From a bacterium ADurb.Bin243 (lineage in GTDB: Bacteria; Muiribacteriota; UBA9980): 64,000 nucleotides of DNA. Numbering within the stretch: the first letter of the stretch is position 1; each line of letters starts with the position of its first letter. The DNA is taken from NCBI GenBank assembly GCA_002069765.1, contig MWBZ01000003.1, forward strand, positions 62,001-126,000, in the 5' to 3' direction. This document shows positions 1 to 64,000 of the stretch, piece by piece. Position numbers and translations under genes: made by a program. The notes beneath the pieces are model-generated. The model was given only the letters and a program-made list of their open reading frames with translations, did no database searches and was not told the DNA's origin.

Positions 1-302
1 TCCAGAAAAACGCGCTGGACGTAAAGCTGCCGAAAGCATCGGCGGGCGAAAACTCGACTGCCGCCGACGGCCGCAGAGTGCACGAAATAGCCGTTATGGG
101 CGGCGACGTTATACGCTTCGACGACGCTACAATGGAGATAGCGGTATTTGAAAAAAAACTCATTGAAAAGGCATTACACGGGCCCGACGATATTTTCGCC
201 GTTTCCGCCGACGCCGGGGCGCCTTACCAGCGGGTAGTGAGCGTACTGGACATAATGCGTCGCTGCAAGGTCGCAAACGTCGCGTTGAGGACCGAACTAT
301 AG
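1..302 (+). CDS. exbD: ExbD/TolR-type biopolymer transport protein, 3' end only
   Basis: The reading frame is open from base 3 and ends with TAG at 300-302, so the gene starts left of the window and the N-terminal membrane anchor is not visible. The visible part begins with NALDVKLPKAS, a typical ExbD motif just after the periplasmic linker, and ends with the ExbD fold in which the stretch around PYQRVVSVLDIMRR corresponds to the usual Y-x-x-V-x-x-V-M-D helix. ExbD works with ExbB in the inner membrane to harness the proton gradient and energise TonB. tonB starts 13 bases downstream and a TonB-dependent receptor follows, so the three form one uptake operon; exbB is expected immediately upstream. 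Confidence 0.9.
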   Translation, partial: QKNALDVKLPKASAGENSTAADGRRVHEIAVMGGDVIRFDDATMEIAVFEKKLIEKALHGPDDIFAVSADAGAPYQRVVSVLDIMRRCKVANVALRTEL

Positions 303-315
303 AAAGAGGCCGCCG

Positions 316-1245
316 ATGAACGATTGCTCAAAACCGGCCGGAACACGGCCGCACGAAATAAACGCGTTTTTATTCGCGATATTACTGGTATATTCTCTGG
401 TCCTGCACGCTTCGGCAGTAGCGGCTTTCAGCTTATATTTAGAAAGACGGCCGGAATGCCTCGAGCTTTCGGGCAAGCTTAAAATACCATATTCGCCGAT
501 CGTTTCGCTTACGGGCAGGAAAGGCAACACATACGACAGGTCAAAAATTAACGCGAAGATCGCCGGGACGCCTAAACCTGCCTTTGATCTGAAGGACAAA
601 ATAAATTCGACGCGCGCAAAAATAGAAATTATGTTCGAAAAATTCAAGCCCGTCCCGCAGGCCGAACCCGAGAAAGCCGCCATAAAAAGCTCGCAGGCCG
701 CTAAAGCGGCGGTTAAAAATCCCCAAAAGCGCAGGCCGGCCGTTTTAAAAGAAAAGGCTTACCGGGCCGCGGCGGTATCTAACGCGGACGAAAGCGCCGA
801 AACGCGGACGGCGGAAAACGGCTCGTCCGGCCCGTCCGGCGACCCGGCGAACGCCGGCGCGGAAAAAGTTTTCGGCAATATGTCGGGAAACGATACCGAA
901 GGCGAAAAACTCGCGGGCGCGCCGCACGGCGAGGCTGACGCCGCCATAGAAGCGTCGAAGATCGATATTTTCAAATCCGTCGTAAGGGAAAAAATAATGA
1001 GCAACGTCAGATATCCCGAGCGCTGCCGCAGGTTCGAGGCCGAAGGCACAGTCCGGCTGAAGTTCGAGATAACGCCGGGCGGCGGTATCGGAGGCATCGA
1101 GGTCGCCGATTCGTCAGGCTGCGAAGAGATCGACGAAGCGGCCGTCGAAGCGGTAAAGGCCGCGAGGCCGTTCACGCCTTTCCCTGACGGAGTCAATAAG
1201 AATATAGCATTTTCAATTCCACTCAATTATAAATTAAGGAGATGA
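316..1245 (+). CDS. tonB: TonB energy-transducing protein
   Basis: This 309-residue protein has one N-terminal membrane helix (about residues 15-42) containing Ser27 and His31 spaced as in the essential S-x3-H pair of TonB helices. A long Lys/Ala/Glu-rich spacer (about 100-225), not the usual Pro-Lys run, spans the periplasm. The C-terminal TonB domain (about 229-309) carries the YP motif at 233-234 and ends with a Phe-x-Ile-Pro-Leu strand. TonB passes energy from ExbBD to outer-membrane receptors; the receptor gene starts 6 bases downstream. The charged, Pro-poor spacer is unusual, but the fold assignment is secure. Confidence 0.93.
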   Translation: MNDCSKPAGTRPHEINAFLFAILLVYSLVLHASAVAAFSLYLERRPECLELSGKLKIPYSPIVSLTGRKGNTYDRSKINAKIAGTPKPAFDLKDKINSTRAKIEIMFEKFKPVPQAEPEKAAIKSSQAAKAAVKNPQKRRPAVLKEKAYRAAAVSNADESAETRTAENGSSGPSGDPANAGAEKVFGNMSGNDTEGEKLAGAPHGEADAAIEASKIDIFKSVVREKIMSNVRYPERCRRFEAEGTVRLKFEITPGGGIGGIEVADSSGCEEIDEAAVEAVKAARPFTPFPDGVNKNIAFSIPLNYKLRR

Positions 1246-1251
1246 TGAAAG

Positions 1252-3405
1252 TTGGAGTTTATCAAAAAGTTCGAATTCACAAGCAGGCACGGTTTCGTCA
1301 AAACAGCGGCCGTTAAATTGGCCGCCGCATTTTTCGTTCTGGCCTTCGCCGCCGGCACGGTTCCGGCCGCAGCGGCCGAATGGAAAAATGGGGCGATCAA
1401 AAACGACAGAGCCATCGAACTCAATCCCATTTCAGTTATGGGCGAAAAGATCTACGATCCAATCGCCGAACCGACAGCCGTTCCCCTGAATAACTCGACA
1501 TTCACCGAATCCATAGACAGAAAAGCCATAGAGCTTCGCAATCCGTTCACCGCTACGGAACTCATATCGTTTATAAGCCCTTCAGTTTTAAGAAGCAACC
1601 AGAACCGAAAATATAGAAGTTTCTTCGATATAAGAGGCAGCAAGGTTTCCCTTATACTCGACGGTTTCGTCGTGCAGGACGGCAGTTCAAATTCCGGTAT
1701 GCGAGGCGACGACAGGCTGCTCGAATTTTTAAACCCGGACATCATAGAATCGGTCGAGGTTATGAAAGATTCTACTGCGCTTATTTACGGCGGCGCGAAG
1801 GGCGGCACTATTTACATCAGAACGAGAAAGCCCGAAAAAAAACATAACCGCCTGAAACTCGAACTCGGCACGTTCGGCGAATTCACTACTAAACTTAGCT
1901 TAACCGATATTATCGATAAAAAGTCGGCCTACTTCGCGGCGTTCAACCATAGAAAATTCGACGGCCCGGACGGCAAAAACGCCGCTTTTAACGACACCGG
2001 CGCGTTCCTTAAATATTTTTACTCGCCGACGAAACACGACGATTTTGTTTTCACCTATAACAGCGAAATCGGCATGTATCAGATACCGGTGGACGACCCG
2101 GAAGCTTCAGGCCAGTTCAAGCTCGTGCCCGGCATCGATCCAAAAACCTACTCGATCGTCATCGACCCTCGATATGGCTGGAGCTACGAACCGTGGAAAA
2201 ACAACTTTTCCGACCTCAATTATACAAAAAAATGGAACTCCCGCCAGAGCACTAATTTCCAGCTTTCACGGCTCGAGGTGACGAACGACTTCCACAATCC
2301 TCGCGGCGTAGGCGCAGCCCCGGTCGGGCATATTGACGGCCATCACGTTCTTGAGACCACCAACGCCATGGCGCTTCGTCATACTATCAAAACCGGCGGC
2401 GGCACGATATACAGAATGGGCTATTCGCTCGACCACTGGTATAATCCGACCGGCAAGCTCTACTGGGAAAAAATGAATAACGAGGACAAAAAGCACACGA
2501 TGTATCTTCAAACCGAGGTCCCGCTTTCGGGCGACCGCCTCGTGCTGGACGCAGGCTACAGACGCGACCGCCGTTACATAATCAGGGAGCAGAAATCCAG
2601 GACCCCCGCCGGAAAAGCGCTCGCGCCCATAACCGATCAGTGGGAAGACCCCAGAAACAGCGTATCGACGGGCCTCACATGGAAGGTAACGAAAAACGAC
2701 ACGCTTTCGCTGAGGTACGCGTCGCTCGTCATGACGCCGGTAGACCGCAAGGCCACTCAGAGCGGGGCCGACCTCGCCGACGAAACGGACAAAATAATCA
2801 ATTTCGGCGTGGAGCATAAATTCAAAAACATCTCAAGGCCCACTTCCATTGAATTGAATATCTTCAGAAACGACATGAAAAACTCGCTAGTCGACGACGG
2901 CACGAAGTTCATCGACGCGGCTAAAACCACCGTCATGAGGGCTTTCAAAAACACAGACACCGTTTCGCGCGGCGGCGAAATCAAGCTGAACACTAAATTA
3001 AGCGAATTGTTCGACCTGTCGGTCGGCGCGGGCCTCGCTTCTTATTCACCCGACCTCACCACCAAACCAAAGAAAAACTACATCGCCGAATTGAAGTATG
3101 AAAACGGGAGGTCGGGAATTTCGGCGGGCCTATACGGACGCTTCGTCGGCAGTTTCGATTCCTCGACTTCTTATAACTTCAAAGACGCCGCGAATAAGAC
3201 AACAACCCGCTCGCTCGCCAATTATCAACTCGGCAATTTCTGGGACCTCGGCTTCAACGTTTCTAAAAAGCTGACCCCCGGCGACGAACACTCGCCGAAA
3301 ATATCCCTGACGGTGCGCAACCTCCTGGATAAAAAATACGAAACCATGCCGCTCGCGCCCGATTTTGGAAGGCGCGCCACTCTCGGCTATGAAATCGACT
3401 TTTAA
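1252..3405 (+). CDS. TonB-dependent outer-membrane receptor
   Basis: The 717-residue protein has a signal peptide (cleavage near residue 42, after AAA), a possible TonB box (around NPISVMGEK), a plug domain (about 65-195, with FFDIRGSKVSLILDGF and the SVEVMKDSTALIYGG segment) and a 22-strand-type barrel ending in aromatic Phe. I chose the TTG start at 1252: an AAGGAG at 1236-1241 lies 10 bases upstream and the nearby ATGs are out of frame. The ligand cannot be read from the sequence. The following FecCD-type ABC importers suggest a siderophore, corrinoid, haem or other metal complex. Confidence 0.93.
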   Translation: MEFIKKFEFTSRHGFVKTAAVKLAAAFFVLAFAAGTVPAAAAEWKNGAIKNDRAIELNPISVMGEKIYDPIAEPTAVPLNNSTFTESIDRKAIELRNPFTATELISFISPSVLRSNQNRKYRSFFDIRGSKVSLILDGFVVQDGSSNSGMRGDDRLLEFLNPDIIESVEVMKDSTALIYGGAKGGTIYIRTRKPEKKHNRLKLELGTFGEFTTKLSLTDIIDKKSAYFAAFNHRKFDGPDGKNAAFNDTGAFLKYFYSPTKHDDFVFTYNSEIGMYQIPVDDPEASGQFKLVPGIDPKTYSIVIDPRYGWSYEPWKNNFSDLNYTKKWNSRQSTNFQLSRLEVTNDFHNPRGVGAAPVGHIDGHHVLETTNAMALRHTIKTGGGTIYRMGYSLDHWYNPTGKLYWEKMNNEDKKHTMYLQTEVPLSGDRLVLDAGYRRDRRYIIREQKSRTPAGKALAPITDQWEDPRNSVSTGLTWKVTKNDTLSLRYASLVMTPVDRKATQSGADLADETDKIINFGVEHKFKNISRPTSIELNIFRNDMKNSLVDDGTKFIDAAKTTVMRAFKNTDTVSRGGEIKLNTKLSELFDLSVGAGLASYSPDLTTKPKKNYIAELKYENGRSGISAGLYGRFVGSFDSSTSYNFKDAANKTTTRSLANYQLGNFWDLGFNVSKKLTPGDEHSPKISLTVRNLLDKKYETMPLAPDFGRRATLGYEIDF

Positions 3406-3420
3406 GGGGCTGAAAACGCC

Positions 3421-3975
3421 ATGTTTAAAAAAACTCTTATAAAAAAAACGGACAGAAAGGCCCCTTGCGGCCGGAAAAACAACGCTGAAAAGAATCCGGC
3501 GAAAAAAGACGCCGAAACCATCTATGCGTTCAAGCCCGTCGGGTTCGTCAGGCGCGAGGGCGCCTCGGAAAGCGTCGACTGGAGCGATCTCGGCGCGACA
3601 TCGCGCATAGAAATTCTTCCACGATACGCGCCCGCCCTCGATGGCATCGAAGAATATTCGCATATCATAATATTTTTCGTCTTTCATAAGAGAAAAACTG
3701 TAAAACTAACCCAGCGGCCGGAGAATAAAAGGTGCAATCCGGAGGTAGGCATCTTCTGCACAAACTCGGAAAAACGGCCGAACCCTCTCGGAATGACGGT
3801 CGTGAAACTATTGAAGGCCGTGGGGAATGTCCTCACAGTGAGGGGCCTCGACGCACTCGACGGCACGCCCGTTATTGACATCAAGCCATACGCCGGTTTC
3901 GAAGAGGAAGCGCCCGAATACCACATTCCAGACTGGCTGATGAAAATATGGGAGAGGGAGCATTCTTCGCAATAA
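3421..3975 (+). CDS. UPF0066/TrmO-like methyltransferase-family protein (paralogue A)
   Basis: After a Lys-rich N-terminal extension of about 35 residues the protein has the UPF0066 (TsaA/YaeB, TrmO) fold: a strand starting KPVGFVR, an EEYSHIII segment, and the LDGTPVIDIKPY motif near the end. TrmO proper methylates t6A37 of tRNA using S-adenosylmethionine. The motif usually written ATRSPxRPNP is altered here to CTNSEKRPNP, so the substrate may differ. It lies 15 bases after the receptor gene and before an ABC importer. It is one of three paralogues in this window, all beside metal-uptake genes. Confidence 0.8.
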   Translation: MFKKTLIKKTDRKAPCGRKNNAEKNPAKKDAETIYAFKPVGFVRREGASESVDWSDLGATSRIEILPRYAPALDGIEEYSHIIIFFVFHKRKTVKLTQRPENKRCNPEVGIFCTNSEKRPNPLGMTVVKLLKAVGNVLTVRGLDALDGTPVIDIKPYAGFEEEAPEYHIPDWLMKIWEREHSSQ

Positions 3976-4025
3976 TACCGGATAGAGCCTGCTTCGAAAC
4001 TATCAAATAATTCAAGGAGTGTTTT

Positions 4026-5117
4026 ATGTTAAAAAGAACCATATTCATAGTTATAGCTCTGCTGTTGACGCTCTTAACAGCCGGCGCGAACGCGGCCGAA
4101 ACTAAAAACGCCGCGCCCGCCCCCTATCAGGGTCTCGATTTCGCTTCGGAGCTGAAAGACGCGCCGCGCCGCATCATACCTCTTTTCCCTCAATCGTTAG
4201 GTCTGATTTATCTTTTCGGCGAACAAAAAAACGTTGTCGGAATGCCGTTCACGAAAGTTAAAGTTTCCCTTCATAAAGGCGGGTTTTTTTCGCAGGCCGA
4301 CCGCGCCGTCATGTTGAAAAAAGACATAGGCTATCCTGGAATGCCAAATATAGAAAGCCTTATAGGTTTTAAGCCCGATCTTATAATAACGCCGTCGAAC
4401 TTCCACATGAAGGCCAACCGGTTCCTCGACGATATGAAAATACCTCAGCTGCGCGTACACGGAACTTTCTCTGAAACTCACCACTGGCTGGAAGCGGTCG
4501 AGAACTTCGGAAAGATAGTCCGCAAGGAAGAACAGGCAAAAAAATATATAGACTACTTCAACTCGAAATTCGACATAGTCCGCGAGCGCGTCAAAAAGGC
4601 CGCGCCGAAAAGCAGGATAAAAGTCGCGCACCTGGTAAAGGCCGGAAACAAATACATAGCATACGGCCAGAAATCAAGTTTCGTAAAGAGCTTTCTAAAC
4701 GAGATCGACTGCGATGTAATGGGATTCGACAATAAGAACGACGCCGAAACTACGCTTTCACAGGAAGAGATCATTAAATTCGACCCGGACTTCGTTTTCA
4801 TAGAATCTATAACGCACGCCACGGGAAAGATTAAAGTGGAGCTTGCCGAAGGTTTCTGGCCGAGGCTTTCCGCTTATAGAAACGGCCGGATCCATTTCGT
4901 ACCCGTCGACGACGAAAGCGCGTTTCTCACCAGCTGGTATTTCAATCTGGCGGCGCCGCTCGGCATACTGTGGACGGCTAAAACGATATATCCGCAACTA
5001 TTCGCCGATATCGATACTGACGCCGAAGCCGATCGGTTTTATATTGAATTTTTGAAAATAGACCGCAGAAAAATGCTCCAGGCGAACGAAAGCGTTAAAA
5101 AAAGCGCGGAAAAATAA
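4026..5117 (+). CDS. ABC importer periplasmic binding protein, BtuF/FepB type (system 1)
   Basis: A signal peptide (residues 1-23, ending ANA) precedes a helical-backbone metal-receptor fold (periplasmic-binding protein class III). Typical features are RRIIPLFPQSLGLIYLFG near the start of the mature protein, SLIGFKPDLIITPS, and the second-lobe segment IKFDPDFVFIES. The AAGGAG upstream (about 4014-4019) supports the ATG. It would carry a metal chelate or cofactor from the receptor to the permease encoded next. Length (363 residues) is usual for the family. The ligand is unknown. Confidence 0.88.
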   Translation: MLKRTIFIVIALLLTLLTAGANAAETKNAAPAPYQGLDFASELKDAPRRIIPLFPQSLGLIYLFGEQKNVVGMPFTKVKVSLHKGGFFSQADRAVMLKKDIGYPGMPNIESLIGFKPDLIITPSNFHMKANRFLDDMKIPQLRVHGTFSETHHWLEAVENFGKIVRKEEQAKKYIDYFNSKFDIVRERVKKAAPKSRIKVAHLVKAGNKYIAYGQKSSFVKSFLNEIDCDVMGFDNKNDAETTLSQEEIIKFDPDFVFIESITHATGKIKVELAEGFWPRLSAYRNGRIHFVPVDDESAFLTSWYFNLAAPLGILWTAKTIYPQLFADIDTDAEADRFYIEFLKIDRRKMLQANESVKKSAEK

Positions 5118-5133
5118 AGAAAGCGTGGTGCGA

Positions 5134-6132
5134 ATGAGCGCTAAGGGAAAAGCATGGTTTATAGCCGCGTCTATTGCGGTATTCATAGCGACCGCGGCGG
5201 TTTCGTTCGTCGTCGGCAACTACAGCATAGAAAGCGGAAAGCTCGTTTCATACCTGACCGGCCGCGGCGCGCTGGACGAAAACGAACGCTACATTATATT
5301 CGAGGTGCGCCTGCCGCGAATCGTGATGGCCTCGCTAACCGGGGCCGCCCTTGCGGCGGGAGGCGTCTCGATGCAGGCTATTTTCCGGAATCCCCTGGTG
5401 AGCCCTTTCGTTATAGGACTTTCATCTGGAGCCGCTCTGGGCGCCGCCGTCGGCATAGTATATCTGAACGCCTCCGTGGCGGCGGTAGAGTCGCTTTCGT
5501 TTCTTTTCGGCACAGTCGCCGTTTTCGCGTCGTACCTGCTGTCCGGTTTCGGACGCGAAACGACGCTTTTGCTGCTCTTCGGTCTGGTGGCCACCTCCTT
5601 CTCCCACTCGGCGATAGGCCTGATGCAGTATTTCGCCGACCCTGAACATCAGCTTCCGGCGCTCACCTTCTGGATGCTCGGCGGCTTCGACGGCATAACG
5701 CTTTCATCGCTTAAATATTCGGTTCCGGTTATATTAGCCTGCATGGCCGTTCTTTACGCGTATTCTTATAAAATGAACCTGCTCACGCTCAGCGACGCGG
5801 AGGCCAGGTCGCTCGGCGTTAACGTGGCGGCCGCGAAATTCGTCATAATATTTTTCAGTACGCTCATGGTCTGCTCGTGTGTGTCGAAAGCGGGCGTCAT
5901 AGGCTGGATAGGCCTTACGGTTCCGCACATCTCGCGAATAATCCTGGGCCCCGACAACCGTCTCGTTTTCGTTTCGTCTTCTATCCTGGGAGCAGCGTTC
6001 CTGCTAGCGTCGGACGATCTGGCCCGAACGCTCACGCCCGGCGAAATTCCGGTCGGCATAATAACCTCCGCGATCGGCGCGCCGGTCTTTGCCGCCATAC
6101 TATTAAAGTACAGAAAATCCGGATGGAATTGA
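5134..6132 (+). CDS. FecCD/BtuC-type ABC importer permease (system 1)
   Basis: This is a highly hydrophobic protein with about ten membrane helices and the FecCD hallmarks: RLPRIVMASLTGAALAAGGV, the FRNPLVSPFVIGLSSGAALGA segment, the cytoplasmic coupling region with DAEARSLGVN, and the C-terminal GEIPVGIITSAIGAPVF. I favour the ATG at 5134, 10 bases after an AAAGAAAG stretch; an in-frame GTG at 5125 lacks a properly spaced ribosome site. It starts shortly after the binding-protein gene and is followed 11 bases later by its ATPase. Confidence 0.9.
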   Translation: MSAKGKAWFIAASIAVFIATAAVSFVVGNYSIESGKLVSYLTGRGALDENERYIIFEVRLPRIVMASLTGAALAAGGVSMQAIFRNPLVSPFVIGLSSGAALGAAVGIVYLNASVAAVESLSFLFGTVAVFASYLLSGFGRETTLLLLFGLVATSFSHSAIGLMQYFADPEHQLPALTFWMLGGFDGITLSSLKYSVPVILACMAVLYAYSYKMNLLTLSDAEARSLGVNVAAAKFVIIFFSTLMVCSCVSKAGVIGWIGLTVPHISRIILGPDNRLVFVSSSILGAAFLLASDDLARTLTPGEIPVGIITSAIGAPVFAAILLKYRKSGWN

Positions 6133-6143
6133 ACGGAGTTTTT

Positions 6144-6941
6144 ATGAACGCTAGAATTCAGATAGAAAATCTGTCGTTTAAATATCCTTCGCGGCCGGGA
6201 CGATCGCGCTCTTATATCTTCAGGGGCCTTTCGGCGGCCTTCGAAGCAGGTTCTTCCGTGGCGCTTCTCGGCCCGAACGGAGCCGGAAAATCGACTCTTT
6301 TAAACCTGCTCGCGGGGCATCTGAAGCCGTCGGAAGGGCGAGCGCTCATAGGAGGCACAGACATATCTAAAATGCCCGCAGACGAGGCGGCAAAACTCGT
6401 AAGCGTCGTCCCGCAGGAGCACCATCCGGCCTTCAATTTCACCGCGCGCGATATGATACTGATGGGCCGCGCGCCGCACAACGGCTTTTTCGGCATCGTA
6501 AGCGAAAGCGACCATGAGATCGTCGTGGAAGTTTCAAAAAAAACCGATCTGGAAGGGCTTCTCGACAACGAATACACGAAGCTTTCGGGCGGCGAACGAA
6601 AGCGCGTTATCCTCGCGCGGGCAATGGCGCAGCAAACGCCGGTCATGCTCTTCGACGAGCCGGAAGCGCATCTTGACATACGCCACCAGCACATGTTTTT
6701 TAAACTGATAAGCGGCCTGGCGCGCGATGAAAACAAGCTATGCATTTATTCGGTCCATAACCCGTCGCTCGCACTCAGATATTCGAGCGTCGTAATACTC
6801 ATGGACGCAGTCGGCGAAAATATAATCATCGGCCCGACGACGGAGGTTATGACGTGCCGGAATCTAGAAACCGCCTACAAAGTGAAATTCGGTATGGCCG
6901 AAGGCGGATCGATGGGAGCGCTGCTTTACGTAGAGACATGA
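6144..6941 (+). CDS. FecE/BtuD-type ABC importer ATPase (system 1)
   Basis: The 265-residue cytoplasmic ATPase has Walker A GPNGAGKST (43-51), Q-loop around VVPQE (89-92), signature LSGGE (147-151) and Walker B VMLFDEPEAHLD (167-178). The reading frame is open further upstream into the permease gene, but the ATG at 6144 with CGGAG at 6134-6138 gives the normal family start. It completes a receptor, binding protein, permease, ATPase set. The extra loop with PSRPGRSRSY after the first strand is slightly longer than usual. Confidence 0.92.
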   Translation: MNARIQIENLSFKYPSRPGRSRSYIFRGLSAAFEAGSSVALLGPNGAGKSTLLNLLAGHLKPSEGRALIGGTDISKMPADEAAKLVSVVPQEHHPAFNFTARDMILMGRAPHNGFFGIVSESDHEIVVEVSKKTDLEGLLDNEYTKLSGGERKRVILARAMAQQTPVMLFDEPEAHLDIRHQHMFFKLISGLARDENKLCIYSVHNPSLALRYSSVVILMDAVGENIIIGPTTEVMTCRNLETAYKVKFGMAEGGSMGALLYVET

Positions 6942-6998
6942 CGATATGAAAAAATCACGTCACAATAAATAAATTTTATTAAATAGATGGTGGTATAT

Positions 6999-7829
6999 AT
7001 GAATGAAACCGAATTCAAAATAAATCCTATAGGCGTCGTACATTCCGCGATCTCCGAAACTTCAAAAATGCCGAAGGACGGAATTTCTGAGGCAAAGATC
7101 GAAATATTCGAAAAATATCTTCCGGCAATGCACGGCCTCGAAAAATTCTCTCACATCTATCTCATGTGTTTTTTTCACAAGAGCGACAGGAGCCTTTTAC
7201 GGATCGATCCGCAAAAAGTCCACTTCAGGTACGCCAACTGCGAAGACGCCCCGCTCGGGGTGTTTTCAGGGAGGTCTCCGGCGCGCCCTAATCCTATCGC
7301 ACTGACCGTGGTTAAAATAAAAGCCATACAAGGGCGCGAGATCGAAGTCGAGCATTGCGACGCGGTCGACGGCACTCCGGTCGTGGACATAAAGCCTTAT
7401 AACGGCGGCATCGACCGTTTTATGAATCTTTCGATCCCCTCGAATGCGCCGAAAAAGCTCGATATGAAACTGAGATGGGTGGAAAGGATCATTACGAACG
7501 TGACCGGTTCAAGCGATGCCGCAGCGAAGATTATCGCGAAAATATTCGTGGACGCCTTTGACCGCGGTTACGTTTATACCGATAAAAATGTCTGGCTCGT
7601 CGTATCGAATATACCGCGGCTGATCGATTCCGCGTTATTTCTGGCCGACGCCACGTTTTCGAGCGGAAGACTTATGGTGATCGATGAAAAAGATTTTCAA
7701 ATAACCTTCATCAGGGGAAACGCGTCTTTAAAATACCGTCTTGCTGACGCGCGCGGCATAGATGGGATTATCGGCGGCAAAGAAGATAAAAATATCGAAG
7801 AGCTGTTCGAAGTGGTCGAAACGATCTAA
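6999..7829 (+). CDS. UPF0066/TrmO-like protein with an extra C-terminal domain (paralogue B)
   Basis: Residues 1 to about 150 are a UPF0066 domain with the family motifs FSGRSPARPNPIALT and VDGTPVVDIKPY. The remaining 120 residues (containing VLVVSNIP-like and LADARGIDGIIGG segments) are a separate domain I do not recognise. ATG 6999 is preferred over ATG 6987 because GGTGG lies at an ideal distance. It sits between the ATPase of importer 1 and an FmdE-like gene. TrmO family members are SAM-dependent methyltransferases; the real substrate here is unknown. Confidence 0.78.
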   Translation: MNETEFKINPIGVVHSAISETSKMPKDGISEAKIEIFEKYLPAMHGLEKFSHIYLMCFFHKSDRSLLRIDPQKVHFRYANCEDAPLGVFSGRSPARPNPIALTVVKIKAIQGREIEVEHCDAVDGTPVVDIKPYNGGIDRFMNLSIPSNAPKKLDMKLRWVERIITNVTGSSDAAAKIIAKIFVDAFDRGYVYTDKNVWLVVSNIPRLIDSALFLADATFSSGRLMVIDEKDFQITFIRGNASLKYRLADARGIDGIIGGKEDKNIEELFEVVETI

Positions 7830-7887
7830 GAACGACTCCAATAAAAGAATATAAGCGTTGTTAATAAAACTGCAAGGAGCTGAAATC

Positions 7888-8493
7888 ATGGGCGATATAA
7901 CAAAAAAGATCGAACTTTCTTACGACGAGTTTCTCGCGGAAGTCAAAAAAGCCAAAAAATTTCACGGCCATATCTGCGGAGGCATTTTCACTGGCATAAA
8001 GGTCGCCCTGGCCGCTAAAAAAATATTGAACATCAAAAAATATCCCGACCGCGATCTGATCGTAATAACCGAAATAGACCGATGCCTGACCGACGCGGTA
8101 ATGTCGGTCACCGGCTGCCGGCTCGGCCGCAAAACGCTGAAATTCAATGACTACGGCAAGTTCGGCGCCACGTTCTGCTCCCTCGCGGACGGCAGGGCCG
8201 TAAGAATCGCCGTGCGGCCGGACGCCATGGACAGGATCCAAAAAGAGATCGAAAAAAAGAATATCGACGAACACGATAAGGAAAGTTACGGCCTGGCGGT
8301 ATTCTGCCTCCCCGTAAAACAACACTTTATTATTACCAAAACAGAAGTGAATTTTTCCGAATACGATCTTCCCGGAAGGCCGAAGGTGATAAAACCCTGT
8401 TCGATGTGCGGAGAAAATATTTTCGACGGCAGGCATGAAACGAAAAACGGCCTGGCTTGCTGCCGGCCATGCCTGAACGGCCCGGGACGTTGA
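7888..8493 (+). CDS. FmdE-family protein with C-terminal zinc-ribbon cysteines
   Basis: The protein starts with an FmdE domain: FHGHICGG (residues 25-32) is the family's His/Cys motif, followed by a helix and the DRCLTDAVMSVTGCRLG segment. A C-terminal Cys cluster (C171, C174, C192, C195) forms a likely zinc ribbon. FmdE was named from the formylmethanofuran dehydrogenase locus, but its biochemical role is unsettled. ATG 7888 is preceded by AAGGAG at 7874-7879. The gene links the two ABC importers, so a role in handling the imported metal or cofactor is plausible but inferred. Confidence 0.85.
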   Translation: MGDITKKIELSYDEFLAEVKKAKKFHGHICGGIFTGIKVALAAKKILNIKKYPDRDLIVITEIDRCLTDAVMSVTGCRLGRKTLKFNDYGKFGATFCSLADGRAVRIAVRPDAMDRIQKEIEKKNIDEHDKESYGLAVFCLPVKQHFIITKTEVNFSEYDLPGRPKVIKPCSMCGENIFDGRHETKNGLACCRPCLNGPGR

Positions 8494-8543
8494 ACAATTA
8501 ACCGTTTGCCTTACCAAAACTTATATATGCAAGGAGACTAAAA

Positions 8544-9512
8544 ATGAAAATAAAGGGATTGATTTCAAAAATTACGGTGCTCTCGTGCCTGGCAATTTTT
8601 ATTCTTTGCGGCGTAACCGCAGCGGCGGAAGGTCCTTCGAAAATAATCGCGCTCGACCCGATGGTCAGCCAGTGGCTGCTCGCGCTCAAATGCGAAAGCG
8701 GCGCGAAAGATATCCTCATAACTGAGGTCGGCAAAAGCGATTACATGAAGGACGTTTTCCTGGAGCTCAAAGACCGAGTGATGCGTAAAAAGATAGATAA
8801 CGTCGAAGAGCTGATGGCGCTCGATCCTGAAATAGTGTTCGTTAAAAATGGAACGGACCTCGATCTTTCGAAATTAAAAAAAGGCGGCCTGAAGTTATCC
8901 TGTCTCGACTTCGAGAAAATCGACGATATTTTAAAGAGCGTAACCGCTATGGGCAGCGCTCTCAAACTCGAAAAGCGGGCCGAAACCCTTGCGGCATATT
9001 TCAAAACTTCAGTCGAACAAATCCGCAAAAGCATTGAAAAATCAGCGGGCAAAAGCTCAAAACCTAAGGTTTACTTCGCTAACGGCAACATTTACAGTTC
9101 CGTCGCGAAGGGCATGTACCAGAATTTCCTGATCGAATCGGCCGGCGGCGTGAGCGTGACCGCAAATTCAGCCGGCGTTAAGATACAGGTTTCGGCCGAA
9201 GAACTGATAAAATGGGACCCTGATATCATAATCACGGCGTCTTTCTGCTCTGACACGCCGGAATCGATAATGCAAAACGAAAAATTAAAAGACATCGCGG
9301 CGGTAAAAAATAAAAAGATATTCGTAATACCGCGCCTGGTGACATCATGGGACATGCCGGTGCCCGAATCTCTGCCCGGGATCGAATGGCTTTCGGCTAA
9401 ACTGCATCCCGAACTCGCAACCGGCCTGAACCAGCGAATAAAGAATTTTTACAAAACCTTCTATAACCTGAATGTCGAAGACGCGCAGATAGAAAAATCG
9501 ATCAACCGTTAA
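8544..9512 (+). CDS. ABC importer periplasmic binding protein (system 2)
   Basis: A signal peptide (about 1-29, ending AAA) leads a class III periplasmic binding fold: KIIALDPMVSQWLLALKC in the first lobe, an ELIKWDPDIIITAS strand in the second lobe, and a KNKKIFVIP strand toward the end. The sequence is clearly diverged from the first binding protein, so the two importers may take different ligands, or the same ligand at different affinities. The ATG follows AAGGAG at about 8531. The ATPase gene begins 24 bases downstream. Confidence 0.85.
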   Translation: MKIKGLISKITVLSCLAIFILCGVTAAAEGPSKIIALDPMVSQWLLALKCESGAKDILITEVGKSDYMKDVFLELKDRVMRKKIDNVEELMALDPEIVFVKNGTDLDLSKLKKGGLKLSCLDFEKIDDILKSVTAMGSALKLEKRAETLAAYFKTSVEQIRKSIEKSAGKSSKPKVYFANGNIYSSVAKGMYQNFLIESAGGVSVTANSAGVKIQVSAEELIKWDPDIIITASFCSDTPESIMQNEKLKDIAAVKNKKIFVIPRLVTSWDMPVPESLPGIEWLSAKLHPELATGLNQRIKNFYKTFYNLNVEDAQIEKSINR

Positions 9513-9536
9513 CCGGAGCGTTTAAAGGCGGAATTT

Positions 9537-10319
9537 ATGCATAATAAAATCATGGAAGCGGAAGATATATCGTTTTCTTACGGCGGCAGGCACGTTCTGA
9601 AAAACATCAGCCTGAATATCCATGCGGGTGAAGTGCTTTCAATTTTAGGCCCCAACGGTGCCGGAAAAACGACTCTGCTGAACTGTCTTTTGAACTTCGT
9701 AAAACCGGTGGGAGGCAGAATAAAGTTAAAAGGAAAACCGGCGGAAGAATATAAACGGCGTGATTTCTGCCGCATAGTTTCGTTCGTGCCGCAAATGCAC
9801 AGGCCCGTTTTCGACTATACCGTCGAAGAGATCGTGTTGATGGGCAAAAATCCCCATCTCGAAGGCTGCGCGGCGCCTTCGAAAAAAGACCGCGCCGAAG
9901 CGCTGGCCGCTCTCGCAGAACTGAACATCGAGCATCTCAGGGACGCGCGCTACACTAAGATAAGCGGCGGCGAGCTCAGGCTTGCGCTTATAGCCAGGGC
10001 GATTGTCCAGGCGACGGAAATGATATTTCTCGACGAGCCGGCGGCCCATCTCGACCTGAAAAATCAGATCGACATAATGGGCGTTATCAGAGATCTCGCG
10101 GCCGTGAGGAAGATGGCGGCGGTAATGGTCGTGCACGACCCGGACCACGCGCTCGCTTATTCGGACCGCGCATTGCTTTTGAAGGACGGCCGGAGCGTAG
10201 CGGCCGGAGCGCCTTCTGAAACCATAACGAGTGAAAACCTGATGTCTGTTTACGGCGTCGACGCCGCCATCATCGAGTTCGAAGGCCGCAAAAAAGTCAT
10301 GATACGAAATAAAATATGA
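9537..10319 (+). CDS. FecE/BtuD-type ABC importer ATPase (system 2)
   Basis: Walker A GPNGAGKTT (38-46), Q-loop FVPQMH, signature ISGGE (142-146) and Walker B MIFLDEPAAHLD are all intact, as expected for an ABC importer ATPase of 260 residues. An AGGCGGA lies just before the ATG. The stop overlaps the permease start as ATGA, so translation of the two is coupled. Gene order is binding protein, ATPase, permease here, but binding protein, permease, ATPase in system 1, which argues against a simple recent tandem duplication. Confidence 0.92.
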   Translation: MHNKIMEAEDISFSYGGRHVLKNISLNIHAGEVLSILGPNGAGKTTLLNCLLNFVKPVGGRIKLKGKPAEEYKRRDFCRIVSFVPQMHRPVFDYTVEEIVLMGKNPHLEGCAAPSKKDRAEALAALAELNIEHLRDARYTKISGGELRLALIARAIVQATEMIFLDEPAAHLDLKNQIDIMGVIRDLAAVRKMAAVMVVHDPDHALAYSDRALLLKDGRSVAAGAPSETITSENLMSVYGVDAAIIEFEGRKKVMIRNKI

Positions 10320-11317
10320 AAAAAACTGTTTTGATATTATCGCTCGCGCTCGCGGCGCTCTGCGTCATCTCCATTTCGATAGGCAGGTATCAGATACCTC
10401 CGGCGACGGTAATTAAAATAATTGCCGCGAAATTCGCCGCGTGTGAGCGCGACTGGCCGGAGCGCATGGAAACGGTTATCTGGTCTATAAGGTTTCCGCG
10501 GGTAATAGCCGCCATGGCCGTGGGAGCGGGGCTTTCCATGTCCGCGGCGGTGCTGCAGTCGATGTTTCAAAATCCTCTCGTTTCGCCGTTCATACTCGGC
10601 GTTTCATCCGGCGCCGGATTCGGGGCGGCCGTCGCCATCCTCCTTGAAATGAACAGGCTCGCCCTATATCTAATGGTTTTCGCGGGCGGCGCGGTCGCGG
10701 TAACTCTGAGCTGCCTTCTGGGAAAAGAAAACGGCCGCGGCAACTCTAAAATAACGCTGGTTTTAAGCGGCGTCATCGTAGGCGGCTTTTTCTCATCCCT
10801 CATTTCTGCGTTGAAATATATGGCGGACCCTTACACGAAACTGCCGGAGATAGTCTTCTGGCTGATGGGCTCGTTGGCGTACGTCACGGGCGAAAACCTC
10901 CTGTGGATATCGCCGATCATCATATTTCCAATGGCAGCGCTTTACTTTTACAGCTGGAAGTTCAACATCCTGGCGCTCGGCGAATACGAGGCAAAGTCCC
11001 TTGGAGAAGACACGGAACGCCTGAAAATGATCGGGATCGTTTTTACGACCATGCTCGTATCGGCGACGGTGGCTTTATCGGGCGTCATCGGCTGGGTGGG
11101 CCTGGTCGTGGCTAATTCGGCGAGAATGGTCACCGGCCCGAACCTCGTAAGGCTTGTGCCCGTTTCGGCGCTGGCGGGGGCCATATACCTTCTTTTGATA
11201 GACGACATGGCGCGCAGCCTCGCGAGCGTAGAAATACCGCTCGGCATACTGACCTCGCTTGCGGGAGCGCCGGTTTTTATATACATACTCAAAAAAAGCG
11301 GCGGCGATAAACAATAG
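10316..11317 (+). CDS. FecCD/BtuC-type ABC importer permease (system 2)
   Basis: About ten membrane helices with FecCD signatures: IRFPRVIAAMAVGAGLSMSAAVLQSMFQ-like start of the core, then NPLVSPFILGVSSGAGFGA, the coupling segment ALGEYEAKSLGED, and the C-terminal VEIPLGILTSLAGAPVF. The start codon overlaps the upstream ATPase stop (ATGA). This is the last structural gene of the uptake operon before a separately promoted regulator gene. Confidence 0.9.
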   Translation: MKKTVLILSLALAALCVISISIGRYQIPPATVIKIIAAKFAACERDWPERMETVIWSIRFPRVIAAMAVGAGLSMSAAVLQSMFQNPLVSPFILGVSSGAGFGAAVAILLEMNRLALYLMVFAGGAVAVTLSCLLGKENGRGNSKITLVLSGVIVGGFFSSLISALKYMADPYTKLPEIVFWLMGSLAYVTGENLLWISPIIIFPMAALYFYSWKFNILALGEYEAKSLGEDTERLKMIGIVFTTMLVSATVALSGVIGWVGLVVANSARMVTGPNLVRLVPVSALAGAIYLLLIDDMARSLASVEIPLGILTSLAGAPVFIYILKKSGGDKQ

Positions 11318-11362
11318 GAACAAGCATGACGTCAAATCATAAATTGGCGACGCGCTTTTAAC

Positions 11363-11411
11363 TTATCAAAAAAACGTTGATAAAAAAAATATATTGTAGT
11401 ATAATTTATCA
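11363..11411 (+). promoter_or_regulatory. Promoter with TTATCAA/TTGATAA repeats before the HTH gene
   Basis: TTGATA at 11377-11382 and TATAAT at 11400-11405 are 17 bases apart, a near-consensus housekeeping promoter. Three copies of the same heptamer surround it: TTATCAA at 11363-11369, its inverse TTGATAA at 11377-11383 overlapping the -35 box, and TTATCAA at 11405-11411 overlapping the -10 and start region. This arrangement suggests that the downstream HTH protein binds here and represses its own gene. Confidence 0.7.
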
Positions 11412-11437
11412 AGAATATATTAGGCAGGGCATAACGC

Positions 11438-12070
11438 ATGAGCGCAAAAGAAAACTGCAATATAGAAAAACTTTTCACGGTCGAAGAAACAGCCGAACGG
11501 CTTCAGATGAATCCCGAAGTTCTTCGGCGCAAACTTCGTTCGGGGCTTATCTTCGGCATTAAACTCACGCCCAAGATGTGGAAGATACCCGAATCCAGCA
11601 TAGTCGATTATATCAACCACGCCGACAATCTTTCAAAACATTCGGCAGTGGCCGAAACCAGAACTTCAGAGAACTGCAGCCGTTTTCCGCGCTGGATAGA
11701 ATACAGCGGCCTTCCCGGCTATCTAAGTTCCAAATACGGCGTCGCCACATGGCTTGTAATGAAAAAAATCATCGAACTCGACTGTCTCGAAAACGAAAAA
11801 GCCGGCGTCTTCTTCGATTTTAAGATCGACGAACTGCGCGAAATAACCGGCCTCACCCGCCAGACGCTTCACAAAGTGCTTCTCATTTTAAAAAAAGAAG
11901 GATATATAGATTTTTTAACGATCAAGGGCAAGAATTCGATCACTAAATTTAAAGTTTTAACGCCGCTTAAAACTCCCATGAGCATTTATGAAATACCCGC
12001 CGAGCACGGCGGAGTCAAAGGCAGGCTTAAAACCGAAGTGATAGGGACCTGCATAACTCGCTTTTTTTAA
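11438..12070 (+). CDS. Putative transcription regulator, excisionase-type HTH plus winged helix
   Basis: Residues 10-65 look like an HTH_17/excisionase-type domain (FTVEETAERLQMNPEVLRRKLRSG, then a W-K-I-P wing). Residues about 115-165 contain a second winged helix (IDELREITGLTRQTLHKVLLILKKEGYI). It is transcribed from its own promoter, with repeated TTATCAA elements, at the end of the uptake locus, which suggests control of that locus or of itself. The family could not be named more exactly. Confidence 0.75.
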   Translation: MSAKENCNIEKLFTVEETAERLQMNPEVLRRKLRSGLIFGIKLTPKMWKIPESSIVDYINHADNLSKHSAVAETRTSENCSRFPRWIEYSGLPGYLSSKYGVATWLVMKKIIELDCLENEKAGVFFDFKIDELREITGLTRQTLHKVLLILKKEGYIDFLTIKGKNSITKFKVLTPLKTPMSIYEIPAEHGGVKGRLKTEVIGTCITRFF

Positions 12071-12073
12071 AGC

Positions 12074-12529
12074 TCAACGTTTGTCCGTTTTTTGCTTATC
12101 GCCTTTTTTTCCGCCGCACAATCCGCAACAACAGCCTTTTTTCAAATGGCGTTCATCCCTGACGAATAAAAAAAACTTATTTTTATCTTTCACGCATTGC
12201 ATCTCAAGAGTGTCTTCGCTTATCGAAACGATTTTAAATTCTTCGGCATATACCGGCGATTTTATCCTGTTTTTAATAAACTCAGGAGAAAAACTTATCT
12301 TTGCCGACCGTTCGCTATACCTGTAAATGCCTTCTTCGGTTATCAATTCTCCGTGTTTGCCCACGAAAACGGCGCAATACGAATTATTTTTGGATAATTC
12401 AAGCAAAAGCCGGCCGTTATTTACTTCATACCAGCTATTATAAGTAAAATCGTTCGCATAAGCAGAGAAAAATAAAAAAAACATGATTAAAAATAATGAC
12501 AAGCAAAATATTTGATTCTTTTCTATCAT
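12074..12529 (-). CDS. Secreted hypothetical protein with Cys cluster tail
   Basis: A signal peptide (about residues 1-25, ending AYA) precedes a roughly 100-residue domain with repeated short strands (NNGRLLLELSKNNSYC, then GIYRYSERSAKISFSP), reminiscent of small beta-barrel copper-tolerance proteins, and a C-terminal KKGCCCGLCGGKKGDK cluster that could bind a metal ion. No family is recognised with confidence. It is the last gene of a minus-strand cluster with a DUF3299-like protein and an exporter, so a periplasmic metal role is plausible. Confidence 0.65.
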   Translation of the reverse strand: MIEKNQIFCLSLFLIMFFLFFSAYANDFTYNSWYEVNNGRLLLELSKNNSYCAVFVGKHGELITEEGIYRYSERSAKISFSPEFIKNRIKSPVYAEEFKIVSISEDTLEMQCVKDKNKFFLFVRDERHLKKGCCCGLCGGKKGDKQKTDKR

Positions 12530-12569
12530 TTAAAAACTCCATTTATTTTTTTAACATATAAAAGACGTT

Positions 12570-13595
12570 TTAGCGTTTAAGCCTGACCGAATCTTCAAGC
12601 GACATAATTCCGTTATAAACCCATTTTACCGCGTCTCGATTAATTTTTACTCTGCCGGCAAAAGACAGCTCGTTATCCCAGAACTGCGGAATTCTTTCGC
12701 CGCTTTTTAATTTAACGGGTATCGAGTTCATCAGGGAAGGAGGAATGCCTGTACAGCATCCGTCCCAATAATATTTTCCGATAAGAATATTTTTCTGTTT
12801 CTTAGAAAGAATTCCGGTAAGAAACCCCTTTACTTTGAATATCTTTCCTTCATATTTTTCAAAGAATTTGTAATCATTTTCAGTTAAATCCGAAGAATTT
12901 TTTCCGTCAATGGTTTTTATGAATTTTTCGACAAGAGCTATATCGAGTTCTTCGATAGAGGAAGATTCGACTTCCGTCCCGGCGTCGTGTACAAAATTAT
13001 CTTCGCCGAAAGGTTCGAGCGTCCGGCCGTCCATACGATAAATATAGCCGTCGGCGGGTTTCGGATCGACAAAAAACCTTCCGGATACTACCACAGGCCT
13101 CAGGCGTTCGAACTTGACTTTTTTATCCATTTCTACAAGTACATATTGATTATACTGTGGTTTCGGCCCATAACAACACGTTTGAGTAGATTTGAGCAGG
13201 CAGAAATTTTTTATTTCTTCTCCTTCTTCCAGAGGATACATAAAGCCAAGGATCTTTAATTCCTTTTTATCGACGGACATTATAAAATCCGGCGCATGAT
13301 TATTTTTCTCCGGATCAAAATTCCATAGCTGCATCGTGGCGAACGGAAGAAAACCCGTTTCCGCCTTCGATATTTCAGTTTCGTCAACGCTCACGTTTCG
13401 ATGACCGCCGGCCGGAGCGGCGGACGAAGCCGGCGACGAGCTTTTTATGGCTACTTCTTTTGTTTTTTCGCCTTCGTCGATTATAAGCGGCCCCGTTATC
13501 GGCGAAATTTTGTCTGCCGCCAAAAAAAATCTTGCCGCGGTAAAAACGCATATTAATATAACGGCATAAATCGCGGCGTTTTTCATATTATACAT
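12570..13595 (-). CDS. DUF3299-like periplasmic protein (ZrgE-like)
   Basis: An N-terminal membrane anchor or signal segment (about 7-26) is followed by a linker and a DUF3299-like region: KILGFMYPLEEGEEIKNFCLL, a CCYGPKPQYNQYVLVEM stretch and GRFFVDPKPADGYIYRMDG. A second related domain follows (IFKVKGFLTGILSKKQ and CCTGIPPSLMN), so the protein may hold two such modules. A strong GGAGGAGAT precedes the ATG. DUF3299 proteins occur with His-rich proteins and FtsX-type ABC exporters in zinc-regulated zrg loci, as here. Confidence 0.72.
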   Translation of the reverse strand: MYNMKNAAIYAVILICVFTAARFFLAADKISPITGPLIIDEGEKTKEVAIKSSSPASSAAPAGGHRNVSVDETEISKAETGFLPFATMQLWNFDPEKNNHAPDFIMSVDKKELKILGFMYPLEEGEEIKNFCLLKSTQTCCYGPKPQYNQYVLVEMDKKVKFERLRPVVVSGRFFVDPKPADGYIYRMDGRTLEPFGEDNFVHDAGTEVESSSIEELDIALVEKFIKTIDGKNSSDLTENDYKFFEKYEGKIFKVKGFLTGILSKKQKNILIGKYYWDGCCTGIPPSLMNSIPVKLKSGERIPQFWDNELSFAGRVKINRDAVKWVYNGIMSLEDSVRLKR

Positions 13596-13660
13596 TTTTC
13601 TATCTCCTCCAATATATCGCCGCCGCCGGAAGCCGCCCCGCGGCGGACGACATGTAACGT

Positions 13661-14194
13661 TTAGTAATCGATTTTAACGCCCGTTTTTCTGCCTTTAAAA
13701 TTTATTTTACCGCTGGCAAAAAACTTTATACCCCGTCCTTTCAGCTTTTCGTTCCAGCCTTTGAAACGAGAGCAATCGCCGATTTTTTCTTCAGCCAGCT
13801 CGATCGGCCAGGCTTTTAACACTAAATCAAATTCGCCTCCTGAAAGGCCGTTTTTAAGTTTGACTTTAAATTTAATTTCTTCGTCCGTAGTTCTTACGGA
13901 TCTGGCTGTATCGTTGCCGCCGCCGACCAGCCAGAGCTCGACAGTTCCCTCTTCACTTAACTTGATTTCGCAATGGCCGTTTTCACAGCTTCCTATAACG
14001 CTCAACTTGCCGCCGTGCGCCGCTTTGTGTTCGTGCTCGTGGCTATGGCCGACGCCGTGTTTATGATGATTTCGGTCTTCATCGGCTTCGCCCGCACGAC
14101 ATAATGAAGATGAAAGAAAAATTAAATATATTAGAATTGCCGAATATATCACAATGGTCGGAACATTAAAAATACTATTTTTTTTATAATTCAT
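13661..14194 (-). CDS. His-rich periplasmic metal-binding protein (ZrgA-like position)
   Basis: After a signal segment (to about residue 33) the protein has a His-rich stretch HHKHGVGHSHEHEHKAAHGG, which is a likely Zn, Cu or Ni site, then a beta-rich domain of about 120 residues with ENGHCEIKLSEEGTVELWLVGG. Its place beside a DUF3299-like protein and an FtsX/MacB-type ABC exporter matches the ZrgA slot of zinc-regulated loci. Sequence similarity to DUF2796 is not obvious by eye. Confidence 0.65.
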   Translation of the reverse strand: MNYKKNSIFNVPTIVIYSAILIYLIFLSSSLCRAGEADEDRNHHKHGVGHSHEHEHKAAHGGKLSVIGSCENGHCEIKLSEEGTVELWLVGGGNDTARSVRTTDEEIKFKVKLKNGLSGGEFDLVLKAWPIELAEEKIGDCSRFKGWNEKLKGRGIKFFASGKINFKGRKTGVKIDY

Positions 14195-14269
14195 AAAATC
14201 ATTCCTTTCGATTCATATTTTTTAAAAATAAAAAGATCCTTAATTTAAGAAATTTTATATTCCGTTTTT

Positions 14270-15520
14270 TCAAGACACATGTGAAAGACCCTTTATTATA
14301 TCTATTTTATAAGCGTTAAACGCCGGAACAAGAGAAGTAAGAAAAGCTATCGAGATAACGGCAGGGACTAAAAAAAACTCATTGCAAGACACATAAGAAG
14401 CCGAAAAAACGACGCCCGTTTCGCAATTAATGTATATGGCCGCTGCATAAACTACCGTATGCCCCGCCGCCAGTCCGGCCAGCAGTCCGGCCATAGATAT
14501 CATAAGACTTTCGCCTATAACCATGCCGAGAACGGCTCGCCTTGGCGCACCGAGAAACCTAATCAGCGCGATATCCCGCTTGCGCTGATTAATCGAGCCG
14601 AGCAGGGTGGAAAAAAGAAAAAGCGCCGACATAACGGCTATAGCGGCCGCTATTATAAAAAGTACCGAATCGATCCACCCTATAATATTAAAAAGTCTGG
14701 GCAATACTTCGTTCGGCACTACAAATTGCGCGGACTGCGACTGATTGACGTTGTATTTAAGGTCCTGCACGCCTGGATGCATTATGCCATTTCTTATGCG
14801 TCTTATTTTAATATAAGCTCCGCTTATTTCACGGTATTTTTCGTCGAGCGCCATCGCGTTGACTTCCCCGCCGTGGCCGCTTAGAGTATAAAAAGCCTTA
14901 AGCGGTATATATATCGCGCGATCATGCGGCGTTCCTGTCGGGGCCATTATACCGGTTATTTTTATAACGTCGTTGTGGACCGGATCGCCGGCATTTACGC
15001 CGCAAACTGGATTAAAAACCGATCCGAGCTTCAATTTAAGAGCTTTTGCGGCTTCGTATCCGGCAACGGCTTCGTCGTTTTCTTTAAAAACCCTTCCAGC
15101 ACCGCCGTCGGATTCTTTAAAGCTAAATATTTTGCCGGGCTGATATTCAAAGCCGCTAAAAAATTCTTCTTCTATCGCGTTCACTCTGAAGCCCGCGTAA
15201 GAATGGCCACTGCAAAAAGGAACCGCAATTTCGACTATCGGATCTTGCTTGACTTTTTTATAATACTCCCATTTAATCTTCCCGGGGGTTTCTTCGATAT
15301 GATAAACTGCATTGAGAACAATTTGCAGAGGAGACCCTTTAGGGCCGAGCACTCCGTCGATGCCATGACCTATCCTGGTAAAATTTGACTGAGTCTGTTC
15401 GCGAAGAGAGATAACCGCCGTGAGCATCGCTATAGAAACGGCTATGCTCAGAACGGCCAGAGCTGAAGAATGCATGTGCTGCCTGAGACTCTTGAATATG
15501 ATTTTCAAAATTATTTTCAA
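14270..15520 (-). CDS. MacB/FtsX-type ABC transporter permease
   Basis: The 416-residue membrane protein has an N-terminal helix (about 18-38), a large periplasmic domain (about 40-280) and three C-terminal helices (near 285-310, 335-365, 375-405) with the FtsX-like segment RDIALIRFLGAPRRAVLGMVIGE. This is the layout of LolC/MacB-type permeases, which move substrates out of the inner membrane or periplasm. Its start overlaps the stop of the ATPase gene by four bases. It forms an exporter within a zrg-like cluster. Confidence 0.88.
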   Translation of the reverse strand: MKIILKIIFKSLRQHMHSSALAVLSIAVSIAMLTAVISLREQTQSNFTRIGHGIDGVLGPKGSPLQIVLNAVYHIEETPGKIKWEYYKKVKQDPIVEIAVPFCSGHSYAGFRVNAIEEEFFSGFEYQPGKIFSFKESDGGAGRVFKENDEAVAGYEAAKALKLKLGSVFNPVCGVNAGDPVHNDVIKITGIMAPTGTPHDRAIYIPLKAFYTLSGHGGEVNAMALDEKYREISGAYIKIRRIRNGIMHPGVQDLKYNVNQSQSAQFVVPNEVLPRLFNIIGWIDSVLFIIAAAIAVMSALFLFSTLLGSINQRKRDIALIRFLGAPRRAVLGMVIGESLMISMAGLLAGLAAGHTVVYAAAIYINCETGVVFSASYVSCNEFFLVPAVISIAFLTSLVPAFNAYKIDIIKGLSHVS

Positions 15521-16242
15521 TTAGCATCGCCCGCCTTCCGCATAGACGCGAGACAGGGTCGAGCTTCAATAGAATCTAGAACCCCCGCGCCTCGAGACAT
15601 ATTGATATCGCTGAAATTTAATTTTTTATCGAAAGCGCTTATCACATCTTTTTCATGGCTCACGGTTATCAAAGCAGAACCCGCTTCAGCCGCCGATTTT
15701 TTTAAAAGATCCACGACGGCGGCGGAATTTTGCGAATCGAGCGAGCTGGTGGGTTCGTCGGCTAAAATTAGCGGCGGCCTTTTCATGACCGCTCTTAAAA
15801 CCGCGATTCGTTGTTGCTGTCCCAGTGAAAGCTGGGAAGGGTATTTGCCGGATTCGTTAAAAAGCCCCGCAATTTCAAGATACTGCATAATGCCGTCTCG
15901 CGAATAATTTACTCCGGCTATTTGAAGGGACAATTCAAGATTTTCATAAGCCGTATAGCCCTGCAGAAGATTGAGATTTTGAAAAATATAACCTATATTC
16001 TTAGCTCTGAAAAGATCGAGATCTCTTTCTCCGAGAGATTTCATTTCCGTTCCGCATATTTTAACGCTGCCGCTATACCCGCCGAGCACGCCGGAAAGTA
16101 TATTCAACAATGTCGTTTTACCGCACCCGGAACGTCCGTACATAGAAATTATCTCATTATGGCCGAGTTCGAATTTTTTTATTCGGATAACTTCACAATC
16201 GCCAGAAAAACTTTTTTCAAGATTTTCAATTTGTATTATCAT
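15517..16242 (-). CDS. MacB/LolD-type ABC transporter ATPase
   Basis: Walker A GRSGCGKTT (36-44), Q-loop FQN, signature LSLGQQQR (138-145) and Walker B LILADEPTSSLD (158-169) define a LolD/MacB-type ATPase. The frame is open to 16335, but ATG 16242 has AAAGGCGGT just upstream and begins with the usual MIIQIENLEKSF, so I take it as the start. The next gene, the permease, overlaps by ATGA. The signature has Leu in place of the usual first Gly (LSLGQ), a modest variation. Confidence 0.9.
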   Translation of the reverse strand: MIIQIENLEKSFSGDCEVIRIKKFELGHNEIISMYGRSGCGKTTLLNILSGVLGGYSGSVKICGTEMKSLGERDLDLFRAKNIGYIFQNLNLLQGYTAYENLELSLQIAGVNYSRDGIMQYLEIAGLFNESGKYPSQLSLGQQQRIAVLRAVMKRPPLILADEPTSSLDSQNSAAVVDLLKKSAAEAGSALITVSHEKDVISAFDKKLNFSDINMSRGAGVLDSIEARPCLASMRKAGDAN

Positions 16243-16415
16243 TTTATTACCGCCTTTCGAGTCAGCTAATAGCAAAAAATCCTTCCGCCGTTTACGCCGG
16301 AAGCGCAAAGCGAAAAGGAAACGTTTCGTATCCAATTAACAGCAATGCCATTAAAGGAAACGAAAATTAGTTTTAATTAATATGCGCCGTCTTGTGGCCG
16401 AGCGCCGTTAATAAA

Positions 16416-16724
16416 CTAAATATTATAAAAAAAGAAGTTGGAGGGAGGCGAGCGTAATTTTAGAAACGCCTTTAAAATAAAATAGCGTATGAAAATGAAG
16501 TTATATGAAAGTCTCGATTCAAAACCGAAAAAGCTTAAAAGCGTTAATGAGTAAAATATGACAGCCGAATCAAAAGACGCTATAAAAACACAAACCAGGC
16601 ATTGCCGAAATTCTTCGGGAGAGCAATGTCCACATTCATGAAAGTGAAAAAAAGAAAATAAACTCAGCGCAAAAAATAAAATCAGGTATATAAGCGCCGC
16701 ATTTTTTGAATTATTTTTTTTCAT
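16416..16724 (-). CDS. Small membrane protein with HxH...CxxC motifs
   Basis: From ATG 16724 the product is about 102 residues: a membrane helix (about 9-29), HFHECGHC, then QCLVCVFIAS within a second hydrophobic region. The open frame could extend upstream to a TTG at 16760, but that TTG is itself part of the -35 box of a consensus promoter, so ATG 16724 at about the predicted transcription start is preferred; the mRNA would be nearly leaderless. A related protein (H-S-H-S-H, GCAICNF) is encoded at 22908. Metal-related function is inferred from the motifs and neighbours. Confidence 0.6.
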   Translation of the reverse strand: MKKNNSKNAALIYLILFFALSLFSFFHFHECGHCSPEEFRQCLVCVFIASFDSAVIFYSLTLLSFFGFESRLSYNFIFIRYFILKAFLKLRSPPSNFFFYNI

Positions 16725-16731
16725 CGATTTT

Positions 16732-16760
16732 ATTATAACATTTTTGATGCCGGCTGTCAA
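16732..16760 (-). promoter_or_regulatory. Consensus sigma70 promoter for the 16416-16724 gene
   Basis: Read on the minus strand, TTGACA (16760-16755) and TATAAT (16737-16732) are both exact and separated by exactly 17 bases. The transcription start is expected near 16725, that is at or next to the ATG at 16724. It lies just after the NifX-like gene stop at 16774. Confidence 0.85.
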
Positions 16761-16773
16761 TTCGAGCGTACTT

Positions 16774-17154
16774 TTAATGATGGCCGCCGCAGACGAAATC
16801 CGCCGAGATAGGCGAAACTTTTCCTTTTTCGTAATTATCCCTTACGTCTTTAACGTAATCGCCGTCCGACACGAAAACTTCTATGCCGACGCTTTTAAAT
16901 CCCGCGAGCGGCCTGCCGCCGATGCCGCCGACCACTATCGCGTTCACCTTATTGGCGGCCAGCAGATTGACCGGGGCAAGACAACCTCCTTCGACATGGG
17001 GAGGATTTGCAATAACTTTGCATTCAACGAATTTATTGTTTGCATCGAACGAAAGAACGCTGAAGCAGTCGCAACGTCCAAAATGCGGAGATCTTTCGGC
17101 GTCGAGGCCGCCTTTACCCATAGATGGAACAGCTACGTTTATTGTTTTTGACAT
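16774..17154 (-). CDS. NifX/NifB-type dinitrogenase cofactor-binding family protein
   Basis: The 126-residue protein shows the NifX/NafY-like (dinitrogenase FeMo-cofactor biosynthesis) fold: INVAVPS start, SPHFGRCDCFSVLSFD, the loop GGCLAPVNLLAANKVNAIVVGGIGGRPL, and GIEVFVSDG. A Cys/His-rich tail (CGGHH) and CDC motif suggest metal binding. Family members include the orange protein ORP, which holds a Mo-Cu cluster. AAGGAG precedes the ATG, and a sigma54-type promoter lies at 17194-17209. It is transcribed divergently from the remaining orp-like genes. Confidence 0.87.
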   Translation of the reverse strand: MSKTINVAVPSMGKGGLDAERSPHFGRCDCFSVLSFDANNKFVECKVIANPPHVEGGCLAPVNLLAANKVNAIVVGGIGGRPLAGFKSVGIEVFVSDGDYVKDVRDNYEKGKVSPISADFVCGGHH

Positions 17155-17193
17155 AAAATTACTCCTTCTTTTTTTAGGCTATACAGCTTAATT

Positions 17194-17209
17194 AGCAAAT
17201 TTTGTGCCC
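17194..17209 (-). promoter_or_regulatory. Sigma54-type promoter for the minus-strand NifX gene
   Basis: On the minus strand the sequence GGGCACAAAATTTGCT matches the sigma54 consensus TGGCAC-N5-TTGCW with GG at 17208-17207 and GC at 17196-17195, exactly 10 bases apart. Only the first base (G for T) and the base after CAC differ. The transcription start would fall near 17183, before the NifX start at 17154. Confidence 0.75.
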
Positions 17210-17234
17210 GATTTTATTATAACGGAAAAAATTA

Positions 17235-17250
17235 CGGTATGCTAATTGCT
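17235..17250 (+). promoter_or_regulatory. Sigma54-type promoter for the plus-strand orp-like genes
   Basis: CGGTATGCTAATTGCT has GG at 17236-17237 and GC at 17248-17249, exactly 10 apart, with TTGCT intact in the -12 element; the -24 element is less perfect (GGTATG for GGCACG). It lies back to back with the minus-strand sigma54-type promoter 26 bases to its left, upstream of the gene at 17312. Confidence 0.65.
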
Positions 17251-17311
17251 TTATAAAAAATGTAAGCGTGCGTTAGAGAATAAAAACCTTAATTTAAAAA
17301 GGTGTTTAATT

Positions 17312-17767
17312 ATGAAAATAGGCTTTTTCAGTGACGATTTCAAAAACATTTCAAACCATCCGGGCAAATCGTCAGGACTATATATTTTTGAAATTGCAAA
17401 CGGCGAAATTTTAGGCGAAGAAATAAAAGTCTTCGACGAAAACGATTTCTCCAGCGCCTCGCTCGCCAGCCCGGCAATATCCGGCTGCGGCGTTTCAAAA
17501 GGCAGGGGCGGGCAAAACGGCAGGGGCTGTTTCAAGTTCAGAAACGGATTCATCAGAATCGATGAAAAAATTAAAAATCTTAACGTGGGAGCGTCTTTTT
17601 ACGGTTGTAAAACGGTCGTCTGCCGCGCGATAGGATTCAATCTTGAAAATAAGCTCGCCGGTGCCGGAATAGAGCTTCTCATAACTTGCGAAACCGACAT
17701 AAAAAACGCCGCAAAGCTTTACGCTGCAGGCAAACTTGAAAATTTACACAACAGGGAGTTTTTATAA
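17312..17767 (+). CDS. NifX/NifB-like protein
   Basis: From ATG 17312 (preceded by AAGGTG) the 151-residue product begins MKIGFFSDDF and carries a NifX-like core with a KSSGLYIFEI strand, an insert rich in Gly with SGCGVSKGRGG, and the pattern GASFYGCKTVVCRAIG. This resembles the dinitrogenase cofactor family but with two Cys in the loop. The longer frame from 17246 has no ribosome site. It is the first plus-strand gene of the orp-like island, behind a sigma54-type promoter. Confidence 0.72.
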   Translation: MKIGFFSDDFKNISNHPGKSSGLYIFEIANGEILGEEIKVFDENDFSSASLASPAISGCGVSKGRGGQNGRGCFKFRNGFIRIDEKIKNLNVGASFYGCKTVVCRAIGFNLENKLAGAGIELLITCETDIKNAAKLYAAGKLENLHNREFL

Positions 17768-17787
17768 AAACAGAGGTTCGGACTTTT

Positions 17788-17825
17788 TTGCAATATTACA
17801 ATTTTGCAATATTGCAAAATGCAAT
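17788..17825. promoter_or_regulatory. TTGCAATATTGCAA palindrome cluster, likely activator-binding site
   Basis: A perfect 18-base palindrome TTTTGCAATATTGCAAAA sits at 17802-17819. A one-mismatch copy TTGCAATATTACAA precedes it at 17788-17801 and another half site ATGCAAT follows. The same element occurs over the promoter of the sigma54 activator gene at 44910-44941, so both are likely bound by that activator. It lies about 100 bases upstream of the sigma54-type promoter at 17918. Confidence 0.75.
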
Positions 17826-17917
17826 TTTATTTTTTTATTGCCGAATGCTTATTTCATTACTGATCATTATATTAAGAGAATCAATCCATTAAGGCGAAAC
17901 GTAATAATTTTTTCATC

Positions 17918-17933
17918 GGGAACGGATTATGCT
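17918..17933 (+). promoter_or_regulatory. Sigma54-type promoter before the thioesterase/NifX/MinD genes
   Basis: GGGAACGGATTATGCT has GG at 17919-17920 and GC at 17931-17932, exactly 10 apart; ACG of the -24 element matches and the -12 element reads ATGCT instead of TTGCT. The start would be near 17944, 28 bases before the ATG at 17972. The palindrome cluster about 100 bases upstream fits a sigma54 enhancer arrangement. Confidence 0.6.
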
Positions 17934-17971
17934 TCATAAATAATTTTAAAAAGGGTGTCAAAGGAAAATAT

Positions 17972-18370
17972 ATGCACAACAAAACATGCTGGGCGTGCGG
18001 CCCGGATAACGAAGCCGGATTAAAAATCAAAGTCGACTGCGACCCCGTTTCGCACGTAAGCGAGGCGTCGTTTTATGTAGAAGAGCGGTACGCCGGAAAC
18101 GCCGGAGTAGCTCACGGCGGAGTAATTTGTTCGATCTTCGATTCGCTTATGACCCATTCCGCCATGGCCTATTCGCGTAAAAAAGTTTTCACGGCGAGCC
18201 TGGAAGTAAAGTTCAAGAAAAAAATACCGGCGGGAGAAACTATAAAAATAACTTGCTGGTATGAAAAAAAAAGATTCGGCTTTCTGGTTATGAAAGGGCG
18301 TATAACCGATCACAAAAACAAAGTAATGGCTTCCGCGAACGCCATGTTTTCCGAAAGCGAAACGGTATAA
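17972..18370 (+). CDS. PaaI-like hotdog thioesterase
   Basis: The 132-residue protein has a hotdog fold: a small N-terminal CWACG motif, then GNAGVAHGGVICSIFDSLMTH (central helix with the HGG active-site loop) and the strand TASLEVKFKKKIPAGETIKI. Proteins of this type hydrolyse acyl-CoA esters. The N-terminal Cys pair is common in a subgroup. An AAAGGA precedes the ATG. Its place between the palindrome cluster and a NifX gene, under a sigma54-type promoter, is unexpected for an orp-like locus. Confidence 0.85.
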   Translation: MHNKTCWACGPDNEAGLKIKVDCDPVSHVSEASFYVEERYAGNAGVAHGGVICSIFDSLMTHSAMAYSRKKVFTASLEVKFKKKIPAGETIKITCWYEKKRFGFLVMKGRITDHKNKVMASANAMFSESETV

Positions 18371-18436
18371 AATTTTTTAAAATCGCGAAGCGGCAAAGCA
18401 ACGATATAACTAAGACCAAAATAACGGAGGTATATA

Positions 18437-18754
18437 ATGAAAATAGCTGTAACTTCAACGGGCCCTTCAATAGACAGCCCCGTAGACGAAAGATTTGGAA
18501 GGGCAAGATATATTATCATTTACGACACGCTGTCTAAAACTTTTGAAACCTTAGACAATGAAACAAATCTAAACATGGCTCAGGGAGCGGGCATTCAGAC
18601 CGCAGGCAATATGGCCGAAAAAAAAGTGGAGCTGATACTAACCGGCCGCGTCGGGCCAAAAGCCGCGGAAGCGCTCAACAAAGCGGGAATAAAATACGTG
18701 GAAAACGCTTCCGGAACCTGCCGCAGCGCAATAGAAAAACAGCAGACGGCATAA
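18437..18754 (+). CDS. NifX-family protein, closest to orange-protein/MTH1175 type
   Basis: The 105-residue protein has the minimal NifX-like fold: MKIAVTSTG, then DSPVDERFGRARYIIIYD, a QGAGIQTAGNMAEKKVELILTGRVGPKA loop and a short C-terminal helix. Size and motifs match the single-domain MTH1175/ORP subgroup that binds metal clusters. ACGGAGGT precedes the ATG. It lies directly upstream of two ferredoxin-bearing MinD ATPases, the order seen in orp loci. Confidence 0.88.
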   Translation: MKIAVTSTGPSIDSPVDERFGRARYIIIYDTLSKTFETLDNETNLNMAQGAGIQTAGNMAEKKVELILTGRVGPKAAEALNKAGIKYVENASGTCRSAIEKQQTA

Positions 18755-18785
18755 AATCGTCAATAATTATGCAAAGGAAGAATTT

Positions 18786-19685
18786 ATGCTAAATAAAATT
18801 ACGGCTCCACTCAAAATCGCGGTAGCTTCGGGCAAAGGCGGCACTGGAAAGACCAGCGTAGCCGTCAATATGGCCGCCGCGGCCGCGACGGCGCTTTCAT
18901 TTCTCGACTGCGACGCGGAAGCGCCCAACGCCCATCTGTTTTTTCAAAAATCATCAGGCTTTCAGGCGGACAACCCTGACGAATTTTTCGACGGCGTCGA
19001 AGAATTTTACGTAACGGTGCCCGAATTCAACGAAGCTTTGTGCAACGGCTGCGGTTTTTGCAAAACAGTATGCAAGTTTAACGCCATTACCATGATACTC
19101 AACAAACCGCTTTTCTTCTCAGAGCTCTGCCATTCCTGCGACGCGTGCCTTAAAGTATGCTCGATGGGGGCTATCAAAGCAGCTAAAAAAATGACCGGAA
19201 AGATAAGGCGTAAAAAAATCGGCGGCAATATAGCTTTAACTGACGGGATATTGAATGTAAGCGAGGCTAAAAGCCCGCCTTTGATAAAAAAAATAGTAAA
19301 AAAAGATTCAGGGCCGTCGCTGACGATTATAGACGCGCCTCCGGGCACCAGCTGCCCTCTGGTAGCGGCTGTTTACAGCGCGGATTATATAATTCTGGTC
19401 ACGGAGCCGACGCCGTTCGGCTTCAGCGATCTCAAACTCGCCGTGGAAACGGCGCGGCAGTTAAAGGTCAGATTCGGCGTCGTAATAAACAAGTATGACG
19501 GCGATTTCGGCGAAATAAAAAAATACTGCGAAACAGAAAATATTAAAATAATAGGCATAATACCTTTCGATATCCAGATGGCCCGCGTATATTCCGGCGG
19601 CGGCATAATAGTCGATGAAATGCCGCATACGCGCGAGCTGTTTTTGAAGATATTAGAAAACGCGGTCAGCGAGGCGGTAAAATGA
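18786..19685 (+). CDS. MinD/ParA-type P-loop ATPase with 2x[4Fe-4S] ferredoxin insert (1)
   Basis: A deviant Walker A GKGGTGKT (16-23) marks the MinD/Mrp family. A ferredoxin insert holds two CxxCxxCxxxC motifs (C86, C89, C92, C96 and C115, C118, C121, C125), each for a [4Fe-4S] cluster. The switch region IIDAPPGTSCPL contains an extra Cys often seen in this group. Such pairs belong to the anaerobe-specific orp locus. The stop overlaps the next start (ATGA), so both ATPases are co-translated and may form a heterodimer. Confidence 0.92.
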   Translation: MLNKITAPLKIAVASGKGGTGKTSVAVNMAAAAATALSFLDCDAEAPNAHLFFQKSSGFQADNPDEFFDGVEEFYVTVPEFNEALCNGCGFCKTVCKFNAITMILNKPLFFSELCHSCDACLKVCSMGAIKAAKKMTGKIRRKKIGGNIALTDGILNVSEAKSPPLIKKIVKKDSGPSLTIIDAPPGTSCPLVAAVYSADYIILVTEPTPFGFSDLKLAVETARQLKVRFGVVINKYDGDFGEIKKYCETENIKIIGIIPFDIQMARVYSGGGIIVDEMPHTRELFLKILENAVSEAVK

Positions 19686-20566
19686 AACAGATAGCTGTAA
19701 TTTCAGGCAAAGGCGGCACGGGCAAAACATCCATCACGGCCGCTTTTATACAATCGGCAAAATCCGTTATGGCGGCGGATTGCGACGTGGACGCCGCAAA
19801 CCTCCACCTGCTGATAGAGCCCATAAGCGGCAGAACGGCGCCGAAAGCTTTTATGAGCGGATACGACGCAATAGTGGACAAATCCCGGTGCATTAGCTGC
19901 GGCAAATGTATTCCCGTTTGCGTTTTCGAAGCGATAGCGCGCGACGAAACCGACAACAAGGTGAAAACCAACCATCTTTTATGCGAAGGCTGCGGGGCAT
20001 GCGTAACCATCTGCCGCGCCAATGCGATCAGGCTCGTAGAAAAACAGGCCGGTGAAAGTTTTCTTTCAAATACTCGCTTCGGGCCGATGATGCACGCAAA
20101 ACTTTACGCAGGCGAAGGTTCGTCAGGAAAGCTCGTATCGGAAATTAAAAAACAAGCCTGCGACATCGCCAGATCGGAAAACAGCAATTTTATAATACTC
20201 GACGGTCCTCCGGGCACTGGATGCCCAGTGATAGCGACTCTTACGGGCGCGAACCGGGCGGTCGTCGTAATCGAGCCGAGCGTTTCGGGCGTACACGACG
20301 CCAAACGCGCTATAGAACTATGCAAGCATTTTAAGGTACCGGTTTGCATAATTATAAACAAGTACGATATCAATCTTAAAATGACTGAAAATATTGAAAA
20401 ATTTGCCATGGAAAATAAAATAAGCGTTATCGGAAAAATAGCTTTCGATAAAATTTTTATCGAAGCGATGAAAAAACGAATGACGGTGATCGAATACGAC
20501 AAAAACTCCGCCGCGGCGAAATCACTTATCGATGCGTGGGATAATCTTAAAAAATCTATGGCCTGA
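19682..20566 (+). CDS. MinD/ParA-type P-loop ATPase with 2x[4Fe-4S] ferredoxin insert (2)
   Basis: This is the partner of the preceding gene, with Walker A GKGGTGKT (9-16), ferredoxin motifs at C70, C73, C76, C80 and C101, C104, C107, C111, and switch LDGPPGTGCPV. Start and upstream stop overlap by four bases. The two proteins share architecture but differ widely in sequence, as expected for the paired ATPases of orp loci. Both are probably cytoplasmic and may move or build metal clusters on NifX proteins. Confidence 0.92.
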   Translation: MKQIAVISGKGGTGKTSITAAFIQSAKSVMAADCDVDAANLHLLIEPISGRTAPKAFMSGYDAIVDKSRCISCGKCIPVCVFEAIARDETDNKVKTNHLLCEGCGACVTICRANAIRLVEKQAGESFLSNTRFGPMMHAKLYAGEGSSGKLVSEIKKQACDIARSENSNFIILDGPPGTGCPVIATLTGANRAVVVIEPSVSGVHDAKRAIELCKHFKVPVCIIINKYDINLKMTENIEKFAMENKISVIGKIAFDKIFIEAMKKRMTVIEYDKNSAAAKSLIDAWDNLKKSMA

Positions 20567-20609
20567 GATAATCCGTTAAAATTTATATAAAAAAAAGAGG
20601 AATCGCGAT

Positions 20610-21158
20610 ATGAATTTAGTGCCTCAAAAAGTTTTTTTCACCAAAGGCGTAGGCAGGTCGAAAGAAAAACTCCAGTCTTTTGAAATGGCCTTAAGGGACG
20701 CTGGAATCGCTTCACTGAACCTCGTCAGGGTTTCATCGATATTGCCGCCCGGAGCAAAGATAATATCCGCAAAAGAAGGCCTGAAAAGCCTCAAAAACGG
20801 AGCGATAACTTTCGTGGTTCTAGCCGATATAGCCACCAATGAGCCCAACAGGCTGATAGCCGCTTCGATAGGCCTGGCACAGCCGGACGACAAAACACGC
20901 TACGGATATCTTTCCGAGCATCATTGCTTCGGGGCCACCGACGCTTTTACGGGCGATTACGCCGAAGACCTCGCGGCTTCGATGCTGGCTTCCACTTACG
21001 GTTTCGATATGGACAGCGACGTCAAATACGACGAAAAAGCTGAAATCTGGAAAATAAACAATATAAAAGTACGCACAAAAAACATTACGCAATCGGCCAT
21101 CGGAGACAAAAAAAGCCTCTGGACAACGGTTATAGCGGCCGCGGTGCTATTGTTTTAA
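20610..21158 (+). CDS. pdaD: Pyruvoyl-dependent arginine decarboxylase family protein
   Basis: The 182-residue protein matches pyruvoyl-dependent arginine decarboxylase: SLNLVRVSSILPPGA contains the Ser-Ser pair (42-43) where the proenzyme cleaves itself and Ser43 becomes the pyruvoyl group, and the C-terminus has the family's ITQSAIGDKKSLWTTVIAAAV. The enzyme converts arginine to agmatine for polyamine synthesis. AGAGGAA precedes the ATG. Its position between MinD-type and Mrp-type ATPases of an orp-like cluster is odd; whether it still acts on arginine is not known. Confidence 0.87.
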   Translation: MNLVPQKVFFTKGVGRSKEKLQSFEMALRDAGIASLNLVRVSSILPPGAKIISAKEGLKSLKNGAITFVVLADIATNEPNRLIAASIGLAQPDDKTRYGYLSEHHCFGATDAFTGDYAEDLAASMLASTYGFDMDSDVKYDEKAEIWKINNIKVRTKNITQSAIGDKKSLWTTVIAAAVLLF

Positions 21159-21182
21159 TAAAAAAGTCAGGAAGGGAATTTT

Positions 21183-22013
21183 ATGGATCTATCTACGGAC
21201 AACAAAGAAAAAAACCTTAAAAGAATTAAAAACGCTATTCTTGTAATGAGCGGAAAGGGCGGAGTCGGAAAAAGCACGGTAGCCGTAAATTTAGCGCGCG
21301 CGCTTAACGTCTCCGGTAAAAAAGTAGGAATAATGGATATCGATATTCACGGGCCGTCTGTAGCTAAAATGCTCGATGTGGAAAAAGAAAATCTTAGCCA
21401 GACGCCGACCGGATTTCTCGCGCCGGTAAAAGTGAGCGAAAATTTTTATGCCGCCAGCGTAGCTTTTTTGCTTGAAACCGATTGCACTCCGGTTATATGG
21501 CGCGGGCCCATGAAAAGTAATTTTATAACTCAGATGCTCGATTCTTTCGCATGGCCCGAACTCGATTATCTCATTATAGACTGCCCTCCGGGAACCGGAG
21601 ACGAACATATGACCATAATTCAAGCCATCGAAAAAGTTACGGGCGCCGTAATAGTTACGACTCCTCAACATCTGGCTTGCCTGGACGTAAAAAAAGCCGT
21701 TAATTTTTTAAAACAGATGTCGGTAAATATAATCGGGCTAATCGAAAACATGGCTTATTTCGAATGTCCGGATTGCGGCAAAAGAATAGAGATATTTCAA
21801 AAAGGCGGAGCCGGAGAACTTATGAACGAATTTAAAATACCTTTACTCGGCACTCTGCCCATAGAAACAGCGGTTGGAGAATCCGGCGAAACGGGAACGT
21901 CTTTGTTCGAAAAAACTCCGCCTTCGGCCGTAGCTAAAACTTTTTTAGAAATAGCTCAAAAATTATCTTCTAATAAAAACAATCAAAAAGAAAGCGAGGT
22001 AAATTATGTCTAA
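21183..22013 (+). CDS. mrp: Mrp/ApbC/NBP35-type Fe-S cluster carrier ATPase
   Basis: Walker A GKGGVGKS (24-31), switch I with DIDIHGPSVAKML, switch II IIDCPPGTGDEH and the bridging CxxC motif (C195, C198) define the Mrp/ApbC family, which assembles and transfers [4Fe-4S] clusters as a dimer. The DUF971-like N-terminal extension of some Mrp proteins is absent. The end overlaps the next gene by eight bases. An Mrp protein is a usual member of orp-type loci. Confidence 0.93.
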   Translation: MDLSTDNKEKNLKRIKNAILVMSGKGGVGKSTVAVNLARALNVSGKKVGIMDIDIHGPSVAKMLDVEKENLSQTPTGFLAPVKVSENFYAASVAFLLETDCTPVIWRGPMKSNFITQMLDSFAWPELDYLIIDCPPGTGDEHMTIIQAIEKVTGAVIVTTPQHLACLDVKKAVNFLKQMSVNIIGLIENMAYFECPDCGKRIEIFQKGGAGELMNEFKIPLLGTLPIETAVGESGETGTSLFEKTPPSAVAKTFLEIAQKLSSNKNNQKESEVNYV

Positions 22014-22281
22014 TTTTAACGGAATGGGGCCTTCAAATAATCCAGAATGGGTCTGCAGGCGCAAAAATTCGCAGCCGGCGAATTTCGGCGGAAGAGGAAT
22101 GGGCAATTTTTGCAGATTCGGAGGCGCGGGCCGCGGAAATCGGTTCAACGCAAATTTTAACGACGCCGGAACTTTCGAAGCAAAAACAGATACCGCAGCG
22201 GAAATTAATGCGTTAAAAGAAAAGATTTCATCTCTCGAAGAAACTTTAAATAAACTAAAAAGCGAAACCGGCGAATACTAA
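22006..22281 (+). CDS. DUF5320-like small Gly/Asn-rich protein
   Basis: The 91-residue protein has an N-terminal Gly/Asn/Arg-rich part (GMGPSNNPEWVCRRK, then GGRGMGNFCRFGGAGRGN) and a C-terminal coiled coil (about 62-90, EINALKEKISSLEETLNKLK). This is the layout of DUF5320 proteins that accompany NifX and MinD-type genes. GAGGT precedes the ATG inside the mrp end. It is the last gene of the orp-like operon. The role is unknown; a partner or scaffold is plausible. Confidence 0.75.
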   Translation: MSNFNGMGPSNNPEWVCRRKNSQPANFGGRGMGNFCRFGGAGRGNRFNANFNDAGTFEAKTDTAAEINALKEKISSLEETLNKLKSETGEY

Positions 22282-22287
22282 AATTCT

Positions 22288-22329
22288 CCAGGCGGCCTCG
22301 AAACGGTTTTATCATTCGCGGCCGCCTGG
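22288..22329. terminator. Perfect 10-bp inverted repeat after the orp-like operon, possible terminator
   Basis: CCAGGCGGCC (22288-22297) and GGCCGCCTGG (22320-22329) are exact inverse copies around a 22-base loop. It directly follows the last orp-like gene. No U-run follows on the plus strand, so intrinsic termination is not certain; it may act as an RNA 3' end stabiliser. Confidence 0.5.
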
Positions 22330-22367
22330 AAAAACTCGTTTCTTTAAAATTATGTGCAGGTGTGACA

Positions 22368-22847
22368 ATGATTTATTTTAACCCCATAGGATATATTTAC
22401 ACTCCTTTTCAAACCGTAGAAAATATGCCGATACAATCGGCGGCCGCAAAAGGCGTCCGCGGCGCTATAATGCTCAAAGAAGAATTCGCCGCAGGCTTAA
22501 AAGACATCGAAGAGTTTTCGCATCTTTACCTTATCTATCAATTTCACAAATGCGAAAGTCATTCTCTTGTCGTTAAACCTTTTCTAGACGACAAAACGCA
22601 CGGCATATTCGCCACGCGTTCTCCTAAAAGGCCATGCGGCATAGGTATTTCGATAGTCAAACTCACAGGCGTTAACGGACGCGAGTTAAGCGTAGAAAAC
22701 GTCGATATGATGAACGAAACGCCGCTGCTCGATATAAAGCCGTATATCCCCGAATTCGACGTAATCGAAGGCGAAATAAAAATAGGCTGGTATGCCGCTA
22801 AACCAAAGAAACTTAATGAAACTAAATCAGATGAAAGATTTAAGTAA
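22368..22847 (+). CDS. UPF0066/TrmO-like protein (paralogue C)
   Basis: A single UPF0066 domain of 159 residues: NPIGYIYTPF start, IEEFSHLYLIYQFHK, then FATRSPKRPCGIGIS and NETPLLDIKPY. The usual RPNPIG becomes RPCGIG and DGTP becomes NETP, so two conserved loops of TrmO are altered. ATG 22368 is favoured over GTG 22362 because AGGTG lies 5 bases upstream. It is the third paralogue in the window, placed next to the zinc-type uptake genes. Confidence 0.8.
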   Translation: MIYFNPIGYIYTPFQTVENMPIQSAAAKGVRGAIMLKEEFAAGLKDIEEFSHLYLIYQFHKCESHSLVVKPFLDDKTHGIFATRSPKRPCGIGISIVKLTGVNGRELSVENVDMMNETPLLDIKPYIPEFDVIEGEIKIGWYAAKPKKLNETKSDERFK

Positions 22848-22907
22848 TTTAACGATGTTTTTAAATCGATATCTTTAATTAACAAGTTCAAAGGCGCAAA
22901 AATTTAT

Positions 22908-23210
22908 ATGAAGCACTGCCGAAAAAAATACAAGGCTCCATTGATTTTGCTGATATCATTATTTTTATTTTTTCTGATATCGGCTCATTCGCATTCTCAC
23001 GATTGCGACTCCGAATTCGAAGTTCTTTCCGGCTGCGCAATATGCAACTTTTTATATGCTTCGTCTTCTGCTGCGCTGTTTTTTTCATCCGCTTTCACGG
23101 TAATTATCGAATCATGTAAACTGCCGATACTCATGCGTTCAACGGCAAAAGCCCTTTTGCTGCAGCGCTATATAAAAAATAAAGCCCCTCCGATTCAGAA
23201 CGCCATCTGA
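22908..23210 (+). CDS. Small membrane protein with HSHSH and CxxC motifs
   Basis: The 100-residue protein has a hydrophobic N-terminal segment (about 10-25), the motif HSHSHDCD, GCAICNF and a second hydrophobic segment. Its layout matches the gene at 16416, and the two flank the orp-like island. His and Cys residues suggest a metal site on the periplasmic side. It precedes a porin and a zinc-type importer, so a zinc-related role is likely but not shown. Confidence 0.65.
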   Translation: MKHCRKKYKAPLILLISLFLFFLISAHSHSHDCDSEFEVLSGCAICNFLYASSSAALFFSSAFTVIIESCKLPILMRSTAKALLLQRYIKNKAPPIQNAI

Positions 23211-23222
23211 ATTATTCAAAAG

Positions 23223-23237
23223 TTAATAAATTATTAA
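23223..23237 (+). promoter_or_regulatory. 7-1-7 inverted repeat before the porin gene
   Basis: TTAATAAATTATTAA is a perfect palindrome with two 7-base arms around one base, the format of Fur/Zur/PerR operators, located just before the GGAGG of the gene at 23257. It is A/T only, so chance is possible. A zinc- or iron-responsive repressor would fit the downstream znu-like genes. Confidence 0.35.
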
Positions 23238-23256
23238 TAAATCGGAGGAAATAAAA

Positions 23257-24651
23257 ATGCTTAATAAATTTAAAAATTTATTAAAATACATTCTGCTTAT
23301 TTGCGTATTGCTTAACTCCAGCGTGTCTTACGCTTCCCAAAAATCTGATGCGGCTAAAATAGAAAAGCTGGAAAAACAGGTGTTAGAATTGACTGAATCT
23401 TTAAAAGCGCTTTCAGGCGAAATGCAAAAATTAAAAAAAGAAAATAATTCGAACGTCGAAACCTTTAAAACGCCTCCCGGAGAAGAAGACGAAATCTCAG
23501 CTATAAGGAGCAGGGCCAGAGCGGCCGCCGCGACAAAAAAAACCGCAACGTCAAGCGCCTCTTCGTCCGTGTCTTCAAAAATTTTCAAAGGCGGCGAGCG
23601 TGCGCAGCAGGCGATAAACCCTGAAATTTCAGTCACGTTCGACCATCTTTCTTCTTATAAGCTTAACAGCCCTCATAATTACGCGGGAATGCAGAGCGGC
23701 GAAAATTTTAGAATGGCGGGCATACACATGCAATCCGAAATGGACCCGTATTCATTCGGCAAGCTCACCTTCGCCGCCAGGGAAGGCGCCTTTGAAATGG
23801 GTGAAGCGTACGCGATTTTCAGTAATTTAATACCAGGCGCCACGGTTACTGCAGGCAAATTTCGCTCGCAGTTCGGCGTTATAAACCGCTGGCACCTTCC
23901 CGCGCTCGATTCATGCCTTCATCCTATTTCGCTTGCGACCATACTCGGGCCAGGCGGCCTTGCCGGAAAGGGGTTTTCAATAGATTACAACCTGAAAAAG
24001 CCATGGTCCGACGCCAATCAAATTACTCTTCAACTGCAGCGAGCAGACAACGCTTATTTATTTTCCGGCGCAAATTCCGGTCACATTCCCTCCGTTCTTC
24101 TTCATGTAAAAAATTACTACGATCTTTCCCGGGACAAGTATTTCGAGCTGGGCTTGAGCGGTATGATAGGCCCTAACAGCCGTTTTGGAATTACAAATCC
24201 CGCGGGCGAATCTTTTGACGAAGCCAAGCGCTTTACAAGGCTCGCCGGAATCGACCTGACATATTTTTATGAACCGTTAAATCAGGCTAAATACAGAAAT
24301 TTCCTGTGGCGGGCCGAACTATACCACGCCAACAAAGAAATCTTGAACCCCGCAAGCGGAATGCTTGAAAATATAAACACCTTCGGGGGATATACATACT
24401 TTCAACGTAAAACCTCTGAAAGGTGGGAGCAGGGAATCAAGTTCGACTACACCCATCCGTTTCAAGTCGATAACAAACGCTTCAGGACTTATGCGGTTTC
24501 GCCTTACCTCAATTTCTGGCAAAGCCCCTGGGTAAGAACCCGCCTCCAGTACGATTACATAAACAGCAATTTCGCGCCGCACAGGATAGAACACAGAGCG
24601 AATCTTCAGCTCACGTGGTCTTTCGGACCTCACAAGCACGAAAAATATTAA
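23257..24651 (+). CDS. Outer-membrane porin-like protein with N-terminal coiled coil
   Basis: A signal peptide (about 1-26, ending SYA) is followed by a coiled coil (about 32-65, KIEKLEKQVLELTESLKALSGEMQKLKKE), a Ser/Ala-rich linker, and a beta-barrel of about 330 residues rich in alternating hydrophobic strands and aromatic girdle residues (for example VTAGKFRSQFGVINRWHLP), ending near a final LTWSF strand. This is the layout of porins with a periplasmic coiled coil anchor. Placed directly before a znuA-like gene, it may admit metal across the outer membrane. Confidence 0.75.
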   Translation: MLNKFKNLLKYILLICVLLNSSVSYASQKSDAAKIEKLEKQVLELTESLKALSGEMQKLKKENNSNVETFKTPPGEEDEISAIRSRARAAAATKKTATSSASSSVSSKIFKGGERAQQAINPEISVTFDHLSSYKLNSPHNYAGMQSGENFRMAGIHMQSEMDPYSFGKLTFAAREGAFEMGEAYAIFSNLIPGATVTAGKFRSQFGVINRWHLPALDSCLHPISLATILGPGGLAGKGFSIDYNLKKPWSDANQITLQLQRADNAYLFSGANSGHIPSVLLHVKNYYDLSRDKYFELGLSGMIGPNSRFGITNPAGESFDEAKRFTRLAGIDLTYFYEPLNQAKYRNFLWRAELYHANKEILNPASGMLENINTFGGYTYFQRKTSERWEQGIKFDYTHPFQVDNKRFRTYAVSPYLNFWQSPWVRTRLQYDYINSNFAPHRIEHRANLQLTWSFGPHKHEKY

Positions 24652-24662
24652 AAAATTCTACG

Positions 24663-24694
24663 GCGGCCCGAAAAATCTAATTTATCCGGGCCGC
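24663..24694. other. Intercistronic hairpin between porin and znuA-like genes
   Basis: GCGGCCCG (24663-24670) and CGGGCCGC (24687-24694) form an 8-bp stem with a 16-base loop. It may separate expression of the porin from the importer or stabilise the upstream mRNA. No clean U-run follows. Confidence 0.45.
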
Positions 24695-24727
24695 TTAAAA
24701 ACCTTTTTAAAATAAGGAGAAATATAT

Positions 24728-25765
24728 ATGAAAAAAATTATATTCCTGGCCGTGCTGGCCGTTTCAATGCTTATACCGTTCAAAATAACTATCGCGGCTG
24801 AAATCAACGTCGTAACCACTCTCACCGATTATGCATACTTCGCTCGCGAAATCGGTAAGGATAAAGTCAAAACGGCAAGCATCTGTCAGGGCGACGAAAA
24901 CGTACACTTTGTAAGGCCGAAACCCAGCTTCGTAAAATTATGCCAGACGGCCGACCTTTTTATCGGCACCGGCCTCGACCTCGAGCTATGGGTGCCGGAC
25001 CTTCTTGAAAAGTCTGCGAACAAAAACATTCAGAGCGGCCAGAGCGGATATGTGGCCGCCGCCGACGGCGTAAAAATGCTCGAAATTCCGACGGTTTTAA
25101 GCCGAAGCGAAGGCGGGCTTCACGTTTACGGCAATCCACACATAACGGTCGGCCCTCTTAACGCTTTTCAGATAATAGACAACATATTGATCGGGTTAAG
25201 AAAAGTGTCGCCTGAAAATTCAGAATTTTTCGAAAAAAATCATGCCGAATTAAAAAAACGTCTGCTGGAAGCTATATTCGGGCCAAATCTGCCGGAGATC
25301 GTCGGAGCGGAAGAGCTGGTCGAAATGGCCCAAAACGGTTCGCTGATAAACTTCTTAAAGGAAAATAAGTTCAAGGGCGAACCTCTGCTTGAAAAACTCG
25401 GCGGCTGGCTCAAAAAAGCTATGCCTTTAAGGGGGGCGAAAATCGCCGCTTATCACCGCAGCTGGATTTATTTCACTTCGCTTTTCGGAATCGAAACCGC
25501 GGCTGAAATAGAGCCCAAACCTGGAATACCTCCCACGCCGAAACATATTCTTGAAGTTATAGATATAATAAAAAAAGAAAATATCAAAATAATTCTTTCC
25601 GAAAATTTTTACGACACAAAAAAAGTATTGCATGTAGCCGAAAAAACCGGCGCCAAAGCGGTTATCGTTCCCACCTATGTCGGCGGCGAAACGGGCGCGG
25701 ACACATATTTTAAACTGGTGGATCTCTGGCTGGGCAGAATGCTCGATGCGGCCGAATCTAAATAG
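24728..25765 (+). CDS. znuA: ZnuA-like metal ABC importer binding protein
   Basis: A signal peptide (about 1-24, ending IAA) precedes a cluster A-I metal-binding fold. Likely ligands are His in DENVHFVRPKP, His in GNPHITVGP, His in AAYHRSWIYF and an acidic residue in the LSENFYDTKK segment, as in Zn/Mn binders. There is no His-rich loop between the lobes. GGAGA precedes the ATG. The permease gene follows 17 bases later. Zn, Mn or another divalent ion is the likely substrate. Confidence 0.85.
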   Translation: MKKIIFLAVLAVSMLIPFKITIAAEINVVTTLTDYAYFAREIGKDKVKTASICQGDENVHFVRPKPSFVKLCQTADLFIGTGLDLELWVPDLLEKSANKNIQSGQSGYVAAADGVKMLEIPTVLSRSEGGLHVYGNPHITVGPLNAFQIIDNILIGLRKVSPENSEFFEKNHAELKKRLLEAIFGPNLPEIVGAEELVEMAQNGSLINFLKENKFKGEPLLEKLGGWLKKAMPLRGAKIAAYHRSWIYFTSLFGIETAAEIEPKPGIPPTPKHILEVIDIIKKENIKIILSENFYDTKKVLHVAEKTGAKAVIVPTYVGGETGADTYFKLVDLWLGRMLDAAESK

Positions 25766-25782
25766 CTTACGGAGGCTTTTTT

Positions 25783-26688
25783 ATGAATGAAATAATGAAT
25801 TTGATGCTCGCGCCGTTCTGTGAATGCCTTGTGCTGGTAGGAATACACTCTTATCTCGGGCTCCACGTTATAAGGCGCGGAATAATATTCGTGGATCTCG
25901 CTTTCGCGCAAATCGCCGCGCTCGGTCTGACGGTCGGTTTTCTCTTCGGCGTAATGCCCGATTCTATAACAGCATACTGGATTTCGCTAGCTTTTACGCT
26001 GTGCGGCGCTCTTATATTTTCACTGTTCCGGTCTATAGAGTCTAAAATTCCGCAGGAAGCCATAATAGGCCTTGTTTACGCCATAGCGGCAAGCCTCATG
26101 ATAATAGTCATCGACAGGGCCCCGCACGGCGCAGAGCATATTAAAGAAATTTTGACGGGCGATCTGCTCTTTGTAAAATGGGAGTTCGTAATAAGCGCGG
26201 CCGTAGTATATTCGATAATCGGAATTTTCCACTATATTTACAGAGATAAATTTCTCGCTATTACGGAAAATCACGACGGAAAAAGCTTTTCAAAAATAAA
26301 AAAGCAAGAGCATTTTGACGGATTATCCAGCGTAAAATTCTGGGATTTTCTTTTCTATGCGTCATTCGGAGTTATAATAACTCATTCCGTACGAACGGCC
26401 GGCGTGTTACTCGTATTCGTTTTTCTCGTGGCGCCGGCTATCTTCACATCGCTTTTCTGGGACGGATGGCGCAGTCAGCTTATGGCGGGATGGATTCTCG
26501 GAACGCTGGTTTCGGCAGGCGGGCTTTTCACTTCTTATTATCTGGACATGCCGTGCGGCCCGTCCGTAATAATGTTTTACGCGGCGGTGCTATTCGCCGC
26601 TATTCCGGTTTATCAATTTTTAAAAAAAGGCGGTTATTACCCGGCCGAAACGGCCGGACTCCAAACGGCAAACACTGGCAAGAACTGA
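25783..26688 (+). CDS. znuB: ZnuB-like metal ABC importer permease
   Basis: Eight or nine membrane helices with the ABC-3 hallmarks: GLHVIRRGIIFVDLAFAQIAALG near the start and RTAGVLLVFVFLVAPAI in the middle. An insert around residues 165-190 with NHDGKSFSKIKKQEHFDG is hydrophilic. The gene lacks a neighbouring ATPase gene; the next gene is a PLP enzyme, so the importer must borrow an ATPase from elsewhere. Confidence 0.85.
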   Translation: MNEIMNLMLAPFCECLVLVGIHSYLGLHVIRRGIIFVDLAFAQIAALGLTVGFLFGVMPDSITAYWISLAFTLCGALIFSLFRSIESKIPQEAIIGLVYAIAASLMIIVIDRAPHGAEHIKEILTGDLLFVKWEFVISAAVVYSIIGIFHYIYRDKFLAITENHDGKSFSKIKKQEHFDGLSSVKFWDFLFYASFGVIITHSVRTAGVLLVFVFLVAPAIFTSLFWDGWRSQLMAGWILGTLVSAGGLFTSYYLDMPCGPSVIMFYAAVLFAAIPVYQFLKKGGYYPAETAGLQTANTGKN

Positions 26689-26734
26689 TTTTTATGTTTA
26701 ACGGTTAAAAATAATTTTAAGGAGAGTAATATCA

Positions 26735-27925
26735 ATGAGCAAAACACACGCATGCGGAAAGTACACAAAAGCGATTCACGCGGGTCAGACAATAGATCCT
26801 CTTTACGGGGCCGTTTCGGTGCCTATATACCAGAGCTCTACCTTCGCGTTTTTATCGGCCGAAGACGGCGCGGCAAAATTCGCGGGCGAAGTGAAAGGCT
26901 ATAAATACACGAGGCTCGGAAACCCCACGGTAAACGCTCTGGAACAGTGCGTATCGGAACTCGAAAACGGCTACGGCGGTCTGGCCACGGCATCGGGTAT
27001 GGCGGCCATATCTACGGTATATATGACTTTTCTTTCCGCCGGATCGCATATAGTTTCTACCGGATCGGTTTACGGACCTTCGCGCATCGTCATAGAAAAG
27101 CAATTTTCGAGGTTCGGCGTGGAATACAGCTATATCGACACTTCCGACATAAAAAATATAGAAAAAAGCATCCGCCCCAATACCAAACTTCTTTATGTCG
27201 AAACGCCGGCCAACCCGACTCTGGCTTTGACCGATATCGCCGCCTGCGCCGCTATAGCAAAAAAACACGGAATAGTCCTGGCCGTAGATAACACGTTCAT
27301 GGGCCCGTGCTTTCAAAGGCCTATAGAACTCGGCGCCGACGTCGTCGTGCACTCCCTCACCAAATCTTTGAACGGACATTCTGACGTAGTGGCCGGCATG
27401 ATCGTAACAAAAAACGCCGAACTTTATAAAAAAATACAGGCCGTGCATTACCAGATGGGCGGGACGATCGATCCGAACCAGGCGTGGCTGGTTTTAAGAG
27501 GCGTCAAGACGCTGCCGCTGCGAGTAGAAAAAAGCGCGGCGAACGCGATGGAAGTCGCCACTTATTTGAAAAACCATCCGGCCGTCGAAAGCGTCGCATA
27601 TCCGGGCCTCGAAAGCCATCCTCAGCATGAACTGGCTAAAAAGCAAATGAGCGGATTCGGCTCGATGATAACATTCGAAGTAAAAGGCGGCATTAAAGCT
27701 GGGAAAACCGTCATGAACGGCGTAAAACTCGCGGCCCTGGCAGTTTCTCTCGGCGGAATAGAAAGCCTTATACAGCATCCCGCCTCGATGACCCACGCCG
27801 GAGTATCTAAAAAAGACCGTGAAGAAGCCGGCATAACGGACGGATTGATAAGATATTCCGTCGGCTGCGAAGACGCGCAAGATATTATAGCGGATCTTGC
27901 GGGGGCTCTCGATAAAATAAAATAA
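26735..27925 (+). CDS. PLP-dependent trans-sulfuration enzyme (cystathionine/methionine lyase family)
   Basis: The 396-residue protein is a Cys/Met metabolism PLP enzyme: the PLP lysine is Lys210 in VVHSLTKSLNGHSD, and YTRLGNPTVNALE and VDNTFMGP are intact. In methionine gamma-lyase a Cys follows the YG at this active-site loop (Cys116 in Pseudomonas); here the loop reads VYGPS, so methionine gamma-lyase is less likely than cystathionine gamma-synthase/lyase or a related enzyme. It may supply cysteine or sulfide to the Fe-S proteins nearby. GGAGAG precedes the ATG. Confidence 0.88.
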   Translation: MSKTHACGKYTKAIHAGQTIDPLYGAVSVPIYQSSTFAFLSAEDGAAKFAGEVKGYKYTRLGNPTVNALEQCVSELENGYGGLATASGMAAISTVYMTFLSAGSHIVSTGSVYGPSRIVIEKQFSRFGVEYSYIDTSDIKNIEKSIRPNTKLLYVETPANPTLALTDIAACAAIAKKHGIVLAVDNTFMGPCFQRPIELGADVVVHSLTKSLNGHSDVVAGMIVTKNAELYKKIQAVHYQMGGTIDPNQAWLVLRGVKTLPLRVEKSAANAMEVATYLKNHPAVESVAYPGLESHPQHELAKKQMSGFGSMITFEVKGGIKAGKTVMNGVKLAALAVSLGGIESLIQHPASMTHAGVSKKDREEAGITDGLIRYSVGCEDAQDIIADLAGALDKIK

Positions 27926-27945
27926 ATCCAAAAAGGATAATAAAA

Positions 27946-28920
27946 ATGAGCGGACATGAATTTTTAGACAGTCTGATAGTATTCGGACCGGTTCCGTCAC
28001 GGCGCCTTGGAAGAAGTCTTGGCGTAAACAATATTCCGCCCAAAATATGTTCATATTCCTGCGTTTACTGTCAGCTCGGCCGAACGCACCATTTTTCGTC
28101 ATCCAGGAAGACGTATTATCAGCCCGAAGATATCTTCGAGCGCATTAAAGCCAGGACCGATGTAATCATAAAAAAGGGAGAAAAAATCGATTACATTACT
28201 TTTGTCCCGGACGGCGAACCGACGCTTGACGCAAAACTCGGGCTCGAAATAGATATGGCTAAAACTCTCGGTTTTAAAACCGCGGTTATAACCAATTCAT
28301 CGCTTATAGGACTTGATTGCGTAAAAAACGACCTTATGAAGGCAGACCTTGTTTGCTTTAAGGTCGACGCAGTTCAAGAGGATATATGGAAAAAAATCGA
28401 CAGGCCGTCAAAAAACATATCTTTGAAGACTGTTCTGGAAGGCATAAAAAGCTTTTCTAAAACTTACAAGGGCAGGCTAATAACCGATACGATGTTATGC
28501 GGCGGCTTAAACGACGATGCGCGGCACATTATCGAATTGGCCAGCTATCTTGGCAGTATAGGCGCCTGCTCGAACTATATTTCGACCATCACCCGGCCGC
28601 CGGCGGAAAACACGGCTAAAAAGCCTTCCGAAGAAAAACTTAACGGCGCTTTTCAGGCCATCAATATGGCCGGCGGGCGGGCAGAGTTAAATATAGGGTT
28701 CGAAGGAGTCGATTTTTCATCCTCGGGTAAAGCGGAAGAAGGCTTTTTAAGCATAATATCCGTGCACCCAATGAGGGAAGACGCGGTTATGGCTTTTATA
28801 AAAAACACCGGAGCGGACCCCGGGCTGATAGAAGATTTGAAACTCAGGGGCGAGATCGTCGAAACCATTTATGCCGGCGAGAAATTCTTCATTAGAAAAA
28901 TAAACGGGCCGCGCGCATGA
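27946..28920 (+). CDS. Radical SAM protein of the COG0731 type
   Basis: The radical SAM Cys motif C35-x3-C39-x2-C42 (CSYSCVYC) binds a [4Fe-4S] cluster and SAM. The N-terminal FGPVPSRRLGRSLGVNN and YITFVPDGEPTLD segments are typical of the COG0731 subgroup, related to the tRNA-wybutosine enzyme Tyw1 but of unknown function in bacteria. The C-terminal third includes a small winged-helix-like region. The gene starts 21 bases after the trans-sulfuration gene and may be in the same transcript. Confidence 0.87.
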   Translation: MSGHEFLDSLIVFGPVPSRRLGRSLGVNNIPPKICSYSCVYCQLGRTHHFSSSRKTYYQPEDIFERIKARTDVIIKKGEKIDYITFVPDGEPTLDAKLGLEIDMAKTLGFKTAVITNSSLIGLDCVKNDLMKADLVCFKVDAVQEDIWKKIDRPSKNISLKTVLEGIKSFSKTYKGRLITDTMLCGGLNDDARHIIELASYLGSIGACSNYISTITRPPAENTAKKPSEEKLNGAFQAINMAGGRAELNIGFEGVDFSSSGKAEEGFLSIISVHPMREDAVMAFIKNTGADPGLIEDLKLRGEIVETIYAGEKFFIRKINGPRA

Positions 28921-28992
28921 ACCAGAAAAGCGTATTTCGGCCGGGCTGTCTTAAACTCATTAACTGCCGATTTTGAAATTTAAGGAGGTTCA

Positions 28993-29889
28993 ATGCGCAC
29001 ATACCTTGAATGCATGCCATGCTTCATTCGTCAGGCGCTCGAAGCGATGCGCGAAAATATATCCGACGAGGCAAAAACGCTCGAAGCACTAAAAAAAGTT
29101 CTGCTGTCTGCCGCAAAATTCGACACCCGCAAATCGCCGCCGGAGATGGGACGAATTATACATCGCATAGTACGCCGCGAATCGGGCTGCGACGACCCAT
29201 ACGCGAACATAAAAAAGCACTCTATAGCAGAAGCTCTCAAAGTGGCCGACAGAGTCCGTGATGCGGTAAAAAAATCAAAAGATCCCTTTCGCGAGGCCAT
29301 AAAGTATTCGATCGCCGGAAATATACTCGATTATGCGATAATTTCCAAACGCGACGAATATAGACTCTGGGATTCGTTGCGCGCCGTCGAATCCGCTACG
29401 CTTCTTCACGACTCGGCAGTGGAAAAATTAAGAGAGCGCCTGAACAAGGCCGAATCGGTTCTTTTTATTGCCGATAACGCCGGTGAAACAGTTTTTGACA
29501 GAATATTGATCGAAAATTTACCGGGAACCTATAAAATTTTCTACGCGGTCAAGGGTGCGCCTGTAATAAACGACGCCACGGCATCGGACGCGGAAGCTTC
29601 AGGAATAGGCGGAGAAATAATGGTAGTAGCAAACGGTTCGGATGCGCCGGGAACTATATTAAAGCTTTGCTCGCGTGAATTCAAGAAATTATTCCGCGAA
29701 TGCGATGTAATAATAGCAAAAGGCCAGGCTAACTTTGAAACGCTCAACGAGGCAGGACGCGAAACGTTCTTTCTTTTGCAGATAAAATGTCCGGTAATAG
29801 GAAAAAATTATGGTTACCGCGTCGGAGACTGGATTGTAACGACCGCTCAAAGCGGAAAAAAGGAGAAAAAAAATAGTGGTATTAAATAA
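28993..29889 (+). CDS. DUF89/ARMT1-type damage-control phosphatase-like protein
   Basis: The 298-residue protein begins RTYLECMPCFIRQALEAM (CxPC pair), then a helical region and the DUF89 motifs FIADNAGETVFD, AVKGAPVINDAT, and VIIAKGQANFETLNE. DUF89 proteins are metal-dependent phosphatases acting on damaged sugar or pantetheine phosphates. GGAGG precedes the ATG. The end overlaps the next gene by 14 bases, indicating translational coupling. Confidence 0.87.
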   Translation: MRTYLECMPCFIRQALEAMRENISDEAKTLEALKKVLLSAAKFDTRKSPPEMGRIIHRIVRRESGCDDPYANIKKHSIAEALKVADRVRDAVKKSKDPFREAIKYSIAGNILDYAIISKRDEYRLWDSLRAVESATLLHDSAVEKLRERLNKAESVLFIADNAGETVFDRILIENLPGTYKIFYAVKGAPVINDATASDAEASGIGGEIMVVANGSDAPGTILKLCSREFKKLFRECDVIIAKGQANFETLNEAGRETFFLLQIKCPVIGKNYGYRVGDWIVTTAQSGKKEKKNSGIK

Positions 29890-30613
29890 AATGTTTGAGA
29901 AACTCAAAAAATTTAAAAACGTTAAAATAAAAAAACTTGTCATAGGCCTTGGATACACGGCGGCGCTTACAGAAGAGGGCCTGGGGTTATCTTATACTCT
30001 AATATCGCGAAAGGAATCCTGCACGGTCAATCCGTCCGCGGGTTCTTTCGCTGGCCGTACCATCGAAGACGCGCTCGAAATTATTCATCGGGACATACAC
30101 GGCATAATCAACAAAACATTACTGATAGCGCTTTTTAATTCCACTATCGATTTCGGCTCGCTGAAAAGCGCCGGATGCGACGCAGTAGAACTTATGGACC
30201 TTAAGCGACAGGACGAAGTCTATATGATCGGTTATTTCGAGCCTCTGGTAGATTCCATCAAAACCCGGTGCGCCTCACTAAAAATTATCGAGGAACGGCA
30301 TGGCACGACGACTGGACGCATCGAAGCGGAAGAATGGAAATCGGACGCAAATATTATAACTTCCACCTCGCTTATCAACGGTACGTTCGAAGACATCGCA
30401 AAAAAATGTGAAAAATCCAGGGTTAATTGCCTTATGGGACCTTCTACGCCTCTGGATACTGATTTATTCAAAGAACATAATATAACCTTTCTTGCGGGAC
30501 TGAAACCTTTAAATTATGACAGGATCTTTGAAATCGTTTCGGAGGGCGGCGGTACGAAACTATTCAATAAGCATTGCGAAAAAATAGTAGTAAAATGCGG
30601 CGTAACCGATTAA
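29876..30613 (+). CDS. DUF4213/DUF364-type putative metal-chelation protein (1)
   Basis: GTG 29876 is chosen: AGGAG at 29861-29865 lies 10 bases upstream, while the next ATG is 25 away. The N-terminal half (VIGLGYTAALTEEGLGLSYTLI) matches DUF4213, and the C-terminal half (DANIITSTSLINGTFEDIAKKC, MGPSTPLDTDLF) matches DUF364, annotated as a putative heavy-metal chelation domain. Biochemical function is not established. Adjacent to a second copy of the same architecture. Confidence 0.8.
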   Translation: MVLNKMFEKLKKFKNVKIKKLVIGLGYTAALTEEGLGLSYTLISRKESCTVNPSAGSFAGRTIEDALEIIHRDIHGIINKTLLIALFNSTIDFGSLKSAGCDAVELMDLKRQDEVYMIGYFEPLVDSIKTRCASLKIIEERHGTTTGRIEAEEWKSDANIITSTSLINGTFEDIAKKCEKSRVNCLMGPSTPLDTDLFKEHNITFLAGLKPLNYDRIFEIVSEGGGTKLFNKHCEKIVVKCGVTD

Positions 30614-30653
30614 TAAAATTATTTCAGCAAAATACGCTCTTACGGAGGTAAAC

Positions 30654-31481
30654 GTGAGTAAAGTAAAAGAAAGCGGCTCAAAGTTTTCGAAGATCGATTT
30701 TTTTCTAAAAGAACTTCAAACCGAGGCGAAAAATTCGGCAAAAGGATCGTTTTTAGTTAACGCATGTGTCGGGGTTTATATGACGTGCGTAGAAAACTCT
30801 CTCGGCGAAATGGGAGTAAGTTATACATGGCGCGACGAAAATCTCGTTCCGCACTTATGCCGGGGGATCAGGGACGCCGGAAGCCTCCACGGGAAACCGA
30901 TGGAAGAAATAATTGATTTAATAAATTCCCCCTCTTCGCTGGAACGCTCACTGGCCATGGCAGGCATTAATTCTTTATTGAACTCGAACCTGTCAATGAA
31001 GGCGCAGTCAGGCGATATGCTTATGTACCTTCGCGAAAATTTTAAAGGCAAGAAAATAGCCATGGTAGGTCATTTTCCATTTGCCGAAGAAATAAGGAAA
31101 TGGGCCGGCGAATTTCACGTTATCGAAAGAAATCCAGTCGGCGACGACGTTTTATTTAAAGGCGCCGGCCAAAAATATTTGAACGAAGCGGACGCAACTA
31201 TAATTACAGGCACGACCATACTCAATAAAAGTTTTATCGAGGTAATAAGCGAATGTAAAAATTCATTCAACGTAATGCTCGGGCCGACCGTTCCTCCATC
31301 GGCGGTTCTTTTTAATTACGGCGTAAGCGCTATAGTGGCCATCAAAACAATCGATAACGCCCGGCTTTATTCTTCGATTGCAGAAGGAGCCATAGTGCCT
31401 CGTTTCAAAGGAAGCGAAATGGTCACTTACTGCCGCGAAAAGCTCGAGCTGCCGAAAGGCGATTTTAGAACAAGAATTTGA
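30654..31481 (+). CDS. DUF4213/DUF364-type putative metal-chelation protein (2)
   Basis: GTG 30654 has ACGGAGGT just upstream. The architecture matches the preceding gene: an N-terminal domain (VYMTCVENSLGEMGVSYTW), then DUF364 (KKIAMVGHFPFAEEIRKW, ATIITGTTILNKSFIEVI, MLGPTVPPSAVLF). Sequence identity to its neighbour is low, so the duplication is old or the two have different ligands. They probably act together or on related metals. Confidence 0.8.
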   Translation: MSKVKESGSKFSKIDFFLKELQTEAKNSAKGSFLVNACVGVYMTCVENSLGEMGVSYTWRDENLVPHLCRGIRDAGSLHGKPMEEIIDLINSPSSLERSLAMAGINSLLNSNLSMKAQSGDMLMYLRENFKGKKIAMVGHFPFAEEIRKWAGEFHVIERNPVGDDVLFKGAGQKYLNEADATIITGTTILNKSFIEVISECKNSFNVMLGPTVPPSAVLFNYGVSAIVAIKTIDNARLYSSIAEGAIVPRFKGSEMVTYCREKLELPKGDFRTRI

Positions 31482-31638
31482 ATATGTCGCTGAAAGTTTT
31501 AATTTAAAAATAGAATCTTGGAAAAGTGATCGTCGGCCAGACGCTTGAATTATAAAATAAAAAATTAACCTCAAAAAATATTATGCCGCATTAATATCCA
31601 AAATGCAGCTATTAAAAGAAAGGTACGGTAAAAAAGAT

Positions 31639-32037
31639 ATGGAAATACATAAAGAAAACACGGAACAGTTCGCCGGGATCGAGTATGGCGATAAAAATTT
31701 CGACATCGAAAAATATTTCGGCCAGATGAACGATCCTACATGCTCGTCTTATATCAAGGGTCCTTGCGGCGATTTTATGGAATTTTATCTCGCAGTAGAT
31801 TCGCGTGGAAGAATAGAGGATATTTCATACTACACCGAAGGATGCGGCGCCACCAGAACATGCGCTGCTGCGGTATGTATAATGGCTTTGAATAAAACTA
31901 TAATCGATGCGCTTTCCATATCCGCGGGAGAAGTAATATCAAAGATAAAAGGGCTGCCGGAAGACCATAAGCATTGCGCAATATTATCGGTAAGCACTCT
32001 CTACCGAGCAATAGCCGATTACCTGCTTCTTCCATAA
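31639..32037 (+). CDS. IscU/NifU N-terminal-type scaffold-like protein
   Basis: The protein has IscU-fold motifs: NDPTCSSYIKGPCGDFMEFYLAVD, the YYTEGCGATRTCAAAVCIMA segment corresponding to the second conserved Cys, and the C-terminal ...HKHCAILSVSTLYRAI with the third. Ligand Cys are retained, so it could carry Fe-S clusters or another metal. The frame is open to an ATG at 31603, but ATG 31639 gives the usual family N-terminus; neither start has a strong ribosome site. Confidence 0.75.
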   Translation: MEIHKENTEQFAGIEYGDKNFDIEKYFGQMNDPTCSSYIKGPCGDFMEFYLAVDSRGRIEDISYYTEGCGATRTCAAAVCIMALNKTIIDALSISAGEVISKIKGLPEDHKHCAILSVSTLYRAIADYLLLP

Positions 32038-32058
32038 AATTTCATTTAAGGATGGGTA

Positions 32059-32862
32059 ATGAATAAAAAAGTGACCGACGACCTCGGAAGGGTCATATAT
32101 TTGAATAAACCTCCCCGGCGGATCGTTTCTCTGTGCCCTTCGCTCACGGAAACGTTGTTCGCTCTCGGCCTCGACGAACTTGTCATAGGACGCACCGATT
32201 ACTGCGTGCACCCTGAGGAAAAAATCGATAGAGTGCAAAGCGTGGGAGGCCCAAAAAGCGTTTCACTGCCCGCGGTCGAATCTCTGATGCCGGATCTCGT
32301 ATTGGCCGTCAAGGAAGAAAACAATAAAAAAACGCTCGAATCGCTATCGTCGCTACATTATAAATGCTTTATATTCGATATTAATTGCGTGGACGGCGCT
32401 CTTAAAATGATCGAAAAACTCGGTGAAATATTCGAAATTAAAGAACGGGCCGCGGCTATGCGCGCCTCGATAAAAAACGGTTTCGAACTTGTCGGACGCG
32501 CGCAGGGAAACCCGTCTTTTCTTTATATGACCTGGAGCTCGCCATATATCGCCGCAGGCACCGGAAATTATATAAATTCCCTTCTGTCCGGATTCGGCTT
32601 TAATAATTGCCTGTCAGGAAGTTTCAGGCGCTACGTCAGAATGGATCTGAACGCTCTAAAGCTGCTCAAAGCCGACATAATATTTCTGCCGTCCGAACCT
32701 TATAACTATACTATCACCGATAAAATTAAATTCGAAAAATTCTTTCCCGAAGCGAGAGTAATTCTTGTTGACGGCGAAATGTTCTGCTGGTACGGCTCAA
32801 GAATGGAAATAGCCGGAAAATACCTTAAAGATCTTTTCAAAAAATTCGGACTAATAAATTAA
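32059..32862 (+). CDS. BtuF-like helical-backbone metal receptor without signal peptide
   Basis: The 267-residue protein has the class III periplasmic-binding fold: RRIVSLCPSLTETLFALGL, GRTDYCVHP, MPDLVLAVKEENN and RMDLNALKLLKADIIFLPS, as in cobalamin-binding BtuF. It lacks a signal peptide and starts directly with MNKKVTDDLGR, so it is cytoplasmic or secreted by another route. No permease or ATPase gene is adjacent. It closes a set with DUF364-type and IscU-like genes, pointing to intracellular metal-complex handling. Confidence 0.82.
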   Translation: MNKKVTDDLGRVIYLNKPPRRIVSLCPSLTETLFALGLDELVIGRTDYCVHPEEKIDRVQSVGGPKSVSLPAVESLMPDLVLAVKEENNKKTLESLSSLHYKCFIFDINCVDGALKMIEKLGEIFEIKERAAAMRASIKNGFELVGRAQGNPSFLYMTWSSPYIAAGTGNYINSLLSGFGFNNCLSGSFRRYVRMDLNALKLLKADIIFLPSEPYNYTITDKIKFEKFFPEARVILVDGEMFCWYGSRMEIAGKYLKDLFKKFGLIN

Positions 32863-32918
32863 AAATTGTAATAAAAATGTAAACCCTCCGACGCTAATTA
32901 TATTTAAAAAGTACTTAT

Positions 32919-34301
32919 CTAAAGCCGCGCGGAGCGCTTCAGAGAAATGACCGTTCCGGTTAAAGCGGCGGCGGTAAATATCATATAGCACGCCCTGATT
33001 ACGGACAGCATCTGCGGATATTTTTCGGGCGGAATGCCCTTTGTTTCGCCGAATACCATAAGAAAAGCCGCGCCGCATATTATAATGCTGCACTGCATCC
33101 CGAGATTTCTCATTATAGAGTTCGAGGCCGAAGCCATTCCGCGGCGGTCGGCCGGAACGCTTTCCATTATAATGCTGGTGTTCGGCGTTGAAAAGAAAGA
33201 TACGCCGACGCCGGCAAGCGCGAGAGACGCGTATATGAGCGCGTAAGAAGTCGATTCCGACAAAAAAACAAAAGCCGCAAGGGAAATCGAGGTAATCGCC
33301 ATTCCCGAAGAAGCGATAAAAGCGGGATGGAACCTTGAACAAAAAGCGCCCGCCAGAGGGGCGAAGATTATTTGAACCAGCGGCGTGATAAGCGTTATCT
33401 TTCCCGCCTGAAGCGGCGTAAGGCCGCGGTTGCACTGAAGGTATAGCGATATAAGATACTGCGAGCCGTAGGTGGATATGAAATTCAAAAAGACCGACAA
33501 CACGGCCATGGCGAAAACCTTATTTCCTGTAAAAAGACGCATGTCATAAATCGGCCGCGGGGCGTCGAACTGGCGCCTGATAAAAAATACGAACGAAGAC
33601 GCGCTGGCCGCAAGAAGCGCCGCGCCCCAAACATTATTTATCTGATTAGCGCCCGATTGAAGGCAGATAAGCGTAAGGGCATAATAAAATATCCCTTTAT
33701 AATCTATTTTTTTATCGGTTTTTTCTTTAATTGCAGTCCTTTCGCCGGGAACGAACGCCTGAATAATCGCCATAGCGAGCGCGCACCCGGCGCCGGAAAC
33801 TATGAATATGCTCTTCCATCCGAAAGACTGAGTCAGATATCCGCCGATGAAATTGCCTGTTGCGAATCCCAGGTAAATAAGCGACGAAAGGAACCCCAGA
33901 GAGACGCTGCGGTATTTTTTTTCGATAACGTTGGTTATTATCGGAATGTTTGAAACCACCAGAAAAGCCGAACCTATTCCCTGAAGGCCCCGCATGGCGA
34001 CCAGCGAGCTGAAACTATTGACTACCAGCGGCACGAGAAAATTAGACGCGGTAAAAAAAGCGCACCCGAAAACGAGAGTGCGTTTAGGCCCGTACGCGTC
34101 GGAAAGATTGCCGAAAGGCACTATAAACAGGCTTGAAAACAGCAGAAAAACCGAAGTGACAAGGCTCAGGTCCGCCGGATTTACCGCATATTCGGCTGCA
34201 ATGCTCTTCAGCGCCAGATTGACTGACGAAGATAGAAAAGAAGATAAAAACGAGGTCAGCCCCGTCGCCAGAACGATTATGAGTATACGCGCCCGGCTCA
34301 T
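32919..34301 (-). CDS. MFS (DHA2-like) transporter, probable exporter
   Basis: The 460-residue protein has 12-14 membrane helices with MFS motifs (GNLSDAYGPKRTLVFG between helices 2 and 3, MRGLQGIGSAFLV, and the later GVGVSFFSTPNTSIIM). DHA2-type proteins export drugs, siderophores and other small molecules by proton antiport. Its start overlaps the stop of the RsbW/GNAT fusion gene by four bases (ATGA-type), so it likely exports the product of the operon. Confidence 0.88.
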   Translation of the reverse strand: MSRARILIIVLATGLTSFLSSFLSSSVNLALKSIAAEYAVNPADLSLVTSVFLLFSSLFIVPFGNLSDAYGPKRTLVFGCAFFTASNFLVPLVVNSFSSLVAMRGLQGIGSAFLVVSNIPIITNVIEKKYRSVSLGFLSSLIYLGFATGNFIGGYLTQSFGWKSIFIVSGAGCALAMAIIQAFVPGERTAIKEKTDKKIDYKGIFYYALTLICLQSGANQINNVWGAALLAASASSFVFFIRRQFDAPRPIYDMRLFTGNKVFAMAVLSVFLNFISTYGSQYLISLYLQCNRGLTPLQAGKITLITPLVQIIFAPLAGAFCSRFHPAFIASSGMAITSISLAAFVFLSESTSYALIYASLALAGVGVSFFSTPNTSIIMESVPADRRGMASASNSIMRNLGMQCSIIICGAAFLMVFGETKGIPPEKYPQMLSVIRACYMIFTAAALTGTVISLKRSARL

Positions 34302-35803
34302 CGCGGCTCACCTTTTTCAAAAACGCGCGGCGCCTCGCGCATTATAAAATCCATGATACGTTTCGCGGAATCGGTGTAAAGGATCATTTTAGACGTATCG
34401 ACCGTTTCTCCGTTGAGGTATTGCATATGAAGCGCGTCGCGCCCGCCTTTAAGGCAGCCGGGCATTACGCCCGAATAAAAAAAACCGAGGCCGGAAGCGA
34501 ATTCGGCTATTAGCGGCGCGTCAGGATTTTCGAGATCTACGGCCAGGACTATAGAAGCCATCTTCTGCTCGAGCGCGAGCTCAAAATAAGCCTGCAGCTT
34601 GCCCTGCGAGTTGGGGCCGCCGTAAACTTCCATTGAAGAACGCCGCCATACGAAATCATTTTTACACGATACGCCTTGCAAAACGGAGCCGGCCGGCTCT
34701 TCATCCGGCGAGCCCTGCCTGACATCAAGGCCGATATCGCCGTAGGCCGATAATACGATATCCCTGTAGCGGCCTGGTATGTATATGGTCTTCAGGGGCC
34801 GGCGCGAAAGCTGCCTGTAATTTACCACGCTGGTAACCCTCTCGCCGGGCTTCGCGCCTTCTACGAACACGGCCGGGGCTGAAGCCAGCCTGATGCCGGT
34901 AGTTTTTCTGCCCGTGCGTTCGCTGTGCCTTTGAGTGCTTGCATGGCTCGTTACGGAAAGCGAAAAAACGCCGTCAAGGCCGAGTCCTTCAAAATTTTCG
35001 TGCATGGCGTCGCACAGCTGCATGAAAATATTGTGTTTTCTAAATTCCGGCCTTACGAACGCCGCGCCGAGCTCGCCGATCCGCTCCTGAGGAGCGTTTT
35101 TAACGAGCGCGTAATGGCCTATCACTTTTCCGGCTTCGTCTATAGCTATCATCGAAAGCATTTTGCCGCTGAGGTTATCTTCGAGCAGCTGGGCTGGATA
35201 ATAAACCACGTCTTTATAGGCGTACTTGTAAACGTCGTAGGCGCATATAGAAACCGCCAGGGCTTCTTTTTCGGTTTTAAGCGGCCTTATGGACAACGCG
35301 CCGGCAAGTTCGGCCGCGCTTTCGGGCCGGGCCGCGCCCTTAGGGCCGCGTTCACGCACGGCCGCTGACGCTGGAAGCATTTTACGCATAGTAAGCTGCA
35401 TACCGGTTTTTTCGATATAGCGCCACTGGACCGAATCGAGCTTTTTAAACATTAAAAACGATCCAAGGCCGCTGGAAGCGCTTTCGGCTTCCTCCGCCGC
35501 GGCCGCCCCCGGATCGTACTGCGGAAGCGAGCCGTGATCGAACGGCCTGCACGGAGAAAGCATGGTTATAGTTATGGAAGAATTGTCGAACTCTATTGAA
35601 ATGTCGATGGGCTGGCACGCAGCGTCGGTTGCGGCAGCCGCTTCCACAAGGTACATGACGCCCTCTTCGATAGCCAGCTCCATGTCGAGCTTTTCACGCG
35701 CCGGAACAGCCAGATCACCGCATAAAGAATCGAAAAAGCGCTGCACCGCGCGAAAGCTTATGGCGTCGTGCTCCACTTTCAGATTCGCTTTATATAAAGG
35801 CAT
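34298..35803 (-). CDS. Fusion: degenerate RsbW-like ATPase domain + GNAT-type acyltransferase
   Basis: Residues 1-135 resemble an RsbW-type HATPase_c domain (LAIEEGVMYLVEAA, PFD, SSGLGSFLMFKKLD), but the Asn of the N-box is Tyr and the D-x-G motif is changed to S-P-C, so ATP use is doubtful. Residues about 170-330 resemble a GNAT N-acyltransferase (MIAIDEAGKVIGHYALV, AAFVRPEFRKHNIFMQL), also lacking a clear acyl-CoA GxG. The last 150 residues are unassigned. It lies between the racemase/ligase fusion and the exporter and may modify the substrate or act as a regulator. Confidence 0.75.
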   Translation of the reverse strand: MPLYKANLKVEHDAISFRAVQRFFDSLCGDLAVPAREKLDMELAIEEGVMYLVEAAAATDAACQPIDISIEFDNSSITITMLSPCRPFDHGSLPQYDPGAAAAEEAESASSGLGSFLMFKKLDSVQWRYIEKTGMQLTMRKMLPASAAVRERGPKGAARPESAAELAGALSIRPLKTEKEALAVSICAYDVYKYAYKDVVYYPAQLLEDNLSGKMLSMIAIDEAGKVIGHYALVKNAPQERIGELGAAFVRPEFRKHNIFMQLCDAMHENFEGLGLDGVFSLSVTSHASTQRHSERTGRKTTGIRLASAPAVFVEGAKPGERVTSVVNYRQLSRRPLKTIYIPGRYRDIVLSAYGDIGLDVRQGSPDEEPAGSVLQGVSCKNDFVWRRSSMEVYGGPNSQGKLQAYFELALEQKMASIVLAVDLENPDAPLIAEFASGLGFFYSGVMPGCLKGGRDALHMQYLNGETVDTSKMILYTDSAKRIMDFIMREAPRVFEKGEPR

Positions 35804-35845
35804 TGCCGGTTTCCTTTCGATATTTTTTTATGGCGAATTTAAATG

Positions 35846-38509
35846 TCATGCGATCCATCTTATTTTAAAACTGACCGGCGTCATTATCTCTTCGCGCCTG
35901 ACCAGTTTTACGGCCGGGACCGCCGCGGAGCGGTCGCTCGCGAGAACTTTAGCGTAAATGCCGCCCTGAATTTCACCGAGCTTGTCGGCGATCAGTTCCG
36001 CCGCCTTAGTGAGATCGATATCTTCCGCGCCGGCTTTCGGCACGAGAGCGAGGGCCAGGCGAGGATCGCCGTTTTCGGTTTCGTATCTGCTCATTTGAAA
36101 TTCGCCGCTCAGCCGGTCGTTAAGGTAAGGCACCCTTTCTATAACGGCTTTGATCACGCCGACGGACAGTTTGCTGCCCATGAACGTAAGGCCGTCTTTG
36201 CGGCCGCTCACTATCACGAAAGGTTTTTTATCCGCGCCGGCAGGATCGTAGCCGCGCTCCGACATCAATTTAAACGGGTCCAGGCCGTTTTCTTTGACGA
36301 GCGCCATCATCTTATCGTAATCCATCACGAACCCGGCGTCGTTAGAGCGGTATCTTATGAGCGGGATTATCCCCGGCCGCGTCATTACGAGCTCACCGTC
36401 AACCTCTTCGATAAATATATCTGAAGGCGAATATTGGCATATAGTAGGCATAGTTTCATAGCCGAGTATTTTTTTCAGCAGGCCGTTTTCGTGAAGCAGC
36501 CGCTTTATGGCGATGCAAAGCGGCGTTTCTTTTCCCACGCTGCGAAAATCCGTAGCGCCGTAGCCCGAGCTTATCGAGGTGAGGAAGCCGTAAGGATATC
36601 CGAGCAGTTCGTTAACCCTGTCGCGGAAAGATTCGGAATAACCTTCGCCTATAAGGCGCAGCTTTATATTATATTTTTTAATGTCAACGCCTTCGGTCGC
36701 GAGCCTTTCGAGAATATTTTTAGCCGTCGGGCCATATGAAAATAAAATAGTCTGCCTGTAATATTTTGAAAATTCGGCAATAGCCTCCATGCATTCTTTT
36801 TCTTCACGGCCCGGAGTTATGAGCGTGATCGTTCCCGTCTCGATTCCTATTGCGCGAAGCACATAGGCGAAAAGGGCGCCGCTGAGATTGCCGCCCATTA
36901 AAAGGCCGAGCACCACGAGCGTGGGCGTGGAGGAAATTTTATAGTTCCTGTCGAGTTCTTCGAAAGTGCGCTTCCAATAGCCAATTTCGGTCTCGCGCGA
37001 GCACGGCCAGTAAACGTGCTTTCCAGAAGTCCCGGAGCTGTGGGCTATAAAATGCGCCCTGTCGAGCGCTCCGCCGGAGCACCTTTCGGTTATAGCGTAC
37101 GCGTTTATATACGAAGGCTTGTCCATAAAAGGCAGTTTCTTGAAATCTTCCGGGCTTTTTACCGAAGGCAGCCCGCCGCATGCCGTTTCAATAAATTTCT
37201 TATACGCCGGCGTTTTTTCGACGGCCTGATTGTAAAACTCGACGGGGTCCACTTCTTTAGCGGCTGCAGCGGGGCTGGAAGCGCCTATTTTAAGGTTGGT
37301 AAGCCCCCAGCCGGCGCCGGTGGGTACTTTGAGCGTTCCTTCGTGATACTCGGGCGAATCGGCTATATTTTCAACGAAATAAGGCGCCTGGGAAACATGG
37401 TCGCCGGGAAGGTCGATTTCTTCGCGCGCGCTGAAATGAACGTTAGCGGTCTTGCCCATGGCGGATTCGTGCATTCCGCCGCACCAGGCCGACACTTTAT
37501 TTATACTGCACAATCTGGCTATTTTGATAGCCTCCAGATAACCGCCCACACGAGGCGGCTTAATATTTATTATTAGCTTCGAAACGTCCGAATATTGCTT
37601 CCACAGCTCGATCGCCTGCCTCGCGTGAGCCGCGCTCAAAATGCTTTCATCCATGCAGATCGGCGTTTTAAGCCCCGCCAGGGTTCTGGCGTGATCGTAT
37701 ATGTCGTCGTTCGGCCCCGGCTGTTCGATCATCATGAGATCGAATTCGTCCAGCCGTTTAAGCAGCCCTATATGCTCGGGATTAAATAAATCGTATGCGG
37801 CGTTAGCGTCCACCTGAAGCCTTATGCGCGGATAACGGGCCCTTATAGCGGCCACATATTCGATATCTTTTCCGGGCTTGATCTTCACCTTTATACGGGC
37901 CGCTTTCATACGTTCGACCGCCGTTTCGATTTTTTTCATAAGAGCATCTATGGTAGGCTCCAGGCCGACGCTCGTTCCGGCTTCCACCGTTTTTTTAACG
38001 CAGCCCCACAACTCGGAAACGGAAACGCCGCGCATCTTTGCCAGAGCGTCCCAGTATGCGCCTTCGACTCCCGCGCGCGCCATATTATGCCCGACCACCC
38101 ATTTGTAAAGCTTTATAAAAGAGCATACGTCCGTAACGGGAGTGTTCTTCGCGGCGGCTTCGTCGAGAGATGATATTATATATCCCAGAGCCGTTTCTAC
38201 GCTTTTATGGCATTCGTAGTCGTACCAGGGCGCCGAAAGCGGCGAGCACTCGCCAATGCCGCAAATAACGCTCCCGTCGGCCCTGCGGAAAGTGATTTCC
38301 GGATATAGCCTCACCAGCGAGTCGAAGCGGCCGAAAGAAGTTTCAAAAGGTATGCAAAGCTTCATTTCACGTTTGTAGACCGTAACTTTATGAATAAAAA
38401 GCGGCTCGGTATTTTCAAAAACGCCTAGCTCTTTCAAACCCAGATTTTTCTCGTTGATTTCACCTGCGCCAATGCAGTTTCCGGCGTTATTTTTTAGATC
38501 GGAAGCCAT
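35846..38509 (-). CDS. Fusion: NSAR/OSBS-type enolase-superfamily enzyme + PaaK/MenE-type adenylating enzyme
   Basis: Residues about 40-415 are a muconate-lactonising-subgroup enolase with all catalytic residues: K209-x-K211, metal ligands D234, E262, D287 and K317, and the AWCGGMHESA loop typical of o-succinylbenzoate synthase/N-succinylamino-acid racemase. Residues about 420-887 are an acyl/aryl-CoA ligase-like adenylating domain with HSSGTSGK (490-497), SSGYGATDF, RYRSNDAG and SGRKDG motifs, nearest to PaaK. MenC and MenE do consecutive menaquinone steps, so a fused MenC-MenE-like enzyme is one reading; an amino-acid-derived product is another. AAGGAG precedes the ATG. Confidence 0.85.
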   Translation of the reverse strand: MASDLKNNAGNCIGAGEINEKNLGLKELGVFENTEPLFIHKVTVYKREMKLCIPFETSFGRFDSLVRLYPEITFRRADGSVICGIGECSPLSAPWYDYECHKSVETALGYIISSLDEAAAKNTPVTDVCSFIKLYKWVVGHNMARAGVEGAYWDALAKMRGVSVSELWGCVKKTVEAGTSVGLEPTIDALMKKIETAVERMKAARIKVKIKPGKDIEYVAAIRARYPRIRLQVDANAAYDLFNPEHIGLLKRLDEFDLMMIEQPGPNDDIYDHARTLAGLKTPICMDESILSAAHARQAIELWKQYSDVSKLIINIKPPRVGGYLEAIKIARLCSINKVSAWCGGMHESAMGKTANVHFSAREEIDLPGDHVSQAPYFVENIADSPEYHEGTLKVPTGAGWGLTNLKIGASSPAAAAKEVDPVEFYNQAVEKTPAYKKFIETACGGLPSVKSPEDFKKLPFMDKPSYINAYAITERCSGGALDRAHFIAHSSGTSGKHVYWPCSRETEIGYWKRTFEELDRNYKISSTPTLVVLGLLMGGNLSGALFAYVLRAIGIETGTITLITPGREEKECMEAIAEFSKYYRQTILFSYGPTAKNILERLATEGVDIKKYNIKLRLIGEGYSESFRDRVNELLGYPYGFLTSISSGYGATDFRSVGKETPLCIAIKRLLHENGLLKKILGYETMPTICQYSPSDIFIEEVDGELVMTRPGIIPLIRYRSNDAGFVMDYDKMMALVKENGLDPFKLMSERGYDPAGADKKPFVIVSGRKDGLTFMGSKLSVGVIKAVIERVPYLNDRLSGEFQMSRYETENGDPRLALALVPKAGAEDIDLTKAAELIADKLGEIQGGIYAKVLASDRSAAVPAVKLVRREEIMTPVSFKIRWIA

Positions 38510-38539
38510 AAAAAAACTCCTTATAATCTGATTTTAAAA

Positions 38540-39379
38540 TCAAGCGAAAAGCAGAAGGCTGCCGGACATTACAACCATTCCGGAAATAAGCCCGTATATG
38601 GCTATATGATGCTCGCCGTATTTTTCGGCTGTCGGAAGAAGTTCGTCGAGCGATATGTAAACCATTATGCCCGCCACGGCAGCAAAAACATATCCGAACA
38701 TAGCCTGATTGAAAAAATTCAAAAGCAGGAAATATCCGATAATAGCTCCCAGCGGCTCTGAAAGGCCCGACATGAAAGAATATAAAAAAGCCTTGCGGCG
38801 GCTCTTTGTGGCGTAATATATGGGAACGGAAACCGCTATCCCTTCGGGAATGTTATGTATCGCTATAGCCACGGCGATGCTTATACCTATGCCCGGCTCC
38901 TGCAGGCCACCTATAAAGGTGGCCAGGCCTTCGGGAAAGTTGTGGATCGCTATGGCAAGGGCTGAAAACATACCCATTCTCAAAAGGTTTTTGCTCTTCG
39001 CTTCTTCTCTGGCGATTTTTAACTGGTCTTCGCTGCACTCGGCGCACATGTCGTCCATAAACTCGGTTTCATGAGGGTTTTCGTAAGAAGGAACCAGCTT
39101 GTCTATAAGCGTTATAATAGCCATTCCGGCAAAAAACGAAAGCACCGTGAGCGAATAGCCCGTTTTTGCGCCATAAGCGGCTGTGAGCGAAACTTTCGCC
39201 TTGGCGAAAATCTCAACGAACGATACGTATATCATGACCCCGGCGGAAAAACCCAGCGACCCCGAAAGGAAGCGCGGGTCGAATTTCTTCGCGAAAAAAG
39301 CTATGGCGCTGCCGATTCCGGTTGAAAGGCCTGCAAAAATAGTTAGTGCTAAAGCGAATAAAACATTTTCAGTATTCAT
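38540..39379 (-). CDS. zupT: ZIP-family metal transporter (ZupT type)
   Basis: The 279-residue protein has eight membrane helices and the ZIP signatures HNFPEGLATFIGG (metal site in helix 4) and HNIPEGIAVSVPI (helix 5), each with His and Glu for divalent-metal transport. The hydrophilic loop (about 95-130, with EFMDDMCAECSEDQ) is typical of ZupT. It imports Zn, Mn or Fe. Placed 30 bases upstream of the racemase/ligase fusion and 16 bases after the peptidase in one operon. Confidence 0.93.
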   Translation of the reverse strand: MNTENVLFALALTIFAGLSTGIGSAIAFFAKKFDPRFLSGSLGFSAGVMIYVSFVEIFAKAKVSLTAAYGAKTGYSLTVLSFFAGMAIITLIDKLVPSYENPHETEFMDDMCAECSEDQLKIAREEAKSKNLLRMGMFSALAIAIHNFPEGLATFIGGLQEPGIGISIAVAIAIHNIPEGIAVSVPIYYATKSRRKAFLYSFMSGLSEPLGAIIGYFLLLNFFNQAMFGYVFAAVAGIMVYISLDELLPTAEKYGEHHIAIYGLISGMVVMSGSLLLFA

Positions 39380-39395
39380 TTTTCTCTCTTTCAGG

Positions 39396-41237
39396 CTATT
39401 TAACTTTAAGCGGCAGGTAAGGGTCGCCTAAAAGGTTGAGTTCGAAAAATACCCAGCGCGTGGTGCCGTGGCCCATAAATTTGACGTTGGCCTCTTTGGA
39501 AGATTGGTTCGCGTCGCCGAGGCGGTTTTTACCGAGAGCGAACAAAGCGTTGGTGAACTGGCGATGGAAATACTGCGACGCGCCGCGGCATGAAACTGAA
39601 GCGTCCGGATCGGGATCTTCGGGCCCGAGCCCGTATGAAGAGTTTCCTATAACGGCGTAAGCGCCGGCGGGCGAAGTCACATGCGCGGAAAGTATGCAGT
39701 TTCTATCCGTAAAGCGGCCGCAGTAGCAGCCCTGCGTATAAAGAAGGTAATAACGGCCGTTCGCCAGCTTGCTCAGGCTGCTCGAATAAAGGCGCATATT
39801 GCTCGTAACGCTGGAATGGCCTATATGGTTGAGTATATAAATCCCGCCGTTAATAGCGTTGATTATATCCGTTGACGACCATCTTTTATCCTGATCGAAA
39901 AGATAGGCGCGCGGATAATCCGCCGGATATCCGGCAGTGGTGAAACCGTGGACCGAAGCGCCGTTTTCGATTTCTTTCATATATGTTTTGCCCCAGATTC
40001 CGGGGAAGAGATTTTCGCCGCAGAAAAACGCTTTTCCGGCTTCGCCTTCATAATAGCCATAGGCGGCCATGTTTTTCTTTAAAAAGTTAGCGAGCGCGGC
40101 TGCGGTATCGGCCGGAACCCTTCCTACGGATATTTCTGAAAACATGTCTATATCTCCGCCGTTAAGGCCGTCGGAGGGATCGCCGTATATTCCGTCTTTA
40201 TTTTCATCGAAAGTGCCGTCGAGATTGCAGTAGTACACGTCGCCCGGAAGCAGCTGGTCGAAATTATCTTTTTCCCACTTAAAAGCCGCGTGAAGTTTTC
40301 TGACCGGAATTACGGGATTGGCGTCCATGGAGCCGCCCGCCAGCAGAACGTATTTGACGCCGCTTTCGTTATAGCGCTTTCTGAGGTAGTTTCTTAATTT
40401 ATCGGCGCCGTCGCGGCCTTCAGATGACGAGAGTATATCTTCTATGAGAGCGGTTTCGGTTTTAAGGCCTTTTTCATTCAAGAATTTAGAAAATTTCTGC
40501 AAATTGTATTCTTCGGCGGAAGCCGCGAGCGCCTTCGAGGTTACGATAAGATAATCGACCGAAGCTTTTTTAGATATTTTTACGGCTTTATAACCGGTAA
40601 TATCGAAAGGATTATCCACCAACGACCTAACGTATTCTCTGTCGCTTTCGATATCGCGCACCACGGCGGTCATGGAACTTTTTTTAGCCGGCTTAAGCCC
40701 GTATGAAAGCACCGCGCGGGTGTAGTAATAAACTTTCCCGGTTTCGGCCTGATACATAACGGGATTGATGTTCAAAACGAGAATTTTATAGCCGCGAGCG
40801 CTCTGGATTGACATATTCGTCATTACGCCGGCCGGATAGTTTCCGGAGTATTTGTACTCAAACGCAGGCGCTTTGCCGCCGTTCATCAAAGCGTCGGTTT
40901 TTCTTTTTTCGGCTGCCTGTTTTTCGAAGGAAAGCGGAATGTTATAAGCTACGGGCCTTAATAAGTATTCGCCTTTGATTTCAGTTAAGTTTAAAGGAGT
41001 CACTTTGACATTTACGGCTTCGAACCCCTGCGGCAGAAGTATGGACACCGGCTTGAAAGGGACCGCCGGCATGGCGGGTTCTATGGTAAGCGGAAGGCCG
41101 TCTAACGATATATCGTAGTAAACTCCGGATTTAACCAGTTTTGGAGCGTTGAAATCATAGACTACCTCTTCGGCAAAAGCCGCACCGGTGAAAATAAACA
41201 TCAAAATAAACGCGACGAATAAAACCGTTTTTTTCAT
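39396..41237 (-). CDS. Secreted gingipain-type (C25) cysteine peptidase
   Basis: After a signal peptide (residues 1-22, ending AFA) and an N-terminal propeptide-like beta domain (about 25-180), the caspase-like C25 fold runs from about residue 225, with GGSMDANPVIPVR and DIDMFSEISVGRVPAD, the catalytic His474 in NHIGHSS and Cys504 in TQGCYCGRF. No C-terminal sorting domain is visible. The protein would cleave peptides outside the cell or in the periplasm. AAGGGG precedes the ATG. It heads the minus-strand operon with ZupT and the racemase/ligase fusion. Confidence 0.87.
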   Translation of the reverse strand: MKKTVLFVAFILMFIFTGAAFAEEVVYDFNAPKLVKSGVYYDISLDGLPLTIEPAMPAVPFKPVSILLPQGFEAVNVKVTPLNLTEIKGEYLLRPVAYNIPLSFEKQAAEKRKTDALMNGGKAPAFEYKYSGNYPAGVMTNMSIQSARGYKILVLNINPVMYQAETGKVYYYTRAVLSYGLKPAKKSSMTAVVRDIESDREYVRSLVDNPFDITGYKAVKISKKASVDYLIVTSKALAASAEEYNLQKFSKFLNEKGLKTETALIEDILSSSEGRDGADKLRNYLRKRYNESGVKYVLLAGGSMDANPVIPVRKLHAAFKWEKDNFDQLLPGDVYYCNLDGTFDENKDGIYGDPSDGLNGGDIDMFSEISVGRVPADTAAALANFLKKNMAAYGYYEGEAGKAFFCGENLFPGIWGKTYMKEIENGASVHGFTTAGYPADYPRAYLFDQDKRWSSTDIINAINGGIYILNHIGHSSVTSNMRLYSSSLSKLANGRYYLLYTQGCYCGRFTDRNCILSAHVTSPAGAYAVIGNSSYGLGPEDPDPDASVSCRGASQYFHRQFTNALFALGKNRLGDANQSSKEANVKFMGHGTTRWVFFELNLLGDPYLPLKVK

Positions 41238-41403
41238 ACTTCATACCCCTTTTCATATTATGAAATCATAATTCATATTTTTAAATTTATAAGCTATGTT
41301 TTTTTTATTATATTCTATATAATTTATCCCTAAAAATCAACGAATATTAATATAAATTTTAGCAGGTTTTCTGCCGTTTTTATTTTGCGCAAGTAAAATA
41401 AAA

Positions 41404-41432
41404 TTCAATATTTTATTATAATGTGTTATAAT
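41404..41432 (+). promoter_or_regulatory. Candidate promoter of the FIST/cyclase genes
   Basis: TTCAAT (41404-41409) and TATAAT (41427-41432) are 17 bases apart. The -35 element is weak, the -10 is exact. The predicted start is near 41439, about 40 bases before the ATG at 41478. Confidence 0.5.
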
Positions 41433-41477
41433 TGAACTGGAATTAATTTTATAAATAGCATGAAAGGCGGAACTGTC

Positions 41478-42623
41478 ATGTTTAAAACTGCGGTCGGCCA
41501 CAGCGAATACTTCGACGCGAAAGACGCGGCAGAAGAACTGTTCGCACAATGCGAAGCGGCGCTCGGCGGCGCGAAACCTTCGGCGGGAATGCTATTTGCG
41601 GCTCCGAGCTGCGAATACGCCGATTTATTAAAACTCGTCAACGCCAGATACGAAGGTCTGGAACTTATCGGCGCGACTTCTGACGGCGAAATATCATCCT
41701 GCGGCGCTTTCAAAGAAGATTCTTCTCTGCTTGTCCTTTTCGCATCGGACGAAGTGGAAATAAAAGCGGGAATAGGAACGGGCGCATCTAACGACACTAA
41801 AGCCGCCGCCCGGAACGCGCTTCAGGCGGCGCGGGAAGGCATGGCGAAACCGGCGGCGCTATGCGTCGCCCTGCCGGACGTAACTTCCATGAACGGAGTG
41901 CATCTCGCCGACTGCCTCAACGAAGAGGCGGGCGAAGGCACGGTTATTATCGGCGGCGGCGCTTCGGCGCAGGGCGGAGTAAAAAAAACTTTCCAGTTCC
42001 ATAAAAACGATATTTTTACGGATTCGATCGCAGTACTTATTTTCAGCGCCCCTTTAAAATTTTCATTCGGCGCGGCCAGCGGCTGGAAGGCCGTCGGAAA
42101 CAGAAAAACCGTCACCAGATCGCAGCGCAATATAATCCATGAAATAGACTCAAAACCCGCATCAGAATTTTATTCCAACTACTTCGACTGCAATACGGGC
42201 GTCCTCGGCGGAGAATTTCCCATGCTGATATTCGAAGAAGGCGAAAGCGTTCCATATATAAGGGCTGTCATACAGGTGGACTGCGGAGGCGGAACCATAA
42301 AGGCCGCCGGCGACGTAAAAGAAGGAACGAGCGTTCAGTTCGCCGAGGCCGGGCGCGACGAAATAATAGACGGAGCCCGTGAATCCATAGAAATGGCCGT
42401 TAAAAATTTTAACGGCCGTCCCGAACTTTTGCTCGTCTTTTCCTGCGCGGCACGAAAAAACATCCTGGGAACCAAAACCGGGCTCGAATTCGAAGCGCTG
42501 AAAAACGCCGCGCCCCGAATCGCGGGGTTTTACACTTACGACGAAATAGGGCCGCTGGGGCCGGGGAAGCCTTCGAAATTCCACAACGCCACCATAATAA
42601 CCCTTTTAATGGGAGTCGATTAA
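41478..42623 (+). CDS. FIST N/C-domain signalling protein
   Basis: The protein matches FIST: N-domain (about 1-195) with a TAVGHSE start, LIGATSDGEISSCG and IIGGGASAQGG, and C-domain (about 200-380) with SEFYSNYF, PMLIFEEGES and the terminal RIAGFYTYDEIGPLG and FHNATIITLLMG. FIST domains are thought to bind small ligands such as amino acids and act as sensors. ATG 41478 is chosen over ATG 41460 because AGGCGG lies 8 bases before it. It is co-transcribed with a cyclase gene 15 bases downstream. Confidence 0.88.
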   Translation: MFKTAVGHSEYFDAKDAAEELFAQCEAALGGAKPSAGMLFAAPSCEYADLLKLVNARYEGLELIGATSDGEISSCGAFKEDSSLLVLFASDEVEIKAGIGTGASNDTKAAARNALQAAREGMAKPAALCVALPDVTSMNGVHLADCLNEEAGEGTVIIGGGASAQGGVKKTFQFHKNDIFTDSIAVLIFSAPLKFSFGAASGWKAVGNRKTVTRSQRNIIHEIDSKPASEFYSNYFDCNTGVLGGEFPMLIFEEGESVPYIRAVIQVDCGGGTIKAAGDVKEGTSVQFAEAGRDEIIDGARESIEMAVKNFNGRPELLLVFSCAARKNILGTKTGLEFEALKNAAPRIAGFYTYDEIGPLGPGKPSKFHNATIITLLMGVD

Positions 42624-42638
42624 CTCGCCGGAGCGCTT

Positions 42639-43505
42639 ATGAACGAAGAAACCGATATAAATATTATAAAATTGGAAAAACAAATAAAGGTCATACGGCA
42701 AAAGCTCGAGCGAAGCGAGACTAACCGCGCCATCCTTGAAGACGTAAAAGACGCCAACCAGAAACTGCTTAAAAAGGTCAACCTCGAAGTGGAAGAAGCG
42801 CGCGCCACCATAGAACGCCAGAACGAAGAACTAGTCAAACTTTACGCCGAACTGGAAATAGAAAAGCAAAAAGCGGAAAACCTCTTATTGAACATACTTC
42901 CTTTCAAAATCGCCGGCGAACTCAAGGCCGCCGGAAAAGTGACGGCCGTTTATTTCGAGTCCGCCACCGTACTTTTCACCGACATAGTCGGCTTCACTAA
43001 AATGTCGAAACTGCTCGACGAAAAAAGGCTCGTAGAAGCGCTCGACGACTGCTTCTGCGCGTTCGACGAAATAGTTAAAAAGCGCGGGCTGGAAAAGATC
43101 AAAACCATCGACGACAGCTATATGTGCGCGGGCGGCCTGCCGGAAACCAATTCCACCCATCCTTTCGACGCGGTTATGGCCGCGCTTGAAATGCAGGATG
43201 CGGTTTCCGAAAGAAAACGTAAAAAAGCCTCGGCGGGCGAATTTTATTGGGATATACGCCTCGGAATACACACGGGGCCTTTGATAGCCGGCGTGGTCGG
43301 CAAAAACAAGTTCGCTTACGACGTATGGGGCACGACGGTGAACACGGCCTCTAGAATGGAATCCAGCGGCGAAGCCGGCCGGATCAATATATCGGGCGCA
43401 ACTTATGAGTTGGTGAAAGACCGCTTCACAACCGAGCCGCGAGGAAAAGTCCTGGCTAAAAATATGGGCGAAATAGAAATGTATTTCGTCAACGGCGTAA
43501 AATAA
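42639..43505 (+). CDS. Class III adenylate cyclase with N-terminal coiled coil
   Basis: A coiled coil (about 8-80) leads to a class III catalytic domain (about 100-288). Metal-binding Asp115 (FTDIVGF) and Asp159, ATP-selecting Lys155 and Asp228 (YDVWG), and transition-state Asn235 and Arg239 (NTASRM) are all present. The Lys/Asp pair indicates cAMP rather than cGMP synthesis. No membrane helix or sensor domain is present, so the FIST protein encoded upstream is the probable input. CGGAG precedes the ATG. Confidence 0.92.
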   Translation: MNEETDINIIKLEKQIKVIRQKLERSETNRAILEDVKDANQKLLKKVNLEVEEARATIERQNEELVKLYAELEIEKQKAENLLLNILPFKIAGELKAAGKVTAVYFESATVLFTDIVGFTKMSKLLDEKRLVEALDDCFCAFDEIVKKRGLEKIKTIDDSYMCAGGLPETNSTHPFDAVMAALEMQDAVSERKRKKASAGEFYWDIRLGIHTGPLIAGVVGKNKFAYDVWGTTVNTASRMESSGEAGRINISGATYELVKDRFTTEPRGKVLAKNMGEIEMYFVNGVK

Positions 43506-43987
43506 ATGAGGCGCTTTCTCATTTCGTGTGAATAAACACGATTTTTATCATTAAATCCCTTTAAATATTGTATTTCCATTTTTTGATAAGGGAAGGCAAG
43601 TCGCCAACGGCCACTTCCTTGCCTTGAAATCCCTTCCAACCCCGGATCGGCCTGACGCTTTATTTCTGCATATCGCCGGCTTTTTACAGCCGCTTTAATC
43701 CGGTCCACTTTTTTAGTGAATCGCTAAAATTTATTTACGCATTCATTCTTTATTCTTCTTACATTTTTCTCTTTTCATATCTTATATTTTGTTGTTTTTC
43801 TCCGCTCCGCTCTTTTTTGCAGACGCGCGGTTAAGCGCTCGTCAGCGCTGCGATAATGGCTTTCTGGCAGGTCAAGACGGAGTTTTTTATTGGCTTTTTG
43901 TAATCGCTTAATTAAAAAGACTTTATTTGCTTTTTATAAAAATAAATAATAAAAATAAATGCGCTGATAAAAAATCAAAAATTGTTA

Positions 43988-44016
43988 TTGACAATAGAAA
44001 AATTTAATGTTAAAAT
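43988..44016 (+). promoter_or_regulatory. Sigma70 promoter of the peroxiredoxin gene
   Basis: TTGACA (43988-43993) and TAAAAT (44011-44016) are separated by 17 bases. The predicted start near 44023 falls inside the PerR/Fur-like operator immediately downstream. The 5' leader of about 90 bases ends with AAAGGAGA before the ATG at 44116. Confidence 0.8.
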
Positions 44017-44017
44017 T

Positions 44018-44036
44018 AATAATAAGAATCATTACT
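44018..44036 (+). promoter_or_regulatory. Fur/PerR-like operator overlapping the transcription start
   Basis: AATAATAAGAATCATTACT agrees at 14 of 19 positions with the classical Fur box GATAATGATAATCATTATC. It sits 1 base after the -10 box, a position where a bound repressor blocks initiation. A PerR-type regulator is encoded about 2.4 kb downstream. Confidence 0.7.
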
Positions 44037-44115
44037 AATAAGTTTTAAAAATAAAGGCTTAAAAAGTTCTAAAAGCGCTATGGTGCGCATAAATCAATAT
44101 AAAGGAGAATTTTAA

Positions 44116-44844
44116 ATGACAAATGAAACATTAAAACAACCCGTAATCGAATCCATGCCGCGCATAGGCGACAAAGCGCCTTCATTCAAAGCCGTCACCA
44201 CTCAGGGCGAGATCGTTTTTCCCGAACAGTATCAGGGCAGCTGGGTAATTTTATTCAGCCATCCCGCCGATTTCACGCCCGTATGCACGTCCGAATTCAT
44301 GACGTTCGCGACGCTGGAAAACCAGTTCGCCGAAGTCAACTGCAAGCTGGTGGGCCTTTCCGTTGACGGATTATACAGCCATATCGCGTGGCTGAGGACT
44401 ATAAAAGAAAAAATCGAATATAAAGGCATGAAAAACGTGGAAGTTAAATTTCCGCTTATCGAAGATATAACAATGGAAGTCGCCAAAAAATACGGCATGA
44501 TGCAACCCGGCGAAAGCTCCACTAAAGCCGTCCGCGCGGTTTTCGTAATCGACCCAAGGGGAATAATCCGCGCGATAATTTACTATCCGCTCAGCCTCGG
44601 CAGGAATTTCGACGAACTTTACAGGGTGGTCGTCGCGCTCCAGACGGCCGACGAATTTAAAGTGGCCACCCCGGCCGACTGGCGTCCGGGCGACGATGTG
44701 ATAGTCCCCCCTGCGGGCTCGTGCGGAGTGGCGAAAGAGCGCATGGAAGGCAAAGACGACATAAAATGCTACGACTGGTTCTTCTGCACTAAAAAAATCG
44801 ATAAAACCAAAGTGATGGGCGCTATTAAAAAAGCGGGCAAATAA
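44116..44844 (+). CDS. Peroxiredoxin, Prx6/ApTPx type
   Basis: The peroxidatic Cys57 lies in FTPVCTSEF, the hallmark of AhpC/TSA. The 242-residue length and the C-terminal Cys at about 203, 218 and 224 (CGVAKERMEG, then CYDWFFC) match the long archaeal-type thioredoxin peroxidases, which reduce H2O2 and organic peroxides. AAAGGAGA precedes the ATG. The promoter carries a PerR-like operator, and a strong terminator follows, so it is a single-gene peroxide-stress unit. Confidence 0.95.
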   Translation: MTNETLKQPVIESMPRIGDKAPSFKAVTTQGEIVFPEQYQGSWVILFSHPADFTPVCTSEFMTFATLENQFAEVNCKLVGLSVDGLYSHIAWLRTIKEKIEYKGMKNVEVKFPLIEDITMEVAKKYGMMQPGESSTKAVRAVFVIDPRGIIRAIIYYPLSLGRNFDELYRVVVALQTADEFKVATPADWRPGDDVIVPPAGSCGVAKERMEGKDDIKCYDWFFCTKKIDKTKVMGAIKKAGK

Positions 44845-44885
44845 CCGGCAGCTTACAGCCGTTAAGTCCGCCGATTAAATTTAAA

Positions 44886-44909
44886 GGCCGCAGCGTTGCG
44901 GCCTTTTTT
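44886..44909 (+). terminator. Intrinsic terminator after the peroxiredoxin gene
   Basis: GGCCGCA and TGCGGCC form a 7-bp stem with a GCGT loop (44886-44903), followed by six T. This is a classic rho-independent terminator. Confidence 0.93.
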
Positions 44910-44964
44910 CAATATTGCAATAATCGATTGCAATATTGCAATATCTTTCCGTTTATGATATAAT
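44910..44964 (+). promoter_or_regulatory. Palindromic operator and promoter of the sigma54 activator gene
   Basis: CAATATTGCAAT (44910-44921) and ATTGCAATATTG (44927-44938) are perfect 12-base inverse arms around AATCG. A TTGCAA -35 (44936-44941) overlaps the right arm and TATAAT (44959-44964) follows after 17 bases. Transcription would start at about 44971, the ATG itself, giving a leaderless mRNA. Overlap of operator and -35 suggests autorepression by the encoded activator. Confidence 0.8.
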
Positions 44965-44970
44965 CATATT

Positions 44971-46323
44971 ATGAAAAAAAATTACATGGCAATAGATCAG
45001 ATACTCGATTTTCTCGACGACGGCATATTCACCGTCGACAGGGATTTTAAAATCACCTCGTTCAACCGCGCAGCCGAAAAAATCACCGGCGTTTCTGAAA
45101 AAGACGCTCTTGATAAAAACTGCGCGGCCGTTTTCAATACTCCTTTATGCAAGTCGGCCTGCCCTTTAAAAGAAGCCATAAAAAAAGAAAAGCAGACTGG
45201 CGGCGTAAAAATACAGATCAACACCGGGGCCGGAAAAGCGCTTCCAATCTGCGTTACCGCAGGCCCCCTTTACGGAAGGGACGGTTCTGTGACCGGCGGC
45301 ATCGAAATATTCCGCGACATATCCGGCATTGAAAACCTTAAAAAAGAGCTCGACGAAAAATATTCTCATTACGATATCGTAGGCAAAAGCGAATATATGA
45401 AAACTCTTTTCAACATTCTTCCGGACATAGCCGAAAGCGACTGCAACGTCCTTATAGAAGGCCCGTCAGGCAGCGGAAAGAGCCTCGCCGCAAAAACCAT
45501 ACACAACCTTTCGGAGCGTTCGAAAAAACCGTTCATAGTCATAAACTGCGGAGCGCTGCCCGAAACGCTCCTGGAATCGGAACTTTTCGGTTACGCCAGA
45601 GGCGCGTTCACCGACGCGAAAAAAGACAAGCCCGGCAGGTTCGCCCTGGCCGAAGGCGGCACGATTTTTCTGGACGAGATAGCCGAAATGCCTTTTCATC
45701 TGCAGGTCAAGCTGCTGCGCGTCATAGAAGACAGGCGATACGAGCCGCTCGGCGGCGTGGAAACCAGGAACGCCGACGTGCGCATAATCGCGGCCACCAA
45801 TAAAGATCTGGGTTCGATGGTGAAAAAGGAAAAATTCAGGGAAGACCTTTATTACCGCCTTAAAATAGTTAATTTAAGGATGCCGGCGCTGGCGGAACGC
45901 CGCGAAGACATTGAAATGCTGGCCCGCCATTTCATAAAAAACTTCAACGCCAGAAAGAGCAATAAAATCACTGAAATATCTCCAAAAGTCCTTGAATTTT
46001 TCGCGGTGTACGACTTTCCCGGCAACGTGCGCGAACTCGAAAATATACTCGAATACTGTTATATATTTTGTAAAGACGGAAAGCTTCTGCCGGATCATCT
46101 TCCGGCCGACTGCCGCAGCTTCGTTTCCGGAATTGCGGCGCTTTCGCCGAAATCCTTAAAGCCATCGCCTCTGGCGCTGGAACGCGCCGTCGAAAATACC
46201 GAAAAAGTTTCGATAGTCAACGCTCTCGAACGTTTCGAAGGCGACAAAAAAAGCGCGGCGCGGTTCTTGAAAATAGATTATTCAACGCTGTGGCGCAAAA
46301 TGAAAAAATATTCGCTGAATTAA
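44971..46323 (+). CDS. PAS-AAA+-Fis sigma54-dependent transcription activator, likely controller of the orp-like island
   Basis: Domains in order: PAS (about 8-125) with Cys51, Cys60 and Cys64 in CAAVF and LCKSACPL, a possible redox or metal site; AAA+ (about 135-370) with Walker A GPSGSGKS (164-171), GAFTDA (211-216) in place of GAFTGA, and Walker B FLDEI; Fis-type HTH (about 410-450, DKKSAARFLKIDYSTLWRKMKK). DVU2106, the activator of the orp operons in Desulfovibrio vulgaris, has this type. The same palindrome stands at its own promoter and at the orp-like island, supporting the link. Confidence 0.92.
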   Translation: MKKNYMAIDQILDFLDDGIFTVDRDFKITSFNRAAEKITGVSEKDALDKNCAAVFNTPLCKSACPLKEAIKKEKQTGGVKIQINTGAGKALPICVTAGPLYGRDGSVTGGIEIFRDISGIENLKKELDEKYSHYDIVGKSEYMKTLFNILPDIAESDCNVLIEGPSGSGKSLAAKTIHNLSERSKKPFIVINCGALPETLLESELFGYARGAFTDAKKDKPGRFALAEGGTIFLDEIAEMPFHLQVKLLRVIEDRRYEPLGGVETRNADVRIIAATNKDLGSMVKKEKFREDLYYRLKIVNLRMPALAERREDIEMLARHFIKNFNARKSNKITEISPKVLEFFAVYDFPGNVRELENILEYCYIFCKDGKLLPDHLPADCRSFVSGIAALSPKSLKPSPLALERAVENTEKVSIVNALERFEGDKKSAARFLKIDYSTLWRKMKKYSLN

Positions 46324-46334
46324 AACGCATTAAA

Positions 46335-46363
46335 TTGACAGTGATTTTGCGTTATGCTATAAT
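46335..46363 (+). promoter_or_regulatory. Consensus sigma70 promoter of perR
   Basis: TTGACA (46335-46340) and TATAAT (46358-46363) are exact consensus with a 17-base spacer. Transcription would start near 46370, leaving a 30-base leader with AAAGG before the ATG at 46402. Confidence 0.9.
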
Positions 46364-46401
46364 TGTGAAGTTAAAAAGATTAAAGCAAAGGTAATTTAAA
46401 A

Positions 46402-46800
46402 ATGATCAAACCCGTTTACAGAAAAAGCGTACAACGCCAGAAAATCTACGAATTCATAAAAGGGTCGTTCGACCATCCGAGCGCGATGTCCATTTATGAA
46501 ACGCTGCGCGAGAAATTGCCGGCTTTAAGCCTGGGGACGGTTTACAGAAACCTCGCCATCCTCGTAGAGCAGGGGCTGGTCACAAGAATGCCCTTCAAAA
46601 ACGGCTTCGACCGTTTTGACGCCAACACGCTCGCGCATCATCATTTAATATGCGAAAAATGCGGAAACGTAGAAGATATAACTCTGCCGGCGCTCGCCGA
46701 AATAGATAAAATCGCCGCCAGAAGCAATGAATTTAAAATTTTACGCCACAGAATAGAGTTTTACGGGATCTGCCGAAAATGCGGCAGCCTGGAAGATTAA
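46402..46800 (+). CDS. perR: PerR-type Fur-family peroxide sensor
   Basis: The 132-residue protein has the Fur winged helix (about 10-72) with VYRNLAIL recognition helix, and two zinc Cys pairs C84/C87 and C124/C127. The regulatory metal site matches PerR rather than Fur: His at the DHPS segment, Asp in RFD, H79 and H81 of AHHHLIC, and Asp in NVEDI. PerR senses H2O2 by Fe-catalysed His oxidation and represses peroxide genes. The peroxiredoxin gene 2.3 kb upstream carries a matching operator. Confidence 0.88.
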   Translation: MIKPVYRKSVQRQKIYEFIKGSFDHPSAMSIYETLREKLPALSLGTVYRNLAILVEQGLVTRMPFKNGFDRFDANTLAHHHLICEKCGNVEDITLPALAEIDKIAARSNEFKILRHRIEFYGICRKCGSLED

Positions 46801-46847
46801 ATAAAATAACTCGCGGCGTATGATTAAAACTCGAGAAATTCATAAAC

Positions 46848-47960
46848 ATGAACGATAACAAAAATAAAATACTAATAATAGCGCTCACTCTGCTGATTCT
46901 GGCGTCCGCGATATTTTCGGCCGAGCGTTTCGCGCAGGCATTATACGGCCTGTTCACGGCCGGCGAAGGCCGCCTCGCATACGGCTTCATTTCGTTTTTC
47001 ACGGTTTCAAAAAAGAGCCTGTCGGCGCTCGGATTATTTTACTTCACCGCGGCATGGTTCCTGTTTTCAAATAACCTGGCCCGAGCTTTCGCCATGACCG
47101 CTTATACGGCCCTGGCGCAGCTGGCTCTCTTCGCCGTGTGTTTCATGACATTCGGATTTTTTTGCGGCCCGGGCGACGCCATGCCGCAGCTAATATTGGC
47201 GGCGCTTATAATAGCGCTCGTCTCGCTTCCGCAATTCCGACGCGCGTTCGCTTCCGACGCGCCTATATTCAAAAAGCATTATAAACTTTCGCTGACAGCA
47301 TTTTTATGCGTCATAGCCGCGCACTGCCTGTGCGTCGCGTATTTCGCGCTTAACTATCCGCACCTTTTCGCTCCGCCGGCGGGGCCTTATGATTTCAGCT
47401 CATCAGCTCAGGCCGCGCCGCAGCCGTCATTCGTGGCCGGCGCGCCGGTTTACGATACGGCGGAAGTTTTCGGTTTCAAACTCGCTCTGCCGGCCGGATT
47501 TAAATTGAGCAAGAAGATAGGCGAAGCCGCGTCGAAACAAAACGGCGCATACGGCAAGGCTGTCTTCTCCAGCGGCAGCGACCAGATCATGCTCACCACT
47601 AAAAACGGCATCCTTATCGAACAGCTTTATTCCATGACGGCCGTATTTGAAATTCAGAACAGCTACGATTTTTACACTAATTACATCAACGACCGCTTCG
47701 GCGCGGTGTGGCTATATTCAAAATCTTACCCGCGCTACGACTATGCTTCTTTTACAGCCGGCCGCTGGCGAGGCTATATAGAATCCGGGCCGGGCCTTCC
47801 GGGCGGCGGTTATTACGCTAAGTCGCTGAATATATGGAGCGCCGCTCCCTCGAACCCGGCGCGCCTCGAGATCACGTTTATTTTCAAAAACGGCGGGCCG
47901 CCCGACACCCTCGTAAAAGACATACTAACCTCGCTCGAAGGCGGCGACTGGCCGTTTTAA
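46848..47960 (+). CDS. Membrane protein of unknown function
   Basis: Five membrane helices occupy about residues 8-165 (for example ILIIALTLLILASAIF, then LSLTAFLCVIAAHCLCVAYFAL). The remaining 200 residues form a soluble C-terminal domain (from about 205, VAGAPVYDTAEVFGFKLALP) with alternating strands and an aromatic patch, ending ILTSLEGGDWPF. I recognise no family. The gene has no clear functional neighbour: perR lies upstream and a secreted Cys-motif protein downstream. Confidence 0.72.
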   Translation: MNDNKNKILIIALTLLILASAIFSAERFAQALYGLFTAGEGRLAYGFISFFTVSKKSLSALGLFYFTAAWFLFSNNLARAFAMTAYTALAQLALFAVCFMTFGFFCGPGDAMPQLILAALIIALVSLPQFRRAFASDAPIFKKHYKLSLTAFLCVIAAHCLCVAYFALNYPHLFAPPAGPYDFSSSAQAAPQPSFVAGAPVYDTAEVFGFKLALPAGFKLSKKIGEAASKQNGAYGKAVFSSGSDQIMLTTKNGILIEQLYSMTAVFEIQNSYDFYTNYINDRFGAVWLYSKSYPRYDYASFTAGRWRGYIESGPGLPGGGYYAKSLNIWSAAPSNPARLEITFIFKNGGPPDTLVKDILTSLEGGDWPF

Positions 47961-48098
47961 AGCGGCTGAGCGATAACGGCCGCCGGGGCTGGTTATTTTT
48001 ATATTTACCGCATTGCATTTGCGATTGTATGATATGAAAGAATTAATTTATTAATAAACAGTTTATAAAAAAATTGTGATTGTACCAGGGAGGATTTT

Positions 48099-48950
48099 AT
48101 GATGTTTTCAGTTCTAAGGCGCCGCGCCGCTTATGCGCTGACAGCCGCAGCGCTGGCGCTCTTTATGCAGATATCGCCGGGCCCTCAGCCGCTTCTGGCG
48201 GACGAAACCGGCGGCGGCGCAAAAAGCTCGAAATCGGAAACCAAACCGGAAGCCTCGAAGGAAGCAGTATCGGAAACGGACGCGGTCGAGCTTCAGGCAT
48301 GCTGCGACGCCATGAACAAGCTGGTCCCCAAGCTTAAATTCAAAGACATGGCCGCGCACGAAAATTTTTCGGAAATCGGCCGCCGCATCAAAAGGATCGC
48401 TAACGCCTTAAAAAACGGCGGCGTTCTTTTTTCGCCCGACGGCACCGCCGAAAACGTTCCGCTTGAAAAGCTCGACAAAATGCTGGCGGATGAAAACGAG
48501 CGCCTGGAAGAGGCAAAAAAAGCCCTAAGCCGCACTCAGAAAGAGCTCGACGAAATGACGGCGGCGGCGCAATATATAGAAAGCGGATCGCCCGAAAAAC
48601 CCGCCATATGCCCCGCAAAAGGCGTTTATACGCTCACGCAGGACGAGAAGCTCCGCTACAGAATCAAATGCGGCGTCCACGGCGGTTCCGAAGAAATCCG
48701 CGCGAAGCTCTATGAAAAGGCGATGAAAAACACCGAACCCGGCAGGTTCTGCCGCGGCAACATGAGCGCGATAGTGGGCGCGTGCGAGCGCTACGCCATA
48801 GATTACGGCGTTCCGGCCGAATGGCGCACCGAAGAGCTCATCGAAGAAGGCTATCTCGAAGGAGAATACGTCTGTCCGGCCGGCGGAGTTTACGAAATAA
48901 AAGGCGGCGGCGCAAAAGATTTCACATGTTCGTGCAGCGTACATAAATAA
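48099..48950 (+). CDS. Secreted protein with duplicated pilin-like C-x-H motif
   Basis: A signal peptide (about 1-30) is followed by a coiled coil (about 60-145, EKLDKMLADENERLEEAKKA), then two related motifs: CPAKGVYTLT...IKCGVHGG (about 168-194) and CPAGGVYEIK...CSCSVHK (about 258-283). Each has a Cys, a Tyr-rich strand, then Cys-x-x-His, as in the C-terminal disulfide loop of type II pseudopilins and some pilin-like proteins. It may be a pilus-associated or periplasmic protein. GGGAGGAT precedes the ATG. Confidence 0.65.
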   Translation: MMFSVLRRRAAYALTAAALALFMQISPGPQPLLADETGGGAKSSKSETKPEASKEAVSETDAVELQACCDAMNKLVPKLKFKDMAAHENFSEIGRRIKRIANALKNGGVLFSPDGTAENVPLEKLDKMLADENERLEEAKKALSRTQKELDEMTAAAQYIESGSPEKPAICPAKGVYTLTQDEKLRYRIKCGVHGGSEEIRAKLYEKAMKNTEPGRFCRGNMSAIVGACERYAIDYGVPAEWRTEELIEEGYLEGEYVCPAGGVYEIKGGGAKDFTCSCSVHK

Positions 48951-49031
48951 ACCCAAAAAAAGTTTAACGCCGCATGAAACAAATTCGACCTTTCGCCAGT
49001 ATAATATAAAAAAGAGTATCAGGAGGCCGTT

Positions 49032-50270
49032 ATGATTTGCAAATATAAAAAGCTGATTTTATCGCTATTTTTATCCGCCGCCATACCTTTCGGCGCGGCG
49101 CTTCCGGTTTCGGCCGGCATAGAGGCCCTTTCCGGGCAGATCAATTCCGGCGAGGTGTCCAAAGCTTTTGTTCCGCCCGAAAACGGGCCGGTGGTAGGGC
49201 GCGTCACGGCGCGCTATATGCTCAACGTGCGCAAAAGCCCGTGGGGCGAAATCATCGACGGTTTTTATCCGGGCGTTAAAGTCGATATTTTCGGCTTCGA
49301 AGGCGAATGGTATCAAATAAGATACGGCGGCGGCGTAGCGTATGTCCACACGTCGCTCATAACGATAGAATCTGGAAATCCCAGGTCGCTCGCGGCCGAT
49401 GTGGAATTTCCGGTTAAGGGAACCACCACCGCCAGGTATTCGCTCAACGTTCGCAGAAGCCCCTGGGGCGAAATCATTGACGGCCTTCCGCTCGGCACCG
49501 AAGTAGACATAACCGGGCGCGACGGCGACTGGTATATAATCAGCCATGGCGGTGGATCCGCTTATGTTCATATATCGCTGGTAAGCGTCATCGGCGCGGG
49601 GTCAAAACCAGCGACGCCCGGCGCTCCCGAAAAGCCTTCGACGCCGCAGGTCGCCCAGCCCGCCGGCACGGCAAAGCCGGCCACTCCCGCTCCTCAGCCA
49701 GCGCAGCAGGCCAAACCGGAAAACGGCGGTTCTTCAAACAAGCCGGGCGCATCGAACGGCATAAACGGCCCCGGCATACCGCCGGAGCTCATTCAAGGCA
49801 TCGAGGCGGCCAAGCGCACCCAATGGTACACCACTCCCAATAAATGCCTGCAATTCGCCGGAACGGTAGCCCACGAAGCGGGCGCGCCCGACGCCGGCAA
49901 GACATACACGCAGCCGCAGGCGATATGGCCTGCCGACAAGAGGCTGCGCGGCTATTACATCAACCAGCTCCCGAAGGCCGTAGAGGCCGGCACGCTGCTG
50001 CCAGGAATGCTCATACATGTTAAGGTCCACTACGACTACGATCCGGCTTATAATCCCGTTAACGACGCGCACCACTGGTTCGTTTACGTCGGCAAAGACG
50101 CGCAGGGCGTTCCCCGCTTCACCGACAACGTCAAAAGCACCAACCTGCAGACCGCCGAACAGGTCTATAATTACATGAACGGCGGATCGGCCAAAAAATA
50201 CGGCGACTCCAAATACGGCTATAACCGCCGCGTGCACGCCGTTTTTGATCCGTTCGCGTCGGTTAGATAA
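49032..50270 (+). CDS. Secreted SH3b protein with NlpC/CHAP-like C-terminal domain
   Basis: A signal peptide (about 1-29) precedes two bacterial SH3 (SH3b) repeats (about 55-115 and 130-190, each with the motif LNVR(K/R)SPWGEIIDG), a Pro/Ala-rich linker (about 195-250) and a C-terminal domain (about 260-412) with Cys in TPNKCLQFAG and His in NDAHHWFVYVG, as in NlpC/P60 or CHAP amidases. SH3b repeats bind peptidoglycan. The protein is likely a cell-wall hydrolase or binding protein. AGGAGG precedes the ATG. Confidence 0.8.
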   Translation: MICKYKKLILSLFLSAAIPFGAALPVSAGIEALSGQINSGEVSKAFVPPENGPVVGRVTARYMLNVRKSPWGEIIDGFYPGVKVDIFGFEGEWYQIRYGGGVAYVHTSLITIESGNPRSLAADVEFPVKGTTTARYSLNVRRSPWGEIIDGLPLGTEVDITGRDGDWYIISHGGGSAYVHISLVSVIGAGSKPATPGAPEKPSTPQVAQPAGTAKPATPAPQPAQQAKPENGGSSNKPGASNGINGPGIPPELIQGIEAAKRTQWYTTPNKCLQFAGTVAHEAGAPDAGKTYTQPQAIWPADKRLRGYYINQLPKAVEAGTLLPGMLIHVKVHYDYDPAYNPVNDAHHWFVYVGKDAQGVPRFTDNVKSTNLQTAEQVYNYMNGGSAKKYGDSKYGYNRRVHAVFDPFASVR

Positions 50271-50313
50271 ATTAAAATAAAAGGCGTAATTTAATATTTT
50301 ACGTTACGGCAGT

Positions 50314-51171
50314 TTACACTCGGCTGTCTTTTATATGGCGTTTTATTGCGTCTATAACTTCATCCCTGTCCGCCCGGTGTATTTCGTGTCCCGCGCCTTC
50401 GAGTGTTAATAGTTTCGCTCCGGGGATCGTCTTGCAGAGTTCTTCCGCGTGCGCGTATGGCAGGACAGGGTCTTTCGTGCCGTGTATAATAAGCACTGGC
50501 GCATTTATCTGTTTAGAGCGGCCGTAGAGGTCCTCTCCGCCCTTTAAAAGCGCGTGATTTATCATAGAAAGAAGGTTGCGGGCGCGCGACGCTTCGGTTT
50601 CGGCGAGCGCCATCGCGCGCGGTTCGTCAAAAGGATGACGCGTGCCGTTTAAAATTTTCCAGCCGCCGACCATATATTTAACCACCGCGGCTCTATCGGA
50701 CCAATCGAGGCCCGAAGCCGACGAGTGATAGGCGAGTATTTCCGGGGCGATAGGCGGCAGGTGCGGCAGGTCGTCCCACACGCTCGACGCGATGAGCGTT
50801 ATGGTTTTTACCCTTTCGGGACGGGTTATGGCCACTATCTGCGCTATCATTCCGCCCAGCGACATTCCGGCGAAATGCGCGCTAACGACTCCGTGCGCAT
50901 CGAGAACGCCGACGGCGTCCGCGGCCATATCCATAACCGTGTATGGCAGCGCGCCCGGATCATAGCAGGTAGAACGTCCGGTGTCGCGGTTGTCGTAGCG
51001 GATTACAAAAAGGCCTTCCGAGGCAAGACGGCGACAGAACTCATCGTCCCACCATATCATCGACGCGCTTGCGCCCATTATCAAAAGCAGGCAAGGGTCC
51101 GAAGGCGACCCGAAAGTTTCAGCGCAGATATCAACGCCGTTTATTTTAAGAATTTTTTCTGCCATATTCAT
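50314..51171 (-). CDS. Alpha/beta hydrolase
   Basis: The canonical fold shows the nucleophile elbow GMSLGG (Ser104), LLIMGASAS for the oxyanion loop, RYDNRDTGRST, Asp in HGTKDPVLP and His in GAGHEIH. Two ATGs (51171 and 51165) are candidates; AGGAG lies 3 bases from the first and 9 from the second, so ATG 51165 may be used. The substrate cannot be inferred; esterase or aminoacrylate-peroxidase-type roles are possible. It is transcribed convergently with the upstream SH3b gene. Confidence 0.9.
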   Translation of the reverse strand: MNMAEKILKINGVDICAETFGSPSDPCLLLIMGASASMIWWDDEFCRRLASEGLFVIRYDNRDTGRSTCYDPGALPYTVMDMAADAVGVLDAHGVVSAHFAGMSLGGMIAQIVAITRPERVKTITLIASSVWDDLPHLPPIAPEILAYHSSASGLDWSDRAAVVKYMVGGWKILNGTRHPFDEPRAMALAETEASRARNLLSMINHALLKGGEDLYGRSKQINAPVLIIHGTKDPVLPYAHAEELCKTIPGAKLLTLEGAGHEIHRADRDEVIDAIKRHIKDSRV

Positions 51172-51410
51172 CTTCTCCTTCGACTATGAATAAATTTTGC
51201 ATCAGCGCCTTTGATTATGAATCGGCCTTGATCTTATGGCGCGTAAAGCGGCGCCGGTAATTCCGCCAAATTCTTTCCCGGCATAGACGAAAATTTTTCT
51301 GGAGCGTGAAGCCTTATCGGCGAACGTATTCACGCATGAATATACCACAAATTCCTTCAAATATCAATTAACGAAATTGCATATTGATCAAGCGAAAGTT
51401 TTTTGATTAG

Positions 51411-51435
51411 TTCGAGCCCGCTTTGCGGGCTCGAA
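51411..51435. repeat. Hairpin repeat family A, copy 1
   Basis: Inverse arms TTCGAGCCCGC and GCGGGCTCGAA flank TTT. This is the perfect form of a 25-base repeat found seven times between 51.4 and 62.7 kb (full copies also at 54667, 54923, 55589, 60437, 62635 and a right half at 62331), always between or at the ends of genes. Similar to REP/BIME-type palindromes. Confidence 0.9.
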
Positions 51436-51491
51436 GCGGGGAATGCAGCCGCTTAAATATTTATAAGGCTGAAATCCTTAAAAATTCCGGT

Positions 51492-51520
51492 TTGATTTTA
51501 ACCTCGCCATATGTTATAAT
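51492..51520 (+). promoter_or_regulatory. Promoter of the GH1 gene
   Basis: TTGATT (51492-51497) and TATAAT (51515-51520) are 17 bases apart. Start expected near 51527, leaving an 80-base leader with CGGAGG before the ATG at 51609. Confidence 0.7.
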
Positions 51521-51608
51521 TAAAGCGGTATCCATGAGCAAGTTTCAGGCCCGGCCCCGGTTTTTATAGGCGGCCTGGGATCTTTAAAAATCATACCGGA
51601 GGCGGAAA

Positions 51609-53105
51609 ATGAAAAGAGCGTTACTCGTTTTAATCGCGTTATTCGTCGTGCTGATGATCGCTTCGCCGGCTGTTGCGGCGGGCGAAATTAAATTTCCCGA
51701 GAACTTTCTGTGGGGCGCGGCGACATCCTCCTATCAGGTTGAAGGCGGCATTTACGGCAACGACTGGGCCGAGTTTGAAAAGCGGCCGGGCGTCATAGCC
51801 AACGGCGATATATGCGGCGCCGCTTGCGACCATTACAACCGCTACGCCGAAGATATAAGACTGGCTAAAGAACTCAATCTCAAAATTTTCCGCATGTCTA
51901 TCGAATGGTCGCGCATCGAGCCGGCCGACGGCCGTTTTGACGAGAAGGAACTCGCCCACTACCGCGCCGTGCTTGACGAGGTCAGAAGAAGCGGCATGAC
52001 GCCCTTCGTTACGATATTCCATTTCTGCCTTCCAAAATGGCTCGCCGATAAAGGCGGCTTTACCAATCCTCAATCACACGTATATTTTGAAAGATACGCA
52101 GCGCACCTGGAAAAAAACCTTGGCGATCAGGTCGATTTCTGGACGACCCAGAACGAGACGATGGTCTATCTAACCTCCGGCTATCTTCTGGGCATATGGG
52201 CGCCTGGTCATAAAAATCCGGTACTGTTCTGGCGCGCGCTCGGCAATCTTATAAGATCGCACGCAAAAGCTTACGACGCCATCAAGCGCAACGACCTTTC
52301 AGACGCCGACGGCGACGGCGCGGCCGCCGCGGCGGGCATCGTCATGAATTATGGAATTTTCGACCCGTACGATCCCGATTCAAAGGTCAACTCCATAATG
52401 GCCGACAAGGTCAATTACTTCGGAAACCATCTGCTGCTCGACTCGCTCATGGGTAAAAAGACTCGCTTAAAGGAACTCGAGCCCGAAACCGGCGAGCGCA
52501 TATTGTCGCTGCCCGAATATAAAAATACTCTCGATTTCATCGGCGTCAATTATTACACTCGTTTTTTCGTACGCCCTTCGATCACCAAACCCATAGCCGG
52601 CATGGAGATGTTCACCAAATCCCGCGCTGCGGCCCATTCCGGCCAGCCGTTCGAGACCAACGAAATGGGCTGGCTCGTTTATCCGGAAGGCATCTATCGC
52701 GCGGTGAAGGCTATCGGCCGTTACGGCGTTCCGATATATATAACCGAAAACGGCATACCAGACAAAACCTCAAAAAAACGCGCCAGATTCATAGCCGACC
52801 ACCTGGGCTGGCTTAAAAAGGCCATAGACGAAGGCGTTCCCGTCAAAGGCTACATACACTGGGCGCTGACCGATAATTTCGAATGGGCCGAAGGGTTCTG
52901 GCCGCGCTTCGGGCTCTACGACGTCGATTACGCCTCTCAAAAGCGCTCGCTCAACGAAGGCGGCGCGTTCTACGCGGAAGTCGCGCGTAACAACGGCCTC
53001 ACGGCGCCCATGATAAGGTCCGTCTATGGCCCGGAAGCGGCATCCGACGAAAAAACCCGGCGCGACCGCCTCTTTGACAGGAACGGCCAGCAGGCCGGCT
53101 ATTGA
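51609..53105 (+). CDS. Secreted GH1 beta-glycosidase
   Basis: After a signal peptide (about 1-24, ending VAA) the GH1 barrel starts FLWGAATSSYQVEG. The acid/base Glu183 is in TTQNE and the nucleophile Glu380 in YITENG, with the C-terminal NFEWAEGFWPRFGLY segment complete. GH1 enzymes are usually cytoplasmic, so an exported one is less common; it may cleave plant or cell-wall glycosides outside. The enzyme has a 45-residue tail beyond the usual end. Confidence 0.94.
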   Translation: MKRALLVLIALFVVLMIASPAVAAGEIKFPENFLWGAATSSYQVEGGIYGNDWAEFEKRPGVIANGDICGAACDHYNRYAEDIRLAKELNLKIFRMSIEWSRIEPADGRFDEKELAHYRAVLDEVRRSGMTPFVTIFHFCLPKWLADKGGFTNPQSHVYFERYAAHLEKNLGDQVDFWTTQNETMVYLTSGYLLGIWAPGHKNPVLFWRALGNLIRSHAKAYDAIKRNDLSDADGDGAAAAAGIVMNYGIFDPYDPDSKVNSIMADKVNYFGNHLLLDSLMGKKTRLKELEPETGERILSLPEYKNTLDFIGVNYYTRFFVRPSITKPIAGMEMFTKSRAAAHSGQPFETNEMGWLVYPEGIYRAVKAIGRYGVPIYITENGIPDKTSKKRARFIADHLGWLKKAIDEGVPVKGYIHWALTDNFEWAEGFWPRFGLYDVDYASQKRSLNEGGAFYAEVARNNGLTAPMIRSVYGPEAASDEKTRRDRLFDRNGQQAGY

Positions 53106-53123
53106 TGAAAGTATTTAATTTCG

Positions 53124-53154
53124 CTTGAGGCCGCAATTTGCGGCTTCAAGTTTT
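53124..53154 (+). terminator. Hairpin repeat family B, copy 1; likely terminator of the GH1 gene
   Basis: CTTGAGGCCGCAA (53124-53136) pairs with TTGCGGCTTCAAG (53138-53150), one G-U pair included, followed by TTTT. It belongs to a family with the scheme AAGGTCGCAA-N-TTGCGACCTT found five times here. Confidence 0.75.
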
Positions 53155-53163
53155 GCATTTCAC

Positions 53164-53188
53164 TTAAGGTCACAAACTGTGACCTTAA
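53164..53188. repeat. Hairpin repeat family B, copy 2
   Basis: TTAAGGTCACA and TGTGACCTTAA are perfect inverse arms around AAC. Adjacent to copy 1 between the GH1 gene and the AlbA_2-type pseudogene. Confidence 0.85.
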
Positions 53189-53211
53189 AAGTCATTTGCT
53201 ATGCGCCGCCC

Positions 53212-54229
53212 TTATTTAGCGTAATATCCGCCTGTTTTCGGGCTGCCGCGAAATTCGATTTTTCCTTCAAATTTAAGTAATTTTATCTTTTTTTCCAAAG
53301 TTTTTTGTGGCGTATTCACACTTCGGGATATTTGAGGCATTCTCTGTCCAGGATTGTTTTTAATATATTCGAGTAAATTTACTCCCCCATTTACTCCCCC
53401 ATTTACTCCCCCATTTACTCCCCCATTTGCTCCGCCAGCCTCATCAAAAGCCTCTGCGGCGCGTTCGAACACTGCGGTCACGAAGCCGCCGAAGTCGAAT
53501 TTGATCGGCCGCATGCCGGCTTCTTTCATCGCATTCTGCATGCGGTTTATGCCGGTGCCCATCTTTTCGATATATTTGATGCGCTGGAGAAGGTTGGCGA
53601 TGTTCGGATTGCGCAGCATGCTTTTAGCGCCGAATTCCTCGGGTTTGAGGCCTTTAACGAGGCCGCCGGGGCTTGATATTTCGACGCGGTCGTCAAATAT
53701 TTCGACCATCACGTTGGCGCCTTTTTCAAAATAATCCCTGTGGATGACGGCGTTTATAACGGCCTCTCTCAGCGCGTCATATGGAAGTTCAGGCACTTCG
53801 ATGCGGCGGGGGCTGCCGTCGAATTCATATCGCAGGTTGAGGTGGCGCTTGAGGAAGATCATGGCATTGTCGATATTACTGATAATATCCTCGTTAAAAT
53901 CTTTTTTGTCAAGCACATCGGCCTTGACAAGGCTTGTCGATACCCTCGCGCACCTCGACTACAAGCACTTTTCCGACCTCGCCGAATATTATCTTCACCG
54001 GCGGCTCGCAATTGTTGGCGATATCCTGAATCTGCGATTTGAGCTTGTTATCGATCTCGACGCCTTTGACCGTGCCGTCGTCGGACACTCCTATCAGTAT
54101 TCGGCCACCCGAACCGTTTGCGAACGCGACCATTTCCTTATCAAGGTGCGCAGCGCTTTCCTTGAATTCAAAGCGGTACCCTTCGCCGTCCTGTATTATC
54201 TGTTCTAATTCTTTTTTTGATATGGCCAT
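53212..54229 (-). pseudogene. AlbA_2/HATPase_c_4-type ATP-binding regulator, broken by internal deletion
   Basis: The 5' part (54229-53909) encodes an AlbA_2 (Schlafen-like) domain with YRFEFKESAAHLDKEMVAFANGSGGRILIGVSDDG and VVEVREGIDKP, then runs into a stop. The 3' part (53916-53212) encodes the ATP-binding module (AVINAVIHRDYF, VEISSPGGL, GTGINRM) and a winged helix ending GSPKTGGYYAK. Homologues run through about 100 more residues between the halves; these are missing and the frame is shifted at about 53910. The start ATG 54229 has AGGTG. A 12-base tandem repeat lies in the 3' half. Confidence 0.8.
53379..53426 (-). repeat. 12-base tandem repeat (TTACTCCCCCAT) x4
   Basis: Four perfect copies of TTACTCCCCCAT (a fifth, changed copy follows at 53427-53438) encode GGVN repeats on the minus strand just before the winged-helix part of the pseudogene. 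A short, in-frame, length-variable linker. Confidence 0.95.
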
Positions 54230-54418
54230 TTTAACACCTGCGCAGTTAGTTCTATTTAATATTTTATAAGTAAGTTCATCGCCTGTCCATAACTTTTTCG
54301 ACAATTATTTCAGAGCGTTTTTCAATCCTTCGCTTCGTTGCTCATTCGTGAAATATTGTGGAACTATAGATGCCATAAACAAATTCTTTATTCATATTTT
54401 ACTTCTCATGCGCCGCCC

Positions 54419-54553
54419 TTATTTAGCGTAATATCCGCCTGTTTTCGGGCTGCCGCGAAATTCGATCTTGCCGTCAGCCTTAAGCTTTCTGATTTTTTTC
54501 TCTAAGGCTTCAGGGCGCCCGAAAAAACTTTGACTATCAATATCGACTTTCTA
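54419..54553 (-). pseudogene. Second C-terminal fragment of an AlbA_2-type regulator gene
   Basis: The minus-strand frame ends with the same GKIEFRGSPKTGGYYAK tail as the gene at 53212, preceded by a similar winged-helix piece (GRPEALEKKIRKLKADG) and then a stop. The last 59 bases (54408-54466) are identical to 53201-53259, including bases beyond the stop codon. This is a remnant of a tandem paralogue. Confidence 0.8.
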
Positions 54554-54666
54554 TAATGTTTCATTATAAACAAACCGGCGCTACAAGTCAAGCGCCGTTT
54601 CTTAATATGTCAAGTTAAAATGTCCGGTTCTTGATATTCAGGCCGGAAGTTTTGTTTTTTCTTTAG

Positions 54667-54691
54667 TTCGAGCCCGCTTCGCAGTCTCGAA
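54667..54691. repeat. Hairpin repeat family A, copy 2
   Basis: TTCGAGCCCGC, loop TTC, then GCAGTCTCGAA; two right-arm positions differ from the perfect form at 51411, weakening the stem. Confidence 0.85.
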
Positions 54692-54755
54692 GCGACATGC
54701 ATCGATCCTGGTGCGCCTGAAACGAAACCGGCAGATTGTATTTGTGAACTAATTT

Positions 54756-54784
54756 TTTTGAGGTCACAATTTGTGACTTCAAAA
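54756..54784. repeat. Hairpin repeat family B, copy 3
   Basis: TTTTGAGGTCACAA and TTGTGACTTCAAAA form a 14-base inverse pair around one base, with a G-U pair at the fifth-sixth position. Same scheme as copies at 53124, 53164, 55121 and 56848. Confidence 0.85.
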
Positions 54785-54840
54785 TCAGGTAAAGAAAAGG
54801 TATCATGTTTTCAGTTTTATCACGACGCCTTCGACGATTG

Positions 54841-54912
54841 TAACATTTATTTTCCTGTGTTATCGATAGTTTTCACAATTAATTGTGAAAAATCACATTT
54901 ATTTGTGAAAAA
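54841..54912. repeat. Repeat family D, copy 1, with perfect palindrome
   Basis: The stretch is related to 60733-60802. Its palindrome TTTTCACAATT/AATTGTGAAAA (54870-54891) corresponds to TTTTAACAATT/AATTGTTAAAA there, so a C-G pair is replaced by A-T on both sides. Confidence 0.75.
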
Positions 54913-54922
54913 TTCCTGGAAG

Positions 54923-54947
54923 TTCGAGTCCGCTTCGAGGGCTCGAA
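54923..54947. repeat. Hairpin repeat family A, copy 3
   Basis: TTCGAGTCCGC, loop TTC, GAGGGCTCGAA. It is followed, as at 60437, by the end of a small degraded gene. Confidence 0.85.
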
Positions 54948-54958
54948 GCGGCCGTATT

Positions 54959-54994
54959 CAACCGCTATAAGCGACTTCGCAAAAGAAGGCGCAA
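54959..54994 (-). pseudogene. C-terminal remnant related to the pseudogene at 60472
   Basis: The minus-strand frame CAFFCEVAYSG-stop corresponds to RAFVFEAAYSG-stop at 60472 and lies at the same distance from a family A hairpin, indicating that repeat and gene end were copied together. Confidence 0.55.
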
Positions 54995-55120
54995 TTCAAA
55001 GCGCCCTGCCAGCCAGTCCGCCCCAGAGAACGCCTTATAACCCGTCGGCATACTGCTTCAGCGATCCCTTAAACTTCAAATAGGCGCTTTTATACCTGAC
55101 TTGATAGGACTTTCCTTCAC

Positions 55121-55153
55121 TTTAAGTTGTTGCAAAATTTGCAACAACTTAAA
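55121..55153. repeat. Hairpin repeat family B, copy 4
   Basis: TTTAAGTTGTTGCAAA and TTTGCAACAACTTAAA are perfect 16-base inverse arms around one A. Compared with the other copies, the middle of the stem has changed on both sides at once, keeping pairing. Confidence 0.88.
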
Positions 55154-55210
55154 TTTATTCAATTTCTTTACAAAATTCAAGTCAAATAATAGCACCTTTT
55201 TTCTAAGTAT

Positions 55211-55311
55211 TTGACAAACAAACAATAACATGCTAAAATGCGATTAATCTGGGTTTCCGGAGGTGGATGGTTCAACCATCGGTCCGCCGCAAGGCGGGCT
55301 TTTTATTTTAC
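55211..55311 (+). ncRNA. Candidate small RNA: promoter, hairpin and terminator
   Basis: TTGACA (55211-55216), 17-base spacer and TAAAAT (55234-55239) form a near-consensus promoter. The transcript from about 55246 would contain a GATGG/CCATC stem-loop (55266-55280) and an intrinsic terminator CCGCC-GCAA-GGCGG followed by TTTTTATTTT (about 55284-55309), total near 65 bases. A GGAGGT and ATG inside could also encode a 20-residue peptide (MVQPSVRRKAGFLF...), though spacing is short. A degenerate copy without terminator lies at 57110. Confidence 0.55.
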
Positions 55312-55573
55312 GCCAAAAATATTTTTTAAATTCAAGTTTATTCTTTAAAATCCCCACACGCGGTTTGACTTTTATAAAACAGGGTTTGAACGAGCGGGAT
55401 TCATCAGTTGGTGACTTATGAATTTCATGTATATTTTTATTTTATATATCTTCAAGTTAAGTCAGTCCTTTTCCTTTCATGAATTCGCTCCTGGCGAAGG
55501 CGTCACTTCTGCGATACCATAAAATCGATATTAATGGGGTTAAGCATATCTATAAGGCCCGCCTGCCTATCTT

Positions 55574-55729
55574 TTATTTGATTATCAGTTCGAGCCCGAT
55601 TCGCGGCCTCGAAGTCTTTAAAATTAAACACTCATCATCGGTCATGATAAAACCATATTCAGTCTTGACTGCTCCGAGCAGTTCCCACACCTCGCTGGAC
55701 CGCTTTTCGATGACAAGGGTGGAAACAAG
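55574..55729 (-). pseudogene. rmuC fragment
   Basis: The minus-strand frame reads LVSTLVIEKRSSEVWELLGA, continues VKTEYG, then unrelated residues to a stop. The TLxIxKRSSEVWExLGAVKTE(F/Y)G stretch is characteristic of the C-terminal part of RmuC recombination-limiting proteins. Both sides are lost and a family A hairpin (55589) lies inside the frame, so it is a broken remnant. Confidence 0.7.
55589..55613. repeat. Hairpin repeat family A, copy 4
   Basis: TTCGAGCCCGA, loop TTC, then GCGGCCTCGAA; imperfect stem. Located inside the rmuC remnant, so the element has inserted or been copied into former coding sequence. Confidence 0.82.
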
Positions 55730-55735
55730 TCAAAA

Positions 55736-56785
55736 TCATTCAAGCGGCTGCCATTCATTTTTTTTGTCATAAACCTTCCGCTGTGCCGCGAGGCTTCTGA
55801 CGCGCCCGCATTCGGCCGCCATGCGCGCCTCGAATTCGCGGGCCCGTTCCGCCACGGCCGCCTGCATTTCTTCAGGCAGCTCGCGGCGAAATTTATCGTA
55901 CGCCTCCGTGAATTGTTCCTCGTTTATTCCCATGCCGATCCTGGCCAGAGCCACGGCCTGCACGATGTCGGCATCGACGGAGTCGCCCTCGTAGTACATC
56001 AAGGCGATACCAAACAACGCAAACCAATCACCCTGCAGCGCGGCGCGTTCGAAGTAGCCGAACGCTCTCGCCGGGTCGCGCTTCACGAACTCGCCTTCAT
56101 AATAATAAATGCCCGCACAGGTGAGCGACACCGACTCGTCCTCCTCGGCTGCGCGTTCGTACCATTCAAGCGCGGCAAGCGGATCGCGCTCGACGCCCTC
56201 GCCGTCGGCCAGCATGTGGGCCGTTTTGAGCTGCGACGACAAATGCCCCTGCAAAGCGGCCTTTTCAAACCACTCGAATGCCTTGCCCGGATCGCGTTCG
56301 ACGCCGTCGCCCTTATAGTAAAGCGACGCTAAATTAAACTGCGCCCTGGCATAGCCTTTCAAAGCCGACCGTTCAAGATATTCGAACGCCTTCGTATAAT
56401 CCGGCTCACGGTCTTTGCCGCCAAGGTAATGAGAAGCCAGGTTGAACAGAGCAGTTTCCGAGCCAAGCGCGACGGCCTTTTCGTAATACTCGCGAGCCCC
56501 GTCGGCGTCTCTGCCCGTCAAATACCCGAAATCACAAATTACGCCAAGAAAATTCATGGCGGCAGGATGCCCCTGCGCGGCGGCCTTTTCGAACCAGCCG
56601 AACGCCTTTTCAAAATCGCGAGGCAGCTTTTCGCCCAAATAATACATAACGCCAAGGTTATACTGCGACACCCTGTCGCCAGCTTCAGCCTTCTCGATAA
56701 TGCCATCAAAACATTCTTCCGCGAAGGCTCCGGACGGAAATAACAAAACGGCCGCAAACGCAATTAAGCATATCAATAAGATCAT
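55736..56785 (-). CDS. Secreted Sel1-repeat protein
   Basis: A signal peptide (about 1-22, ending AFA) precedes about seven Sel1-like repeats (about 35-290), each of 36 residues with the pattern A-x2-G-x3-A-x-Y-x-L-G-x2-Y-x2-G and YEKAA-type ends (for example FGWFEKAAAQGHPAAMNFLG). These TPR-like helices mediate protein contacts. A short charged C-terminus follows. AAGGAAG precedes the ATG. The N-terminus and upstream bases were copied to 62354-62520. Confidence 0.92.
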   Translation of the reverse strand: MILLICLIAFAAVLLFPSGAFAEECFDGIIEKAEAGDRVSQYNLGVMYYLGEKLPRDFEKAFGWFEKAAAQGHPAAMNFLGVICDFGYLTGRDADGAREYYEKAVALGSETALFNLASHYLGGKDREPDYTKAFEYLERSALKGYARAQFNLASLYYKGDGVERDPGKAFEWFEKAALQGHLSSQLKTAHMLADGEGVERDPLAALEWYERAAEEDESVSLTCAGIYYYEGEFVKRDPARAFGYFERAALQGDWFALFGIALMYYEGDSVDADIVQAVALARIGMGINEEQFTEAYDKFRRELPEEMQAAVAERAREFEARMAAECGRVRSLAAQRKVYDKKNEWQPLE

Positions 56786-56847
56786 CGAAGATACTTCCTT
56801 AAAATAAAATCAATCTGCGCAAAAATTTCGTGATGACAGTTTAACGG

Positions 56848-56878
56848 TTTTTAAGGTCGCAAATTGCGACCTTAAAAA
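56848..56878. repeat. Hairpin repeat family B, copy 5
   Basis: TTTTTAAGGTCGCAA and TTGCGACCTTAAAAA are perfect 15-base inverse arms around one A, upstream of the Sel1 gene start on the other side. Confidence 0.9.
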
Positions 56879-57020
56879 TCCATATCATCATCACAAAAAT
56901 AATTTTTAAAAAATGCCAGAGCGAAAATGAACGAAAATACGTCTTGACGTATATATTAAGCCTCAATCTCCTTCAAACTACTCCAGAAAGGTATACTTGC
57001 TGATTCTCTTCGCGACTCGG

Positions 57021-57064
57021 AAACGCTTATCAAATAGAATTCTGAACGCACTGCGTTCAGAATC
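57021..57064. repeat. Hairpin repeat family C, copy 1
   Basis: The core GATTCTGAACGC-type hairpin (TTCTGAACGCA and TGCGTTCAGAA arms) and about 20 bases of flank (AAACGCTTA...ATAGAATTC) recur at 62735-62779 with small changes. Confidence 0.85.
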
Positions 57065-57109
57065 TTAACTTTGGCCGGCTTATTTTATAAGGTCTTTTAA
57101 ATTACTTTT

Positions 57110-57170
57110 GACAAACAAACAATAAAATGTAAGAATTCGGTTAATCCAGATTTCCGGAGGTTGTGACTTC
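57110..57170 (+). repeat. Degenerate copy of the small-RNA promoter/leader block
   Basis: TTTGACAAACAAACAATAA, then a GGTTAATC and a TTTCCGGAGGT, repeat the order and spacing of 55210-55265. The -10 box is damaged (AAGAAT) and no terminator follows. Confidence 0.75.
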
Positions 57171-57200
57171 AAGTTCATCTGTTTAAGGCCAAAATTCGTC

Positions 57201-57542
57201 TTAATCCCAGATAATCCTTATTTCACTGTCGATATATTGCATAATATCCTCAACCACCTCGGCACGCGAACTCGCGAAAAACATTTTGAAATAATTTTTC
57301 TGGTTTTCATAATCAAGCATCTCGTCGTAACCTTCGCTGTCGGGAAGATTGTCAGGATCATTCTGACCATCGCCCAAGAATTCTTCGACACGCTGTTCAA
57401 TTACTTCAATAATGATAGCTTCGACCCGGTGCTCATCGATCTTGATTTTGTTTTCTAAAATCTTTTGAAATACAATGTTTTTAACTGAATCGTAAAAGTT
57501 TTTCAAAAGATAATTTGAATTTATTATATCGCCCGGCGGCAT
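57201..57542 (-). CDS. Hypothetical acidic helical protein
   Basis: The 113-residue protein is rich in Glu, Asp and Ile and predicted helical, with a central DGQNDPDNLPDSEGYDEM loop. GAGGT precedes the ATG. I recognise no family. It is the next gene after, and on the same strand as, the ATPase/nuclease-like pair, with 245 bases between, and may be a separate accessory gene. Confidence 0.6.
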   Translation of the reverse strand: MPPGDIINSNYLLKNFYDSVKNIVFQKILENKIKIDEHRVEAIIIEVIEQRVEEFLGDGQNDPDNLPDSEGYDEMLDYENQKNYFKMFFASSRAEVVEDIMQYIDSEIRIIWD

Positions 57543-57787
57543 TATTTTTACCTCGATTTTACTTATTTTATCCGTTATGCGCAGCCCTCGAATCCCCCGG
57601 CGGCGGATAGAGCTTCGTCTGATAAGGCTTTCCGGTTTTAATAGCTAATGAACACGAACTTTTGATGATGAGGCTAACATTAAAATTATTCAAGCAGGAG
57701 CTATGGCAAAATCTCTGATTTCTTTTTAACAATTACATAATCTTTATGTAAAACTTTTTTGGGGTATTTTTTAAAGTTATTTTAATT

Positions 57788-58303
57788 TCAAATTTCAACA
57801 GCCGGCCAGTTAGTAAAGACTTCGTTCCACTTTTTTAAATTTACGACATTGCAGGATTTTGATAAAATATGCACCCATCGTTCTGAGGGTTTATTCAATG
57901 GCAGCTCTCTTCTGAGGCTTTTGCTCAATTCGACATTCAAAGCATTATCGAAATTTAAAAGACAGATATAATGAATCGGCCTGTCAACTTTGTTTTCGGC
58001 GTAACGATATAAAAACGAATCGCGGAATTTAGACTTGAGATAATTTTTCAACCATGAAAAATATTTATGGCGTGGTATTGTGCCGCCCGCAATAAAATTA
58101 AATGAATCGACAAGTTCATCGGAATTATCATATTTTTTAATTTCGACAAAAACATATTTATCTTCAAATTCCGCAATAATATCAACGGCCTTCAAAGCGG
58201 TCACTCCATGATAATTACTTTTATTTTTATCGGTTTCATCAAATTTAAAAGCGTTTAAAGCATCTTTAAAATCGATCTTATAACCTTCAGATTCAACGAT
58301 CAT
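57788..58303 (-). CDS. PD-(D/E)XK-like nuclease candidate, partner of the AAA ATPase
   Basis: The 171-residue protein carries a possible nuclease core: Asp41 in ALKAVDIIAEF, then a strand and Glu54-Ile-Lys56 in YVFVEIKKY, matching D-(X)n-E-X-K. The rest is helical, with FIAGGTIPRHKYFSWLKNYL and DRPIHYICLLNF segments. Its start overlaps the ATPase stop by four bases (ATGA), indicating translational coupling. An ATPase plus small nuclease is a common antiphage layout. Function is inferred. Confidence 0.6.
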   Translation of the reverse strand: MIVESEGYKIDFKDALNAFKFDETDKNKSNYHGVTALKAVDIIAEFEDKYVFVEIKKYDNSDELVDSFNFIAGGTIPRHKYFSWLKNYLKSKFRDSFLYRYAENKVDRPIHYICLLNFDNALNVELSKSLRRELPLNKPSERWVHILSKSCNVVNLKKWNEVFTNWPAVEI

Positions 58304-59334
58304 ATGACTTTGCCTCCCATATCTTTGAACACCTGGCGATCGATAAGAGAACCGAATGCATCGTCGATGGCGTTGGGAGAAATATCTTGAAAAGAAGTGC
58401 TATGCGAATTAACAACATTATTTGATTTTTTATCCCTATACAAACTATGATATATAATTTTGTCATTATCGGTGACGGCCAGATCGAATTCTTTTAACAA
58501 TACGTAATCATGAGTAGCGATAAAAATTTGCACACCCATTCGCTGTAACTCGACAAGAATATTAACGACACTTTTCATCAAAGTGGGGTTTAAATTCGCT
58601 TCCGGCTCATCCCAGAAAAGAGCACTGCCACTTAAGAGAGTTCCGTTTTGAATCAAAAGCCATAATAGCCCCAATTTACGATACCCTTCGGCTAAAAGAG
58701 TAAACTCCAATTCTCCCTGTTTGTTTTTAAGAAAAAATTCTTCTTTCTTTGAAATTATTTTGCCGTCGATGGATTCCTGGAGCATTTCTAGCAATCTGCT
58801 TCTGACTTTATCTGTCGGCCCTTTTAATGCCGGTAAAAAAGCCCTGTCGATAATATCAGCATATACTTCTTCAAAATGTATATTTCTGGTTGAATAAAGC
58901 GACCGAAACCCGGGCGCGTTAGCCATCATATCCTTTACCGGAATAAAAACCGATTCGAACGGGTTTTCTGACCATTGTTTCGTAGCGCCGGTCACTTTCG
59001 CTTTATCCGCCGTTAATGTATGATTTGTAATAGAAAGGCGGATGGCCATTTCCTGACCATTAGAAAGCCGTTTTACTTCGACGAAACCGCTGTTGCTGGT
59101 CTGTGTTCTCCGGGTTAATCGTCCGATTTGCTTGTTCGCCGGAAAAAAAACATCGTTGATTTTTTCAGCAAACCCCTTTTTACTTTTGGAAATATCACAT
59201 GCGGAATAAAGCGATTTTAAAATATGTGTTTTACCCGTACCATTCTCGCCGATAAAAATATTGATCCCACTCGAAAAATCAATCTCTAATTTATCAAAAG
59301 CGGTAAAACTTTCTAATTTAATTTTTTTTAACAT
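58300..59334 (-). CDS. AAA_15/AAA_21-type (OLD/SMC-like) ATPase, defence-like
   Basis: Walker A GENGTGKT (29-36), an ABC-type signature region near LLAEGYRKLGLLWLL (213-227), Walker B with DEPE (242-245) and the H-loop ATHD (273-276) define a stand-alone ABC/SMC-like ATPase. About 100 residues between Walker A and the second half form an inserted helical arm. Such ATPases pair with TOPRIM, HNH or other effectors in antiphage systems. The partner here is the PD-(D/E)XK-like protein encoded by the overlapping gene. Confidence 0.8.
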   Translation of the reverse strand: MLKKIKLESFTAFDKLEIDFSSGINIFIGENGTGKTHILKSLYSACDISKSKKGFAEKINDVFFPANKQIGRLTRRTQTSNSGFVEVKRLSNGQEMAIRLSITNHTLTADKAKVTGATKQWSENPFESVFIPVKDMMANAPGFRSLYSTRNIHFEEVYADIIDRAFLPALKGPTDKVRSRLLEMLQESIDGKIISKKEEFFLKNKQGELEFTLLAEGYRKLGLLWLLIQNGTLLSGSALFWDEPEANLNPTLMKSVVNILVELQRMGVQIFIATHDYVLLKEFDLAVTDNDKIIYHSLYRDKKSNNVVNSHSTSFQDISPNAIDDAFGSLIDRQVFKDMGGKVI

Positions 59335-59514
59335 TATTTCCTCTATTTATTTATTTTTAAGGTCTTTTTAAATATATATTAATATTATACAGCATTTCAT
59401 GTTAAAAACAAAAGAGAAATTTAATATTTAATATTTTTGTTACTTTTCCTTTGATTGTTTAGTATAAAGTGGTTGCCGTATAATTGTTTCGGAACGCGTT
59501 CGAAGTTTTTAAAT

Positions 59515-60393
59515 TCAAAATACCCATTTATCTATAAGCCAGCTGTTTTCTTCTCTGACAGCCCTTATTTTTCCAGGAACGCCCGAGCAGCTTTCGGGAT
59601 CGTTTGAATATAAATAATATAATACCACATCAAACTCATATTCCCTGTCATTTATTTTTTTCCCGCCGCTGATCTCAAAGGATTGGTTATGCGGATTAGA
59701 CACGCCGATGAATCCGGCCACAAAATCGTCATTAACCTTATCTATAAGCATTTTACGCGAAAAGAATTCCTTAATGTTCTGATCCCTCTTAATCCAGGCG
59801 TTAAGTATACCATTAACGGTCCTGAGCGCGCGCATATATTCGTAATCGGGAATATTCGAATTATCTGATTTCGCCGAAACATTTTTATTTTTTGAAGAAT
59901 ATTTTTCAAGAAGTTCAATTATATCCTTGTTTTTCTTTATTTTTGCGATTGACAACGCCGTTCTTTTGCCGGCATCTTTAAGATTGGCTTCAACAGCCGG
60001 GTCGGCTCCATTATCAAGCAAAAATTTTACCATCATGGCATTACCTGACGTAGTCGCTGTCATAAGCGCTGTCCAGCCTTCGTTGTTTTTAGCGTTAACG
60101 TCCGCGCCACGGTCGAGCAACAGCCTTACGATTTCGACATGTCCGCCAAGCGCCGCATAAAAAAGAGCCACATCGCCTTTTGAGTTGCGGGCATTGGCGT
60201 CGGCGCCATAAACAAGAACAGACCTGACTTTGTCGATGTCACGCAATTCTATGGCTGCTTTAAGAGATTCAAAATCGCCAGCGAAGGAATAAAACGGAAT
60301 TGACAATACAGACGATATAATAAAAATCAAAATTACCAGTTTTTTACAATTCATGAAAACCGAAAAATCAAATATTTCCGTTATTTTTTTCAT
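59515..60393 (-). CDS. Secreted ankyrin-repeat protein
   Basis: From ATG 60393 (GAGGT upstream; an upstream frame start at 60426 lacks a site) a signal-like hydrophobic segment (about 18-38) leads to about four ankyrin repeats (about 45-170, each with GADxNAxNxxGxTAL-like core, for example GADVNAKNNEGWTALM), then a non-repeat C-terminal domain of about 110 residues. Ankyrin repeats mediate protein binding. The C-terminal domain (FVAGFIGVSNPHNQSFEI) is unassigned. Confidence 0.88.
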   Translation of the reverse strand: MKKITEIFDFSVFMNCKKLVILIFIISSVLSIPFYSFAGDFESLKAAIELRDIDKVRSVLVYGADANARNSKGDVALFYAALGGHVEIVRLLLDRGADVNAKNNEGWTALMTATTSGNAMMVKFLLDNGADPAVEANLKDAGKRTALSIAKIKKNKDIIELLEKYSSKNKNVSAKSDNSNIPDYEYMRALRTVNGILNAWIKRDQNIKEFFSRKMLIDKVNDDFVAGFIGVSNPHNQSFEISGGKKINDREYEFDVVLYYLYSNDPESCSGVPGKIRAVREENSWLIDKWVF

Positions 60394-60436
60394 GTCATAC
60401 CTCGTTAACTTATAATATTTTTTCATTATTCGTCAG

Positions 60437-60461
60437 TTCGAGTCCGCTTCGCGGCCTCGAA
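60437..60461. repeat. Hairpin repeat family A, copy 5
   Basis: TTCGAGTCCGC, loop TTC, GCGGCCTCGAA; adjacent to the end of the interrupted gene at 60472. Confidence 0.85.
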
Positions 60462-60471
60462 ACGGTCGCGT

Positions 60472-60705
60472 TCAGCCGCTGTAAGCAGCTTCGAAAACGA
60501 AGGCGCGCTTCAGCAAAAGCCAGGCCCCTTCTGAAGTGGAAACGATCTCGCCGGAACCGATATCTATGAGTTCCTCGACTATCGTTTCCAAATTATTGTC
60601 GCCGCCGGCGCTGTAAGTTTCGATCGGCCCTTATGAAAAATAATTATCAAGGGCTTCGCCGCTCAATAATTTCGAGATTCTTTTATGTAAAGAGTCGCTT
60701 TTCAT
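60472..60705 (-). pseudogene. Small unknown gene with an in-frame TAA
   Basis: From ATG 60705 the minus strand reads MKSDSLHKRISKLLSGEAL, then DNYFS, TAA at codon 25, and continues in the same frame for 52 codons (ETYSAGGDNNLETIVEELID, IGSGEIVSTSEGAWLLLKRA, FVFEAAYSG) to TGA at 60472-60474. The continuation after the stop is well formed, so a recent nonsense mutation in a small gene is likely. The family is not recognised. Confidence 0.6.
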
Positions 60706-60732
60706 AAATTACATTTGGTCCTTTCGGGGGGA

Positions 60733-60850
60733 TTAACATTTATTATCCACTGTTATCAATAGTTTTAACAATTAATTGTTAAAAATCACATTTATCTAAA
60801 AACACAAAAAAATAATTGTTAAAAATCACATTTAATTGTTAAAAATACAT
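60733..60850. repeat. Repeat family D, copy 2, with internal reiteration
   Basis: Related to 54841-54912. The palindrome TTTTAACAATT/AATTGTTAAAA (60763-60784) is followed by two further AATTGTTAAAAATCACATTT-like units, giving a small tandem array. Confidence 0.75.
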
Positions 60851-60854
60851 TTAA

Positions 60855-62186
60855 TCAGATATAGTAATAAGAACTACGGCCCTGTTTAGATATTTTTACG
60901 CCGTCATTTTCGAGTTCTTTCATGAGCTTAATGACCTGGAAACGGTCTTTTCCGGTTATCTGGCGAACCTGTGCGTTGGTTAAAGGCCCTTTTTTTAATA
61001 TGGCAAGTATCCTGACTTTTATACTTTCGTCATCAAGTTTCATGTCGCGGTGATAATCAGACGAGTCTAACAATTCATTATAAACGGGCTTCGAAAGCAT
61101 ATATATCTTTCTTTTACCGTCGCCGGATTCAAGTATTCTCAAATCATTTTCCATATATCCGAGAATTTCTTTTGCGGACTCGATCGAGCGCTGGCATACG
61201 CGAGCCGCCGTCCTGTAATCCATTTCACGATGTCGGAGAAGATAATGAATGATTATGAGGTGATCGATATCAAAATCCATTCCACGCTCATAAGACCTCT
61301 TAAGAAAATCTTTGACCTGCGGCTTCAATTCAGAAGAATTGATCGTCAATTCAATAAAATTGCCGACTTCTCTATATTGAGGCGGTTCTTTCCCCTCCTC
61401 GAGAAGCGACCTGTAAATTCGAGGCACTCCGAGATTTGATCGGTTAACAAGCCGTATCTTATCCAATATATCAGCCAGCAGACTATTTCTTGCTACCGGC
61501 GGATGATGGAGAATGTTATCAGGAGTGATGCCGCCGATAAAGTTACCGGGGTTGGTCAACTCGATCCGATTTTTATATAATTTTACCATTACCCTTCCCG
61601 TAATTTTAAAATCTCTATGCAAGAAAGCGTTCAGGATAGCCTCGCGGATGGCGGATTCGGGATAAGTTTTATACTCGTAGTGATAAAGTCCTGATTTAAC
61701 AGTTGTTATATGGTTTTCCGTCATTATATGCTTTTCGATTTCTGAAACTGCTATCGGGATAGGGTCATTGCCGCCGTCTTTAACGATATAGTCCGTAGAG
61801 CCTTTCATTCTTCGGTATTCCCAGCCATAATCAGGTACATATTTTTTCAGGGCGTCCTTTCCGCCGAAAACGAGAAGACCGCCTAAAGTGAATTTGGCGT
61901 TTTTAAGAGCTCCTATCGAAGCAAGAAAATCCGCATCGGATTTTTTAATGAGGTCCGGGGACGCTTTTTCTTTTTTCATTATCTCACGGACTTTTTCAAG
62001 CGCAGCCAAAGAAACGAGCCTTTCCCATTTATCGTCGATTATTTCAGCGGTAACATCGAAATTACCCGATCTGGAAAACACTTCACGTCGCATCGAGCCG
62101 GTGAGCGGAACGCATTCTTTGCCGATGCGGATGGTGGCTTCGCCGCTGGTTTCAGTATAAGGCGCCATACCGGGAAATACATTCAT
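60855..62186 (-). CDS. AlbA_2-family ATP-binding regulator, N-terminally shortened
   Basis: The 443-residue product has the HATPase_c_4-type module (about 175-290, AIREAILNAFLHRDFKITG, RIELTNPGNF) and two C-terminal winged-helix parts (about 320-380 and 390-443, including NAQVRQITGKDRFQVIKLMKEL). The AlbA_2 domain expected at the N-terminus is missing; the frame begins MNVFPGMAPYTETSGEATIR without a ribosome site. It may be a truncated or decaying gene, related to the pseudogene at 53212. Confidence 0.75.
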   Translation of the reverse strand: MNVFPGMAPYTETSGEATIRIGKECVPLTGSMRREVFSRSGNFDVTAEIIDDKWERLVSLAALEKVREIMKKEKASPDLIKKSDADFLASIGALKNAKFTLGGLLVFGGKDALKKYVPDYGWEYRRMKGSTDYIVKDGGNDPIPIAVSEIEKHIMTENHITTVKSGLYHYEYKTYPESAIREAILNAFLHRDFKITGRVMVKLYKNRIELTNPGNFIGGITPDNILHHPPVARNSLLADILDKIRLVNRSNLGVPRIYRSLLEEGKEPPQYREVGNFIELTINSSELKPQVKDFLKRSYERGMDFDIDHLIIIHYLLRHREMDYRTAARVCQRSIESAKEILGYMENDLRILESGDGKRKIYMLSKPVYNELLDSSDYHRDMKLDDESIKVRILAILKKGPLTNAQVRQITGKDRFQVIKLMKELENDGVKISKQGRSSYYYI

Positions 62187-62330
62187 AAAAGGATTTTTAA
62201 TATTTCATCTTTTGATTTCATAATAAAACACCTTAACGATAATTTTATAGCCAATGCATTGATTTTATTATATTCGATTTGCCGTCTAAATACAATAAAA
62301 ATAATCAAAAAACAGTAAACCGGTCAGACA

Positions 62331-62349
62331 CCGGCTTCGCGGCCTCGAA
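62331..62349. repeat. Hairpin repeat family A, right-half copy
   Basis: CCGGCTTCGCGGCCTCGAA matches the right half of the family A repeat; the left arm is missing. Confidence 0.6.
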
Positions 62350-62353
62350 CGTT

Positions 62354-62500
62354 TTAACGCGGACGGCGACCCGGGCGGCTTCCTTCCTCGGTCATATTTT
62401 TCCCGAATGCGGCTAGCAGCTCAACAGCCACATCGTCGCCGCTTTTCGCCGATATTTCCGTCAGCGCCGAGACCGCAATTAAGCATATCAATAAGATCAT
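62354..62500 (-). pseudogene. Remnant starting like the Sel1 protein
   Basis: ATG 62500 starts MILLICLIA, the same nine residues as the Sel1 gene at 56785, and the bases before the ATG (to about 62520) also match the upstream region there. It then diverges (VSALTEISAKSGDDVAVELL) and stops after 48 residues. It is a partial copy or the remnant of a related secreted protein. Confidence 0.65.
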
Positions 62501-62634
62501 CGCAGATACTTACTTAAAATAAAATCAAATTCAGCTTATTCCAGACGCTTTCGCCGGAATGCAAATGTATCGCATTTGGCAATACAACAAATATGAGTAC
62601 TTTCGTATTTATGTTGTTTTTTCTTTTTATTTAG

Positions 62635-62659
62635 TTCGAGCCCGCTTCGCGGGCTCGAA
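62635..62659. repeat. Hairpin repeat family A, copy 6 (perfect)
   Basis: TTCGAGCCCGC, loop TTC, GCGGGCTCGAA, a perfect 11-bp stem. Preceded by an imperfect ACAACA/TGTTGT hairpin and a T-run that may be a terminator. Confidence 0.9.
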
Positions 62660-62734
62660 GCGGGGAGCGTAAATTCTAAATCAATATTCAGAATCGAACC
62701 GAGTTAAGCACTCTGTAAAAGCCTATTTACAACA

Positions 62735-62779
62735 AAACGCTTAATCCGATAGAATTCTGAACGCGCTGCGTTCAGAATC
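62735..62779. repeat. Hairpin repeat family C, copy 2
   Basis: Copy of 57021-57064 with TTCTGAACGCG and CTGCGTTCAGAA arms and the same AAACGCTTA and ATAGAATTC flank. Confidence 0.85.
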
Positions 62780-62799
62780 AAACTCTGGCAATTCAATTT

Positions 62800-63705
62800 T
62801 TATCTGGTCTTTTCGATTAACCAGTTCGTAAGGCCGCTGTTAATGACTAAAGACGCGATCTTATCGATAGTATATAATTCTTTTGCCGCAAACTTTTCTT
62901 TCCAGGTATGCACGAAATAATAAAATTCTTTATACTGGTCCATTTGTTCGAACTCTTCTTTGTATTCGAGAAACTCCTGCGAATTCGAGGCTGATTTTAC
63001 CTGAACAAAAGCTCTAATTCCATTGACAGGCGAAAGCAAATCTATATCTATTGATTTCTGAGTTTTTCCGAGAGTTTCAATACGCCTCCAGCCGGAATAA
63101 GTAAATATCAGATCGATCAGGAGCTCAAAATCATACCAGGTCAATTCCTTTATTAACGGCTCGATCGATTTTTTCAAATTTTCAAGATCATGTGCGGCTT
63201 TTTCCGCAAACGAGTTCGGAATATTATTAATTTTCCTCTTTAAATATTCAATTTCTTGAATGTTACAAATCGTCCCTTGATAACCCTGCGTTTTAGTAAG
63301 TTTAGTGCTGAGTTTATCGAATGTCAGATCGTTTCCATCGATATCTTGTGAATGCCAGCCGCCGATTACCGGCCGCTCTCTGGTTTGATCTTCAAGTTCG
63401 GTTATTTTCTTTTCTGAAAAACACCAATACAACTTTCTGTCGTGAAATGTTATCCATAGAATATCATTTCCTGACTCATAAAATTTTCTTATCTGAGAAA
63501 CAAAGTCTTTTGCCTTGCCTGGTGTTTTACCTTGATCAATCCAAAAATTAGTAACAACATCCCAATTACCTTTTAATGATTCTTTATGCAAGTGTGATTT
63601 ATAGCCAAGTTTCAACACCTTATTTTTAAAGCAGTAATTTGCCCAGCTGCTTTTTTGTCCGAGTCTTATGAAATAGGCTTCTTTAAAGGAAATTTTAGTT
63701 TTCAT
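62800..63705 (-). CDS. Mrr-like (PD-(D/E)XK) restriction endonuclease
   Basis: The C-terminal part (about residues 188-300) is Mrr-like: LTWYDFELLIDLIF, SGWRRIETLGKTQKSIDIDL, FVQVKSAS, with Asp in SIDIDL and Gln-x-Lys forming the PD-(D/E)XK-type site. The first half (about 1-180, SSWANYCFKNKVLKLGY) is a possible target-recognition or sensor domain. No methyltransferase gene is within the window. It is likely a defence nuclease acting on modified or foreign DNA. Confidence 0.83.
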   Translation of the reverse strand: MKTKISFKEAYFIRLGQKSSWANYCFKNKVLKLGYKSHLHKESLKGNWDVVTNFWIDQGKTPGKAKDFVSQIRKFYESGNDILWITFHDRKLYWCFSEKKITELEDQTRERPVIGGWHSQDIDGNDLTFDKLSTKLTKTQGYQGTICNIQEIEYLKRKINNIPNSFAEKAAHDLENLKKSIEPLIKELTWYDFELLIDLIFTYSGWRRIETLGKTQKSIDIDLLSPVNGIRAFVQVKSASNSQEFLEYKEEFEQMDQYKEFYYFVHTWKEKFAAKELYTIDKIASLVINSGLTNWLIEKTR

Positions 63706-63768
63706 ATGCTTATCTCAAATCAATTATAATTAATAAAACACTTGTTCATAGTTAAAAATCGAACTGTT

Positions 63769-64000
63769 TCAGAGCAATTTCAAACATTCTGAAGATACAA
63801 TACAGTTCATACAATCAGGTTTAGTCGGTCTGCAAAATTGTGTGCCTACTTCCCAGCAAACCAAATCTATGATGCCGGGGAATTCGGGATTCAATTCTCT
63901 GGCTTTATAAATGACCATGTCAATATTTCCGCTTTTATCAACCAGTCCCATTCTTTTCATAACTCTTACAACATGAACATCAGGCGAAACATCGATAGAG
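63769..64000 (-). CDS. Endonuclease III-like HhH-GPD DNA glycosylase, 3' end only
   Basis: The frame continues to the window edge (upstream residues read ISPDVHVVRVMKRMGLVD, matching the conserved D-x-H-V-x-R-V of HhH-GPD enzymes). The C-terminus holds the four-Cys [4Fe-4S] motif C-x6-C-x2-C-x5-C (FCRPTKPDCMNCIVSSEC), identical in spacing to endonuclease III. These enzymes remove damaged bases. An orphan copy next to an Mrr-like nuclease may serve repair or a defence role. Confidence 0.85.
   Translation of the reverse strand, partial: SIDVSPDVHVVRVMKRMGLVDKSGNIDMVIYKARELNPEFPGIIDLVCWEVGTQFCRPTKPDCMNCIVSSECLKLL

Follow-up and report, generated by a model that had tools for sequence, protein, structure and literature searches.

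Gene content of the locus

The window analysed here, a 64,000-nucleotide stretch from the bacterium ADurb.Bin243 (contig MWBZ01000003.1), carries on its minus strand a gene of 887 codons (35846..38509) whose product joins an OSBS/NSAR-type enolase (residues ~36-407) to a divergent PaaK-type adenylating enzyme (residues ~425-887). The gene stands third in a series of five, all on the minus strand and separated by 16, 30, 42 and -4 bp. It is preceded by a C25 (gingipain-type) peptidase (39396..41237) and a ZIP metal transporter (38540..39379) that matches the ZupT equivalog model with 383 bits (cut-off 252). It is followed by a 501-residue protein combining an RsbW-type HATPase with a GNAT-like sequence (HATPase-GNAT, 34298..35803) and by a 460-residue MFS transporter (32919..34301), DHA2/EmrB-like though under the curated cut-off, whose gene overlaps that of the HATPase-GNAT by 4 bp. 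Promoter-like sites occur at chance level and terminator-like sites slightly above it, and Rfam has nothing within the 64 kb. At 4026-11317 and 30654-32862 the window also contains metal-chelate uptake sets resembling periplasmic binding proteins, permeases and ATPases, together with DUF364/DUF4213 heavy-metal-chelation genes. PADLOC gave no match for the five operon proteins, and a role in anti-phage defence was rejected on that ground. By their spacing the ZIP and C25 genes belong to the transcription unit of the fusion; nothing links either of them to its chemistry, and the metal-binding product suggested in an earlier note on this DNA has nothing in its favour except the adjacent ZupT gene.

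Integrity of the fusion gene

The open reading frame has no internal stops, and a second genome of the same genus encodes the fusion in frame, again with 887 residues and with 95% identity at the protein level; record JAKPTH010000341.1, which also encodes an 887-residue fusion, is probably this second genome. The two genes differ by 190 synonymous and 48 non-synonymous changes without a single indel over 2664 bp, corresponding to a dS of 0.41. The ratio dN/dS is 0.034 for the enolase half and 0.051 for the adenylating half, and is looser in the first 34 residues (0.42) and the short linker (0.30), two values drawn from few sites. Purifying selection is acting on both halves. The possibility that sequencing error, frameshift or misassembly merged two adjacent genes, or that the gene is decaying, is thus refuted and barely credible, since such events would not yield an identical layout in two assemblies with this degree of divergence and constraint. 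The intact frame and its in-frame counterpart bear out the fusion of two enzymes that had been read from the single sequence.

The enolase half

The N-terminal half (residues 36-407; 37289..38404, minus strand) is recognised by the Pfam models MR_MLE_N and MR_MLE_C, both over their cut-offs, and passes the curated menC model TIGR01928 with 220.1 bits (cut-off 200.65). Its AlphaFold2 model (pLDDT mostly 80-97) has the capping domain and barrel fold of the NSAR/OSBS family, and the top Foldseek matches are 1wuf, 1wue and NSARs, with TM-scores by target of 0.86-0.91. Alignment to 1sja, 1wuf and 1wue places the catalytic set at K207, K209, D234, E262, D287 and K317, and all six residues are invariant across 36 aligned sequences. 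The earlier note was right about the last four positions, while the lysines it numbered K209/K211 are K207/K209 when aligned with K163/K165 of the Amycolatopsis NSAR. The equivalent of R266 in the latter enzyme is also present (R320), yet OSBS-type relatives have the same residue, and it was dropped as proof of racemase activity.

When 84,980 species were scanned, each represented by one genome, 80 loci homologous to the enolase half were returned, a number that is not exhaustive because relatives were found by short peptide patterns. Apart from the fusion locus, the other 79 encode standalone proteins of 366-432 aa, except for one truncated at 220 aa. A GNAT gene lies no more than 300 bp upstream in 54 of these 79 nearest relatives and an M20-amidohydrolase-like ORF occurs at 37 loci, which is the arrangement of the NSAR pathway. 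Sakai 2006, a study of NSAR and of the conversion of D- to L-amino acids, is cited in PMC8762209 as describing a GNAT-related enzyme by which D-amino acids are succinylated. NSARs accept many N-acyl groups (PMC7431475). The GNATs upstream of the NSAR-type relatives gave no significant BLASTP match to the operon's HATPase-GNAT, and the fusion operon contains no M20 amidohydrolase gene. Among the close relatives are Listeria and Enterococcus proteins annotated as MenC, and an E. faecalis homologue adjoins menH. Because TIGR01928 is passed, the Listeria and Enterococcus structures are the best matches and R320 is common to both activities, sequence alone cannot tell a racemase from an OSBS; racemase-type rather than dehydratase chemistry is nevertheless favoured for the predicted enzyme. 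The fused domain sits on a long branch and deviates at 21 columns whose conservation in its standalone relatives is 90% or higher, so that its substrate may be new.

The adenylating half

The C-terminal half (residues 425-887; 35849..37237, minus strand) has no Pfam match, even at an E-value of 1. A profile built from four members of its family nevertheless retrieves the PaaK structures 4r1l (9e-16) and 2y4o (2e-15), and the P-loop, A5, A7 and A8 motifs and the C-terminal catalytic lysine of the PaaK-like branch of the ANL superfamily are all present: HSSGTSGK (490-497), SGYGATD (648-654), RYRSND (from 719), SGRKDG (768-773) and Lys 882, which lines up with the GK of ordinary PaaK-like proteins. 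Catalytic motifs are accordingly retained in both halves of the fusion, as the first inspection had suggested. The curated PaaK model TIGR02155 stays far below its cut-off (13.3 bits against 646). The predicted structure is of low confidence because the alignment held two sequences for this half. An operon of a different lineage (L179 type, see below) contains a PaaK protein of the same subfamily, and a further locus (L111:5357-9369, minus strand) carries a tandem array of three PaaK-like genes, with a member of this Pfam-invisible subfamily in the middle. Both the subfamily and the fusion architecture are absent from the libraries searched.

The family assignments made at the outset hold for the OSBS/NSAR enolase and the PaaK-type partner. 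A MenE identity is not supported: the MenE model TIGR01923 is absent among the matches of the C-terminal half, which are confined to weak PaaK/F390-synthetase hits. This bears on the idea that the protein unites MenC and MenE, the enolase half making o-succinylbenzoate and the other half converting it to the CoA thioester on the way to menaquinone or a derived compound. MenC and MenE do catalyse consecutive steps and the TIGR01928 cut-off is passed, but the C-terminal half is PaaK-like. A search for MenB (TIGR01929) found no match in the window's genome, which is 96% complete, or in three congeners, against 11 of 14 control genomes that match; instead MqnC (TIGR03699) is over its cut-off in the window's genome and adjoins a second member of its family. 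With MenB unmatched and MqnC present, quinone is probably made via the futalosine route. The MenC-MenE reading is largely refuted and highly improbable, and the MenB and MqnC searches lend no support to the menaquinone-related product that had been proposed.

Distribution of the fusion

Among 382 genomes searched with a profile of the C-terminal half and 96 searched with the whole protein, the fusion occurs in two only, both of the same genus. Far from being widespread with an assigned function, the architecture is limited to this one genus among the genomes searched; the two-domain search found no homologue outside it, and the earlier note's impression of an unfamiliar combination stands. Two congeners lack the fusion, one of them 76% and the other 96% complete. 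The more complete one shares part of the region and keeps the C25 protease (79% identical), but ZIP, fusion, HATPase-GNAT and MFS genes are not beside it. The block has therefore been gained or lost within the genus, and the protease is not an obligate partner of the other four genes. As to spread by plasmids or phages, no record covers 80% of the fusion, the only match to the C-terminal half being a Nonomuraea record, and the viral contigs searched hold no relatives of that half.

HATPase-GNAT neighbourhoods

The "GNAT-like fusion" of the earlier note does contain a GNAT-like sequence, and its other part can now be specified as an RsbW-type HATPase (HATPase_c_2, 35.5 bits against a cut-off of 27.4). 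In the window's copy the N-box Asn of most relatives is replaced (EEGVMYLVEAA) and the GNAT cofactor motif is degenerate. The family, of about 500 aa, has up to four copies per genome, and four in the window's; its members include the window's gene at 34298-35803 and genes at L134, L135, L136, L137, L139, L140, L142, L144, L179 and L197-L206. A survey of 24 near-full-length loci, which form approximately 18 ortholog groups, placed an ANL-type adenylating enzyme about three genes away or closer in 6 of the 18 groups and an MFS gene nearby in 8 of the 18, while about half of the groups have neither. Excluding the window's own group, the counts are 5/17 for adenylating enzymes (P ~1e-4) and 7/17 for MFS genes (P ~1e-6) by a rough binomial estimate; these P values are guides and not exact, because the groups were made by eye and the background, a rough 3%, was drawn from one genome.

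The adenylating enzymes in question are diverse. At L134 and L137 the HATPase-GNAT gene is located beside a FadD-like ligase accompanied by ThiF, carboxyltransferase and M20 genes, at L136 and L138 beside an AMP-binding/ACP/acyltransferase protein, and at L203 with LuxE and a LuxC-PaaK fusion. In another lineage (L179, L205, L206) the cluster comprises HATPase-GNAT, MFS, PaaK, PaaK, LuxE and LuxC-PaaK. At L201 the neighbour is a RimK-GH3 fusion (L201:6004-8562, minus strand), a RimK ATP-grasp domain with a complete GH3 acyl-amido synthetase encoded between the HATPase-GNAT and MFS genes. Two groups (L140, L144) combine HATPase-GNAT and MFS without a visible ligase. Further multi-domain proteins were noted: LuxC acyl-CoA reductase-PaaK fusions (ORFs of ~840-985 aa, e.g. 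L215:7831-10530, minus strand) are found in most genomes of the phylum, the window's included, with LuxE upstream where examined; L134:13176-17393 (minus strand) encodes a 1405-aa protein with a phosphoglycerate kinase domain fused behind a PPDK_N/PEP-utiliser protein; and contig C7 of the window's genome has an NRPS-like ORF (5194 aa) in which there are four or more adenylation domains, other multi-domain ORFs being located on C8 and C19.

It is conceivable, though rather doubtful, that little-studied lineages contain an unrecognised class of small clusters for biosynthesis and export, marked by HATPase-GNAT proteins and each built around a different adenylating enzyme (NSAR-PaaK, LuxC-PaaK, RimK-GH3, or FadD with an E1-like protein). 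The GNAT would be an amide-forming or ligase-regulating partner, and the NSAR-PaaK version would set stereochemistry. The literature searched yielded nothing relevant on fusions of the HATPase-GNAT or MenC-MenE type or on LuxC/LuxE/PaaK clusters.

A candidate acyl-amide pathway

The best explanation, to which we assign a probability of roughly 0.4, is that the fusion is a bifunctional enzyme, combining N-acylamino-acid racemase with acyl-adenylating activity, within a small operon for the biosynthesis and export of an acyl amide. The divergent PaaK-type half would adenylate a carboxylate; the HATPase-GNAT would act as the acyltransferase or regulate the acyl-transfer step; the proton-abstracting NSAR/OSBS-family half would most likely epimerise the N-acylated amino acid and hence set the amino-acid centre of the product; and the MFS protein would export the small acylated (amide) metabolite. 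Racemase over dehydratase activity, the substrates, the order of adenylation, acyl transfer, epimerisation and export, and the part played by the GNAT are what we infer. This bifunctional reading is favoured by the intact set of six residues, the NSAR/OSBS fold, the GNAT/M20 context of the relatives, selection, and the recurring neighbourhoods of HATPase-GNAT, adenylating enzyme and MFS, with which the biosynthesis and export operon proposed in the earlier note is in keeping. It is weakened by the TIGR01928 match, the 21 changed columns, the degenerate GNAT motif, the missing M20 gene and the roughly half of HATPase-GNAT groups that have no such partner.

The main rival, unlikely in our estimate, casts the HATPase-GNAT as a regulator and not as an enzyme of the pathway. 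Tuned by its RsbW-like domain, it would acetylate the adenylating half at the catalytic lysine, in the way that AcuA and Pat modify AMP-forming CoA ligases, while the fusion would make another acyl-CoA. AMP-forming ligases, the B. subtilis MenE among them, are acetylated on their active-site lysine by GNATs such as AcuA (PMC11619455), Lys 882 is retained in the fusion, and the HATPase-GNAT family occurs beside several unrelated adenylating subclasses, most of which have that lysine. However, the family is associated with MFS genes no less strongly than with adenylating enzymes, the L140 and L144 groups pair it with an MFS gene where a ligase is not visible, and the window's copy has a degenerate GNAT cofactor motif.

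A catabolic role is quite improbable. In such a scheme the MFS protein would import an aromatic or cyclic acid, which the enolase half would dehydrate or lactonise and the PaaK half would convert to a CoA thioester. Relatives of PaaK do activate aromatic acids in degradative pathways, and muconate cycloisomerase models match the N-terminal half, but far more weakly than the NSAR/OSBS models do. Moreover, ring-cleavage and beta-oxidation genes are absent from the operon, and DHA2/EmrB-like MFS proteins are usually exporters.

The fusion matters beyond the single gene, as reactions that are consecutive or channelled often come to light through enzyme fusions, and this one offers a direct way to the substrate of a PaaK subfamily invisible to Pfam. 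Automatic annotation would label the gene menC, though its genome has no MenB match. The neighbourhood of HATPase-GNAT, adenylating enzyme and MFS can in turn serve as a search rule for similar clusters.

Comparison with known systems

Both halves belong to known superfamilies, and the novelty lies in the architecture and in the PaaK subfamily; no description of a racemase or dehydratase fused to an acid-activating enzyme was found in the literature searched. In structure comparison the enolase domain is 34-35% identical to the NSAR/OSBS enolases (Amycolatopsis NSAR 1sja, Listeria lin2664 1wuf and E. faecalis 1wue), with which it shares the catalytic residues, the R266 equivalent and the predicted fold. 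Whereas all 79 other relatives examined stand alone, this domain is joined to a ligase and has diverged at the 21 columns along its long branch. The C-terminal half has the P-loop, A5, A7 and A8-type motifs and the C-terminal lysine of the PaaK phenylacetate-CoA ligases 4r1l and 2y4o (profile E ~1e-15), but unlike them it carries an additional segment between motifs A7 and A8 and has no AMP-binding Pfam match. The operon resembles the NSAR operons with a GNAT succinyltransferase and an M20 amidohydrolase (the pathway of Sakai 2006, cited in PMC8762209) in placing an NSAR-type enzyme beside a GNAT-type protein; here, however, a ligase is joined to the enzyme, the GNAT is fused to a HATPase and belongs to a different family, and there is no M20 gene. 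The LuxC-PaaK proteins with LuxE (L179, L203, L205, L206) likewise place a PaaK-type enzyme behind another enzyme within HATPase-GNAT/MFS clusters, the partner being an acyl-CoA reductase in their case and an enolase in the fusion of the window.
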